Assembly (NCBI GenBank): GCA_958450365.1
Contig: CAUEEP010000683.1
Span: 62,001 to 126,000, forward strand
Reading direction: 5' to 3'
DNA from: Mesorhabditis belari
Taxonomy: Eukaryota > Nematoda > Chromadorea > Rhabditida > Rhabditidae
DNA length: 64,000 bases
The number at the start of each line of letters is the position of its first letter. The first letter of the stretch is position 1. The position numbers and the translations under genes are program-made. The notes below the pieces were generated by a model that ran no database searches, was not told where the DNA came from, and saw nothing but the letters and a program-made list of their open reading frames with translations. Of the stretch, positions 1 through 64,000 are shown one piece after another.

Positions 1-1565
1 CTGCCTCCTTGTCGTCACGGCGTTCACGTTGAGCTCCGGCCTCCTTGTCGTCACGGCGTTCACGTTGAGCTCCGGCCTCCTTGTCGTCACGGCGTTCACG
101 TTGAGCTCCGGCCTCCTTGTCGTCACGGCGTTCACGTTGAGCTCCCGCCTCCTTGTCGTCACGGCGTTCACGTTGAGCTCCTGCCTCCTTGTCGTCACGG
201 CGTTCACGTTGAGCTCCGGCCTCCTTGTCGTCACGGCGTTCACGTTGAGCTCCGGCCTCCTTGTCGTCACGGCGTTCACGTTGAGCTCCTGCCTCCTTGT
301 CGTCACGGCGTTCACGTTGAGCTCCGGTCTCCTTGTCGTCACGGCGTTCACGTTGAGCTCCGGCCTCCTTGTCGTCACGGCGTTCACGTTGAGCTCCTGC
401 CTCCTTGTCGTCACGGCGTTCACGTTGAGCTCCTGCCTCCTTGTCGTCACGGCGTTCACGTTGAGCTCCGGCCTCCTTGTCGTGACGGCGTTCACGTTGA
501 GCTCCGGCCTCCTTGTCGTCACGGCGTTCACGTTGAGCTCCGGCCTCCTTGTCGTCACGGCGTTCACGTTGAGCTCCTGCCTCCTTGTCGTCACGGCGTT
601 CACGTTGAGCTCCGGCCTCCTTGTCGTCACGGCGTTCACGTTGAGCTCCGGTCTCCTTGTCGTCACGGCGTTCACGTTGAGCTCCGGCCTCCTTGTCGTC
701 ACGGCGTTCACGTTGAGCTAGATGCTCATCGCCGTCACGGGGTTCACGTTGAGCTCCGGCCTCCTTGTCGTCACGGCGTTCACGTGGAGCTAGATGCTCA
801 TCGCCGTCACGGCGTTCCCGTTGAGCTACATGCTCATCGCCGTCACGGCGTTCACGTTGAGCTCCTGCCTCCTTGTCGTCACGGCGTTCACGTTGAGCTC
901 CGGCCTCCTTGTCGTCACGGCGTTCACGTTGAGCTAGATGCTCATCGCCGTCACGGCGTTCACGTTGAGCTCCGGCCTCCTTGTCGTCACGGCGTTCACG
1001 TTGAGCTCCTGCCTCCTTGTCGTCACGGCGTTCACGTTGAGCTCCGGCCTCCTTGTCGTCACGGCGTTCACGTTGAGCTCCTGCCTCCTTGTCGTCACGG
1101 CGTTCACGTTGAGCTCCGGCCTCCTTGTCGTCACGGCGTTCACGTTGAGCTCCGGTCTCCTTGTCGTCACGGCGTTCACGTTGAGCTCCGGCCTCCTTGT
1201 CGTCACGGCGTTCACGTTGAGCTAGATGCTCATCGCCGTCACGGCGTTCACGTTGAGCTCCGGCCTCCTTGTCGTCACGGCGTTCACGTGGAGCTAGATG
1301 CTCATCGCCGTCACGGCGTTCCCGTTGAGCTACATGCTCATCGCCGTCACGGCGTTCACGTTGAGCTCCTGCCTCCTTGTCGTCACGGCGTTCACGTTGA
1401 GCTCCGGCCTCCTTGTCGTCACGGCGTTCACGTTGAGCTAGATGCTCATCGCCGTCACGGCGTTCACGTTGAGCTCCGGCCTCCTTGTCGTCACGGCGTT
1501 CACGTTGAGCTCCGGCCTCCTTGTCGTCACGGCGTTCACGTTGAGCTCCTTGGTCATTGCCATCT
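1..1565 (-). repeat. 36-bp coding minisatellite (about 43 units)
   Basis: Tandem 36-bp units run from the window edge to about 1555. A 14-unit (504-bp) higher-order period is visible: the block at 720-940 recurs at 1224-1440. Read on the minus strand, one frame stays open throughout and encodes the 12-residue unit RERRDDKEAGAQ, with variants RERRDGDEHLAQ and RERRDDKETGAQ. The commonest unit-to-unit base change falls at a third codon position in this frame (GCC, GCA, GCG, all Ala) but changes residues in the other long open frames. The right end joins a splice acceptor at 1565, so the array is an exon of the gene below rather than intergenic satellite. Confidence 0.93.
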
Positions 1566-1870
1566 CTAAAATTAGAATGCTCGTAATTTATTTGACTTCT
1601 ATCCATCTAAAGAACTTCATCATCATCATCAAAGTAACTGGCCAATGCTGATCGGGGAAAACTGTTTCTAACCTCTTTTCCTCTTGATGGTCCTGTTGCG
1701 CTTCGTCGTCGCTTCTATAATTGGAATGTTGGTAATGGCGTTTATTCTAATATATTCTCCCATTCTAACACTTACATAAAGATTACTTTACATATTGCTT
1801 TCTAATAAAAATTACGCCACAATCACAGAAATCAGCGCAAATGCTAGGAAAAAAGGAAAATTGAACGCAT
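1..1870 (-). CDS. KR-repeat secreted preproprotein, copy 1 (partial, frameshifted signal exon)
   Basis: First of a tandem family recognised here. Exon 1 (1870-1816) matches the signal peptide exon of intact copies but is one base short (55 instead of 56 nt) in an A/G homopolymer, which throws the signal peptide out of frame. Exon 2 (1714-1673, 42 nt) reads SDDEAQQDHQEEK with R completed across the splice. Exon 3 starts at 1565 with DGNDQGAQ and runs through the 36-bp repeat off the left edge. All junctions are phase 2 (AG|A), as in the paralogs. The predicted product is a very hydrophilic secreted protein rich in Arg, Glu and Asp. The downstream end is outside the window. The upstream TATA motif seen in the intact copies is altered here. 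Either a decayed copy or a sequencing indel; function unknown. Confidence 0.6.
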
Positions 1871-2518
1871 TTTGGATCAGTGAATCTTCGTTTGGCAAAA
1901 TCTGATTCATCGAGCTTTTATCGGCGGATTCCCCCAAAAAGTTGGTAAAAACACCGAAAAACCTTGCTTGGTTCCAGTGTTGTTGTTATCCTTAAGGCAG
2001 AAATCTTTCGGTGGAACCATTGGATCAAAAAATTCTGACCAATAACACTTAGTGATCGCTTCAAAAAAAATCGGAAAATGAAAAAGACAAATTTTTACAT
2101 TTTTTCCAAAAATTGTGAAAATTTGTTGGTCGAAAACTTCGGATTTCAATGTCTTTTTTCATTACAATAACAAGTCAATTTGGAAAATTCGTACAAAAAG
2201 TTTATGCACAATTTGCCCGTTCTGTTGACCAAACTCTTATTTCATCTCTAGCAATGGATTTCTTTGAAAACGGGATTTATTTCGTTGATCAAGCTTTTTT
2301 TCCCTTTTCGGATTGTCAAAACACATTTTTTAATTTTTGATACTACTATTATAATAAACGCTTATGCGACTAGAAGTAGGAAGAACAAGTCTGCAAACAA
2401 AGCTTTGAGAAGAAATAGATTGTCTCCAACCTCTGGTGACGTAACAAATCGAGACGACGAGCGCGGCTGCTTGGATCCTTGGCATCTCTAAACAATAAAT
2501 ATTGAAGATTTCAGTCAT

Positions 2519-3464
2519 CTATGCTTTTACAACAAACCTATCTATTCTCTTTAAGTCACGGCGAGCGGGTTGACCTTTTTCAGCATCGCCATCTCTGAAA
2601 TGGAAATTGTTTACAACATTCATCTTGAATGCAAAGTATCGCAAATCGTTTTATTGTACTTAATAATTTTTACTTATAGCACACAAGCGAGGAACTTTTC
2701 TCAAAGCTTAAAGATGCACATGATTTTTGCATCATTTACGACTAACGACTTACGAATAATAACGATACAAATAGTCGCTTGTTGTCAACTCAAATATTTT
2801 TTGGTCCCACGGGCTTTTGTGTGAAATACCGCCTGGTCGTGAATGTGTTAAAATGATAGGAGAAAACTGGCCAATAGGGATCGAAGAAAATAGTTGGAAC
2901 TAGGGCAGATCAAAATGTTGTACGGGACCGGGACTAGAACTCGCAACCTTTCGCCTACCGGACAAATCTGCTAACCCTTACACCACAACGCACTTCATCA
3001 CCCTTACTCCAGGTGGAATTAACTAAACTGTTTCTAACCTCTTCTCCCTGTCGTCGTCACGGCGTACGCGGTCGTCTCCATTATGGGAATCATCTCTAAA
3101 TAGAAATGTTAACGATCCGGATCTTTACAATTTACAATCAATCACGGTTTGCTCTTATTAATTCAAACACTTACATCACTAATAGTAATTTGAAAAGCTA
3201 TTCTGAGCAAAAGAAAGCTTCTTAGATCTGCTTGCATGATAAACACTAACCTCTTCTCCCTATCGTCGTCACGGCGTACACGTTGGTCTCCTTGCGCCTT
3301 GTCGTCTCTATAATTGGAATGCTGGAAATTGCATTTATTCCACTATATTCTCCCATTCTAACACTTACACAAAGATTACTTTACATATTTCTCTCTAATA
3401 AAACTTACGCTACAATCACACAAATCAGCGCAAATGCTAGGAAAATAAAGAAAATTGAACGCAT
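2519..3464 (-). CDS. KR-repeat secreted preproprotein, copy 2
   Basis: Four exons: 3464-3409, 3307-3251, 3095-3039, 2594-2519, total 246 nt or 81 residues. Exon 1 encodes a signal peptide (MRSIFFIFLAFALICVIVA). Exons 2 and 3 are 57 nt, phase-2 symmetric, and encode DDKAQGDQRVRRDDDREKR and DDSHNGDDRVRRDDDREKR, each ending in a Lys-Arg pair formed across the splice. In the last exon the usual GAGAAGAG|gtta donor has mutated, so the frame reads through DLKR into a short new tail and TAG. A TATA motif lies about 50 bp upstream of the ATG. Expected to enter the secretory pathway; the KR pairs are typical proprotein convertase sites (family knowledge), so it may be a peptide precursor. Ending at exon 4 is an inference. 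Confidence 0.66.
2891..2992 (-). repeat. tRNA-derived SINE-like element
   Basis: The minus strand has a tRNA-like head with an A-box-like GTGGTGTAAGGGTTAGC and a B-box-like AGGTTGCGAGTTCTAGTC, followed by a tail resembling CAAAATTTTGATTTGCTCTAGTTCCAACT. The same head and tail recur at 36981-37058. The fold is too degenerate to call a working tRNA. Confidence 0.55.
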
Positions 3465-3509
3465 TTTGGATCAGTGAATCTTCGTTGGTCAGAATCTGAT
3501 TCATCGAGC

Positions 3510-3517
3510 TTTTATAG
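3510..3517 (-). promoter_or_regulatory. TATA box of copy 2
   Basis: The minus strand reads CTATAAAAGCTCG about 50 bp upstream of the ATG at 3464. The same motif at the same distance is found in front of the other intact copies. Confidence 0.6.
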
Positions 3518-4247
3518 CTCCACAGATTCCCCTAAAATGTTGGTCAAAACATTGAAAAACCTTGTTTGGTTCCAGTGTTGTTGTGATCCTTAAGGCAGAA
3601 ATCTTTCGGTGGAACCATTGGATCAAAAAATTCTGACCAATAACACTTAGTGATCGCTTCAAAAAAATCGGAAAATGAAAAAGACAAATTGCACATCATT
3701 TTTCTAAAAATTGTGAAAATTTGTTGATCGAAAACTTCAGGTTTCAATGTCTTTTTTCATTACAATAACAAGTCAATTTGGAAAACTCGTACAAAAGTTT
3801 ATGCACAATTTGCCCGTTCTGTTGGCCAAACTCTTATTTCATCTATAGCAATGGATTTCTTTGAAAACGGGATTTGTTTCGTTGATGAAGCTTTGTTTTC
3901 CCTTTTCGAATCCTCAAAACACATTGTCCTTGAAAAAGGCGCGTTCAAAATGGTCAAGGTCGAAAAAAAATCAGTGAGAAACTCTGCAAAAACAAAGCAG
4001 AAAAAGATATTATCCCGTTTTACTACAGAGTAGTTTATATTTTCTGTCAGCTTGATAATCAGTCAACTTTGCTTTATTTGCCTTTTTCGATTCTAGATTA
4101 CTTGAAAGCAATGTTTTTTTCTAAAAGCTGCATAATTTGTAAAGTTATCGTAATGCTTTCTCCGGATTTTGTCCTATCTAATATATTTTGATCCAATCTG
4201 ATGATGGATCAAGCTATAAGTTGAATGTAATCAAAAGTACATAGATC

Positions 4248-6249
4248 GGACAAATATAATGAAAAGATTACGGTAGCTTTCCAAACTACTCACTCGCCTT
4301 TTTGCTTCACAATGACTAGCCACTAATAATAAGTTGATTCCACTAATACAGTCATGGATAAAAGTCTTTTAACGTTGGTTTTTAGAAGTTTGTCCTTTGT
4401 ATATCTTGGTCCAAATCCGATCAATTTGCAAACGGTTAAAAGATTTAAAGAGCTTATTATCTCTAATTTTAACATTACAAAAAGATGCATTTAACAATTT
4501 TTCATGAACACGGTAACAAGGCGTCATGACCTTTTTTAAAACAAAACTTGAGCCAAAATTGATGGACAAAAGTCTTTTTAACATGTGAGAAAAACATTAT
4601 GAAATCAATACTTAGTAGGTCCACCGCGAACCGCAATTACTGCTTGAATTCTCCTTGACATGCTGTCAACCAGATCACGTAGAATTTGGGGTCCAATAGT
4701 GGTCCAGACTTGACGGATGAAGTACCAAAGCTCCACTTTTGATCCGAATAGTTGCCGATTTCTGGTTGCTAACTCCGATTTTTTAGATGCCCGGCGCCTA
4801 CTTATCCACTTCGGGCCAGGAGAAAATCGTCGAAGCTCGAAAAAATGGAATATCTAGAAAAGCCGTCGCTGAGCTCTTCCGCTGTACCGAAACAACTGTA
4901 TCGCTTGTTGTCTCCAGGGCCAAACTCGCGGGAAACGTTCATCGTGCATCAAAAAAGTGGACGTCCACCAGTTACAACTTTACGAGAAGACAATGCGCTT
5001 GTTCTGGCCCACAAGAAGAACCCAAATCTAAATGCCTCTGATGGCGTGGCTATGGTGAAGCAACAATTTAACAAAGAAATTTCTCGAAAAAACGATGAGT
5101 AGACGCCTGATTCACGGTGGATTGATGACTAGAAGAGCCACCAAGAAACCTCTGATGGTAGCTAAGCACCGGAAGCTTCGTCTCGAGTTTGCTAAGAAGT
5201 ATCAAAGTTGGACGTTGCACGATTGGGTCAATGTTGTGTTCACCGACGAATCGAAAGTCAATCTTTTCGCCCCTGATGGCAGTCATTTGATACGGAGACC
5301 AGTCGGACAACGTTATAACATTAAATACTTGCGTCCTACAGTTAAATTTGGTGGCGGATCGATCATGCTATGGGGTAAGAAACTTTGTATTTTGTGCCTA
5401 CTGATTTTCTGATTTCTAGGAGCAATGTCCAGAAATTCACTGGGTCCACTCGTCCTTCTAAACTTAACGTTGAATGCTCAACGCTACAAGACGATTCTGG
5501 AGAATGAGCTTCTACCGTTTTCGACCGCAAATATGGGCCAAGGTTGATTGTTGTACCAGGACAATGCCCCGTGCCACAAGTCACAGCTGCTGATGGGACG
5601 CCGTGTTCGACTCGCCAAAGGAGGAACGGCTCTGGTGCCAGGATGGTTCAAAGCAAACCGTGTTCAACTTGTGTCTGCTCCTCCCTATAGTCCTGATTTG
5701 AATGTGATCGAGAACTTATGGGCGTTTGTGAAATCGAGATTGAAGGGGAAACTATTCGGATCAAAAGTGGACCTTTGGTACTTCATCCGTCGAGTCTGGA
5801 CAACTATTGGACCCCAAATTCTACGTGATCTAGTTGACAGCATGTCAAGGAAAATTCAAGCAGTAATTGCGGCTCGCGGAGGAACTACTAATTATTGATT
5901 TCATAATGTTTTTCTCACATGTTAAAAGACTTTTGTCCATCAATTTTTGGCTCAATTTTTTTTATTAAAGAGTTCATGACACCTGATAAATTGTTAAATC
6001 CATCTTTTTGTAATGTTAAAATTAGAGATAATAAGCTCTTTAAATCTTTTAACCGTTTGCAAATTGGTCGAATTTGGACCAAGATATACAAAGAACAAAC
6101 TTCTAAAAACCAACGTTAAAAGACTTTTATCCATGACTGTATTAGTGGAATCAACTTATTATTAGTGGCTAGTCATTGTGAAGCAAAAAGGCGAGTGAGT
6201 AGTTTGGAAAGCTACCGTAATCTTTTCATTATATTTGTCCATGACTGTA
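4248..6249 (+). mobile_element. Tc1-like DNA transposon with long inverted repeats
   Basis: Terminal repeats starting CAGTCATGGA follow a TA at 4346-4347 and face a matching CATGACTG|TA at about 6249. Long inverted arms (about 4248-4600 versus 5920-6240) flank a transposase reading frame. A paralogous locus at about 9655-9720 gives the empty site, supporting TA-target insertion. The sequence left of the true left terminus (4248-4345) is also present inverted inside the right arm, so the element is rearranged. Confidence 0.85.
4787..5898 (+). pseudogene. Tc1-like transposase (broken)
   Basis: N-terminal HTH similarity (SGQEKIVEARKNGISRKAVA), then the catalytic segments: FTDESKV (first Asp) near 5250, YQDNAPCHKS (second Asp) near 5560, and YSPDLNVIENLW (Glu, D34E spacing) near 5690-5720. 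A probable short intron with gtaag...tag lies at about 5374-5419. The open frame is split among several frames near 4960, 5095 and 5546, so it needs frameshifts or a stop to be crossed and is probably inactive. Confidence 0.8.
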
Positions 6250-6408
6250 TCAATGTTATTCATCCAATTCAGCGAGTGTGTTTTAAAGTTGTAAACTTAA
6301 ATCTTTATTAATGGACATTCAAATTCTTAATTTGTTCAGAAATTGACAAGCATGGCACTGAATAAAGCAAGGTTGAAAAATGAAAGGGATTGGTTTTAAG
6401 AAATCTTT

Positions 6409-7485
6409 TTAACGGCGGACATTGTATCCATATCCTTCTCTAAAAAATTAAAACATTAAAGAAAAAACCCATCTTACTGATAGTTGAACTGATAGTTGAA
6501 TCTATAGAACTTGTAGAGCAACTCTTCAAAGTTTACGATTTAACGTTTTAACAACTGTTTTCTTACTAACAACTAACCTCTTGTCACGAGAGGCGCCATC
6601 ACGAACGCGGTGAGCGTTTAACACAGTGGCATCGTCATCTCTGAAAGAGAGAAATTTGTAAGCAGCTTCACACATCTCTCATTTCCACTGAAGCTTTCGC
6701 AATTCACATACAGTAAAAATCTGATATAGCAAGCTTTCATAAGAAAACTGTTTTCAATTGTGCTCATGTAGACAAATAAATCCTCGATCCGTTATGAAAA
6801 GTTTCACTCACTGAGTTAATTCAAAGTTTGCCTAGACAATGCGCTGATTTTGCATGACTTGCTTAACAAACTGCAGATTTAGAGTCAGATTTTATCAGAA
6901 TAATAAGTGGATTAACTGGTCTTAACCTCTTCTCGCGGGGATCATCTCGGATGACACGGTATCCATATCCTTCTCTAAAAAATTCAAGCATTAAAGAAAA
7001 GCCGCATCTTACTGATAGTTGAACTGATAGTAGAATCTATAGAGCTTGCAGAGCAACTCTTTAAAGTTTACAATTTAACGCTTTAACAACTGTTTTCTTA
7101 TCTACAACGAACCTTTTCTCTCTTTCACGGAGTCCACGTTGATCTCCTTGGGGATCCTTAGGCATGCTTCTAGAATTGGAATGCTGGGAATGGTAACACT
7201 GCTATCTCGAATCTTAGGTACAATATTGAACCGGATTGTTTCATAGATCTGCTTGCATGATAAGCACTAACCTCTTCTCCCTATCGTCGTCACGGCGTAC
7301 GCGTTGGTCTCCATGCGCCTTGTCGTCTCTATAATTGGAATGCTGGTAATTGCATTTATTCCATTATATTCTCCCATTCTAACACTTTCACAAAGATTAC
7401 TCAACATATTTTTCTCTAATAAAACTTACGCCACAATCACACAAATCAGCGCAAATGCTAGGAAAAGAAAGAAAATCGAACGCAT
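6409..7485 (-). CDS. KR-repeat secreted preproprotein, copy 3 (intact)
   Basis: Six exons in perfect phase: 7485-7430, 7328-7272, 7169-7113, 6974-6927, 6640-6578, 6439-6409 (312 nt, 103 residues). Exon 1 encodes the signal peptide MRSIFFLFLAFALICVIVA with a gtaagt donor. Each following exon starts with one base finishing a split codon and ends AAG AG|gt, giving segments DDKAHGDQRVRRDDDREKR, SMPKDPQGDQRGLREREKR, EGYGYRVIRDDPREKR and DDDATVLNAHRVRDGASRDK plus R, then the terminal EGYGYNVRR and stop. The Lys-Arg at every exon end fits a multi-peptide precursor cleaved by furin/kex-type proteases; an alternative is a secreted disordered charged protein. A TATA box is present. I do not recognise a named family. 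Confidence 0.78.
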
Positions 7486-7530
7486 TTTGGATCAGCAAAT
7501 CTTCATTTGTCAGAATCTGATTCCCCGAGC

Positions 7531-7538
7531 TTTTATAG
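7531..7538 (-). promoter_or_regulatory. TATA box of copy 3
   Basis: CTATAAAAGCTCGGGGAATC on the minus strand, about 50 bp before the ATG at 7485; conserved in position and sequence with copies 2 and 5. Confidence 0.62.
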
Positions 7539-8021
7539 CTTTGGCGGATTCCCCTAAAAAGTTGGTCAAAACATTGAAAATCTTGTTTCGCTCCAGTGTT
7601 GTTGTTATCCTCATGGCAGAAATCCTTGGTTGCAACCATTAGATCAAAAAATTCTGGCCAAAAACACGTAGTCATCGCTTCAAAAAAAGTCGGAAAATGG
7701 AAAAACCCGATTGCACATCATTTTTCTCCAAAAAGTGCTAAGGTTTGTTGATCGAAAACGTTGGGTTTCAATTGACAGGCCAATTTGGAAAATTCGTATT
7801 TTTTGTTGATCTACATTTTGTCTATTCTGTTGGCCAAACACTATTTTATCTTTAGCACAGGATTTCTTTGCAAAGTGGATTTGTTTGATGAAGCTTTGTT
7901 TTCTCTTTTGAATTCTCAAAACACATTGATCGCGTCCTTGAAAAATGATCAAGGTCAGGCAGGAAATAAATGACAACTTTGCAAAAAAATAGCAAGCAAA
8001 AATTGTTGAAAAAAACGTAAC

Positions 8022-8225
8022 CTCTTCTCGCGGGAATCGCGAACACTTTGAACGTAGTCGAAGTCACTAAAATTATTCATTGCCTATATTTTCATTCTGT
8101 TTTAAATTCTTTTACGGTAAGCCTAATGCAAAGTTCCATCTACTTGAACAAAACTTTCACGAAAACTCACTCATCAAACCCAGAAAGCAGAACGAATGCT
8201 AAGAAAAAAAAAGAATTTGACGCAT
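8022..8225 (-). pseudogene. KR-repeat family, copy 4 (MRQIL subtype, partial)
   Basis: Exon 1 (8225-8171) begins MRQIL and is followed by a hydrophobic signal segment and a gtgagt donor, but is one base short inside a nine-base T run, so the frame breaks. Exon 2 (8066-8022, 45 nt, phase-2 symmetric) encodes DFDYVQSVRDSREK with a split Arg, then a gttacg donor. No convincing terminal exon is seen before copy 3. This subtype differs from the MRSIFF genes in signal peptide and in the FDY motif, and is shared with the copy at 12747-13019. The frameshift could be real or a homopolymer sequencing error. Confidence 0.5.
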
Positions 8226-8948
8226 TTTTTCGATGAGTTCGGTCAATCTCTTTCTTTTTTCTTGTCTAACCTTTTATGTATATCCAAATTCGCTCGGAAC
8301 AAAGAAAAAAAACCGTGATTGGTTCCAGTGTTGCAATCTCAAGGCTCAATGACTTTTAGTCAGAGTGGAACGATCGGAACGAAATTTTTCACTTAAAAGT
8401 CATGCAGTAACTGAAGAAACTGTAAATAGGTATTTGTTTCTTTGAACTCGCCAAAGCACAAGAAACTTCTTTGAAAAGGCAAGCTCGAATATTGATCAAG
8501 GAGATAAAAGGAGAAGAATAGATAAGCATGAAAATTAATCAAGTTTTGTAACATTAGTAATAAGATATATAATCTATTGCCAAGTCTACTCTTTAAACTT
8601 CAAAAACAAAGCTTTTAAGGCATTTTATTTTTATTTTCATCTTTGTAACGGATACTTTTTAACTCGTTGACTCGTTATTAAATAAACTCTCCTGTTTTCA
8701 AGCTATGTTTCACTAAACTATCTAGTTTTTGTGTCTAGCTCAAATGAATGATGAGCTCTGCCCAAAAAAAAACAAATGCCGCATTGCAAACCGCTTAATC
8801 CAAGAACTTGAGAGTAATTCCGATAAGGAACTTGAACAAATAAGATTTTGAAAGAATACAGTGTTTTGGGCATCGGATATCGGCATCATTCTAGTGAACA
8901 AATCAGAGTAAACATCTGGAAAAGCTTGAAATTTTTGTGCCCAATGAA

Positions 8949-8958
8949 CTCATATAAA
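8949..8958 (+). promoter_or_regulatory. TATA box of the Tyr/Asn-rich peptide gene
   Basis: actcatataaaaag lies about 40 bp upstream of the ATG at 8994, on the plus strand. Confidence 0.5.
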
Positions 8959-8993
8959 AAGAAATCAGTCAAGCAGAGAAATTAAGCATCTAA

Positions 8994-9294
8994 ATGGAAA
9001 TTTTTTGGCTTCTCGTGTTGATCGCCGCTTCAATGGTCTCCGCTCAGAACGAGTTCTTTGATGACGAGAAGTGAGTGCTTTCTGAATAATGGATTTTGAA
9101 CCATAATTTTGAATACAAGTAACAATTCAACTTATTATCATCCTGAAGCTCACACCAACTCCAGACCAATCCGAGCGAAACAAGCGTATTACCGAAACGG
9201 GGCCTACTTCGCCTCACCTTACAATCGATACAACAACAATGGCGTCTACTATTACAACTCTGCGTCAGCTTTAGAAGCAATCCCTTTTACTTGA
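8994..9294 (+). CDS. small secreted Tyr/Asn-rich peptide
   Basis: Two exons, 8994-9070 and 9120-9294, joined in phase (GA|GAA split, gtgagt donor, acaag acceptor), give 83 residues. The first 17-18 residues (MEIFWLLVLIAASMVSA) form a signal peptide with an Ala-x-Ala-like cleavage site. The mature part starts QNEFFDDE and is rich in Tyr and Asn, with runs such as RAKQAYYRNGAYFASPYNRY and NNNGVYYYN. No cysteines and no clear dibasic sites. A TATA box is present. It lies between two duplicated units of the KR-repeat array but on the opposite strand. Composition recalls secreted structural or antimicrobial Tyr-rich peptides of nematodes, but no family assignment is justified. Confidence 0.72.
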
Positions 9295-9838
9295 AAGTCA
9301 CACTCTTCAGTTCACCACCTACCAGATATACTTTAGTAACACGCAATACTATCGAGGCTCAAGCGGCTGAAACCATTGACGACACTGACTTTCACTGATA
9401 CAATCATCTCCAAAAGCTTCGAGAAATAAACGGTGAGATTCAGCAGGGGTTTTTCCTTATTTGAAATCGTAGATCATGGCAGCTCGAGGCACGAGCTTGT
9501 TGTCATCAATTTTTGCAGTAAAAACCACTAGCGAAGTGAAAAGGAAAATGATTATAAATCTAGTGAGTGTGTAGTTTATTTTTGTACAAAACATTACGTA
9601 AGCAAACACTTGGCAAAATTCGAAGCCCGCACTATTTTCTTTACACCGTGGTACAATAACTAACTACTAACAATATGTTGATTCAATTAATACCAATGTT
9701 ATTCATCCAATTCAGCGAGTGTGTTCTAAAGTTGTAAACTTAAATCTTTATTAATAGACATTCAAATTGTAAATTTGTTCGGAAATTAGTAAAAATGGCA
9801 CTGAATAAAGCAAGGTTGAGAAATGAAAGGGATTGGTT
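9295..9838. other. intergenic, small mariner scrap
   Basis: No gene seen. A mariner-like fragment of about 45 bp (minus strand, reading CISESQCRQWFQ) lies at about 9365-9412. From 9655 the sequence is paralogous to the 3' flank of copy 3 at 6252 onwards. Confidence 0.5.
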
Positions 9839-11325
9839 TTAAAAGAAATCTTTTCCACGGCGAACACGGTATCCATATTGTCCTCTAAAAAATTAAAACA
9901 TTAAAGAAAAAACCCATCTTACTGATAGTTGAACTGATAGTTGACTCTATAGAAATTGTAGAGCAACTCTTCAAAGTTCACGATTTAACGCTTTAATAAT
10001 TATTTTCTTATTAACAACTAACCTCTTCTCACGAGAGGCGTCTTGACGAACGCGGTGAGCGTTTAACACAGTGGCATCGTCGTCTCTGAAAGAGAGAAAT
10101 TTGTAAGCAGCTTCATACATCTCTCATTCTCACTGAAGCTTTCTCAATTCACATACAGTAAAAATCTGATATAGCAAGCCTTCACAAGAAAACTGTTTTC
10201 AATTGTGCCCATGTAGATAAATAAATCCTCGATCCGTTATGAAAAAGTTATACTCACTGAGTTAATTCAAAGTTTGCCTAGACAATGCGCTGATTTTGCA
10301 TGACTTGCTTAACAAACTGCAGATTTAGAGTCAGATTTTATCAGAGTAATAAGTTGATCAACTGATCTTAACCTCTTTTCGCGGGAATCGCGAACCCCTT
10401 GTTTTGTTTTATGTAAAAGAATTGGAATGCAAATTTATTTGAGTTGAACCGAAAATTAGCCAAGACCAAGCCAGTTTTTTTTGTATGTGCAGAGTGTGCC
10501 CTTCTCAATCGTTATCGCCATCTCTAAAAGAGTTTGAGAATAAAAAAGCTTTAAAAATGATCGCTAAACAACTTTATTTTGGCTAGTTACTGTTTTCACG
10601 AACCTTGCTTTACGAGAGAGAGGACCGCGACCACATACGTTCAGCATCAGTATCAGCATCTCTGCAAATTGAGACTCACATACGTTGAAGTACAATTTCT
10701 ATTGTCAAAATCTATCAGTAAGATTTAAGAAAAACAATTCATCCATCATTCTCAGCCAACCTCTTCTCCTTAGGAGGATCATCGAGACGAACGCGTTCAT
10801 CTTCATGAGAATCGTCATCATCTCTAAAGGGAATTGTCACCTTGACATCAATGTATTACGAATAGTTTTATTGCACTTGTCACTTACACAAACTTACGGA
10901 TAAATCGTTCTCAAAGTCTAAGATTTGTTGATGATTCACAACTAACCTCTTCTCCTTTTCGTCGTCACGGCGTTCACGTTGATCTTTTTGGGGATCCTTA
11001 GGCATGCTTCTAAAATTGGAATGCTAGGGATGGTAACACTGCTATCTTGAATCTTAGGTACAATATTGAACCGGATTGCTCAATAGGTCTGCTTGCATGA
11101 TAAACACTAACCTCTTCTCCCTATCGTCGTCACGGCGTACGCGTTGGTCTCCTTGCGCCTTGTCGTCTCTATAATTGGAATGCTGGTAATTGCATTTATT
11201 CCACTATATTCTCCCATTCTAACACTTCCACAAAGATTACTCAACATATTTTTCTCTAATAAAACTTACGCCACAATCACACAAATCAGCGCAAATGCTA
11301 GGAAAAGAAAGAAAATCGAACGCAT
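9839..11325 (-). CDS. KR-repeat secreted preproprotein, copy 5 (intact)
   Basis: Exons 11325-11270, 11168-11112, 11009-10947, 10823-10761, 10085-10023 and 9884-9839 join in phase (348 nt, 115 residues). Signal peptide identical to copy 3, then DDKAQGDQRVRRDDDREKR, SMPKDPQKDQRERRDDEKEK plus R, DDDDSHEDERVRLDDPPKEK plus R, DDDATVLNAHRVRQDASREK plus R, and the terminal GQYGYRVRRGKDFF. Two further exon relics lie in the large intron: 10661-10604 (58 nt, out of frame, with good acceptor and weak donor) and near 10375-10400 (acceptor lost). These may be skipped or are dying exons. As in copy 3 the last exon carries a GYGY/YGYRVRR motif. Probable secreted precursor cleaved at KR; role unknown. Confidence 0.75.
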
Positions 11326-11370
11326 TTTGGATCAGCAAATCTTCGTTTGTCAGAATCTGATTCCCCGAGC

Positions 11371-11378
11371 TTTTATAG
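11371..11378 (-). promoter_or_regulatory. TATA box of copy 5
   Basis: CTATAAAAGCTCGGGGAATC on the minus strand about 50 bp before the ATG at 11325. Confidence 0.62.
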
Positions 11379-11999
11379 CTTTGGCGGATTCCCCTAAAAA
11401 GTTGGTCAAAACATTGAAAAACCTTGTTTGGTTTTGAAAAACCTTCAGTGTTGTTGTTATCCTTGAGGCAGAAATCTTTCGGTGGAACCATTGGATCAAA
11501 AAATTCTGACCAATATCACCTAGTCATCGCTTCAAAAAAATCGGAAAATGAAAAAGACAAATTGCACATCATTTTTTCCAAAAATTGTGAAAATTTGTTG
11601 ATCGAAAACTTTGGGTTTCAACGTCTTTTTTCATTACAATAACAAGTCAATTTGGAAAACTCGTACAAAAAGTTTATGCACAATTTGCCCGTTCTGCTGG
11701 CCAAACTCTTGTTTCATCTATAGCAATGGTTTTCTTTGAAAACGGGATTTGTTTCGTTTGTTTTTTGTTTTCCCTTTTCGAATCCTCAAAACACATTGTC
11801 CTTGAAAAAGGCGCGTTCAGAATGGTCAAGGTCAAGAATCAATCAGTGAAAAACTCTACAAAAAACAATAACAAAGCAGAAAAAGATATTATCCCGTTTT
11901 ACTACAGAGTAGTTTATATTTGCTGTCAGCTTGATAATCAGTCAACTTTGCTTTATTTGCCATTTTTGATTCTAGAGTACTTGAAAGCCAGTGTTTTGT

Positions 12000-12425
12000 T
12001 CTAAAATCTGCGTAATTTGTAAAGCTATGTAAGTGTTTCAACGTCCGAAATAAAAAATAATCTGACGATGCAAGGTCAGGGGAGTAAGGTGCGTGAAGCA
12101 AAAGTCTCCAACCTAGCTCCTCAATTTTTTTATGAGTGGGGTTTAGCGTCATCGTCCAGAAATCGGACTCTTGACGGTTTGATCCCCAACTTCATTAAAG
12201 CTTTGTTAACTCTCACTAGTTTTTTTGAGTAAAGGTCTGTATAGACTGTTGGTCTAGGTTTTAGCATTGAGCTTTTTAGATATTTCAATAGTATAGAGCA
12301 AATCGCCATTTAAGATTTCTAGACGGCGTCCAGTTCTAGAGGCTTTCATTGCCGTCTCGAAAACGCTGAAACCATCGACGACACTGACTTTTACTGATAC
12401 AATCATCTCGGGATCCATATCTTTC
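12000..12425 (-). mobile_element. mariner transposase remnant
   Basis: Minus strand fragments of a mariner transposase. N-terminal part at about 12230-12420 (SQCRRWFQRFRDGNESL, then TGRRLEILNGDLLYTIE). C-terminal part at about 11995-12152 contains KKIEELGWRLLLHAPYSPDL and SSDYFLF, the D34D third-Asp region. The middle and the catalytic first two Asp regions are missing. It interrupts sequence paralogous to the terminal exon region of copies 3 and 5, where the exon start reads ERYGSRDD. Confidence 0.75.
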
Positions 12426-12746
12426 TCTAAAAAAATCAAAGATCAAAAGAAAAACCGCATCTTAGTAATAGTTGAATCTATAGAACTTACAGAGCAACTC
12501 TTCAAAGTTTAAGATTTAACGTTTTAACAATTGGTTTCGTATTAACAGCTTCACACATCTCTCATTTTCACTGAAGCTTTCTCAATTCATATACATTCAT
12601 ATGTATATGTAAAAATCTGATATAGCAGGCTTTCACAAGAAAACTGTATTCAGTTGTGTTCATCAGTAGTCAAATAAATCCCCGATTTGTTATGAAAATG
12701 TTATACTCACTAAGTTAAGTCAAAGTTTGCTTAGATAATAAGCTGG

Positions 12747-13019
12747 TCAACTGATCTTCCTCTTCTCACGGGGATCGTCACGATGAACACGTTGATCGTA
12801 GTCGAAATCACGGCGAACTCTTTGATCAGAGTCGAAGCCACGACGAACGCGTTGATCGTAGTCGAAGTCACTAAAATTCTTCATAGCCTCTATTTCCATT
12901 CTGTTTCAAATTCCTTTACAGCAAGCCTGATGCAAACTTCCATCTACTTGAACAAAACTTTCTCAGCAATCACAGAAAGCAGCACAAATGCTAAGAAAAC
13001 AAAAAAGAATTTGGCGCAT
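12747..13019 (-). pseudogene. KR-repeat family, copy 6 (FDYDQRVRR subtype)
   Basis: Exon 1 (from 13019) begins MRQIL but has one extra base in the T-rich stretch, and the donor seen in copy 4 is deleted. Exon 2 (12870-12747) is open and encodes three copies of a ten-residue motif: DFDYDQRVRR, GFDSDQRVRR, DFDYDQRVHR, then DDPREKRKIS and stop. The usual gttaag donor after GAGAAGAG has lost two bases, so the exon reads into a stop. The FDYDQRVRR repeats are the clearest internal repetition in the family outside the minisatellite. Probably inactive, unless the indels are assembly errors. Confidence 0.5.
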
Positions 13020-13024
13020 TTTTT

Positions 13025-13927
13025 CGATGAGTTCGGTCAATCTCTTTCTTGTTCCCAATTTTTTATAACTTTTGTGTATTTCCTAATTGCTCAAAACAAA
13101 GAAAAAACCGTGATTGATTCTAGTGTTTCAATCTCAAGGCCAAAACTCGAGTGGAACCATCAGAGAAAGATTTTTCTATTAAACGTCACGCAGTAACTGA
13201 ATAAACTGTAAATAGGTACTTACAGGTATTTGTTTCTTTGAACTTGTAAAAACACAAGAAACGTCCTTGGAAGGGCAAGCTCGAATATTGATCAAGAACA
13301 CTGGCAAGAAAAGGAGAAGAATAGATAAGCATGAAAATTAATCAAGTTTTGTAACATTATCAATAAGATATATAATCTATTGTCAAATCTAATCTTTAAA
13401 CTTCAAAAACGAAGCTTTTAAGGCATTTTATTTTTATTTTCATTTTTGTAACTGACACTTTGTAACTCGTTGACCCGTTATTAAAGGAACTCTTCTGTTT
13501 TCAAGCTTTGTTTCACTAGACTATACAGTTTTTGTGTCTGGCTCAAATGATTTTTGATGAAATGATCAAATGAATCGAAATCAAAAAAGGCGACAACCTG
13601 AAGACGCAATTTAGGCGCTTTGTTCCACAGAAACCTAGGTTGCTGTCAATAGATAAAAGATAGAGCCCGAAAAGTTAGGTATATGGCCAAATTTTCAGGA
13701 TAATCTGTTCAGCCGATTTTTTTGTAGAGCTTTTTATCGAATTTTACGAAAAACGAGTTTTTTTCACTCGACTTTCCTTGGAAAAGGACTTTTCTTAAAA
13801 AGGTAGAAAAATGAATAATCGACATTTTCTATTTAGAGCCAATTGTTGGTGAATTTGTCATTTATTTCTTCAGACTGTACCTTTTGTATTTTGTGGAAGT
13901 AGTGCTATCTATTTTGTTTATTGTTTA
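13025..13927. repeat. duplicated upstream region and diverged MITE
   Basis: 13030-13560 is paralogous to 8235-8750, showing that the copy 3+4 and copy 5+6 blocks arose by duplication. About 13570-13850 holds a diverged, inverted relative of the 0.5-kb MITE at 20597-21111 (shared stretches around the Tctatcttttatctattgac and aaaaactctacgg segments). No gene seen. Confidence 0.5.
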
Positions 13928-14027
13928 GTCTCTTATCTTGAGAATTTCGCGTCACCGATGCTCAAGAAATCAATGTGTACTGAGCTTTCGAAGGAGAATT
14001 TTTCTATCAAAGCTTTCAAAAATATAT

Positions 14028-15973
14028 ATGCTAATGAAAATTTCAATTGTTTGTTGTTTGCTATGTTTGGTTACTCTAACTTTTGGCGCTCAATGTCCAC
14101 AAGGAACTATTCATTATGGAGACAGGAATGAATGTATCGATGCGGTGGATGCAAGTTCGTTTCAAACTTTGCAATATTGACACAACGGTCAATACTCATT
14201 GTCAATACTGAGACACATTTACCATCTTATTATCATTAGAAACAACATATTCTGGCGCTCAACTTCTTTGCACACAAGTAAATGGCCGACTTATTCAAAT
14301 CCAGGATATTTTTGAAAATGTGGTCACTGGAACGCAAGCTGGACAAGGTAAATTTTTAGCTATCAAAATCAACTAACTCAATTTCAGTAATTGGCAACAA
14401 TAGTCATTCTTACATTGGAGTTCAACAACAAAATGGAAACTGGGTTTATGGTGATGGAAGTCCGTTGATCTATCAGAATTGGAAAAGTGGTCGGAATTTG
14501 AAGAATATTTCTAAGTAGCGTTAGTATAATACAAGACAAGATACTATTTACCACTGAATCTTGTTAGTTCTAAGTTTTCCAGGTCATCCTTTATCCAACA
14601 TGAGTTGTGCGGTGATCAGTGCAAAGGATTACCAATGGACATCCGTTGATTGTGCATCAAGTCACTCCTTCATTTGCTCGATTCCCGATCAGACACCAAC
14701 TCAAACCACAACGATTCGTGTAATCACCACTCGCACAACTCCATCCACTATTACTCCACCCACCGTCACTCCACCATCATCTGGTGAGTAAAGGAGTCAA
14801 ATAGGTAAAGCAAATCAACTTTCATAACATTCAGGTTGTCCAAACGGTTGGATTATATACAAACACAACTGTTATTACTTTGCTGGAGTTTGTTTATTTT
14901 ATGTTGCCCAAACATTTCTCTCTTAGAGTGCAAACTCGACCAATGTTACTTATTATTATAAAGATGGTGAGGAATTTTGCCAACAAATGGGATCTCATCT
15001 CGTGTCGATTCACTCTCAGTTTGAGTTCGATTTTGTGCAACGTTAGTTTTTTGAGTATTGGTCGAATCAGTGATTTGGTCTAGACATGGGCACTACAAGC
15101 TACAAACGTAAACTACAAACGCTTCTAACTTGCTTTAAATCTGCCGGATTGATATGACCTGTAGCTTAAAAAATAGAGAATCTCAAGAGCTATTGAATGA
15201 GCTGAAGCACAGGCAAATATAAATGCTAAAGAAAGTTACAGTGATTTGTAGTCCTGACTCGAGCGTAGTCGAAGCGATTGAGTCAGGCTACAAACCACTA
15301 TAACTTTCTTTAGAATTCCTATTTTGCCTGTGCTTTAGTCTATTCGAAAGCCCTGGAGATCCTCTATTTTTTAAGCTATAGATTATATCAATCCAGCAGA
15401 TTTGAAGCAAGTTAGAAGCGTTTGTAGTGTTTGTCATTTTTGTAGTTTATCGCGCGCATGTCTTACTTGGTCATACTAGAACCAGAACTAGAAATCTTCA
15501 GGATGATCACCAAGCTTTTTGGTTTTTCATTAAACAAATTTGTTTAGGTAACATCGCTACTAATTCAAACACTACCGATTGTCATGCAAATCAAGCAATG
15601 ATCGGATTGACATGTGTGGCAGTTGGTCGAAATAAGACGTGGACGTGGAGTGATGGATCAACTTTCGACTTTGACGAAACTCAAACCTTTTGTGCTGATG
15701 TTTATGGAGTAAGTGAGACTTATGGAGTAAGGGAGACTTTGAGTGATAGGATAAGTCTTGAGAGATAAGATAAAATTTGGACTGATAAGATGAGACTTGT
15801 AAATACTTCTGATAGAAATTAGATTAGAATTAGAATAGAAAACTAATGAAAAAGATCGAATTAACGTTTCTCAGATGATGAATGACCCAAATTGTTATGA
15901 GCATGGCTACTGGGATCCATGGGGTGGCACGATGTCATTTTCTCGATTTGTTTGCAAAATGAAAGAGAACTGA
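14028..15973 (+). CDS. secreted C-type lectin with two CTLDs (clec-like)
   Basis: Eight exons agree in phase: 14028-14154, 14240-14347, 14388-14489, 14583-14783, 14835-14887, 14927-15041, 15548-15708, 15875-15973 (966 nt, 321 residues). Signal peptide MLMKISIVCCLLCLVTLTFG; an in-frame ATG two codons later (14034) is an alternative start. CTLD1: CPQGTIHYGDRNECI, then LLCTQVNGRLIQIQD, SYIGVQQQNGNWVYGDGSP, YQNWKSG, and SFICSI. A Thr/Pro-rich linker (TTTIRVITTRTTPSTITPP) precedes CTLD2: CPNGWIIYKHNCYYFAG, FCQQMGSHLVSIHSQFEF, KTWTWSDGSTFDF, WDPWGGTMSFSRFVCKM. Canonical carbohydrate-binding EPN/QPD motifs are not evident. Extracellular; nematode clec genes often respond to microbes (family knowledge). 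aataaa follows the stop. A fold-back element sits in intron 6. Confidence 0.9.
15089..15455. repeat. fold-back MITE in lectin intron
   Basis: A near-palindrome: tacaaacgcttctaacttgc on the left is matched by gcaagttagaagcgtttgta on the right, with matching inner arms (cacaggcaaa... versus ...ttttgcctgtg) around a centre near 15265. No coding capacity. Confidence 0.8.
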
Positions 15974-16119
15974 AAGAGAAATAAAGTTTTGGCTTTGAAT
16001 TCTGATAAAAAATTGCCTTTAGGTTGTTTAATAGGTGACATTTGCATTTAATCGGCTATCGTACATTCGTTATTATCGAAACTGAAAACATTTATTGCAC
16101 AGGCAAAACGACAAAACTT

Positions 16120-17191
16120 TCAAGAACAATTTCCAAATTCATTTGAATTTTCATACTTTGCAAAAAATTTGATTCTGTTGTCGAATTTGCTGTTTCTCGT
16201 TTTATCTTTTGTTTCGACTAAAACCAATTCATAAAAACAATTGATCGAATCACTAATCATCTGTCGATAACAAAACTTTTTCAATATTTTTTTCATGAAA
16301 CTTATCATTGTAGAAAAAGTGAATATTTTTCCAATTTTTCTGAAATTCAAGTCTTGCATTCAAGATTTCACGAATCTCCTCAAAGTACCCATTCCACGCC
16401 TGTGATTGTGGCATTTCAAGACAAAGAGTAAAGTCTAAATTCTTTGATGGAAGTCCATTCTCAACGATTTCATGAAGCTTTTGTGTAAAATAGTTGTGAT
16501 TCGATGTAGAGCAGAGAATTAATCTCTTCAAGTGCTCAAGCTTTGCATAAATGCTCAAATCGGGTAGATCTGCTTCGATAACTTTGATTTGTTTACAGGA
16601 AATGAGATGATTTTGCAGAAAATTCAAGTATATATGCACTTGATCGGAGTCACAACAGGTAAAAGAGACAAATTTAGTGACGTGAAAACGGAGATCTTTA
16701 AGGAGTTCCCAAAAACAGAATAAATCATCAGGGCCTGCCTGGAATTCGTCGACAATTCGCAGATTTTGGAAACTTTTAATTAGCAAGTCGAGCTCCTGCT
16801 TTTTCGAAGGATCACTTTTCCCAAGAACACAATGTGTTTCCCAAGCAAGCTTTTTGCAAATGACAAGTTTTTGAAAAGTTCTCATAATTAGAGCGTTGCT
16901 AACAGTGAACTCAAAGCTAGTCGATTTATCAACAATTTTTATTCGTAAAGGCTTCGGTAATATTTGACGGTCATGTCCGATTGCGAAAAAAGTGATTGAC
17001 ATCTCATTAACAGATTTTCCGAAAATTCCATTTAATAGAACATAAGATCGAAGAGATTTGTTGACTTTGAGTAAATCGATGAGTAAAGTTGGTTGAAGAT
17101 TCTCCAAGATCGACTTTTTAAGCTCAAATGGGAGACGGTTCAGCGGGAAAGCGGAATGATCAGTTGAGTTTTTCTGACCCATTTTGGACAA
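16120..17191 (-). CDS. F-box protein, copy 1 (one frameshift)
   Basis: Single-exon frame starting MSKMGQKNSTD. Residues about 17-55 (NRLPFELKKSILENLQPTLL, LLKVNKSLRSYVL) form an F-box, which would bind SKP1 in SCF ubiquitin ligases (family knowledge). The remaining about 250 residues lack a domain I can name but align along their length with the paralog at 18568-19650. Near 16290 a run of seven T (plus strand) replaces six in the paralog, ending the frame early at 16253; the continuation ILKKFCYRQMISDSINCFYE is found in the next frame down to 16120. Likely a single-base error or recent mutation. Confidence 0.68.
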
Positions 17192-17593
17192 GATTAGCTT
17201 AAGAATATTTCAAGCAATGCAATGAGAATTTGAATTTGAACAAAGGCAAAAGATTTCGAGGCAAGAGTTGCAGAAAATTTTTTTGCAAAACGGTGTAGAA
17301 AGTTTATTAGGCAGCATCGAGAAAAATGGAAAAAGACATTCAGGCAAATGTTGTTAGAGAGATAAGAACCTTTCAGCGAGGGGTTTTCAATCAATTGATG
17401 GACACTTTTTTAGTCTTCTCTCGATGGTTTGTGCAAAGTGTAAAGAACTAAATTTCTACTGCAAGTATTCTGTTTTTTTACGCGATTTTTAGCTTGTTGT
17501 TATCCAATAATGAAGGTGTGAATTGTAAAGAACGATTTAAAAGAATTTATTTAAAAGTTCACATAGCATGAAGGAGTTTTTAGCACCTTATGC

Positions 17594-18452
17594 AGGGTGG
17601 CTGAAAAGTTGCGATATGTGGTGTGATGAAACAATTCTTTTTGATGGTAAATATTGAGAAATTTTTAAAACCATATTGATTTTCAGATTCTCCACACAAT
17701 TTTACATTATAAATCAAAATTTCAGCTCACTAGCTCTATTCGGAAAGTTTTACGCTAATTTCTTTTTGATGTTGGTCTTTGGTCACACCTTCATGGACAA
17801 TTAGGGAAAAAATTTTCACCATTTTCGTCACCCATTTTGCCATTTGCGCCATAAAACATCTTTTTGATTGCCTTTGCTACTTAATTTTACTTTTAATATT
17901 AACTGAAAAAAGCTTTTAGTGAGAAAAAAGTACTCCAATGTAACAAGATGGCACGCGACAAAATGGGTGACATTCCTTTTCTGCTTGTTGCCCATGAAGG
18001 TGTGACCAACGATCGACATCAAAAAGAAATTAGCTTAAAACTTTTCCGAATAGAACTAGTGAGCTGTAAATCTGGCTTATAATGTAAAAATATGTGGAGA
18101 ATCTGAAAATCAACTTACCGTAAATACTGTAATAGTCCCCACCTCCATAATGACGGTGCGGAGTCTTGCGTAGTCTAGCTTTGAACGAGTTTTTCTCGAC
18201 ACTGGTTTATGCTACAATGTGCGCTTAGGTATCAAAAAATAGCCCTGAATTTCAGCTATTTTTTGATACCAAAGACGCATTTTTTGAAAGTACGGGCGCT
18301 TTGAAAAAAATTAAATACTAAAAAACTTTTGCGACTACGCGACTGTACGAGGGGGGTGGGGTACTATTACAGTATTTACGGTAGTTTAAAGTTTACAATA
18401 TTTACCAACAAAAAGAATTGTTTCATAAGGTATCCGAGCTTCTCAGCCACCC
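17594..18452. mobile_element. inverted-repeat element containing a second MITE
   Basis: Outer ends gggtggctgaaaag (17594) and cttctcagccaccc (18452) are inverted, and the inner arms match too (aattctttttgatggtaaat versus atttaccaacaaaaagaatt). No transposase. Confidence 0.75.
18118..18381. mobile_element. nested MITE with TIR ccgtaaatactg
   Basis: TA-flanked element with ends ccgtaaatactgtaatag and ctattacagtatttacgg, inserted in the right arm of the outer element. Internal hairpin tcaaaaaatagccc.../...gctattttttgata. A relative lies at 42357-42684. Confidence 0.78.
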
Positions 18453-18567
18453 AGTAGAAATTTTATAAAAAACCAGTCTAGAAATCACAAGCCTTTCGAA
18501 AATAAAATAGCTAAATTGATTTCAAAATTTCACCATCCATTAGCAAATGTCACATTTCAATTTCGAT

Positions 18568-19650
18568 TCAATTCAATTCGTATTTCGCAAAAACTTTGAT
18601 TCTGTAGTCGAATGTGATGTTTGTGGCTTTTTCTTTTGTTTCCACTAACACCAATTCATAAAAACAATTGATCGAATTACTAATCATCTGTCGATAACAA
18701 AACTTTTTCAATATTTTTTCATAAAACCTGGCATTGTAGAAAAAGTGAATATCTTTCCCGTAATATTTCTGAAATTCAAGTTTTGCATTCAAGATTTCAC
18801 GAATCTCTTCAAAATTCTCAGTCTTTTCTTTCGCTTCGGGCCTTTCAAGGCAAAGAGTGAAATTGGGATTTTTCGACGAAAGTCCATTGTCAATGATTTC
18901 GTGAAGTTTTTGCGTTGAGTAATGATAATCGCCTATATTGCAGAGAATCAATTTGTTTAATCTCTCGAGTTTTACAAAAGCTTTCATGTCAAGTGGACAG
19001 GTTTCGATCACTCTCACTTGTTCACAGGAAATCGGATGCTTGTGCAAGAATTTTGAATAAATTTCCATTTTAGTCGCATCACAACAAACAAATGAGGCAG
19101 ATTTAGTGACTTGAAAATGGAGATCTTCAAGGAGCTCCCAAAAACAGAATAAATCATCAGGGTCGATCTGGAGTTCGTCGACAATTCTTAGAGTTTGAAA
19201 AATTTCAATCAATTGCTCAAAGTTCTGTTTTGTTGAATCCTCACTTCTTCCATAAATTCGATGTGTTTCCCATGAAAGTTTTTTGCAATGAACAAGCTTT
19301 TGAAAAGTTTTCACAAGTAGAGAAATGCTGCTAGTGAATTCAAAGCCTGTAGATTTATCAGCAACTTTCAATCGCACATATTTCGTTAATATTTGACGCT
19401 TTTCTCTGTGTGCAAAAAAAGTGATTGTCATGTCTTCGACAGATTTTCCGAAAATTCCATCATTTAGAATATAAGATCGAAAAGATTTGTTGACTTTGAG
19501 TAGATTAATGAGTGAAATTGGTTGTAGATTCTTCAAGACTGTGTTTTTGAGTCCAAAAGGAAGCTGGTTTATTGGGAAAGTTGATTGATCAGTTGAGTTT
19601 TTCTGGCCCGTTTTTTGAAATATTGATTTCAGAAATACTTGCAGTAGCAA
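18568..19650 (-). CDS. F-box protein, copy 2
   Basis: One uninterrupted frame of up to 360 residues. The region matching copy 1 begins at about residue 13 (QKTGQKNSTDQ), so the true start may be at the first Met (19650) or the gene may have a short upstream exon. F-box at residues about 29-68 (NQLPFGLKNTVLKNLQP, LLKVNKSFRSYIL). The C-terminal part ends KFCYRQMISNSINCFYELVL and FDYRIKVFAKYELN. Predicted substrate adaptor of an SCF ubiquitin ligase in cytosol or nucleus; substrate unknown. Tandem duplicate of the gene at 16120-17191, separated by MITEs. Confidence 0.75.
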   Translation of the reverse strand: MLLQVFLKSIFQKTGQKNSTDQSTFPINQLPFGLKNTVLKNLQPISLINLLKVNKSFRSYILNDGIFGKSVEDMTITFFAHREKRQILTKYVRLKVADKSTGFEFTSSISLLVKTFQKLVHCKKLSWETHRIYGRSEDSTKQNFEQLIEIFQTLRIVDELQIDPDDLFCFWELLEDLHFQVTKSASFVCCDATKMEIYSKFLHKHPISCEQVRVIETCPLDMKAFVKLERLNKLILCNIGDYHYSTQKLHEIIDNGLSSKNPNFTLCLERPEAKEKTENFEEIREILNAKLEFQKYYGKDIHFFYNARFYEKILKKFCYRQMISNSINCFYELVLVETKEKATNITFDYRIKVFAKYELN

Positions 19651-19843
19651 AATGGTGCTAAAGGTTTCTCAATATGGAGAAAGGGGAAGGAAAAACGTTT
19701 CAGCCAGAGATAAGAACCCATTTGTCTTCAATCAATCAATTGGAATGACTGTGTGCTGTTTTGTGTTGCATTGTGTGTTTAGGTTATCGGTTTCAATCAG
19801 AAGTTCGCAGAACAGTGAGCGTTTTGAATTTACCTATTATCTA

Positions 19844-20565
19844 TTAGGTTGGCCGGAAAGTTCTTTCCGTTTTTTGACGCTAGATCTAACTTTTTATTTT
19901 ATGCATCAAAAACGCCAAATAAAAAAACAGAATTTATCTCTCGAAATATTCACCGTCAACATCAATAACATCCTGCCACTTATCCGGCAACAAATAGATC
20001 CCGCGGCGGTAAAACGCACGTGGCTTCGAATCGAAAAACTGAGTGAGTGACAAGCGCCTTTCCTCGACGTTTTGAAAGATCTTTCCACGCAAATGATGCT
20101 CCAGAGACCTGAAAAAAATGATAATCGGATGATTCTGGACAAAATACCTGAACAGATGATAGTCCGATGGTGCCATGTCGGGGCTGTACGGCGGGTGATC
20201 CAAATGTTCCCATCCAAACTCGTTCAATTTGCTTGTTGTCAAGCTTGCGTTGTCATGAAGCAAAATGACTGGTCCTTGACGGTTGCGCATCTTCCGGCGA
20301 AGTCGATCCAATATTAGGTTGGCCGGAAAGTTCTTTCCGGCCAACAAGCAAATTGAACGAGTTTGGATGGGAACATTTGGATCACCCGCCGTACAGCCCC
20401 GACATGGCACCATCGGACTATCATCTGTTCAGGTATTTTGTCCAGAATCATCCGATTATCATTTTTTCAGGTCTCTGGAGCATCATTTGCGTGGAAAGAT
20501 CTTTCAAAACGTCGAGGAAATGCGCTTGTCACTCACTCAGTTTTTCGATTCGAAGCCATCTAAGA
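19844..20565. mobile_element. mariner remnant arranged as an inverted duplication
   Basis: TIR ttaggttggccggaaagttc at 19844. The C-terminal part of a mariner transposase runs on the minus strand (19934-20413: VILLHDNA second Asp, PPYSPDMAPSDYHLF third Asp). At 20314 the same TIR occurs again and the C-terminal part is repeated on the plus strand (20353-20580). The N-terminal half is missing; both arms derive from the same end. Confidence 0.8.
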
Positions 20566-20596
20566 GTCATTGTTTGCTAGAGTGTGTCCTTTTCTA

Positions 20597-21111
20597 TTAG
20601 GTTGATGCATCTTTTCGTTTTTTTCGTACTTCTGTTAAAAAGTAACAAATTCACCAATTAATCTATAGTTTGCTCTATAAAAAAAGTGTTTTTTTGTTCA
20701 ATTTCCATCTTTTTAAATCAATTTCGGTTCACTTTCAAGCAAATTCGAGAGTGAAAAACGCCTTTTTCGTAAAAATCTATAAAAAACTCTACGGAAAAAT
20801 TGGCTGAATGAATTTCTCTGAAATTTTGGCGAAATATCAAACTTTTTTTCTCTATCTTTTATCTATTGACACGAAGATAGGTTTTCTTTAGCTAAGGTGT
20901 CTAAACCGCATCATCGAGTTAGCCCTTTTTGACTACCCGACTTCATACTCTCAAGAAAATCCAGGCATAAAATATTTTTAAACCCGTTTTAATGTTATTT
21001 TGCAGAAAAATAATTGGTTTTTCTAATGAAATCAACCGTAGTTTAATTGGTGCATTTGTTGGCTTGAAACGGCAGACGAAAAGGAATGAAAAGACTTATG
21101 CATCAACCTAA
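20597..21111. mobile_element. 0.5-kb mariner-type MITE, copy A
   Basis: TA-flanked, TIR ttaggttgatgca...tgcatcaacctaa, 515 bp, no coding capacity. Near-identical to copies at 40961-41481 and 62337-62860. Confidence 0.88.
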
Positions 21112-21663
21112 TATTTTGTCCTACTGTAGCCGTGCATTTCGGCTATATAAGGCGGCCTTTTTCTTCATTTGTGACCTTTTTTATTGATTTACCACCAAAG
21201 TGAGTATTATTTGTATCGATAAAATTGTTGTTTTGATCACATTTAATACACATAAGGTATCAAACACGCGCAAGTTTAAAGATTAGATCTTTTGCAACTT
21301 TTGTGTTTTAAAAAAAAGCCAAAGACAAATATTTTTCTTTCTTGTACAATACTTAGATATTTTGTTGTTTAATTGGTGAGATAGAAAGGCTTAAATAAAA
21401 CGAATGTTTGCGATGTTTAGGTGATCGACTTGCCTGTAACTGGCAAACATTGATCGTATCTCATTTTCAATACTTTATTGTGGATTTGATGTTAATTTTT
21501 ATTTCTTTATGATTCATTGAAAGCGATGTTTAAACTTCCCATTCGACTACAACCAAAATTAGCTGCAAATTTGTGACCGTGTGGGCGAATTTGTGAACTC
21601 AAAAAACACCTGCGCAAATGCGAGAAGCGAAATCAGATCTAATTTCATTTCTTTACACCAAAA

Positions 21664-22913
21664 ATGCTTGAAGATCCGACAGTGGATTTTATCTACGACA
21701 TCTTATGCGCAACAACGCCATTAGCCTCTATTTTCTGGATGTATTTGATCATTTTCCAATCACCGGCCGAGATGCGCCACTTTAAGTGGTTGTTGTTGAA
21801 GTTGGCGGTGAGTTTAAGACTATTGCAAGGATTTATTAAAGAGAATTTGCCTCTAAGCTAAAACTTTTTAGATTACAGAAGAGATTTTCGTTTGTTCTCT
21901 CACAACTCTGTTAAAACCTGATCTGTTGTTCCCAGCAGAAGGAGGAGCAATGCGAGGAATCGCTGCAAGATGGGGTGGACAACTTGGCGTGAATATCGCT
22001 GTTAGTTTTAGCGTCAGTCTAATGAACTTAGACATTTTCAAGACTAAAGACAGAGCAGGAAGAGCAGCAAATCTTGCATTATTCTGAGGATCTCGTATTG
22101 ATCATGTTATCACCAATTGTTCTTATTTAATCTAGAATTCAGGCAGCGATCGGATTTGCCTCTGGAGGTGGAGCGATGCTTGGAGTGAGTGATTGTGCAC
22201 ATATGAGAGCTCTAATGATCTACCAAAGAGATGATCTCGTCGAAAAGCTTTTCAAGAAAGGATACGTTCTGATTTATGTCTTCATTTTTCACATCTCTTT
22301 AACATATATTCTCATGTTTTACCTGGTATTTTGGGCAGCTGAAGACTCACAGGTAACATTGAGTTGTTAGATGAAATTTTAACCCCTTTCAGACATTTGT
22401 TGCTCGTATGGATAGTTTTGGTTATCATACCTATATTGCTTTCTATGTCGAGCAAAACGTTACATTTTTTAGCTTCGATACTAGCAAGACTTCAACCTAT
22501 GTTTTAGTTGGAGTGAGTTGCTTTGTGAGTCTTAAGAATGGCTTTACTCACTTCAAAATACACACCGAATGTGCTATCCAAGAACCAAGTTTAGTACAGC
22601 ATTGGTGGCCTAATGACGGTGTATCTCGAAAACATGACATCCGTTTATTTCATGATGAGAAAACTTCGCCAGTTGCGAACGATCATGTCTAAAGTGACCT
22701 GGCGAAATCATGTCGGTGTGGTGCGAATGATTTGGACACAGGTCACAATTTTTGATCTAATAAAACGGAATAACTTTTCAGAGCACCTATCCTCTCTTGA
22801 TGTGGCTGATACCAATTTGGGTTGTTATGGCATCAATGATGCTTAGATGGCCTGAAATAGTGGCGAACTCAATCTTCAAACATTATTTTTGCTTATCAAT
22901 CATGTACTACCCG
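21664..22913 (+). CDS. Srh-type chemosensory 7TM receptor (3' end missing)
   Basis: Six phase-0 exons: 21664-21807, 21872-22000, 22143-22352, 22393-22512, 22595-22741, 22782-22913 (294 codons). TM1 region DILCATTPLASIFWMYLIIF followed by QSPAEMRHFKWLLLKL is typical of Srh/Sri proteins; later exons give YVLIYVFIFHISLTYILMFY (TM), YSIGGLMTVYLENMTSVYF, the loop MMRKLRQLRTIMSKVTW, and TYPLLMWLIPIWVVMASMML. The last exon ends MYYP|gtaag, where a terminal exon with the family's TM7 and PYR motif would be expected; none is found before the low-complexity and tRNA-like DNA that follows, so it may have been displaced. Plasma membrane of sensory cilia in related genes. A possible TATA (ctatataagg) lies at 21143 with a potential 5'UTR intron. 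Confidence 0.72.
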
Positions 22914-23948
22914 GTAAGAGTGAGCAGGGCTGTTCCAATCGGGGTCTAGATCAAGGCAAGGCAAGGCCAAGCAAGGCAAGACCAAGAAAGACAAGACTAA
23001 CAAGGAAATGGTCAGAAGTGACCGTGAGATTTCGGCACCAAAATGAGGACCAAAATGCAAATACCGATCGAACACGACGAGTACGATGATGGTTTCGGAT
23101 TTTGCTAAGGCTTAGGCTTAGGCTTGCTACGGCTAGTTTTCGAGAAAAATGGCTTTGAAATTTTGGCGCCTACTCGAAAACGAGGTACACTTCTTTAAAA
23201 CGACTTCTTAGGAAATGTGTCCTCGTGGTCAGCGGGGAGAGTTCTCGCCTCCCATTTTCGCAACTCTGGCTCGGTCCTAGCTAGCACCTTTTTTTCCAAA
23301 CTTTTTAGTTTATATATCCCAAGGCTTCTAAAACTTTTAAACTTTAATTTTTTCAACCATTGTTCAACAATTTTATCCATAAATCCAGAAGCCAACACAA
23401 CAAACCAACCAGAAATATCAATCAACGAAAATGTAATTCCTTTCAAAATGATCAAAGCACAGTGATCGTATGAGAAGTGTAAGCACGAATGACCAGATTG
23501 GTTATAATGTTTTCAAGGGTAATTATATAGTTTGTAATTAGTTTACCTGATTGACTATGCTTTGATCATTTTCTAACATTTTCTAACCCTCTTTGCCCTA
23601 GTCTTGATTGTCACAACCCTGACAGTGAGTAGGGTAATTCGAAATTTACACAGAAATTTAGACTTTAAGCTTTATTCTATCGGTTGTTTGTCTCCGCCCA
23701 TATCGAGTTTTCATTTTGGAGAAAATTTTCCGGCGAAAAGTCTCTCCAGAGCCGACTGTCGAGCACTCTGTTGAATCACACCCAAGCGTCCAACCACAAA
23801 GAGTGAATTTGAATGAGGCAGATATCTCGGAGTATATTGCGCCATGACTTGTTTTTTTTCTATTTGAATCACAATAAAAATTTGATAGACAAAAACTGAA
23901 AACAACAAATCAACAAATTTGATATCCAAATCATATAAATTTAAAATT
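22914..23948. other. low-complexity and tRNA-like DNA, no gene
   Basis: 22950-23010 is a degenerate caaggcaag repeat. A tRNA-like segment lies at 23219-23280. I see no supported coding exon. Confidence 0.4.
23219..23280 (+). repeat. tRNA-like segment
   Basis: A-box-like CTCGTGGTCAGCGGGG and B-box-like CTCTGGCTCGGTCCTAG with an arm GAGAGTTCTCGCCTCCCA between; acceptor pairing is poor, so a tRNA-derived repeat is likelier than a gene. Confidence 0.4.
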
Positions 23949-26900
23949 CTAGATGATTACATAATGCCCGTCTTCGTTTGGCTCAGCCAAAACCCAGTGA
24001 TCCAAAGGGAAAAGATCATCAAAACAGGATACACCCGGCTCCAAACAACCCGATTGAGCAGACCAACCACTAAATTATTCAATTTATGGAACATTTTGAT
24101 TCAGGAAAGCTTTGAAACTCACGTATTCCTGCATCTCTCCACCGCGTCATGCGCTAGAGCACCACGATATTCAGGAGTTTCACCGTGGAAGATCTCTCGT
24201 ACAATGGCTCCGATTTCTTTTAGGGTATTGTCAATTTTGTTCTGGAATAGTTAATTAGAGTATGAACTCTCCATATGAGCTTACTGGTTCAAAAAACTGA
24301 ACATCAGGATACAATTTGCTTGATTCGTTAATGTCCTCTCGGAGATCGAAATCGTATCGACCGTGCAAGTGTAGAGCTTCTTCTTTTGGGGCCTAGATTC
24401 AACTCAAAAGTTCAGCTTATATATACAAAAGTAAATCAAAACTACTGATTGAACAACTTTATAGACTGATACAATGCTTACAAGAGAATGTTCTCAGCTA
24501 AAAGTTCGGAATCGACTGGAAACACAGTGCATAACATAGAATCGGAAATGGCAAACAAAATGCCGCAAAAATTAGCCTAATAGCCTAATAGCCTAATACT
24601 AATAGCCACGGAAATGCAAGGAATCAGGCAGACAAAATCGGGATCCCAAAAATGATTCCTTTATAAGGCTTCTCTTTCTGCCGTATAGAGATGAGCTCGT
24701 GGCCTAGTGGATAAAGGCCTAGCCTGTGAAACGGCCGACCTATTTTTGCTCTTGGGTTTAATTCCGCCCATTTTGCATGCCACTCATTGCCACTACTGAC
24801 CTCATAAGCCGTTTTCCCCAAAAAGTATTCATTCGGGTAATGAACCCAGTTCGCTTTGACAGCTTTCGTCAGAAAAATTGTCTAAAAATACAGTAAATAA
24901 ACAATCCAAGACTTTTTGTAACCTTTGGAAATCGCCAATTATCAAAAGTGATTGGATTTCTGAATGAATCAAATGTGAGAAAATTCTCATAAATGAACGG
25001 ATTTTCAACGATTCTCGGTCGAAATGTTAATCCAACGTGCGAGAATTTGAGAGCACCTATAAAAATTGAAAACAATCTGAAAACAAAAGAGAAATGTAAT
25101 TGTAATTGAAATTTACCAAAATCGCTCTTCTCTGCAAGCCATTTTTCCAGGTAATCAAAGTAATTGTAGGAGCGGTTTCTGAACTCATATCTTTTTTGAT
25201 TTGGACGAAATCAATGCTTATTTTGAAAAGATCTGAACCAGAAAACTTCTTCAAGGAAAATATTCACCTGATGTATATAAAATCATCAACATCTCCGAGA
25301 AAAGTGTACTTGCTCTTTGACCAAAAGATGCAATGTTGAAACTCAAGATTGTCGCTAACGTAGAACGTTTTGAAGTTTGGATCGTACTAAAATTTTAGTT
25401 CTAGTTGATTATTTAAAGTTTACCATAGGTGAAAATGGCAAAATAGGCCAATTGTGGGTTTCAATAATGCCCTAAAATTGCTAAATGAGAAATTGTTTAA
25501 TTGGTAAACCTTATCAACATAATAATCGATCACTTGTTGAACGGATTTCGAAACAGACTGCACGGAGACTAGAAATCTAAAATTTTTCTGATAAAGTAAG
25601 ATTTGAAGCTGAGAAAGATTAAAACGTGATAAAAGCTGTTAATCAAAAGCTTACGTATGAGTTCCTTGTCTCCTCCAGAGTTCGATGAATGCTATCAAAC
25701 GAGGCCAATCGTTAAACCTAAATGAACAGCTTTAAGCTTCTCAAAAAGTTACATGGCTTCAGATTTAGATTAAGCTTTTTAATTTGTTTAAAGGGGTACT
25801 CCGGCGTAAGGAAAGTCAGTGTTAAATTGGGCACCTGTTTTTCAAGTCTTCTCAAGTCTGCCGGCAGACGTTCTGACGGGGTTTGCCGGCCTAAGTCGAT
25901 TTTCATCTTTTTTTAAAATTATTCTTTTAGAATGTAATGTTTTCTATTTAAAAAATATTTAAGATTGCTGCTAAATTTGGGAAAATACATGCAAAAGAAA
26001 AGAACGCAGGTGCTAAAATGCAATCGGACATAACCTTTATATACTTTCCGCCCAAATATCGACGTTTTAGGGTGGAACGGAAAGCAAAAATCGCGTTTTT
26101 CTTCATTTCTTGATTGGAAGCATAAGAAATAATTGTAAGCATCGGATTATATATTGGGTTGGTGAATTGAAAACTGCGGGACTTTGAACTAAAATTTATT
26201 CAACATAAAACCATCAATTCATTCCAAATAATTTCCATTATTATTGACGACTTCTGCCCATTTTACAGGCAATTCGCGGATTCCCTTTCGTAGTAGGATT
26301 TTGGTTTGTGTGTGAGACAAGTGTGAGACTCAAAAAGGGAGGACTGGAGATGTCCCAGTTTGAGCGCGACCTTCAAAAGAAACCCATTTTGGTGTCAATA
26401 GAAAAGTTGTAGAGAATCAAAAATTAGGCTTATAGTCAAATTTCCAAAAAGATGCACTTGGTAGTTTCGCTTAAAATGCTAGTTTTGTGAAAATTCGTAA
26501 ATTTGGCATTTCTTGAAAACCAGTTTTTGAATCGTTCTGAAAAGTTGGATATAAGCTTAATTTTTGATTCTCTACAACTTTTCCATTGACACCAAAATGG
26601 GTTTCTTTTGAAGAAAGTCCTCAAACTGTCACATATGAGAATAGCCCGCAGTTTTCAATTCATCAACCCAATATAAATGACCGCGATTCTTGAAAGTCAA
26701 CCTTTAGGTCGGAGTATTCCTTTAAACTAATATTAAGTTGAGTACTAAATCTTTCACCGAAATTCATTTTCCAATTGGATAAGTCACAAGCTATTAAATG
26801 AAATACGGGTTTTTTTCATTAGATTCATTCATTTTTATCAGATAGCCCAATCATTTCTCTTGCAAATGACTTTTGTCAGTTTCTGAAAGCTTTGTTTTGA

Positions 26901-27746
26901 AGGAATCATTTGGTATTTGGTTGTTTAAGACTCGTTCATTTAGATAGTGAAATGAGGAGTGCACGACTTAGTACTCAACCAAATAGTAGGTTTAATTAAG
27001 CTTTTACTACCAATGCAATGGTCCAATGCAAGCCGATAAACTGTCCGTATATTCACTGGGTGCCACATGAAGTTTAACTTCAGTTGACACTCCATCGTGT
27101 GTCACAGTGATCTGTAATCCCATTTTTACCATTTGATTGATAAACAACCTTTTCTGGAATCTCTCCGCGATAAACCTTTGATCCAATGTCATAATGCCAA
27201 TACTGGCAGCCTTTGCCTGGTTCTGGACATGTAACTAAAGTTTAGATATTTCCCGCTGATTGCGAGAAGATAAGAAAAGTTTAGACATTTTGATCTAGTC
27301 CTCCACTCACATTTTGCATTCTCAGTGCACATTTTCCATTCAACACCGATCTCTTTACCAAAAATCGATATTGAATAATCCCCCGAGATTCCATCGCAAG
27401 TAGCGGTTACCAGTAAACGAATCCTTGGCCCAGCTGGATCTCTTAAAAAATTATTAGCAAAGTAAATGGGTAACTGGGAAGTTTTAAGCCAAATCAACTT
27501 ACCTCAAGTCATAAAACGCTTTGTGCAGAAACACATCTCGATTTGTTAGTTCCCGATCGACAAATGATTTATCAAAATTTGTGCCACGATAGAATTCTGG
27601 GTTCTTTGATTTTCTTGGGCTTAAAAAGTCTTGCCAAAATATTCCCAATAATAAGTAGCAACATGTGGCAAGTGCTCCAATACAATAAAACTGAAAACAA
27701 GCTTGAGAAAGTTAATCTTATAAAGTAATACCTGAAGGATATTCAT
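23949..27746 (-). CDS. GT92 (DUF23) family glycosyltransferase, one frameshift
   Basis: Fourteen exons: 27746-27732, 27690-27503, 27441-27311, 27234-27011, 25717-25655, 25576-25510, 25471-25424, 25386-25268, 25178-25117, 25056-24923, 24881-24801, 24392-24285, 24241-24123, 24069-23949. Type II layout: short cytosolic start MNILQ, TM FYCIGALATCCYLLLGIFW, lumenal domain. Family features: LSACIGPLHWFNDWPRLIAF, FIELWRRQGTHTFLVSVQS, HNWPILP, HCIFWSKSKYTFLGDVDDF (the DxD region, reading DVDD instead of the usual DxDE), and KFSHVGLTFRPR. About 492 residues if the single extra base is discounted. Exon 4 is one base too long: frame changes near 27120 in a five-A run. Probably a Golgi sugar transferase acting on glycans; substrate unknown. 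Intron 4 carries two nested MITEs. Confidence 0.8.
24692..24775 (+). repeat. tRNA-like segment
   Basis: A-box-like CGTGGCCTAGTGGATAAAGG and B-box-like GGGTTTAATTCC in correct order inside a GT92 intron. Stems are imperfect; treated as a tRNA-derived repeat. Confidence 0.45.
25786..26730. mobile_element. TIR element interrupted by a mariner-type MITE
   Basis: Outer ends ttaaaggggtactccggc and gtcggagtattcctttaa are inverted. It lies in intron 4 of the GT92 gene. Confidence 0.65.
26154..26671. mobile_element. nested mariner-type MITE with fold-back arms
   Basis: TA-flanked ends ttgggttggtgaattgaaaa and ttttcaattcatcaacccaa. Internal arms around aaagaaacccattttggtgt and its inverse pair over more than 100 bp. 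Confidence 0.82.
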
Positions 27747-27749
27747 TAA

Positions 27750-29370
27750 GTACTAAGGATTTCGTCGATTTCGTCGAATTTGAATAAGAAACAATTGAAT
27801 TTCGGTGTTTACCCAGTTCGGCGATTTTTGACTTCTGTGAAAATCCAAAATTCCAATTTTTCGAATATTGTGTGGGCAGAATTTCCGGTCAATCAACGGA
27901 ACAATTTATTGAAAAGCTTGCAATAGACATGCAATAGAAATAGAAAAAAGGAAATTTTGAATACTGTGCACTGCTTTGAAAAGCCTTTTTGGTCATCGAA
28001 AGGATTTTTGATCAAAATGTGATGTACAAAATGAAATTGATTTTCGAGGAGACTGAGTATTCATTTAAATTCAAAATTAGCACTACTACAATTAGCATAT
28101 TTTAAGTCCAATGAAACCCTGGAATCAGTTGTTTTGAAGCTTTTTCAAATGCAAATTTTGGTGGTCTCAAAAGTTCTTATACTTTTTCTGTAAACAGTAA
28201 CTTTTTTGACTTGAAATCCACGTAAATTTCAGAAAACTAACACCGAATTCTAAAAATTCAGATCTTTTACCCCAATATACCCATTTTCATGTAAAGATTT
28301 CAACTCTCAACAACTTTTTGACCAAAATTTTTTACATCCTGGTCTGATTGTTGAAGATTTTTGCGAAAATTGACTTAAACTTTGTAGAATGAATTTTTTT
28401 TTCAAAAACTGTTGTTGCCATTTGGTCAACCTAAGTTTTTTTCTTGAAAACAAGCCACAAACGAACTTTACATTTCAAAAAGAAGGATTTTCAAGCAATT
28501 CTACGGAGAGCACCCAAATCTCAAAAGCAAATCAAAAGTTGTAGCGACCTTTAAACATCCTTATTAAAAAATTGTTTAGAGTTGCACCTTTTATGCAAAA
28601 GAAGTAAAGTAAGAGTAAAAATACCTGAATTTTCATAAACCGGCGTTAGTTTTTAAAAAAAAGCGTATTTTCCTAGTCAAACGGTCCATTTACAAAGGTA
28701 AAAGAACTTTTGGGATACCCTGTATATAAAAGAGCAGTACGTCCGTCCGTCTGTACGAGCTTTTTTGTGTATTAGAATTGATGCATGGATAAAATTTCCG
28801 AAAATATTCATAGAAAAGTGTGTTAGCAATAAAAAACTAACAAAAAAGAATCGTTTTTTTAGGCTGACTGAAAGCCAAATTTAGAATTGAAGTACAAAGG
28901 CTGAAGTACAAAGAATGGGTTTCTATTCGGTATTCGGATCGTGTGCTTCATAACGTGAGCTTCATAAGTTAAAAATCAATAAAATTTGAATTGATTCAAA
29001 ACGATTCCAAGGTTTGTTTTCATATCTAAACTTCTGTTTTCCGTTTCGCTTAACCAAAGCTTGTTTATGCGTAAAAATTTGCATCAGCTCTTGTTTTGAA
29101 ACTTTTGGAAAACACAATAATAAATTTTCAAGCGTTTAACATGTTCAATGAACGTTTTCATAAAGTTTTTACAATAGATGTTGTTTTCATTAAAAGATTT
29201 TGGTCTGTAATTCATTGAAAAAAGAAATCTTTACAAACAATTTCATTGTAAATTGAATACAAAGTTTTTTTTGTTTTGTCCAGTGTTGGATATGGAACAG
29301 ATGGCAAGTAATTGATGGTACAATGCTGATCAACAGGTAGTTAGCTCCCTCTGGGGCAGTGGAGATCAAG
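27750..29370. other. gene-poor AT-rich stretch
   Basis: No open frame with splice support was found. A gtccgtccgtctgt low-complexity stretch lies near 28740. Confidence 0.4.
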
Positions 29371-29371
29371 T

Positions 29372-29458
29372 GTGTTGTGGTGTAATGGTTAGCACAGTTG
29401 CCCGGTAAGTTGCACAGTTGCCCGCGAAAGGTTGTGCGTTCGACCCCGGGCGGCGCAT
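29372..29458 (+). repeat. tRNA-derived element with internal duplication
   Basis: Head TGTGTTGTGGTGTAATGGTT and B-box-like AGGTTGTGCGTTCGACCCC resemble the elements at 2891-2992 and 36981-37058. The segment gcacagttgcccg occurs twice, giving an overlong anticodon region, so this is not a functional tRNA. Confidence 0.5.
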
Positions 29459-29667
29459 AAGTTTTTGTTTACCAACTAGGTTTGATTTTTGTTGACCAAC
29501 CTAGTTTACCAACTAGGTAATGAAAAAAAGAATTGCTTTATCTTATTGCTCATCATTTCCCATACTCGACTTTGATATTTTCACTCGAACAGTGCCGTTT
29601 CCCGGTTGACGCTGTTTTCGCAATAACAACGCGCTAATCAAACTGAAATTCGATTTTCACCGTTTTT

Positions 29668-30751
29668 GATTACCATGCAACCAAACTCATCAAAAAGTAT
29701 TGCATAAAAGTGGGCAAATAGAAGAAAATTTTTGCATATTTGGCCCAAATAAGTAACAGATTATGGTGCCAAGCGAATACAGCAAGATAGTATTTGTCAA
29801 TACCAAGCTTCAGTTCACGCACATCTAAAATGAAAATTGCAGAAAAAAAATATAAATTGCCTACTTGTATCATAAGAAAACATTCAACTCGAGAAGCTTT
29901 TCCAGTTTTTCTTAACTAAACTTGGTCATGTTTTTGTCAATTAAGAAATACTTGCAGCTTTCACCTTTTGGCCTATCACAAAATCTAAGCCACATGTAAA
30001 AAAGAAAGGAATGTAAGCGATACAGTGTTCCAAATTTTCATAAAGATAACTTTCTTGTGTAATGATGAAAAGTGCGATCATTTCGAGTCCAATTCTCAAA
30101 ATATATGAAATGAGTAGTTGAAAAAGAGGCCATTTGAGGGCATATCGGAAATAGACTCCATTAAAAGATAAGGCAATAGAGCGGCTGAAACAAGTTAAAT
30201 GTGAAAATACGGTCAGTTGGTATTCTCAGGTAATGATCTATTGGCGCCAAATGTAGAAAGATTGTGCCATCGAATCTGATCGACCGGTATCAATTCTTGA
30301 TTAACCGACCGGACTTGACTAATCTGCGAATTTTAGCGACTGCTCGAGGTCGGGATTAGACTGACAATGAGTCTCAAAATCTAAAGCTGGCCTGGTAAAA
30401 AACGGAATTTTATCAATTAGTATTGTTTGTGAACTAATAACGTCCCCAATTCCTGGTTGAGTGGAACTGACTCCCCGGTTTATTTCGTCTATTCGGTTTA
30501 TTTTTTCATTCCCCATTCTCATACTTTAATTTTATCTAACACCTGTCTCATTTTGATGAAAGAAGTACGCACAAAGGAAAAAAGTACCAATATCCTCGCT
30601 TACAATTAGTAACCCGATTCCATTGATCAACTAACCTCAACGAAATCATGAACTGTTGATATTGAGCGATATCATTAAATCCATTGTCTCTCATATACAT
30701 AAAGATCAAATTGAGATATGCATTCACGTCAGTGTTAGGCTTAAAATGCAC
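29668..30751 (-). pseudogene. 7TM chemoreceptor fragment (family of the 44.8-kb gene)
   Basis: Two exons fit in phase: 30751-30636 (ending DIAQYQQFMISL) and 30184-29965 (SRSIALSFNGVYFRYALKWP, then two hydrophobic stretches ending TCGLDFVIGQK). They match the receptor at 44775-46524 (ISLSRFFAVSFDGSYFKY and TCALDLMTNRK). The next exon candidate (29852-29668) runs into a stop in the expected frame. N-terminal TM exons were not identified with confidence. Probably a decayed receptor gene. Confidence 0.5.
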
Positions 30752-30759
30752 ATTTTATG

Positions 30760-32350
30760 AAGACTTTTCAAAAAGTACCGCACTCTTCCGCTTATATAGC
30801 TTAATGTGTAGATTGCAGAAAACAAGAATTTGTTCAAATTCTCTGCCGATGTTAGGATTCTGAATTTGAAACGTTTTAAGCACTTTAGGATTTAAACCGA
30901 ATCAGTAAAGATAGGCGATCATTTCTTTCTGAACAATAAACAGCAATCAATGTGGTTGAAAGGCTCAAGAACAATGTCTAATTATATGATTTTAGTACAA
31001 AATTTTCTGCAAGATTTTACAACTGATTCCCCTTTGTCGATGATATTGGCAATTGTTGCTCCCAATTCATCGCTGATATCGGATTGATTACTTGAGAGTG
31101 ACCATTGTTGGCTGACCTGTTGCTGACCTGTTGCTGTCTCAATACCCAAAATCCAATAAAGGAAAAGTTTTCGGCTTGGTTTAGAGCAAATTTGCGGGAA
31201 AATGCAAAGAATTGGAGAGAAGAATATTTGACCAACAAAATCAATAATTTGATTGTGATTCGATTGCTTCCTGTGAAATTTAAAAAGATTTCAACGAATA
31301 TTACATACAACTTTTGGCCAGCTTAGATGAGCAAAAGTAATTCTGCAAAGGTTCCTTTTCTTGTATTTCAGTTGCCTTTTTGCCAAAAAAGCAAGTAGCA
31401 TTTGAAAAAGATTCGTTTGGTTTCACAGGAGATTGCACAGGAGATTCCTCAAATTTTTGGTTCGAGTTTGCCCTGATCTGAATTTTGCCGGATATTTTCT
31501 AACTTTAAAGTGTGCATACATACAAAATCCAATCCAATCACAAAAGAATCAATCGTTGATTCAATGCAAAAACATTTACATCAAAGATAGGTGCCGTCTT
31601 TGTGGTTGGGGACTCGTTCTTTTGCTTTGTGGGACGATTCTAACTGTCGACATCGTTGTGTTGACACTGTTGACATCGACACGATCGTTGAAGAACTTTG
31701 GATCGGAACCACAAAGTTTGGTGATCATTTGATGAGTCAGAGTAGGGAAATTAATCACAGAATGACCCCTGTTCTCCATTTCTTTATCAGCTGCATTCTC
31801 GGGATCACCCAATCAACTACGTACACATTTCAAATCTCTTTTTCTGTTAGCAGTTGTTCGATTAAACGAGACCATTCCGTGTTTTAGAGCTATCCCTGCT
31901 CAACCTCATTTTAAGATTGCGTAATCTTTAGTAGTTTGTAGTGTAAGTGAGTTTGTATTGATCTTTTTCGTCTTAAACTTACAGTCATTCATTAGACAAT
32001 CACTCTATTTCATCAGGTAATATATGAATACTTTATTCAGCATAAAAATGGCACAGGTTTAAATCAAACACACGAAAAAGATGAAACATTTTGATAAAAG
32101 AAAAATAAATACATATGTAAGCATGATTTGCTTTCAATTACTTTATCATTTTTCCGTCTTGATCCAGTTTCATTATCAAGATAGCTTGTGACGATCTGGA
32201 TAATAATCAATTGGTAATCAATTGGCATAATCATTTGACAACTGATTCACCTTTCAGATCTCTTTTCTCCATACTTAAACAATATTCATTTGTTTTTTTT
32301 TCCTTTAAGTTCTTGTTCAGATTTTGACCTTTATATTCAGCTTCAGATAG
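30760..32350. other. intergenic, unassigned open frames
   Basis: Hydrophobic frames exist on both strands (about 31017-31310 minus; 31433-31732 plus, with a stretch LVLLLCGTILTVDIVVLTLL) but none has splice or paralog support. Confidence 0.3.
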
Positions 32351-32358
32351 CCATCAAA

Positions 32359-32727
32359 ATGATCAAATTCCTGACTATTCTATGCTTGATCATTTTATTG
32401 ATCGATTTTGCTACAGCTGGTGATTTCTCATGCTTTTTCGGCGACACTCTATGCACGGGAATTGTTTGTAGAGTAAGTTTTTATTAGTTTTGTTTCAGTT
32501 CTGGTTGAATATTCAGGTATTTCATTTTTCCCGGGACAAATCACTGTTAACAAACTTATCAGAAACATGATCACAATTTAGCTTTTAAAAAAGGATTTAA
32601 AATACGTAAACACTTCAACTTTACTAGAATTTAGAATCAAGAATAAAGACTCAAGTAGACTTAATAATTTCAGAAATATCGAATGGCGATGTGCCTCGGT
32701 GGGAACTGTCTCTGTGGACCTTTTTGA
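32359..32727 (+). CDS. small secreted six-cysteine peptide
   Basis: Exons 32359-32472 and 32674-32727 join at a codon boundary (gtaag donor, tttcag acceptor) to give 55 residues. The signal peptide MIKFLTILCLIILLIDFATA is followed by a 35-residue mature part starting GDFSCFFGDTLC and ending GGNCLCGPF. Cysteine spacing is C-x6-C-x4-C-x7-C-x4-C-x-C, the closing CxC recalling cysteine-stabilised antimicrobial or toxin-like peptides, but the CxxxC helix motif of classical defensins is not matched exactly. No TATA seen at usual distance; aataaa lies at about 32857. Likely secreted, three disulfides; defence role is inferred from size and cysteines only. Confidence 0.68.
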
Positions 32728-32964
32728 AGCCTTTTTGGCCTTTTTGAAGCATCTTGATATGTGACTCTCAATCAATCTTCGAACCAAATCACTATTTTGT
32801 AGTTTTGTAGTTTTTGTAATTATACTACTTAGCTATGGTCTCAAAAATCTATAGCATAATAAAACTAAGCAACTTTCAAAAGATGTTTATTGAATGAATT
32901 CATCTTGATAAAACGATATCTTGAGCTTCAAAGTTTTTTCAACCTTTTGAACTTTCGCTCCAAC

Positions 32965-33140
32965 AAAGTAAGGAAACAAAGAGAGATAAGGAACCAAATT
33001 GAGACAAACAAGGAACCAAATCTAGTGAGATAAGCAACCAAATTTAGAGAGATAAGGAACCAAATTCCTAGAGATAAGGAATCAAATTTAGAGAGATAAG
33101 GAACCAAATTTAGAGAGATAAGGAACCAAATTCTAACCGT
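32965..33140. repeat. short satellite, about 21-22 bp unit
   Basis: Six or so copies of gagagataaggaaccaaattt with small differences. Confidence 0.85.
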
Positions 33141-34640
33141 TTTGAGTTATTAAAACCTTGATCACTGACATCACTCGGAAAGATTTTAAAAAGAAAAAGT
33201 TAGATTTTATTTTCGAAGCAACAAACGTGTGCGTTTTATACTGTTCTAGTAACTCAGAAATATAAAAAACGCATCAAACTCGTAGAATCTATTTGTATAG
33301 AGAATACCGTATCCTTAGATGCTAGGTGAAGGAAAGTATATTTCAATTGTACAACTGTGTAATAAAAGTTCGTAAGACACCGACCAACCATATAATTGTT
33401 CAAAAATTGCTATTCTATCGCGCTTCAAACTCACTTACCTCACTTGATACCAAAGAATATACAGAATTGGGCAAAATTACCCGAACAAGAAACTTGTTTG
33501 AATGTTATTCGTTCCATAAAACCCCTATAATTCTTGTTCTATAAATTCTTATCACTATAAATCTATAAATCCTCGAAAAAAGTAGTCACGCTTTTTTGTA
33601 GTCTTAATGTTGTCTTTTCTCGAGTTTTTCCGAAACCAAAAAAGCGCTGAAAAGGGGAAAATGAAGCTCTGCACCAGGATCAATTTTACTCGATGCTTTG
33701 CGGTTCAAAGAAAAGCCGGCCAACGGGTTTTTCTTTTCAGTAATGCCCAATAGGTTAATGAATGAATAAATTTATACTATGGAGAAAATTATACGGCTAA
33801 GTTGGCTGGCTGCAAAGTTACAAGAACTCTTGTTCGGGTAATTTTACCTAACCCTGTAGGTTTTATATAGTTTCATTGGTTTTGGCAGCACCCAGATAAT
33901 TAGATAAATGGAGAAAAGATTAGTATTTTAAGTATTTCAGAGATTGTTTCAAACAATAAGAACTTTGTTGGTTCCTCATTGATTATCAGCTCCATTAGAA
34001 CAAGCTCCATTAGAACAACCTTACACTGATCCATGAAAATTGACGGTTTTGGAAATTTCTTGCAAATCGTTTGTGCATTTCAAACACAGACAGGTGTTTT
34101 CTTTTTTGGTTTTAAACATCACCCCAAAACTATTAATGAGATCCAAACGCCCACACGAAAAAGAAATAGACTTTAAATTAAGCAAAAAAAGTAAAAGTTG
34201 ATAGAATGGAATAATAAGGATACAATAAGGGTAATACTCAAAACCTATTAATTTCTTGAAAATCGTTTTTCATCCATCTTTCTAATGATGTTTACACAAA
34301 TTTGTATTTTAGAGTCAACGGTGACGCCTGATTTAACAAGTCAAAGGTGACGCCTGATTTCACAAAATTGGGCTAGTTGCTGGATATCCACTGATTAAAG
34401 CTTAAATAATAATGGTCCGGTTGAAACATCTCTGCTGCTGAGGCAACTCCTTCAGCTAATACCTGTGTTATGCGTAAAAGTCATTCAATTTTTTATTGAT
34501 GTCATCTTGAGTACATCAAAGATGTTGAGATTCATTTGTATACAAACAAATCTCATACGAGATGGCTCGAGTGTGTATTCGTCGTATGTTCTCTCGTTGG
34601 TGGCGGTATTACTGTCACTCGGGCTATGTGCAATTTCCTA
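33141..34640. other. intergenic
   Basis: No gene supported. A duplicated 20-bp segment (ggtgacgcctgattt) occurs at about 34320 and 34348. Confidence 0.4.
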
Positions 34641-34643
34641 AAA

Positions 34644-36762
34644 TCAGATGATCAGCTCAAGTATTACCCCAGTTTTATACCCCAAAATCTTTTTCACATA
34701 TTCCTTGATAAATTCTCGATATGGTTCAGTAAATCCGCATATCAATGCCGAGGAAACAGTTGCATGAGCGTACACAAGAGTCATGCTTGCATTCACCCAT
34801 TCTTGCGGAAATATAGAGTTTGAATAAAAGATATATGCGTAAAAGAGCAGTGGAATAATCACCAATCCAAATGGGACTATCATCTAAAATGTTGTTGAAT
34901 CGTCAAATCGAATTTCTGCGTTACTTGAACAAATAGCGAAATGCAAAGCTTTTTGTGTAAACTTCTCGTTTTTGCACTCATCACGATGGCGTTTCCGTTA
35001 AGCATGTAAAATGAATGTAAAACGAGGAAAAGGGTCTGAAAGCTGATGGCTTTACATTTCTATAAGTCTGGATTGTTTTTAGGTAATGGCAACTAGTAAA
35101 GTAATGAAGGTAATGAAGGTAATGGCAACTAGTAAAGTAATGAAGGTAATGAAGGTAATGGTAACTAGTAAAGTTCATGCTTCATGCCGCTTTTTTATGC
35201 CCAGAAAATTCATGCACAGTTACCTTTAACTTTTTCTGAAAAGTTACTAATGTGTACATACGTGTGATTTTTTTCTATAGGTTGCGCTCCACTTTTTTAG
35301 TTGGTGCGCACTATGTTTAAGCGTTAGATAGATTTACGCGATTATAGGATAGCTTTTAACAGCTTGTGGGAGCTTTTCTAATCCTGTTTCGGTTTATTTT
35401 TATAAGCTATCTAACGCTTAAACATAACAAACACACAAATCAGCAAGTAAGCCAAAAAGTGGAGCGCAATTTCCAGAAAAAATTACACGTAGAACTTAGT
35501 ATTTTTTTAGAAAAAGTGAAAGGTAACTGAGCATGAATTTCTTGGTATGAATTTACTAGAGCGCGCCGAGCACGGCATGAACTTTCTCGGCATGAAAGAA
35601 CGGCCTAAAGCATGAACGCCAGCCTGAAGGCCTGAATTTTATTGGTTTAGAGGGCAATTGTTAGATTTAGCTTTCATATAGACTTACCACAGTGGTGATC
35701 TCTGGAGCAAATATGCAAACTAAAATCTCGAGGCCCAGCGCTCCGGTAAAGTTAAGTGTAGGAGGAGCGACAAGTCCAGTGGTATCACCAATCCATGCAG
35801 TCGGATCATTTGCAATGAAAGCAAACTCTGGGAACTCCTAAAGTGTCCACAATTCATAAACGTCTTGCCAGGTGTAAGACTCACTTGCAATAGTCTCGGC
35901 AATCCTCTGGCATTTGGTGGATTTTCAATGTCAATCGCTCCAATGAAAAACCAAGCTGGTGGCACTATTGCCAAATAGTGAATGAGAATAAGCAATAACA
36001 GGGCCCAAGTGGGAAATCTATGAATTGGAAGTAGTTTGAATGGAAATCTCTTACTTCAGCCAGTGATCATCCGGCAAAATCACTTGATGTCGATACAGAA
36101 AGCATTGAAAAGTGGCGACAATCATATTTCCGACCAAAACCAGGCCAATTTTCTAGAAAAACAATTGAGTTTCGAGTAATGGAAGAACAAGAGGGTTTAG
36201 CAAGTCTTTTTTATGTAAACCACTTACAAACAAAGCGCCACCATCAAATGAGTAGATTGGATTTCCATAGAGAATGCCATACCCCTTAAAGCTTGGAGCA
36301 GGAAAGTAAAGCTCAACAACGCATCCGTGCAGAAGGAGTTCATATAATGAAGACCAAAACTAAAAGTTAGATTGCAGAAGGCAATTTTGACTCCAAGCCA
36401 AGATAGGTCATAACATGACTAAGGTTAGATCCAAGCCTGATTTTTGGTCATGCAAGCCATGGCCTGACTTCTTGCCTGTATTAATTTGTCTGGCTTAGCC
36501 AGACAGCCAGACAGCTTTGTCTGGCTGTCTGATATTACCTTGATCTTGTATCGATATATTCTTCTTTAAATTACAAGCCATATGTTCCGGTAATAAGACT
36601 TACCTGATACCACAGAAGGTACCATCTGTAGCGACTCATTTGTTTTGGAGAAGCGTAAACAATCAAAAAAGCAGTAAAGAGATTAAATAAAAGGCCCAAT
36701 ATTCCAGTAATAGTTTCAAAATAAAGAAATATTGTGGGATTCTCATGAACTATTAGATTCAT
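34644..36762 (-). CDS. Srh/Sri-type chemosensory 7TM receptor (complete)
   Basis: Seven exons in phase: 36762-36604, 36359-36228, 36152-36055, 36017-35885, 35837-35688, 35035-34925, 34883-34644 (340 residues). TM1 ITGILGLLFNLFTAFLIVYA followed by SPKQMSRYRWYLLWYQ; LVLVGNMIVATFQCFLYRHQ then VILPDDHW is the family's YRHQ/ILP signature; TWALLLLILIHYLAIVPPAW; final exon FGLVIIPLLFYAYIFYSN and the TM7-tail motif TEPYREFIKEYVKKIL. Expected at the plasma membrane of chemosensory neurons (family knowledge). The intron between exons 5 and 6 holds a MITE and a small tandem repeat. Confidence 0.85.
35088..35175. repeat. tandem repeat of about 36-38 bp
   Basis: taatggcaactagtaaagtaatgaagg-type unit about 2.5 copies, within an intron. 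Confidence 0.75.
35218..35528. mobile_element. MITE in receptor intron
   Basis: Ends agttacctttaactttttct and agaaaaagtgaaaggtaact are inverted; inner arms gcgctccactttttt and aaaaagtggagcgc also pair. Flanked on both sides by cgttcatgc/catgaa-rich DNA. Confidence 0.82.
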
Positions 36763-36980
36763 TAGTAAGAAAAGAGAAAAACATCGATAAGTCTACTTGT
36801 CATCAAATAAGAACGTAGATAGGGAATCGATGGGGAATCGGGCAGGTGTTTTGATTACCGGGTGTCTCCATCCAACCACTACATAGCTATGTATTTTCGA
36901 AATTCTTATATTCTCGGGTACACCTGTTAATTTTACAGACACATAACTCGTCATGAATGTTGTGTACTAATTGTAAAAAT

Positions 36981-37058
36981 GGGAGTTGGAACTAGAGCAA
37001 ATCAAAATTTTGTCTGTCGTCGGGGCTCGAACCCGCGACCTTTCGTTTATTGGGCAAC
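36981..37058 (-). repeat. tRNA-derived SINE-like element
   Basis: Minus strand has a B-box-like AGGTCGCGGGTTCGAGCCCC and the tail CAAAATTTTGATTTGCTC TAGTTCCAACT shared with 2891-2992. The A-box half is eroded (only TTGCCCAATAAACGAA remains). Confidence 0.58.
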
Positions 37059-37059
37059 A

Positions 37060-38040
37060 TATAAGAATCACAGCGTTTTTGAAAATTCAAAGAGATTCAA
37101 ATTTTAACATTTTAGCCTAGCCTACTACTTTTGGAAAACTGAAAAACTTTTCTAAAGAAATCCGTCAGAAATGGCAGAGGTCCGAAGAAATTCCGCTAGA
37201 GCTCATTTGCGAGCTTGGTGGTCGAATCGAACTTTATAATTTGCAAGTTTCGCGGTAGATAAATGTAGTCAAGATTCAGGGCTTCAATTCTCTATATAAC
37301 ACTTGGTACTTTTGAATTAAATTAGGCCCTTGACAACTACATTAACAAAAGAATGCGCCCATAATTTTTTGTGACCCTGTAGTAGTTGAAAACTTGTTAA
37401 AAATTACACCAAATTAATGCTAGTACAAAGTTATGATCTCTGCTTTGGACCCAAGGTTTGAACATTGATCAAAAATGTCACAAATGACTGGGTGAATTAT
37501 GCAAAAAGTCCTTTTTTGGAGAAAAGGTGGAGTTCGAGAGGGTAAGCGGATGAAAACTTTGAACATGCAAATCTTTGGGTCGTTCACGGACCATTTCAAG
37601 CTTATTAGGTTACAAGATAAAACTCTTGAGGCCTTTTCTGTGTTTTCATTGAACATTTTGGTGGAAAAAATCAGGGAAATCAGACTTTTCTTTCTTTTTT
37701 CCTACTTTCTTTATTGATTATGATCGGGTAGGTTTCAATGTATTTTGGCCACCTTTTCAGTTGTTAAATTTCTAGATAAAAGAAATCTATATAACAATCA
37801 GACCCCTAACTTGCAAACTTTTGAGTTTTTTTAACACTAAATAAATAATTCCTTGATTTTTTTGAGGCCTGGATCTCCTTTTGTTGACTGGCTAAACAAG
37901 TTGACTAATTATCGTTGAATTCAACTTTTTTTTTTAGGTTTTTGATCAGATTAATGCATTCACAAAAGCAGACATAGAACTAGACTCGACTCATACAAAC
38001 AAAACCAATCTGCTTTTCATCTAATGTTTTTAGATCAGCG
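37060..38040. other. intergenic
   Basis: No supported gene or repeat; only short unsupported frames. Confidence 0.35.
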
Positions 38041-38043
38041 AGT

Positions 38044-38620
38044 ACATGTCTAATCCAATGTCCAATGTCCAGTACACAGAATTTGAAGCGAATTGCTATG
38101 CGGTAAACTTGCTAAGAACTTTCATAGAAAAACAAATAGTTAGCAATCTCAGTTGATTTGTTTTTAGTTGAAAGGCACCTCGAACACCGGGATTTGTACT
38201 TGGGCAATTTGTGATAATAAGTGTGTTCTAGATGGTGGACATTTGGTGTCAATACACAGTGATGACGTGAGTGTGAGCTGAGCTGAGCAGATTCAACCAA
38301 ACTTTAGGAGAACGCTTTCGTCCACGATTTGCCAACCGCCCAAAATCATCGCCGGTCACCGCTCTACACTGCTCAAAGTGCCACCAAGCCTCCGAGGACA
38401 TGGATCGGATTATTTCTGTCCCAACAAACCATGACATTGAATGGAAAGATGGATCTATTGTTAACTACACAAATTATAATGGTATTACACTTTTGTCTCA
38501 ACTTTATTAACCAATCGAAATCAACTTTAGATACTTCGATTGCGTCTAGTGGTAGGTACTTTGCTAAGTCTACTTTAGCCTCAAATAATCCTTCAGGATA
38601 TCCTGGAAAATGATTTGCTC
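38044..38620 (+). pseudogene. C-type lectin domain remnant
   Basis: Pieces of one CTLD in order: FEANCYA with a gtaaac donor, an exon from about 38168 ending DGGHLVSIHSDD, then RTWIGLF and, one frame over, DIEWKDGSIVNYTNYNG near 38440-38482. The W-I-G-L and W-x-D-G-S motifs are those of nematode CTLDs, but they are in different frames (single-base shift near 38415) and no signal peptide or terminal Cys exon is evident. Related in type, not closely in sequence, to the gene at 14028. Confidence 0.55.
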
Positions 38621-39541
38621 CTGATTGTCTAAGGTAAGAATAGCTTTTGGTATTCTTAAATCAATTAGCCTATTGAATTTTTGCTATATTTTATTCTCAA
38701 TTTAGCAAACGACCTTTTGTCTGCAAGTTACCAGATACAGCGACGACAATCTGATCGAACTGACAGCAAAGAACCAGATAAATCCCTAAGCAAAGATAAA
38801 TCTCTTACACATGTTTTAGATGATAATAAAGCAATATACAGTATCTTCCAATACGTTATAGAGCTTGAACTAGACTAAATGTTTGGCCAATATCAACAAG
38901 AGCAACAATCAAACCTTTGTAAGCCACAGGAAGCTTACACTTTAGTAAAGCTGACAAATTCAATCAGCAAACTTTGACCAACAGATCTTAGACTTGGTTG
39001 AACATTAGACTTGGTTGAAAGCTGTTTAACAAAGAAAGTTAACTGATACTTAATATATATAGTAAGATTGAATAAAGTTCAACTTATTGTTCCTTTCCAA
39101 TCAAGCGAATCCACGCAACTATACGCAAAAGAAACACCTCAATACAAAAAGTGTAACCCTGATGTTTGCCTGAACGAAGCGATTGATCAAAGCGTTAATG
39201 ACGATATTTGTTTAAAGAGGTGTTCCCGAAAGAATTTCATCGAACTATAGGATAATCGCCTAGTTGAATGGATGGATTTCCCGGGACAAAGCCCGGATTT
39301 TTCGCTTCAAAAAACAGCACAACAAAGAATTTTCAAAAAAAGAGATTAGTGTTTTCACACACATAAATGTGAATTTCCTCGCAAGTGAGTCAGTTTCTCA
39401 AGGCTTCCAAGAGTTCAAGAAAACTACTTTGCAATTCTCGTTCATTTGTTTCCATCCGTGTGTAGTCCTGTGTTCAAATAGACATTTTAGTCTGCTTTTG
39501 AATGCTGAACCTGAAATCTCTCATTTTTAGATTAGAAAATA
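38621..39541. other. intergenic
   Basis: No supported coding exon or repeat was found. Confidence 0.3.
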
Positions 39542-42500
39542 ATGCTTGGTCATCTCAATCCCAGTCATTTTGTTGTATTCTTTGCTAGTACTTTTGCAGT
39601 GATCGCCAACTCGATTTTGATCCTTTTGATAGCAAAATACAGGTTGGTTTGTTTAAAATCTCTAGTTAAATCCAAAATTCTAGCTTAAGTAATACTTATT
39701 GTATTCAAATTTGAATTCGTTAGCTCCAGCTATCTTACTTGATGGCAAAGTTTGTTTCAGTAGACCAGAATTTGGTCGCTACAAGTATTTGATGATGATG
39801 TTCGCCACGATCAACATAATTTATCCACTTTTCAATTTGATTTTGATGCCAGTGAGTCTCTTAGCTAATAAAGAACCAATCTCACTAGTTTTTTCAAAAT
39901 TTACAACAACTTTTACTCACCTTTCTAGGGCCTTCATGTTGTCGGCCATGCTTTCGTCTTTTTCGTCGCCAGTCCTTTTGGTGCATATTTTAACCAATCC
40001 ACTGGACAGGTGAGTTAAATATTGAAAGAAGATATTTCATTACATCAATTTTCAGTTCATGATACTATTCTGGACAATGCTATACGATCAGCAGCTAATT
40101 TTGATCGTTTTTCATTTTCTCTATCGATACGTCGCCATTTGCCGGTGAGTTTTCGCACAAAATTGTAGCTGAGGAAGTTGAGTCATAGACTGAAATAGTT
40201 TGAGAAATCTTTGTCGAAAAGAAAGCTGAACTGTACCTCGTTACATACAGGTTTTGATCAATTAAAAAGTACGTATAGAACTTGAGGGACATTGTGCCGA
40301 ATATTTTGGCACTTTCTACAAGAAAGCCGATTTAAGTACAAGTTAAAACGCACCAAACTGAAAGTCAGACAAAAATCGAGCATACTGTAGTGAAGTTCGC
40401 ATTTTGTTGTCTCTTAGAAGATTTTCGTCACAATTTCATGAACAAGCTCTCCAAAGTTTATTCATCGCTCATCGTAGTGATCAAGTATTGTAAAAGTTCA
40501 CTCTTCTCATAGCGGAAAGTAGAATCAGCACTGAAGCTGTGGCAACCAAACTTATTTCAAGTTCGCAAATATCATTTTATTTGTTGCTTTGTGATCATTG
40601 TCTAACCCGCTTTAGACTTGAAAAGTTTTTGTGGTAAAGAATAGCTGAACTATACCTCGCAGCTACATAAAAGCTTTGATCAGTTAAAAAGTATAAAATA
40701 GTAAATAAATAGATAAATAGTAAATTATATTCGGTAAGTATACATAGGTCGCAGCCGTTCGTGATTTTCAGCCGCTAGTGATTGAATCACCATCGGCTAG
40801 CTGATGGTGATTGAAAGTTTTTTTAACGAAACATTTGGAATACAATACAATGCCGAAACACTAATTGCTTTAAAATCAATGAAGAAAGCAAAACTACGAG
40901 TAGAAATTTATAACTGGACAACCTAATATTTAAATGTTATTCTATTTAACTGTTATTCTATTAGGTTGATGCAAAAGTCTTTTTCATTTTTTTCGTACTT
41001 CTGTTAAAAAGTAACAAATTCACCAATTAATCTATAGTTTGCTCTATAAAAAAAGTGTTTTTTTGTTCAATTTGCATCTTTTTAAATCAATTTCGGTTCA
41101 CTTTCAAGCAAATTCGAGAGTGAAAAACGCCTTTTTCGTAAAAATCTATAAAAAACTCTACGGAAAAATTGGCTGAATGAATTTCTCTGAAATTTTGGCG
41201 AAATATCAAACTTTTTTTCCTCTATCTTTTATCTATTGACACGAAGATAGGTTTTCTTTAGCTAAGGTGTCTAAACCGCATCATCGAGTTAGCCCTTTTT
41301 GACTACCCGACTTCATACTCTCAAGAAAATCCAGGCATAAAATATTTTTAAACCCGTTTTAATGTTATTTTGCAGAAAAATAATTGGTTTTTCTAATGAA
41401 ATCAACCGTAGTTTAATTGGTGCATTTGTTGGCTTGAAACGGCAGACGAAAAAAATGAAAAAGACTTTTGCATCAACCTAATACAACAAGTTTTATCATA
41501 GACATTTTCCAAATGTCAGATGCTAACCTTTCAACTGAATCAAAACTGGAACAAATTTTTAGAATCAACTGGATTCCCTGGTTTAAGAAATGGCCAGTTC
41601 GTTTTGGAATATTGGCTTATGTTTTAATTGATCTATCGACTTGGAGTTGGTTTATGGAATCACAATCATTTTGGTTGAGGGAAAACAGAGTTAGTTTCTT
41701 TTGAAATAAGAAAAAAAGATTTTCAGTGGTATATTCAAGAAGACTTCAAGAAATATTATGGAATTGATGCAGAGAAAGCCGCGATTTTCGGAGCTCTTTT
41801 TGTGGTTTGCAAAGAATTTCGAAAACTTTCCATTCATATCTAGTATAATGGTACTGATGGAGAGAAAAGGTTTCGTCCCTACAATTTACTCTGTGCCGCA
41901 ATGAATTTCAGTGTCTTGCTATACAAGTTCTTCATTATGGTTTGTTTTCTAGATTTATCAAAAGATTGGGCAAGATAACAGGTTTGGCTTACGATACAAA
42001 TCTACACCACGTTGAAACACGCTCGACTGAGTCCTCGGACAAAAAGACTTCAAATGGATCTATTATACGCATTGATAGCTCAGGTAGGATTAGAAAATCG
42101 GTTCTAGTGTAAAAATCTTTTCAAAAATTATTGTTTTATCACAAATTCAAAGCAGCATTTCATAATAAAAACAAATAACATACTAGTAAACAAGATCAAA
42201 ATTAAACTTTGTAAAGGATTTTGTCCTTCAACCAAACTATTCAGAAAGATCAGAGGATAAGTTTGAATTGATTTAGTTAAAGTATGAATTCGAAAGGCAA
42301 GCTGAAAATAGCCAAAAATATGGGACAATGAGTACTAACTCCAATAGAACGCCAGCCCTATAATGACGGGCGTACAGTCTAACTTTGAACGTCCCGTTCT
42401 CCGCGCTGCTTTATTCTACAGTCTGCGCTTAGGTGTCAAATGATAGCCCTTGAAATCTAGTATTTTTTGATACCAAAAGTGTAGTTGGGAAAAATCTAGG

Positions 42501-43319
42501 GATTGAAAAACAAGAACGTTTGCGATGGCTCTTAGATTTGATGTAACTAACATGCTGCAAAGAATAAAACGATACAAAAGTAGAAAATTGACGGAATCCA
42601 AACAGTTGATGGCCATGATTTTTTAAAAAGAAGTTAAACTACGCGACTGTACGAGGAGGTGGCATTTTATTAGAGTATTTACGGTAGTAAGAATACGAAT
42701 TTCCAGACAGCATGTCCATTTGTGATGGAGGGAGCTCCTTGTTTGATAACACATGTTTATGCTTTCACAGCGATCTACATTGGTCCTTGGTATGTTACTT
42801 ATTCCTTTCAACAATGCAACTGTTAAATTTGTCGAAATTTTTGCATAAACTTTGACCTAGGAGAATTAAACGTTTTGTATTTTGGTTAGACTTGAATTTG
42901 AAGAGATTAGTGGTTAGTCAGACTGTTATCCTCATGAGCTGGAGATCAAAACTTTGTCAAACCTTACAGATTAAAACTTCAGGAGTAGTTACATGTTTAT
43001 CCCGGTTGATTTGTATCCACTTCTTGATGCGATCACAATGGTTTACTTTATACGGGATTACCGACGAGTGATCATTGCAAAATGGTAGGAATTTAGCTTT
43101 ATTTGTTAAACCCAAACAATGATGAAACCGAAAATCTAAAATTAGTTCACTTACAGGAGAAAACAAGAGATCCACGCACTCGGATCACAAACAGATCTTC
43201 GAAAATATGAGACTAGCAACGGATCGTATGTGAAAACGATTCAAACCTCAGTGCAAGATATGACTGAAAAAGATTCGAGAGTAAACAAAGAAAGAATGTA
43301 TTTGCATGTACAGAATTGA
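39542..43319 (+). CDS. Str-type chemosensory 7TM receptor (complete)
   Basis: Eleven exons in phase: 39542-39642, 39761-39851, 39929-40009, 40056-40144, 41563-41689, 41727-41804, 41844-41939, 41982-42083, 42707-42789, 42983-43084, 43157-43319 (370 residues). Family features: TM1 VFFASTFAVIANSILILLIA; FGRYKYLMMMFATINIIYPL; VFHFLYRYVAIC (the YRY motif); KHARLSPRTKRLQMDLLYAL (pre-TM6 LQ motif); TACPFVMEGAP; YPLLDAITMVYFIRDYRRVI (TM7 and DYR motif). Ser/Thr-containing cytosolic tail. Plasma membrane receptor, ligand unknown. Intron 4 carries the 0.5-kb MITE and intron 8 a MITE bearing a fragment of another receptor gene; both are removed by splicing, so the gene still appears functional. Confidence 0.87.
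40961..41481. mobile_element. 0.5-kb mariner-type MITE, copy B
   Basis: TA-flanked, same TIR and interior as 20597-21111, in intron 4 of the Str gene, ending about 80 bp before the exon 5 acceptor. Confidence 0.88.
42357..42684. mobile_element. MITE relative carrying a captured receptor exon fragment
   Basis: Right end agagtatttacgg and internal hairpin (aggtgtcaaatgatagccc / tattttttgatacc) match the MITE at 18118-18381; the left TIR is truncated. The segment 42514-42585 is nearly identical to 44013-44084 and includes, on the minus strand, a splice acceptor (tctttgcag) and the first codons of a receptor exon. Confidence 0.7.
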
Positions 43320-43376
43320 AATAAACTGTGATCATTTTTGTTTGGAGTGAGGACAATCGATGTGATGAGTTAATTT

Positions 43377-44053
43377 TTATTGAATAGTTCTTTCATTGAT
43401 GATATAGGAATCAGTTTTTGGTATCGCTTGGGATGATCGATGAAAAATATTATCTCGTCGATCTTCAATTGCACGATTGGCCATCACAGAAAGTCCAAGG
43501 ATTCTTTGCATCAGACACCTTGTTTCGTTGGTTGCAAATTTCTTATAGCTATCGTATAAAGTAAAAATGATGACAGTGTTGACTGTTCCGTAAATGGCGG
43601 CTAGCATTGATGGCCAGATGTTGCATCCTGAATAAAATGTGCTCCTCTCAAAAAAGCGCACTTGGTACCGTAACCCTGGAGGATTCTTGTGCTAGGTGTG
43701 CTGATTTAGTTTTAACTGCATATATGATTGTGCTACTAAATTATGCAAAAGTGCATACTTGAAAGTTTGTTAAGATTTGAAAAGAACGTAAAAGACATCT
43801 AGAAACTGGAAAAATCATGATGAGAGCAAATGCGAAAAGCTGAAGTGACTTGTTTTCTTTCGATTTCTTGAAGACAATAAAGAAGTATGCACTTACCTGA
43901 ACATTTAAATTAAACAACCATTTCTTTTGTAATGCCAATTTTTTTGGGCTCATCACTTTGCGTTGCTTGTACAAGCTGTGATAGGTGGGGACGACCAGTA
44001 CTAAAATTGATTGAACGTTTGCGATGGCTCTTGGATCTGATGTAACTAACAAG
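43377..44053 (-). pseudogene. Str-type receptor 3' fragment
   Basis: Exon 44053-43897 (157 nt) encodes LLVTSDPRAIANVQSILVL followed by HSLYKQRKVMSPKKLALQKK and a gtaagt donor, the region before TM6 in Str proteins. A last exon ending at 43377 carries SMLAAIYGTVNTVIIFTLYD (TM7) and a polar tail. No upstream exons: at 44090 the sequence changes to MITE-related DNA. Convergent with the Str gene at 39542-43319. Confidence 0.55.
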
Positions 44054-44094
44054 CTGCAAAGAATCAAACGATACAAAAGTAGAATCTTATTTCT

Positions 44095-44345
44095 GGATTT
44101 GCTTAGTTATTTCATTAGAAAGGCCAGTTATTTCTCTGCAAAATAACATTAAAACGGGTTTAAAATATCTTATTTCTGGATTTGCTTGGTTATTTTTCAA
44201 CTCAAACTCAAATAATGCGTGCGATAACTTCCTAACAACCTTGTCTTTGAATCGAATCAAATTGGCCCAACCCGTAAAAGAGTGAAGCATACGCGAACGA
44301 CAACGAGTTAATGTAGTTGAACACTTTTTAAGGTTTTTTAGGTTC
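44095..44345. repeat. diverged relative of the 0.5-kb MITE
   Basis: acccgttttaatgttattttgcag and neighbouring stretches match the interior of the MITE in inverse orientation; the rest is longer and different, possibly closer to a parent element. No TIR recognised. Confidence 0.5.
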
Positions 44346-44379
44346 CAACTCGTGCCAAAAAGGCGAAAGCTCACTTCTC

Positions 44380-46560
44380 AAAGCAACTTTGGCACTTCCA
44401 AATCCAAATTTTCCCTTTATTAGTCGAAAGTCGAAGGAAAATTCGAGTCGGAAGGCGCACTATATTTCTTAGCTAACGTACTGGTTCAAGATTTAATTCT
44501 TAATGCCTGAAAATTTTATTATTTGCACAATTTTTACTTTTCCATTAAACCCCTAACTGACGTCAGAGCAATGTTTCTCTTTGTTAGTGAACTTTAAAAG
44601 TAAATTTTTGAAAGCGTTTGTAGCTGGACATGAGAACATGAAAATGGGCATGAGAACGCACCGAGTGCTGGTCCTTTTTCTCACCAAAATTTAACGAATC
44701 ATTTGACTCTTGCCAAAGTGTTTCAGCAACTTTCATAGAATATATTTTAGCGATAAGATTATTGACTAACTATTATGCAGCTTGAGTATGTGAAGTCAAT
44801 TTTGTTTCAGTTATATAAGAATGAGATTATTCTCGTATCTTTCTTGACGGTAGTTTTACAAGGTTTGTTGGAAGATTTTTGCTATTTTACGATCAAATCC
44901 AGCAAGCGCTATTCTTGTACAATTTTGTGCTGAAAATGATTGGACTATTTTGGACTACGATTCGCTGATCGACATCGAGTACGAGTTGGAAGCAGACATT
45001 GTAGAGCATATTTCGGCTGGAACACTTTTGGTAAACTTTGGAACATTCTGGGGCACTTTGTAGCTTTATTAGGCTGTTATACTTGGCTTGATTATGACTC
45101 ATATAAGATTGTCGTTTAATTCTTAAGAAAATTTATCTAGGTTGTTGTGCTCGGCTTGATTGTGACTCCATTTGCGATCTATTTCTCTGCGACCAACGAT
45201 CGACTCACATTTTCGATTAGGTAACGCTCAATTTGTGATCAAAAACCATCTTAAGCAAACAGAAATCAGAAAAATCTGGTGCGCTTAAAGATAATGAAAC
45301 TTTAAACAAGTTGATCAATGTGAACCTCAGAATTATAAAGTTTACAAATGTGGCAGTACAAATATTTATAAATGGATCTCTTATCTTGTCCTGTTCAAAG
45401 CTATAGTTTTTGTCAAAAACTTCAATTCTAGACTTTTGGCAACAGTCGAAAGCATTTGCAAATTTGTCTACATCATCGCTTTTCTTCTGCTTAACATCTG
45501 TGATTTTTTGAAACAACATTTGAAGAGCGACTTTACATGCTCTGAAAACCTTCGCCTAACTTTCATCGATATTTATGTATTCACCGTCAATGACTACAGT
45601 TTTTATGATCTTTCACAGTTTTGTCAACTGATCATCTCATTAAGCCGATTTTTCGCAGTCTCTTTTGATGGAAGCTATTTCAAATACACGTCGAGATTAC
45701 CATTCTTACAAGTTCTGCTACCATTTGTGCTTCGATTTCTGTTTACAATTGTGAAAAAGCTCAAGGGTGGATCTACATTGGGATTCTCATTTATCGATGT
45801 CTATATTATACCATTCTTATCCTTTTTAACATGTGCTCTGGATTTGATGACGAATCGGAAGATGAAGACGGTAGGTTCATGTCGTTTATCTTTAGATTCC
45901 ATTCATGAGTACCATTGTGTAAACAATGGTAACATAAACAAGCGCAATCAGTAAGCCTGGTATTAAAAGCTGTCTTTGTACTCATTTTTTAAAATTTAGC
46001 TGCGGCGAGCTGGAAAGGCATCAAGAGCTGAGAACTTTTTAATGTTTCAAGTGAGTGAGTGAATTCTTGGAGAGCTGAGATCTCCGGTCTCAGTACAATT
46101 ACTGTATTTGGCATGTATTCTTTTTATCACGAAATACGGTGCATACTCTCTACAAACTTAAAGAACATTGGTTTTTACAAGCTGAATTCATTTCAATTTG
46201 AATCTCTTTTATCTCTTAGCAACATACTTTGTTTCAGATGTTGTGTAATACATTCGTCATCCTCATCAACTCAATATTTCTCTATGCTGTACTCATAATT
46301 ATTGAGCTCTTCTTTGGCTTCAGTATAATCATGGTCTACAGCGAGCTGCTCATTTTCTTAAAGACACTGTTTTTTACGTTGATTACGAGGTGAAACAGGA
46401 TTTTAGGCAGCCAAATACAGAATTTAGTCTGACTAGTGCCTTATTTCTTCGCAAACCGAAGGAAAAAGCAAGAAGAAACACAGTGTCGATCACCGTTTCA
46501 CCTAGACCGTCAAAAGGTCACTAAGTAACTCAGTTTTGTTCAATGATGCTTGAATAAAAA
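44380..46560. repeat. segmental duplication, unit 1
   Basis: Near-identical to 47285-49400 over about 2.1 kb, including introns and flanks; the last 0.3 kb is also present at 51355-51664. Confidence 0.88.
44775..46524 (+). CDS. 7TM chemoreceptor-like protein, copy 1
   Basis: Exons 44775-44862, 44903-45030, 45141-45220, 45432-45870, 46000-46050, 46238-46389 fit in phase. Hydrophobic stretches: LVVVLGLIVTPFAIYF, SICKFVYIIAFLLLNICDFL, PFLQVLLPFVLRFLFTIV, DVYIIPFLSFLTCALDLM, and ILINSIFLYAVLIIIELFFG; the motif ISLSRFFAVSFDG after TM3 resembles the Srt/Srv/Srx-type receptors, but I cannot place the family. After exon 6 (ending TLITR) the frame meets a stop; a 17-nt GT...AG stretch later the tail RQPNTEFSLTSALFLRKP continues in the matching phase to 46524. 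A 17-nt intron is implausibly short, so the tail arrangement is uncertain. Confidence 0.65.
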
Positions 46561-46644
46561 AGTTTTTCGCTATGCCAAAAACAAATTTGAAGAGAGGCTC
46601 GCAACCTTTACCCTTTGCACATTTATTAGTTTCAGTATCTTAAA

Positions 46645-46883
46645 TCACGACTTTTTCATATAGCAGACATTGCCACAGAGAGTTGAGCCGGCTGGGCACA
46701 CGCCACTAACAGACACTGAAATGGACCAGTTTTTATATGAACCGCCTAATCATAACATCACTTACAGCCAATGTTTTGGTAAACGGTTGAATTTTGGCAT
46801 TGAGTGCAATCAGTAACGGATGCCTAAATGTTTAACATCGAAGAACTGATATTTGCGTACCTGATGCATGAATAAGCAAAATT
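46645..46883 (-). pseudogene. Cys-module secreted peptide, copy 1 (5' truncated)
   Basis: Exon 46823-46766 (ASVTDCTQCQNSTVYQNIG) and exon 46715-46645 (GVCPAGSTLCGNVCYMKKS, stop) match the intact gene at 51753-52456 in length and phase. The signal exon survives only as CFFMHQ-like 3' remains (near 46861-46883) without its start, replaced by a gattcgaa-rich stretch. Convergent with the receptor at 44775-46524. Confidence 0.6.
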
Positions 46884-47022
46884 TTCGAATTGAATCGATT
46901 TCGAACCGATTCGAGTCGCTTTTGAATCGATTCGGTTCGAAAACCAGATCTATTGTGCACACTTATGCACAATCAAAGCCAATCAGGCCACAAGTTAACA
47001 ATAATAGTTTTCCTGGTTACCT

Positions 47023-47253
47023 GAACTGCGAGATCCCATCCAGCCTGCACATCTTGCTTCGCAGCAAAGTACCCAAAAACCGTTGTCGGAAGAAGGGGAT
47101 GCACAATTAAAACCATAAAATGAATTAGTACTTGAATGTGCCAAGAATAACGTCGAAATGAGAGGAAATGCTCTTCGGGGAGGATTGATTGTTGTCGTTG
47201 AAATACGGCCATCGCTAACACAGATACAGTGAATGTTACCAAAAATGTCCCAA
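47023..47253 (-). pseudogene. isolated Srh/Sri receptor exon
   Basis: One minus-strand exon-like frame encodes VTFTVSVLAMAVFQRQQSIL, with PEEHFLSFRRYSWH and a following TM (VLIHFMVLIVHPLLPTTVFG), ending in a gtaacc donor. It matches the YRHQ/ILP region of the gene at 34644-36762. No other exons nearby. Confidence 0.55.
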
Positions 47254-47284
47254 ATAACTGATAATGAAAAGCTTTTGGAATTTT

Positions 47285-49400
47285 TACTTCTCAAAGCAAC
47301 TTTAGCACTTCCAAATCCAAATCAAAACCAAACAATCCAAATTCTTCCTTTATTAGTCGAAAGTCGCAGGAAAATTCGAGTCGGAAGGCGCACTATATTT
47401 CTTAGCTAACATACTGGTTCAAGATTTAATTCTTAATGCCTGAAAATTTTATTATTTGCACAATTTTTCCTTTTGCCTTAAACCCCTAACTGACGTCAGA
47501 GCAATGTTTCTCTTTGTTAGTGAACTTTAAAAGTAAATTTTTGAAAGCGTTTGTAGCTGGACATGAGAACATGAAAATGGGCATGAGAACGCACCGAGTG
47601 CTGGTCCTTTTTCTCACCAAAATTTAGCGAATCATTTGACTTTTGCTCAAATCTTTTAAAAAATTTCAAAAAATATAATTTATCGATAAGATTATTGACT
47701 AACTATTATGCAGCTTGAGTATGTGAAGTCAATTTTGTTTCATTTATATAAGAATGAGATTATTCTCGTATCTTTCTTGACAGTAGTTTTACAAGGTTTG
47801 TTGGAAGATTTTTGCTATTTTACGATCAAATCCAGCAAGCGCTATTCTTGTACAATTTTGTGCTGAAAATGATTGGACTATTTTGGACTACGATTTGCTG
47901 ATCGACATCGAGTACGAGTTGGAAGCAGACATTGTAGAGCATATTTCGGCTGGAACACTTTTGGTAAACTTTAGAACATTCTGGGGCACTTTGTAGCTTT
48001 ATTAGGCTGTTATATTTGGCTTGATTATGACTCATATAAGATTGTCGTTTAATTCTTAAGAAAATTTATCTAGGTTGTTGTGCTCGGCTTGATTGTGACT
48101 CCATTTGCGATTTATTTCTCTGCGACCAACGATCGACTCACATTTTCGATTAGGTAACGCTCAATTTGTGATATCTAAATCAATAATCATTCTAAGCCAA
48201 CAGAAATAAGAAAAATCTGGTGCGCTTAAAGATATTGAAACTTTTAACAGGCTGATTCAATTTGAACCACAAAATTATAAAGTCTACAAGATGTGAAAAT
48301 GGACCTTTTATCTTGTCCTGTTCAAAGCTATAGTTTTTGTCAAAAACTTCAATTCTAGACTTTTGGCAACAGTCGAAAGCATTTGCAAATTTGTCTACAT
48401 CATCGCTTTTCTTCTGCTAAACATCTGTGATTTTTTGAAGCAATATTTGAAGAAGCACTTTACTTGCTCAGAAAACCTTCGCCTAACTTTTATCGATATT
48501 TATGTATTCACCGTCAATGACTACAGTTTTTATGATCTTGCGCAATTTTGCCAGCTAATCATCTCATTAAGCCGATTTTTCGCAGTCTCTTTTGATGGAA
48601 GCTATTTCAAATACACGTCGAGATTACCATTCTTACAAGTTCTGCTACCATTTGTGCTTCGAATTCTGCTCACCACTGTAAAAAAGCTCAAGGGTGAATA
48701 CGCATGGGGATTCTCAGCGATTGATAGCTACATTATACCGTTTTTCTACTTTCTAACGTGTGCTCTAGATTTGATGACGAATCGGAAAATGAAGACGGTA
48801 GGTTTATACAGTTTTTCTTTAGAGCCCATCCGTTGAAAACCATACATTACAACCATACAAGCTAAGCCGTCTTTGTATTCACAAGCATGTCTTCAAAATT
48901 CAGCTGAGACGAGACGGAAAGGCATCAAGAATTGAGAACTTATTAATGTTCCAGGTGAGTGCGTTCAATTTTTGAGAATCTTAAAGAAAGTTTGTGTTTA
49001 AAAGCTGGATGCATTTCACTTTCGATTTCTTTTTTCTCTTAGCAACATATTTTGTTTCAGATGCTGTGTAATACATTCATCATTCTCATCAACACAATAT
49101 TACTTTATGCTGTACTCCTAATTATTGAGCTCTTCTTTAGCTTGAGTATAATCATGGTCTACAGCGAGCTGCTCATTTTCTTAAAGACACTGTTTTTTAC
49201 GTTGATTACGAGGTGAAACAGGATTTTAGGCAGCCAAATACCGAATTTAGTTTGACTAGTGCCTTATTTCTTCGTAAACCGAAGGAAGAACCCAGACGGA
49301 ACACAGTGTCAATCACCGTTTCACCTAGACCATCAAAAACTCGCTCACTAACTTAGTTTTGTTCATTGATGTTTGAATCAAAAAGTTTTTCGCCATGATA
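47285..49400. repeat. segmental duplication, unit 2
   Basis: Second copy of the unit at 44380-46560. Confidence 0.88.
47708..49356 (+). CDS. 7TM chemoreceptor-like protein, copy 2
   Basis: Tandem duplicate of 44775-46524 with the same exon structure: start MQLEYVKSILFQLYKNEIIL, second exon EYELEADIVEHISAGTLL, large exon from about 48360 (CKFVYIIAFLLLNICDFLKQ ... SLSRFFAVSFDGSYFKY ... TCALDLMTNRKMKT). Differences cluster in the extracellular-loop and TM4-5 part (KHFTCSENL, LKGEYAWGFSAIDSYIIPF). The same 17-nt GT...AG stretch precedes the polar tail, which ends SPRPSKTRSLT at 49356. Uncertainty as for copy 1. Confidence 0.65.
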
Positions 49401-49488
49401 AAAACCAATTTGAAGAGAGGCTTTTAGGAGTACTCGCAACTTTTCACTTTGCACATTTATTAGCTGAATATCTTCAACATCTTCAATA

Positions 49489-49998
<510 letters not shown>

Positions 49999-50020
49999 CT
50001 GAAATGGACCAGTTTTTATA

Positions 50021-51352
50021 CAATCTGTCAAAAAAGTATGGACGCACCTTGTTTTTTGCTAGTTTGGAGCCGGACATAAGTGCTGGTCCAAGAGAAATGT
50101 ATTTTTTTAGTTTCTTTAATGTAAAAAAACAATCCATGGAAAATTTGGAGTCATTTCACTTATCCAAAGTACTTTATCGTAGAAAGAACGTTTTATTAGC
50201 CGTCAAAAAATTATAGAAGCAACTTGAATTTGACGATTTATTCTATGGATTTTCGTTAGTTTTTTTTCTCATTTTTTTTTGCTTATTAGTTATGGTTATA
50301 AATGTTTTTTTCATTTTCAGATATGCCACTTGGAAAACAACTGGATGTGGTGGGAAAAACGCGTATCAATGTGCTCCACACGCTTGATCACTCAAACAGA
50401 GACATTGCTCGTCGCATCTGAGAAGTGTATTCGCACGTATCTCAAGACCAAAGTGACTCCTAAGAAGAAAGAAACACGGGCTGGAAGAAAAAGTAGACCG
50501 ATCAAGACGAACGCGCAATTACGAGACGTCTTTCCAACACGATGACATCACTCGAAGAGGTTCGCAAGGAGATGAAGCTTCCGGTCACTCGCCAAACTGT
50601 GCACAACGTTGTCAAGCGATCCTCAATACTCAAATACAAACTCATGAAGCAAGCTCCACAACTTACAAAGGACCATAAAGCCGCCCTTATCGATTTCGCT
50701 CAAAAGAACCAGAAGACCAAATGGGAGGGAGTTGGTTTACTAGTATTTCTTATATTTGTGTTTAGATCATTTGGAGTGACGAAAAGAAGTTCAACCTTGA
50801 TGGTGCTGATGGTTTTCGAGGATATTGGATGGATTCACAAAAGCCGGGCATGGTCTTCAGCACGACGAACCTTGGAGGTGGATCATGTATGGTATGGGGA
50901 GCCTTTCGAGACGGTGAGCTGGCCGGCTTAGGGTTTCTTTCGACCCTGATGACATAGCTTGACTACAAGTGTTTGACAAACATCTAGCCGTCTATCTGAA
51001 CAACAATCCGGGCAATAACTTTACTTTTATGCACGATAACGCGAGTATTCATGCAAGTTGCTCCAGAAGAGATTGGCTGACAAAATTGAAAATCGACACT
51101 CTCGCTTGGTCCACTTGCAGCCCCGACTTGAACCCGATTGAAAATGTGTGGGGGACAAATGTTCGAGAGATCTACAACGGAAACAAACAATATTTGAACG
51201 TAGCTGAACTCAAGAAAGCCATAAGTAGCCTGGAACCGGCTTTGGGTTCGGCTTAGGGTTTGTTTCGACCCGGATGACATCGCTTGACTACAAGTGTTTG
51301 ACAAACATCTAGCCGTCTATCTGAACAACAATCCGGGCAACAACTTTACTTT
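50021..51352 (+). mobile_element. Tc1/Tc3-like transposon, 3' rearranged
   Basis: Inserted at a TA (50019-50020). Transposase pieces in several frames: GKTRINVLHTLDHSNRDIAR (50350, HTH), VRKEMKLPVTRQTVHNVVKR (50563), WSDEKKFNLDGADGFRGYW (first Asp, 50770), FMHDNASIHAS (second Asp, 51028), CSPDLNPIENVWG (Glu, 51120). A probable intron near 50731-50765. The segment 50926-51030 is repeated at 51248-51352, and no right TIR is seen; the copy ends abruptly in receptor-like DNA. Confidence 0.8.
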
Positions 51353-51354
51353 TA

Positions 51355-51664
51355 TACTTTGTTTCAGATGTTGTGTAATACATTCATCATCCTCATCAAC
51401 TCATAATTATTGAGCTCTTCTTTGGCTTGAGTATAATCATGGTCTATAGTGAGCTGCTAATTTTCTTAAAGAGACTGTTTTTTACGTTGATTACGAGGTG
51501 AAACAGGATTTTTGGCAGCTAAATACAGAATTTAGTCTGACTAGTGCCTTATTTCTTCGCAAACCGAAGGAAAAAGCAAGAAGAAACACAGTGTCAATCA
51601 CCGTTTCACCTAGACCATCAAAAACTCACTCACTAACTCAGTTTTGTTCAATGATGCTTGAATA
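51355..51664 (+). pseudogene. 3' fragment of the 7TM receptor (copy 3)
   Basis: Matches the last exons at 46231-46560. A deletion brings ILINS directly onto a TAA, and the AG of the 17-nt stretch is changed. Joined directly to the transposon end. Confidence 0.75.
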
Positions 51665-51752
51665 AAAAAGCTTTTCGCCATGCCAAAAACAAATTCGAAG
51701 AGAGGCTCGCAACCTTTACCCTTTGCACATTTATTAGTTTCAGTATCTTAAA

Positions 51753-52456
51753 TCACAATTTTTTCAGATAGCAGAAATTGCCACAGAGAGTTGAGCCGGT
51801 TGGGCACACGCCACCAACAGGCACTGAAATAGAGCAGTTTTTATATGAACAACCTAATAATAACATCACTTACAGCCAATGTTTTGGTAAGCGGTTGGAT
51901 TTTGGTAGACAGAACAATCAACTCCCTTTTTCAGATAGCAGAAATTGCCACAGAGAGTTGAGCCGGTTGGGCACACGCCACCAACAGGCACTGAAATAGA
52001 GCAGTTTTTATATGAACAACCTAATAATAACATCACTTACAGCCAATGTTTTGGTAAACGGTTGGATTTTGGTAGACAGAACAATCAACTCCCTTTTTCA
52101 GATAGCAGAAATTGCCACAGAGAGTTGAGCCGGTTGGGCACACGCCACCAACAGGCACTGAAATGGACCAGTTTTTATCAGAACCGCCTAATCATAACAT
52201 CACTTTTAAACTTTTATTGAAAATTTTTTTATTCTTTGCAAAATCACTTCTGCCGAATGGCCCAATTTTTTTGCACCACACTGTATGAACACCTTAATCT
52301 TAACATCACTTACAGCCAATGTTTTGGTAAACGGTTGGATTTTGGTATTGAGTGCAATCAGTAGCGGATGCCTAAACGTTTAACATCGAAGAACTGATAT
52401 TGCCATACCTGATGCATGAAAAAGCAAATCACCGTGGCTACAAGAAGAATTTTCAT
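51753..52456 (-). CDS. Cys-module secreted peptide, copy 3 (intact)
   Basis: Five exons: 52456-52409, 52371-52314, 52157-52041, 51990-51874, 51823-51753. Signal peptide MKILLVATVICFFMHQ, then ASATDCTQYQNPTVYQNIG, then a 39-residue module encoded by a phase-symmetric 117-nt exon: LPVGGVCPTGSTLCGNFCYL, KKGVDCSVYQNPTVYQNIG. The module exon is present twice, nearly identical, and a third truncated copy ends in a stop after GNFCYLKKL. Four Cys per full module. Predicted small secreted disulfide-rich protein that has grown by exon duplication (167-bp genomic period). Family not recognised; role could be structural or defensive. Convergent with receptor fragment 3. Confidence 0.77.
51757..52210. repeat. 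167-bp tandem repeat (exon plus intron)
   Basis: Three tandem units starting at about 51765, 51932 and 52099, each comprising one 117-nt module exon and a 50-nt intron of the minus-strand gene. Confidence 0.9.
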
Positions 52457-52459
52457 TGG

Positions 52460-53150
52460 TAGAACTTGATTAGAAGTGAGAAGATAGAAGCAAAAAGTTA
52501 GTGAGCCTTAAAAATCCTGACTTAGCTCAATTGGTGACCTTTAAAGAGCCATTCGCAGTTGTTCAAATAAAGAAATTATTCGCCAATTCAAACTTGTGGG
52601 TCAGCAAACAATTATCAAAGAAAACTTTTAGTACGACCTAGAGTGGGCATTCTTTAGCCATCTAGTAAAACAATGGCTTTACTCTGAACGGATCAAAAGT
52701 CAGATAGTATCGAAAAGTTTTTGGAGGTTGCAGTTAATGTGCAAAACCTTCGAGTGAACTGCCCAATAGTCAGCAAGGGAAAATCCCGTTTTTTTGTTGG
52801 GATGTATTTTTTTCACTCTCTTAAAATTTTACTAACACTTATCATATTATAAATCGCAGCTCTTGAAAGTATGTTGAGCACTTGTTCAAACAAAAAGCTT
52901 TATTGACCAGATAAAGTGTAGAATTGTGCTTTCAAGTAAGGCGTGCATGTTCGACCAAAAAGTAGATGAATTTTACAATATTGTACCAGTTTTATAACAC
53001 TATTAGATCAACTTTTACGATTCACTGATGGCACAACCAAACTAGATTGAATCGACGTTTTTTGTGAGGGTAAATTGAAAGCAATAATGATCAGACTAAA
53101 TAGCTTTCAGTTGATTTTCATTTCCCAAATCTTTTACCTCAAAGCACAAT
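52460..53150. other. intergenic
   Basis: No supported gene; likely 5' flank of the Cys-module gene and 3' flank of the receptor remnant. Confidence 0.35.
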
Positions 53151-55101
53151 GTCCAACGAATGGTTCGCCTTTCAAGAAAAAGAAGCGTCCATAGCCGACA
53201 AACTTCCAGTGAAGAAAGAGGTGAATTGTATCCTCCCAAAGCCAAATTATCCCAGTTAGAAGCATCTGAAAAGCAATTTGATTTTGAGAGTCGGTTTTTG
53301 TCCGACCATGATTGAAAGCTTCAAATCCATTCGTTGTCGATGAGCGGAGGTGTTAAGCTGAAAAGGATTTCTTGAAAAGAAAAACCAAGGTTCTCTGATC
53401 CAACAAAGCTACAAAATCTCTAGAAAATTATTGCAAATTGCTAGCTATTTACAGCTTTCCCTTACCACAACACGAATTCCAATGATTGTGATCAAATCCA
53501 AAATCAAGGCGAAAATCGTAAAGCCAAATATTACATGATCAAATGTTTCATCTTTGAAATTGGAGAATGAACTCCCGGAGTACCAAGATTGCATTCGAAA
53601 TTCGCCAGGGGAGAGATAGGGACCAGAATAACAAACAAATCCATTATCCGCTTTCACTTGACAACATTTCTAGAGGATTTTCTGCTTTTGAAACTTACAA
53701 TTCTTAATCCCAATCAGATAGAAGGCGCTTGGCACAATTGAGCATAAAATTGTGTAGGGGACGAGGAAAATTTGGGTTTTAGAGTAGTATCGTCCTTGGA
53801 AGAAGACAGCAGAGATTCTGGATAAAAGAAAGTTTTGAAATGATTCAAATAACAAACCGGTTTATTGAAAGACAATGAAGAAAAAGTTGCATCGAGTAGA
53901 CGAGACCCATCTCAAAGCACGAGATTACTTGATTGAGGAAAATTCCAGGAATTAATCCGTCAGTGTTGACACATTGCCACCTGGAAATGATCTTTGACTT
54001 TTGAAAATTTCAATTGAAAACAAAGCAACGATACAAAACAAAAGTTTGTTTTGGGGTTTAAATTTTTCTAAAGCCTAAATGATTTAGCTAATAATTTTGT
54101 ACAAGACATTGGGGTTAAAAGGAAAACATCAAAACCCTCTTTTTAAAAATCTTTTTCGACTAAATTCGAGGCTTTTGGCGACTAGGCGTGGCTCTTTTAT
54201 CTTGCATTCCGCATCTGCTTTCTCTAAATCCTCTAGAGCTTTTTTCGTAAATCGTGTGACTAAAGTTTGGAATGCCCTTCCCGACAAGTTGCGTTTGATC
54301 TCCACCGTGTCTGATTTTAAAAGGGCTATTTCGTTGCATTTTAAGTGACTTTGTGATCTTTTATCTGGTACATTTTTCATTTCGTTTTCGCACTTTATTT
54401 CTTTCTGAATAAAGTATTTATATTATTGGATTTCGAATCTTTTCGTCTAAAGGGTGGCGCACAATTATGGAAACTCGGTTTTTCGACTCTAATTCGAAGC
54501 CCAATTATTCGATTTTCCTACTTTCATATTTATATGAAATTTCAAGTTAATTTCAAGGTAATTTTAGCAATTTTTAGTTCAGAAACACAGAGTCACGTTT
54601 TTTATAGCGATTCAAAGTTCGGAGGCGCCAACCTGTCGGCAGAATCGTTGTTGGGTAGGAAGGATCTCCCGCTTGGTATTTATTCATTTTTGCTTTCTAT
54701 TAAGAAATAGAATGGGAACCAGTAGATTACTAGGTTTAGAGCTTTTGTATAAGTTTAATGTTAAAAAGGAAACACACTTATCAATACGCCCAACGTTAGC
54801 AACACCCTGTAGTTAACTAGTGCTTTTAGACCAGTTCGAACAATGAGTGTATTGCTTCTATTGGGTTTAGATATTGTTTGATCTTTAGCAAAATTTGTGT
54901 ATGATTTAGCAAGATATCTTTTACACCTATTGCAACTCACGTTAGCACACATGATCCAAAGTAGATATAAAGCACCGCTTCACAAAAACGCCACAAATTA
55001 TCAATCAACAGTATGAATTTGACGCTTTTCGAAAGACTTTCTTTTCGTTGGAAAATGATTCGAGCACAGATTGGATGCAGGATTAGACCGATTACTCCTA
55101 G
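53150..55101 (-). pseudogene. 7TM chemoreceptor split by a LINE fragment
   Basis: Receptor exons on the minus strand: 55101 leftwards (LGVIGLILHPICARIIFQ, KSVKFILLIDNLWRFCEAVL), 53980-53858 (TDGLIPGIFLNQVISCFEMG, ending LHCLSINR), 53817-53699 (RISAVFFQGRYYSKTQIFLV, PYTILCSIVPSAFYLIGIKN), 53669-53466 (KADNGFVCYSGPYLSPGEF, then VIFGFTIFALILDLITIIGI), and about 53275-53160 (WKFVGYGRFFFLKGEPF). It belongs to the same family as 44775-46524. The 53817-53699 to 53669 junction is off by one base, and the block 54050-54720 between the first two exons is foreign. Probably inactive. Confidence 0.55.
54085..54425 (+). mobile_element. non-LTR retrotransposon 3' fragment
   Basis: An 83-residue plus-strand frame ends a LINE ORF2: LLATRRGSFILHSASAFSKS and FFVNRVTKVWNALPDKLR, FKRAISLHFK. 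The F-x-x-R...WN-x-LP pattern is typical of reverse-transcriptase protein C termini. aataaagtatttatattatt follows. Confidence 0.7.
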
Positions 55102-55191
55102 CTGGAAAATGGAAAAGTAAAAACCTTTGTGGATTGTGGATTCTTTCTTTCTTCCTTTCTCTTTCCCCTTGTATTTCCTCTTCTCTGGTCA

Positions 55192-55262
55192 GAGAATACC
55201 GGAGCTCAGTGGGAGCTGCCTGGAAAGCTGAAAGCTCGAGACTGTAGTTCAATCCCCTCTCC
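55192..55262 (+). repeat. tRNA-like segment
   Basis: ccggagctcagtgggagctg has an A-box-like region, gactgtagttcaatccc a B-box-like region, and CCGGAG pairs with CTCCGG at the ends. An Asn/Ser-type tRNA is not certain; more likely a tRNA-derived repeat. Confidence 0.45.
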
Positions 55263-55292
55263 GGGAATCTTTCATTTCCATTCCTTCCTTTA

Positions 55293-56554
55293 TTAGGTTG
55301 GTGCAAAAGAAATTTCGGTCGATATAAAATGTTCTTATTTTTTTAATCTGAAGAGCTTATTTGATGTTCTTTTGTGCATTTGTACTCTTGGATATTTACT
55401 TTATTTTCGCATTTTTTCAAAGTCAGAGCTTTCACTTTTTAATTGATTTTTGCTTTAGATCATGGTGGATCAAAAGTATGTTCTGCACACGTGTCTTCTC
55501 TATGACTTCAAAATGGGCAAAAACGCTGCTGATTCACATCGTGATCTCTGTTCCGCCTTTGGAGAACAGGTTATCACCGAAAGATCATGCCAGCTCTGGT
55601 TTGCCCAATTCCGAGATGGTAATGAATCCCTTGAAGACGAATCGCATGGACATCGTGCCACAGCCATCGACAACAATGAATTGGAACAACTAATTGAAGC
55701 TGATCCAATGCAAACAACACGAGAACTTGCCAAACATCTCCAATGTGATCATTCAACAATTGTACGCCATTTGGAAATAATTGGAAAGACAAATCGTAAT
55801 GGACAATGGGTTCCACATCAATTGAGTGTTGAGAATCTGGGAGCACGCGTTCCGATCAGCCATATCTTGCTCCAGAAGTCGAAAAGAAGCCATTTTTTTT
55901 GAGAATATCTTGACGATGGATGAGAAGTGGATTCACTTTGATAATACTTCTCGAAAAAGACAATGGCTGAGCAAAGGTCAAGCGCCAATTCGAACTCCAA
56001 AACCGGATTATCATGGGCGCAAAGTGATGTTGTCTTGCTGGTGGAATATCAATGGACTTGTTCATTTTGAATTATTAGAGCCCGGAAAAACAGTCGATTC
56101 ATCTTATTTTATTCAACAACTCAAGAAGGTTGACGAAATTTTGCGTGAAAAAGGCCTAAATCCCTCAACTATCAACTTTCTCCGTGATAATGCTCCAGCT
56201 CACACGGCAAAAACCTCTTGTAAGGAACTAGAGAAGCTAGGATGGAAGGTCTTACCATATGCGCCGTATAGTCCAGACTTAGCACCCTCCGATTTTCACC
56301 TTTTCAGATCGATGCAACATTCCCTTGAGAATTGCCAGTTTAAGAATGCAAAAGAAGTCGAAAATTGGGTGACCAACTACTTTGCATCACAGAATCAAGC
56401 GTTCTTTGAGAAGGGGATCCGCAATCTGTAGCAACGTTGGAGGGATGTCATAGATAATAATGGTGCTTATTGTTTTAAATAAATTGTTATCAAAAAAAAT
56501 TTTGGATGACTTTAATGTTTGTAAAAAAACGAAATTTCATTTGCACCAACCTAG
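55293..56554 (+). mobile_element. near full-length mariner element
   Basis: Ends ttaggttggtgcaaaagaaa and tttcatttgcaccaaccta flank about 1.26 kb, with TA at the left. Confidence 0.88.
55462..56490 (+). pseudogene. mariner transposase (frameshift and stop)
   Basis: Start MVDQKYVLHTCLLYDFKMGK; HTH regions (CQLWFAQFRDGNESLEDESH, TTRELAKHLQCDHSTIVRHL); then after a frameshift near 55850 the catalytic core: TMDEKWIHFDN (first Asp), FLRDNAPAHTAKT (second Asp) and YAPYSPDLAPSDFHLFRSM (third Asp, D34D). An in-frame TAG at 56429-56431 precedes QRWRDVIDNNGAYCFK. Two lesions only, so a fairly young copy. Confidence 0.85.
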
Positions 56555-56730
56555 TACTTTATTACTAGCTTACCGAGAAAAACGAAATGATCACTAGTCG
56601 ACTTATCGACGAAAGGTTTGGACTGTCCATATGAAGTGGGAGACCATTTTGTTGATAGACTACGTCACCGGTTGGGTTTAGGGCCAAAATAGCATTAGGC
56701 TGAAGGAATTGCTCGATTAGATATTTGATA

Positions 56731-57980
56731 TACCTTAAAAATTCTAATGGAAGACCAGTCTCTAATAGAAGACCCTTTTGCAGTGGGGTTGAAAAATAGA
56801 AGACCAGTCTCATTGAAGACCCAAACTCTTAAAATGCACTATTTTGCTACCGTATCCCACTACTATCCACATTTTCTTGCAAAAATTATTGTGCAAAGTT
56901 ATTATTTATTTACCAATAGTCATTTTTTGTAATTCTTGTTTCTTGTTTTTTAAATAATAATGTGTTTATTTTAGACGAGAAGCTGAGAAAGACAACGTCG
57001 AATTCTTCAAGGAACGAGAAAAGGGGAATGGAAACGAAATGAACTAAGATTCATGATTTGGATACTCTCGACAAAGAACTGCTCAAGAAGAGAAGAAAAC
57101 GGAAGGCCTATTCGATCAATTTCAAGCTGAAAACAATCGAATTTGCAAAGATGATCTCGAAGAATGCTGCAAGTATGAAGTTCCAAGTCAGCAGAAACAT
57201 GATTCGCGGATGGATTTCACAAGAAAAACGATTGCGGGGAATGGGAAAGTCGTGCAAGAGGTTGAAAGGAGGTGGGCGAACTTGTTTTGGATGATGAATT
57301 GGCCGAACTATGACGATTGGATGATGAATGGACATCAGGAAACCACAAAAGGAGGCAATGTCAAGGCTCCATCAATGAACAACTACTTACAATAGATCAA
57401 CGACGTTTGGAATCATTAAGACGAGAATCTCATCGCTGGATCGTTCAAATCGTGCGGAATGACGATTGCTACCGATGGATCGGAAAACGATGAAAACTCG
57501 GGTTTACGAGTAAATAAAATTTTAACTGAGTTTTTACTTTATAAGACTTTTAATGTATTAACGTTTTTATTAGCTAAAGGTGCGGTTCCAGAAGCGGCCT
57601 CGAAATTGCTTCAAGCCCGAAATGATGAGATGGTTGCTTAATTGTTGGATGAGATTGATCAGGAAAACAAGGAAAGCAAGCAAGCAAGCAAGGATTACGA
57701 AATTGATGTCTCGATTGAAGTCAGTGATGTTAATGAAAATGAAATCGAGGATGATTTAACGGATATGCTCGTTTGAAATCGTTTTTATGTTGATAATTAT
57801 TTGTGGTTGTTGTTTGTTAATTGTTGCTTTAGATCAATGAATAAATTAATTATGAAAATTTAGTTGATTTTTGGAAATGGTTGCTTTCTAAAAGCTGTTT
57901 GATCTTTCTCTAAAGCTTTGAAGAATACAAGACCAGTCTCCAATAGAAGACCATGGTCTTCTATTAGAATTTTTACGGTA
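56731..57980. mobile_element. TIR element with pogo-like DNA-binding remnant
   Basis: Ends taccttaaaaattctaatgg and ctattagaatttttacggta are inverted, with inner repeats of agaagaccagtctc. Inside (57055-57300) a frame reads KRKAYSINFKLKTIEFAKMI and FQVSRNMIRGWISQEKRL, similar to the psq/Brinker-type HTH of pogo-like transposases; an acidic C-terminal-like frame lies at 57600-57776. No catalytic core. Confidence 0.65.
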
Positions 57981-59100
57981 CTATTGTTTTGTAGTAAAGA
58001 ATGACTTGCTACAAATAGTAAAGTACAGTTTCAGAACAGTTTCACTACAGTAACAAGCTCAGGCAACAAGGCCAACATCAGTATCTTTTGATTGAAGCAT
58101 TTCAAAGCTATTTAGTCTTGTCGACTTTACAGTTGCTCCTTTATCTCACTACAGTATTATTAAATAACTTTTGATTAGAGAACTTCAAAGTTGGCTAGTC
58201 TTATCGACTCACAGTTACAGTCTATTATCTTACAGTATCCCAGCACTTCACAGCTGGAATATTGTAACAAAATAAGACCAAGAGACTGAGATTTCACAAC
58301 TTTATAAAAACAATTGATACGGAAAACAAATTTCTTGTATAAAACTCACTCGATATTCGCAAACAGTTTCCTTGTAGTTTTGAAGAAAATAGTTTGGATC
58401 ATAAACATAATCATTGCCATAAATGTCAATAAACGTTTGATTCTGTGACATTCAGAGAGGTTTTTAGGTATGGTAAAATAAAGAAAAGTCAAATTTCAAC
58501 TCGAAAAACTTCCGTCAGAAGAAATCCTTCGAGAGTTTTTGAGTCATGCCAAATTTTAAAAGATGGACTTTTGAAAACTTTTCCGAGAGAAACGCTTATT
58601 CTAGGTGTAATTTCCGTTCTGTAATTAGAGTTCTGTAATTAGAGCTACAATCAGTTTTGTATTGAAAAATTCAGATATTGAACCCTCAGAGGTCGCAATT
58701 TCATTTGAGAGCGTGATTTTAGGGAATTCTTTTAGGGAATTGACGTTTTGCTCTCGATTAGATCCTACATCGAAATGCTCTTGGGACAAAAATTAGTTAG
58801 CGAATCAAGAGTTTTGCTGGAATCACGGCTACATAAAACTTCTTGAAAAATATTATTGTAGTCTATAAAAAGAAAGTAACATTGACTATAAGTATATCTT
58901 TTTGAGTTCTGAACCCTTTGCACGGTCAACTCGTTTCGTCTTCGCGACTCATTTCTTGAGTCATAAGTTCTTTTTTTCATTATGAAACTAACGCTGGCTC
59001 CTGTGAAATCTATGAATTCAAAAATACTAACTAGATAGGATTTTTTTGTGCTCCATTCATTTTAAGAAAAATTTGATTGTGACTTTAACGCCAAGACTAG
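57981..59100. other. intergenic with one receptor-like exon
   Basis: A minus-strand exon-like frame at about 58446-58352 (FIDIYGNDYVYDPNYFLQNY) resembles the first extracellular loop of the 44.8-kb receptor. No partner exons found. Confidence 0.35.
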
Positions 59101-59109
59101 ACGGTGTCC

Positions 59110-60000
59110 CAAAACCAATAAAACTCATGGTTTAAAAACCTTCTCAAATTTCTAAGGTAAAGTATAAAATATCTTGAGACTAAAAGCTAAAACCAGGAAT
59201 TTGAGTTCAACCTACCAAAGGAGGGTGTTCCAAAATGACCCGAACCAATAAAACTCATCGTTTAAAAACCTTTTCATCGAAAAAACAAAAATTAACATTA
59301 ACAAATTTATTCTCTAGATTGCTTTCAACAGTTTGATTTATTTCTTCTCGAAAATATCTTTATGGGTGGCTGCACAAGCGCTGAGACGTTTTCGGAAGCC
59401 ATCGATGGTGGCCAAAAGATAAGCAGGATCGAGTTCAGCCCAAGCTTTCTGGAGTGATTATTTTCAGTGAATCAATGCTTGAATGTGCTTTTGAGCAGGC
59501 CTTTGCTTCGAGAATACTCCAGACTGAATAATCCAGCGGATTTAAATTGGGGCTTGATGGTGATCACTGTTTAAAGCTGATGAAATCCTTCTTGATATTC
59601 TTCTTTGTTCTCACGGCAGCTTTTCGGTCCCAGCCCGATCGATCAGAAGTTGTTCCAAGATCATTGTATCGATGAATTGTTTCGGAAACGACCGATTTGC
59701 CACCATCAGTTTTCGAAAAATCTCAATTGGCCGGACTCCTCTTCGAAAAAGCTCGACATAACTTGTTTGTTATGTTCAGCCCAAGCTTTCTGGAGTGATT
59801 ATTTTCAGTGAATCAATGCTTGAATGTGCTTTTGAGCAGGCCTTTGCTTCGAAAACACTTTAGACTGAGTAATCTATCGGATTCAAATCGGGGCTTAATA
59901 GTGAAGCTGATGAAATCCGGGAAATTTCATTCACATCAGTCTTGGACAATTCGGGCTTTGTGGGCAGGCGCAGGCGGGCCTGTAATGAGTAAATAACATT
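59110..60000 (-). mobile_element. Tc1-like (IS630 superfamily) remnant with internal duplication
   Basis: Minus-strand pieces resemble transposase C termini: NLNPLDYSVWSILEAKACSK, AWAELDPAYLLATIDGFRKR and LSACAATHKDIFEKK. The block near 59442-59560 is partly repeated at 59778-59890. The repeated ccaataaaactcatggttta at 59115 and 59240 may be an eroded terminal repeat. Confidence 0.6.
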
Positions 60001-60730
60001 TTTGAAAGTCAGAATTTACATAATAAACAAAAAGTAGCAAAGATAGTCAACCCAAAAGCGCATATTAGCAAAGGGCGAGAAACGGAGGTTGATTCGGGCA
60101 ATTTTGGAGCATGTAAACAGTCTTAAAGTCTTGAATGTAGAGTAATGGACCTTTATTAATTGCTGCATTCAGGAAATTGGAAACCGGAAATTTGTCGGAT
60201 CTTTCAGTGCTCGAGGATTAGTGATGAAATTCTTGTGCTAACACTAGAATTTGTACGATGTTTAATCTGAAGACTCATCAAAAACTTTCGTTTGATACTT
60301 TCTTCTAGTTTTTTTTCTTTTCTTCTAACCTTCTTCTTTTTAATATCTTTTCCAGCCTTCTTGCTACTTGAGTCATTTAGCAAAAGGTACAAATCCCGTA
60401 ATTGAATAACGTGCAAACACAAATGAAGTTGAAACTTTTTTATTTTTCTTTGTGAAATGAATTTATTCGGGAACTGGTAGTCACGTTTTTGACCAACTTT
60501 TTTGCATCGATCTAAAATTGATAAGAACATTATTCTTGATGTTGGTAAAATTGGAAAACTGTCCCATTTCTAATTAATCAATCTAAAATGTTAAATCAAC
60601 TCACAGACAGTGTAATTCTAAACTCCTCGGAGATTTCTCTGCAAAGAAAAACACAAATTCAACGCAATTAGTCGCTTCCGGGAATCGAAGAAAACTTTTC
60701 TGAATCTTATTCTTTACTTGAATTCAAACT
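60001..60730. other. intergenic
   Basis: No supported gene. A minus-strand lysine-rich frame at 60204-60530 has no splice or family support. Confidence 0.35.
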
Positions 60731-60731
60731 C

Positions 60732-63459
60732 ATGATGGATAGCTGTGCTGAGATTTCAAAATATTCAACTAATGGTTTTTTAAGGATAATGCTTGCAAGC
60801 CAAGTATTCTTTTCATTTTTGGCTTTGCTGGGGATTTTCGGAACGTCTAAACGGATTTTTACATCAATCGTTTTGGATAAAGCATTCAAAGAGCATTTAT
60901 TCTGCTGTTATCTCATTCATTTCACTCAAGCATTTTCAATGTTTTTGTCACAAGTCAGTCTTGATTTTGTTGAGAAAAAATGTAAACTTTACTGATTTAT
61001 TCTTAACTTATTGGCTGGACTAATTGATTTTTAAGCTATCTGATCTAATTAGTCGTTTGAACCAAATGACTAATCTTGTTTTACTTTTGAAGTCAGCAAG
61101 ATAAGTTTTGAAGGTTTTGAAGTCTTTTGAAGTCAGAAAGGATTTCCTTTTGAGATGGGAACTGACTAGACTGTCCTAAATATCCTAAAAATACTATAAA
61201 TTCTACTAATCCTACTAAAGAAATGAATCCGTTATCCAATTGCTCAAAAGTTGTTAATTGTTGTAAAAATAGGACGAAGATTGATAAAACTGATCAAAAT
61301 TGACCATGATTATCCGAATACCCTTTCCAGGGCCTCCTTCTCTTTCAATATTTGGCAAAATCACCATGTGAAGCAACAATTTCCTCCACTTTATGTATCA
61401 TTCTCCGTTTTACATGCACATTCTCCATATTCTCCTTACCAACTCTCAACTTGGCTTTAATGATCTTCCGAATTGGCTCATACTTTTGGGATCGATATTT
61501 AAGAGAAAACGAGAACAAAATTCGACGAATATTTATGCTTTTAGCGGTTAGTTTACAAAAGAAATCATTAAAAAGAAATTAGTTTCAGTTAATTTTGATC
61601 TCTGTTGAATATTATTGGAAATATTATGGATTCACCATTGTTGAAGCTCAAGTTTCATATTGTATCGTGAACAGCAAGGCTTTGGTGGACAAATCAAATC
61701 TCGAGGCCTTAGTGAGCCTCATTTTTGAAGTGATCACAATTATCATGGCAATCTTATTGATGATTTTATATCATAAAGAAAACAAGTGAGTGAGCATAGC
61801 GTTTTATGGTAACTGTGTAGTATTTTGTGCAAGGAGTTAGCATCTAGAGTGAAAGATGTAAAATAAACACCACCAATCGATTCCACGACCCCGAAAACTC
61901 CAGGCAACAAATTTTTGGCTTCAAATCTCGTTTGGGCGTCATTTTCAGACCAAAAGAAGCCCTGTGAAAAGTGATTGCGAAGTGTTCTTTGTGCGCCGCA
62001 CAATTGCTCGCCATCTGGCCAACGGCCTCCCCATATAAGAGGAAAGTCGTTTCTATCTTTCGGTTTCTTTGGCATCGCTATGCCCAAATTTTTAGGATCA
62101 ATTTTTCCACAAATTCTGTAAATGATTGTGTTAGTTAAACAACAGCCAAACTGAGAGAATTATACGGTATCGATAAGAAGAAAAAGATTCAAGAAAAATC
62201 GCGATAAACCCAAAGCCAAAGAAGATATAATCCGATATAATCCCAGGTTCAAAAAGTCTTGGGACATCACGGAAACTCTCGCTCGACGACAACTGGTCCA
62301 GACAATTCAATTGTTTCTTCCATATAGGTAATAGTATTAGGTTGATGCATAAGTCTTTTCGTTTTTTTCGTACTTCTGTTAAAAAGTAACAAATTCACCA
62401 ATTAATCTATAGTTTTTTTGTTCAATTTTCAAAAGTGTTTTTTTGTTCAATTTGCATCTTTTTAAATCAATTTCGGTTCACTTTCAAGCAAATTCGAGAG
62501 TGAAAAACGCCTTTTTCGTAAAAATCTATAAAAAACTCTACGGAAAAATTGGCTGAATGAATTTCTCTGAAATTTTGGCAAAATATCAAACTTTTTTTCT
62601 CTATCTTTTATTTATTGACACGAAGATAGGTTTTCTTTAGCTAAGGTGTCTAAACCGCATCATCGAGTTAGCCCTTTTTGACTACCCGACTTCATACTCT
62701 CAAGAAAATCCAGGCATTAAATATTTTTAAACCCGTTTTAATGTTATTTTGCGGAAAAATAATTGGTTTTTCTAATGAAATCAACCGTAGTTTAATTGGT
62801 GCATTTGTTGGCTTGAAACGGCAGACGAAAAGGAACAAAAAGACTTATGCATCAACCTAATAGTATAAATTTTTAACAAAAATCCTTTTAGTATCCTTCA
62901 TGGAATCTCATTTTCAACATTTCCCCTAATTGGTGGAGCGTATCGAACCATATTTGTCAATATTTTAGATGAAGTTTCGTATGCAGCCGGATCTGGGTTC
63001 ACTTTTGTAAGTGCTGTAACAATTTATAACTAACCAAACCATTATTTTAGTCAATTTAATTAGAAAAACTTTTGGTACAGAAGAAGAAAAGTTGAATGAA
63101 TTTGAGTTTTCGATTTTTGGCAAATCTCCGAAGTTCAAGTTCAATTCCTACTCTTTTGCAGATTCCGATGTATTTTGTGGTTGTTGCCCCGTGGTTAATA
63201 TATTGGATTGTTTTAAAACAAGAAAAGGGACGAATCAAAAGCACAAGACATCTAATTAACCTGGAGATGCAAGCGAAAAATGTATACTTTGAGAGTTATC
63301 ATAATCAATGGGAAGTTGAGGCAAAGAAAGCGGAAAGGTGAGTATTTTCTAGCAGCTTTGGCTGAATTCGCCATTCGATAAACAATACTTTTATTACGAT
63401 AATCAATACTTCAAACCCTAAATCATCCACTAACAATGATCACGAATAGAAAGATTTAG
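60732..63459 (+). CDS. Sre/Srab-like chemosensory 7TM receptor
   Basis: Exons that join in phase: 60732-60953, 61331-61546, 61589-61785, 62892-63006, 63162-63337, 63450-63459 (about 311 residues; a further exon in 60954-61330 is possible). Segments: ASQVFFSFLALLGIFGTSKR (TM1), CIILRFTCTFSIFSLPTLNL, FRIGSYFWDRYLRENENKIR, LEALVSLIFEVITIIMAILL (TM), LHGISFSTFPLIGG, and IPMYFVVVAPWLIYWIVLKQ (TM7); the tail VYFESYHNQWEVEAKKAER resembles the YF...W tail of Sre/Srab proteins. Sensory membrane receptor by family analogy. Intron 3 is about 1.1 kb and carries the 0.5-kb MITE and an opposite-strand frame. Confidence 0.72.
61850..62330 (-). other. opposite-strand frame nested in receptor intron
   Basis: A minus-strand hydrophobic stretch (IISDYIFFGFGFIAIFLESF) followed across a possible splice (tttacag at about 62113) by a polar frame GKIDPKNLGIAMPKKPKDRN, DFPLIWGGRWPDGEQLCG. 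No start, end or family identified; it could be a gene fragment carried in with DNA inserted in the intron. Confidence 0.3.
62337..62860. mobile_element. 0.5-kb mariner-type MITE, copy C
   Basis: TA-flanked, same TIR and interior as copies A and B; the ttttttgttcaatttt segment near 62415-62450 is locally duplicated. Confidence 0.88.
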
Positions 63460-64000
63460 AAAGAAACACTTTGGCTTCTTGAAACGACTTCGTCTCAGAA
63501 AGCTTGTCTTTTTTGTTTGAATCAAAAGAATGAATAAAGCTATGTACATAATGCATTCTTTTATACAAAATGATGACTTCTTTAAAAGACAAAACATTCT
63601 TTAAACGTTTCTCCATTCATTGTCGACTCATAGCTCATCACAACTCCATCCGGTGTTTGTTGAGGGCAACCGTCCTCAACAATTGTTGTATGTCTTTGAT
63701 TTCGCAGCAAATTTTTACATTCAAGCTTGTACAAGTCTATATTCTAATGAACAATTCAAATTTTAAATCTTCGAGTCAAGTTGTATCGGTTTTACCGTGA
63801 AACTCTCCTCCTCCCTCACAAGCTCTCAAACATTTATCGTACCTCAAGTCATAAGATCCTGGTTGAGTCATAAGTCATAAGATCCTGGTTGAAACTAAAA
63901 GTTTATAAATTTTGAAATTCTATTCTTTTTTTATTTGTTTGTTTGTCATTATTTGGTCCATAAAATAAGTCACTGGGATAGATCTAAAATCAAATTGATA
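63460..64000. other. 3' flank, no gene
   Basis: aataaagc near 63534 may be the polyadenylation signal of the receptor. A short direct repeat (gtcataagatcctggttga) occurs twice near 63850-63890. Confidence 0.4.

Follow-up and report, generated by a model that had tools for sequence, protein, structure and literature searches.

A tandem cluster of candidate secreted peptide precursors assembled from frame-neutral units with basic processing-type sites

What is encoded by the small tandem exons repeated along a 64,000-nt stretch of the Mesorhabditis belari genome (hereafter, the window), and are their basic ends processing sites? The reading that we favor, tentatively and at slightly less than even chances, is that these genes encode secreted precursors that would be cut by convertases into short acidic peptides and that evolve via exon duplication and array growth. 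Judged from the sequence, the cluster is probably an unrecorded peptide-precursor family, and the term "undescribed" is used provisionally.

Six copies of exon 1 (A–F) were found in the window, all on the minus strand. The preliminary description had presented them as tandem paralogs sharing one plan; the six first exons agree with this, but only gene C is complete, and damage is visible in A, D, E, and F. Of the first exons, five (E, D, F, C, and B) lie within positions 2519..13019, assigned to the family in that description, and A lies outside. The two described types of first exon were both recognized, MRSIF-type in A, B, C, and D and MRQIL in E and F. A TATA box, supposed to be common to all copies, was present as TATAAAA about 50 nt upstream of the ATG in B, C, D, and E, but was altered in A and F. 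Gene C is the only clean complete chain in the window, with a TATA box, signal exon, stop, and poly-A signal:

7430..7485, minus strand: gene C exon 1, putative signal peptide (by eye); TATAAAA at 7531-7537
7272..7328, minus strand: gene C exon 2, DDKAHGDQRVRRDDDREK(R)
7113..7169, minus strand: gene C exon 3, SMPKDPQGDQRGLREREK(R)
6927..6974, minus strand: gene C exon 4, EGYGYRVIRDDPREK(R)
6578..6640, minus strand: gene C exon 5, DDDATVLNAHRVRDGASRDK(R)
6409..6439, minus strand: gene C last exon, EGYGYNVRR then stop; AATAAA at 6304-6309

Gene D begins with a hydrophobic exon product, read by eye as a putative N-terminal signal peptide, and contains a decayed exon whose in-frame stop is identical on all three contigs carrying the cluster:

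11270..11325, minus strand: gene D exon 1, putative signal peptide MRSIFFLFLAFALICVIVA (by eye); donor GTAAGT; TATAAAA at 11371-11377
11112..11168, minus strand: gene D exon 2, DDKAQGDQRVRRDDDREK(R); AG/GT ends, phase 2, open
10947..11009, minus strand: gene D exon 3, SMPKDPQKDQRERRDDEKEK(R)
10761..10823, minus strand: gene D exon 4, DDDDSHEDERVRLDDPPKEK(R); 7/63 nt differ on contig C647
10604..10661, minus strand: gene D exon 5, decayed, with a stop in frame and a length that is not a multiple of 3; either terminal or skipped
10023..10085, minus strand: gene D exon 6, DDDATVLNAHRVRQDASREK(R)
9839..9884, minus strand: gene D possible last exon, GQYGYRVRRGKDFF then stop; AATAAA at 9747-9752

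The GYGY/YGYRVRR-type ends, described as a feature of the whole family, were confined to genes C and D. Gene B has no clear terminal exon or 3' end. The exon 1 frame of copy E is open on the two other contigs, and no GT was found at the expected donor positions of this copy.

3409..3464, minus strand: gene B exon 1, putative signal peptide MRSIFFIFLAFALICVIVA (by eye); TATAAAA at 3510-3516
3251..3307, minus strand: gene B exon 2, DDKAQGDQRVRRDDDREK(R)
3039..3095, minus strand: gene B exon 3, DDSHNGDDRVRRDDDREK(R)
2538..2594, minus strand: gene B exon 4, DGDAEKGQPARRDLKRID(R); without KR end
2431..2487, minus strand: gene B exon 5, DAKDPSSRARRLDLLRHQ(R); without KR end
12965..13019, minus strand: copy E exon 1 (MRQIL), with a frame break in the window contig; TATAAAA at 13061-13067
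12747..12870, minus strand: copy E exon 2, three 30-nt units of DFDYDQRVRR type, then REKR and stop; donor GT absent
8022..8066, minus strand: copy F exon 2, DFDYVQSVRDSREK(R); F exon 1, near 8224, is broken

Fourteen internal exons of 42–63 nt in the window have AG/GT ends, phase 2 on both sides, and an open frame, as had been described; this set excludes D exon 5, with its stop and length not divisible by three, and E exon 2, which lacks a donor. Skipping of such exons would keep the frame, as claimed. Lys-Arg, reported at every junction, closes 12 of the 14, with two exceptions, and 14 of 19 once the C526 units G2, G3, G array, A array, and A4 join the window set. Arg occupies P4 in 9 of the 12 KR ends of the window. 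The Lys codon at KR ends is AAG everywhere except in C exon 3. The ending GAGAAGAG|gt, attributed to nearly all exons, is exact in 9 of 14 only. A second basic site, of the RVRR/RERR type, lies inside most units. In most of them, an acidic stretch is accompanied by this mid-unit core and a terminal REKR-type site. The mid-unit site and the genes with 36-nt array units had been overlooked in the preliminary description.

Units are packaged one per exon in B, C, and D, and as many 12-residue units within one exon in A and G:

1816..1870, minus strand: gene A exon 1, frame broken in the window contig
1673..1714, minus strand: gene A exon 2, SDDEAQQDHQEEK(R), 42 nt
1..1565, minus strand: gene A array exon, 36-nt units GAQRERRDDKEA; runs past the window edge

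The unit exons were located at one locus, present on three near-identical contigs (C510, C526, and C647). Gene A exon 1 is broken on C510 and open on C526, with which C647 aligns there. The gene A array on C526 comprises 89 units of 36 nt in a single open frame of 1,082 codons, while its frames are broken on C510 and C647. Array length varies by haplotype (89 versus about 68 units), and gene G, with 16 array units of 36 nt inside one exon, is present only on C526. RERR is kept in 87/89 gene A units (C526) and 16/16 gene G units, with variable spacers. D exon 4 differs between haplotypes at 7/63 nt, against 26 substitutions in ~11.5 kb elsewhere, tallied by hand from the contig alignment. Simple positive selection on this exon was rejected, since 3 of the 7 differences are synonymous, and no conversion-tract donor was found among the loci compared.

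A strict exon scan of the window (TNAG, A-start, AAGAG|GT, open phase-2 frame, 36–78 nt) returned six hits in the cluster, one elsewhere on the minus strand, and none on the plus strand. The sequence GAGAAGAGGTTNGT occurs 29 times in 207.6 Mb, including 15 occurrences within the three copies of the cluster. The 14 outside are not above the reversed control (21); GAGAAGAG|GT as the ordinary donor context of this genome is therefore unsupported. A protein search of the genome placed 39 of 44 matches inside the cluster; the other five (C523, C568, C550, C569, and C692; E 0.03-0.64, 21-43% identity) were regarded as chance similarities. Matches to the promoter and exon 1 are dispersed at two places on C552 and on C211, and no unit exons were found near the one such site checked (C552:1529401-1533400).

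No Pfam family matched gene C or gene D above the cut-off, no NCBIfam model matched gene C, and the literature search found no matching family; the novelty claimed for the family is provisional to this extent. Eight families matched gene D below the Pfam cut-off (E 0.0065-0.4). The sole Pfam match of the array, RDM3_C (PF23348), was above it (E 1.6e-25; 90.7 bits, cut-off 35 bits), which in our opinion reflects low complexity and not homology. The array had no match among solved structures. In favor of the precursor reading, convertase P-domain exons (7 matches) occur in the genome, which therefore appears to encode convertase-type enzymes, and 430 exact SL1 sequences mark it as that of a nematode.

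The main rival of the precursor reading is a secreted but uncut protein, whose highly charged repeats, alternately acidic and basic, would fold into a single rod-like helix or stay disordered as a polyampholyte, perhaps in matrix, mucus, or eggshell, with the basic motifs providing charge pairing; we regard it as somewhat doubtful. Its composition is suitable, with D+E at about 25-31%, R+K at about 30-33%, and a net charge of -1 to +4 in B, C, D, and E. KR pairs in the same genes match composition-preserving shuffles (p 0.29-0.57), which speaks for this rival and against cleavage. For a 120-residue array segment, modeling without alignment predicted a single uninterrupted helix (mean pLDDT 90.7), fitting a structural role, but a 40-residue E segment was mostly helical at low confidence (mean 60.4), Gly and Asp pairs occur in the array units, and single-sequence AlphaFold tends toward helices for charged repeats. 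R-x-K/R-R tetrads, on the contrary, exceed composition 3.6-5.4 fold in B, C, D, and E (p 0.001-0.011, values made too small by exon duplication); the non-array part of gene A has one such tetrad (p 0.14). Across 20 aligned cores, most changes in the mid-core Arg columns are synonymous (pN/pS 0.32, 0.33, and 0.63), although Arg-column amino-acid conservation is partly by construction, as the alignment was anchored on Arg-containing motifs. This alignment excludes D2 and F2, as well as G2 and A2, which lack the mid core, includes allele D4b, and represents the A array by its first unit only. Some non-Arg columns are equally low (0.34 at +1, 0.52 at -2 and +2, and 0.44 at the x position), high values occur only at -3 (1.09) and -1 (4.46), and strict R-x-R-R is present in only 11/20 cores; these points count against the precursor reading. 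The proposal of a cleaved precursor is thus supported by the enriched tetrads and synonymous Arg codons, and not by the KR pairs on which it had been built.

Several observations would also suit a repeat cluster that is largely in decay and maintained through repeated rounds of unequal exchange; its KR ends would then follow from phase-2 splice sites together with a purine-rich splicing enhancer, rather than from selection on the protein. AG|A in phase 2 dictates the Arg of each junction, the Lys codon is nearly invariant, and exon-1 relics occur without unit exons. The mature parts of C and D have pN/pS of about 1.07, and their exons are not less diverged than introns (9.5% versus 6.4%, p 0.17), with no significant constraint. 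Frames are broken in E, F, A exon 1 (C510), the A array (C510 and C647), and D exon 5. This pN/pS, the broken array frames, and the damaged copies A, D, E, and F weigh against precursors as well, as does the lack of an amidation signal in the predicted products: GKR/GRR was absent from the printed unit sequences, including gene G (read by eye). Decay is nevertheless quite unlikely in our estimation, given that GAGAAGAGGTTNGT is uncommon as a donor context elsewhere, that mid-core Arg codons distant from splice sites vary synonymously, and that one array frame of 1,082 codons is open. Gene G, the haplotype differences in array length, and the frame kept on C526 favor the precursor reading, as do the splice signals of the 14 phase-2 exons, the P4 Arg of most KR ends, and the RERR retained in the C526 arrays amid variable spacers. 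A very improbable alternative is micro-exon-type variable secretion, as proposed for schistosome micro-exon genes, in which skipping of symmetric exons varies the secreted proteins and cleavage is secondary. Small symmetric exons, a hydrophobic first exon evolving more slowly than the mature part, the divergence of D exon 4, and the D exon with a stop, which would need skipping, are consistent with it. On the other side, schistosome micro-exons typically reach about 36 nt at most, so that the unit exons are longer, and the synonymous changes in D exon 4 are not those of simple positive selection.

Under the preferred precursor reading, the putative signal peptide would be removed first, a kexin/furin-type convertase would then act along the secretory pathway, cutting after R-x-K/R-R, and the basic residues would be trimmed by carboxypeptidases. 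The released products would be short acidic peptides, e.g., DDKAQGDQ, DDKEAGAQ, and DSGEPLAQ, and C and D would additionally yield Tyr-Gly-containing ends. Since an intact unit can be gained or lost with the frame preserved, unequal exchange could alter how many peptides are made and of which kinds. If cutting occurs as predicted, the exon unit is also the processing unit, and the locus would give a direct view of how a peptide repertoire expands, through duplicated exons on the one hand and tandem repeats added within a single exon on the other; the differing unit numbers of the three assembled copies mean that this expansion can be examined within one strain. The locus would further represent a secreted peptide family missing from the family libraries searched. 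An extended version, unlikely on present sequence data, is a lineage-specific peptide library, in which each unit exon or 36-nt repeat would be a frame-neutral cassette of an acidic peptide with convertase sites, and haplotype exchange (gene G, array length, D exon 4) would continually change the secreted repertoire.

Among known systems, nematode FLP/NLP neuropeptide precursors combine a signal peptide with short peptides between basic sites. Unlike them, the cluster units lack Gly ahead of the basic sites, and a conserved bioactive core between sites was not seen. Schistosome micro-exon genes are built mostly of small symmetric exons and encode secreted products with a fast-evolving mature region (PMC4350168). 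Most coding sequence of the cluster, except for array genes A and G, likewise lies in small symmetric exons (the 14 phase-2 exons), but the phylum is different and basic processing-type sites stand at the exon ends. ABA-1/NPA nematode allergens are tandem polyproteins cut at K/R-x-K/R-R, with few or no introns in the repeat region (PMC3079579), as in genes A and G; NPA units are folded lipid-binding proteins, whereas the array units here have 12 residues, and no lipid-binding domain was found in C or D among Pfam matches above the cut-off. Drosophila Baramicin A, and apidaecin as cited in the same report, are secreted precursors in which related peptides follow one another in tandem, set off by RXRR furin sites, the main Baramicin peptides being antifungal and 23 residues long (PMC8423362). 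The cluster units differ in being about 10-21 residues long, acidic between sites, and often encoded one per exon, but B, C, D, and E resemble these precursors in plan, with a putatively secreted layout of related units between R-x-K/R-R sites that exceed composition.

The minus strand of the window holds six copies of the first exon, A to F, as the preliminary description had proposed for the interval 2519–13019, but the first exon of A falls outside that interval. Their positions are as follows.

13019, minus strand, first exon of E
11325, minus strand, first exon of D
about 8224, minus strand, first exon of F
7485, minus strand, first exon of C
3464, minus strand, first exon of B
1870, minus strand, first exon of A

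Fourteen internal exons (a count that excludes the D exon at 10661–10604 and the second exon of E) have AG/GT ends, open frames, phase 2 on both sides and lengths of 42–63 nt, as in the symmetric exon plan described. Lys-Arg, claimed for every junction, was found in 12 of them and is missing from exons 4 and 5 of B; the exact GAGAAGAG ends nine. Gene C is complete, with TATAAAA (7531–7537), the first exon, four units (short charged segments with basic sites, one per exon), the last exon and AATAAA (6304–6309). Gene D resembles C, with an extra exon at 10661–10604 that contains an in-frame stop on all three contigs carrying the cluster and is either terminal or skipped. A clear 3' end of gene B was not found, neither exon of E has GT where its donor is expected, and copy F is broken. 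Judged by eye, the hydrophobic first exon encodes a putative signal peptide. Most units also contain a second basic site mid-unit (RVRR, RERR or RARR), absent from the preliminary description.

Outside the cluster, the window contains two minus-strand ORFs with F-box-type matches (18568–19668, above the Pfam F-box cut-off; 16253–17209, below it), matches to Transposase_1 (mariner-type; 55826–56431) and to a Tc3-type HTH (50497–50931) that both exceed the cut-off, weak Srx chemoreceptor matches below cut-off at 45298–45954 and 48297–48836, and a near-pure A run of 252 nt (49684–49935).

The genome (207.6 Mb, 714 contigs) carries the locus on three contigs, C510 (which includes the window, at 62001–126000), C526 and C647, 98.1–99.7% alike in main alignments of 12–20 kb. 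We read them as probable uncollapsed haplotypes or homeologs, which would provide a natural comparison between copies. Beyond the window, at its left end, C510 aligns more poorly with C526 (82–94%) and may be of lower quality. The first-exon frames of A and E are broken on C510; that of E is open on C526 and C647, and that of A on C526, with which C647 aligns at that place. The exact 22-nt SL1 leader occurs 430 times in the genome versus none in a reversed control, which marks the genome as that of a nematode.

Gene A contains an array, likewise missing from the preliminary description, in which 36-nt units (GAQRERRDDKEA) make up one exon. The C526 version of this exon keeps an open frame over 1,082 codons and comprises 89 units, which vary mostly at positions 1, 9, 10 and 12 and retain RERR in 87 cases. 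The frame is lost after 637 codons on C510 and after 358 on C647, which may be error or real. The array measures about 3.2 kb on both C510 and C526; on C647 it is about 2.4 kb long, or about 68 units. A further array-type paralog, G, is present with all exons on C526 only (C526:136386–137862). Its first exon, MRSIFLLFLAFALISVIVA, is followed by DDDAQGEHEKQKR, DAKDPSSRARRHDPPRHER, an array exon of 597 nt that ends in KDKR, and a short last exon; all 16 array units have RERR. The body of G is missing from C647 and C510, each of which is shorter by about 1.8 kb at this place.

All array matches listed in the genome, at least 63 since repeat counts are lower bounds, lie on these three contigs. When 1.6 kb of gene C DNA served as the query, C552 (two places) and C211 were matched as well, in promoter and exon 1 only; a check for unit exons at one of the three places found none. 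A protein query gave 44 matches, 39 within the cluster and five weak ones outside (E 0.03–0.64). In the window, the strict exon pattern occurs six times in the cluster, once elsewhere on the minus strand and never on the plus strand. Genome-wide, GAGAAGAGGTTNGT has 29 matches, of which 15 are in the cluster copies and the other 14 do not exceed the reversed control (21); the exon ends are therefore a property of this cluster's genes and not of donors generally.

The mature parts of C and D evolve about neutrally (pS 0.091, pN 0.098); exons differ by 9.5% versus 6.4% in noncoding sequence (Fisher p 0.17), and exon 1 is identical. One further rival explanation is a decaying cluster, for which the near-neutral values of C and D speak, together with the broken copy F and the first-exon frames of A and E that are broken on C510. 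Exon 4 of D (10761–10823) differs between C647 and C510/C526 at 7 of 63 nt (11%), three of them synonymous, while the flanking introns are nearly identical and only 26 substitutions were counted in about 11.5 kb outside it (p about 4e-10). This may reflect an old allele, or conversion over a short tract by an exon that is missing from the assembly; a donor was not found among the loci compared.

Our best reading is a precursor that would be secreted via the putative signal peptide and from which convertases, cleaving at RxRR/RxKR, would release short acidic peptides, where we infer the steps after the signal peptide. The genome has seven matches to convertase P-domain exons. Against composition-keeping shuffles, [KR]R pairs are as frequent as expected (p 0.29–0.57 for B, C, D and E, and 0.095 for the short part of A outside the array). 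KR alone is therefore weak evidence for cleavage. R-x-K/R-R is in excess in B (5 versus 1.4 expected), C (5 versus 1.1), D (5 versus 1.0) and E (3 versus 0.6), with p-values of 0.001–0.011 that are too small owing to exon duplication; non-array A has 1 versus 0.14 (p 0.14). Among 20 aligned cores, 11 have strict RxRR, and Arg is kept at R1 in 18, R3 in 17 and R4 in 16, with several codons each. The pN/pS ratios of these columns are 0.32, 0.33 and 0.63 in an alignment anchored on Arg-containing motifs, which favours Arg columns. The non-Arg columns gave 1.09 (-3), 4.46 (-1), 0.52 (-2), 0.44 (x), 0.34 (+1) and 0.52 (+2), and the low values at the last four make the contrast unclean. At exon ends, AG|A at phase 2 dictates the terminal Arg, and AAG is almost always the codon of the preceding Lys; constraint on the protein is therefore inseparable from constraint on splicing there. 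The main rival is a charged secreted protein that stays uncut and is either helical or disordered. It is consistent with a 120-residue array segment predicted without alignment as one helix (mean pLDDT 90.7), but a 40-residue segment of E, modelled mostly as helix, reached only 60.4.

No Pfam profile matched C or D above cut-off, and NCBIfam profiles gave no match to C, the sole gene scanned. The array ORF matched RDM3_C above cut-off, which was taken as low complexity, not homology. Among the papers listed by the literature searches none describes the family, and the cluster genes are provisionally considered undescribed. Baramicin A and apidaecin (PMC8423362), nematode polyprotein allergens (PMC3079579) and schistosome micro-exon genes (PMC4350168) resemble the cluster genes in plan; the cluster genes are not assigned to any of these groups.
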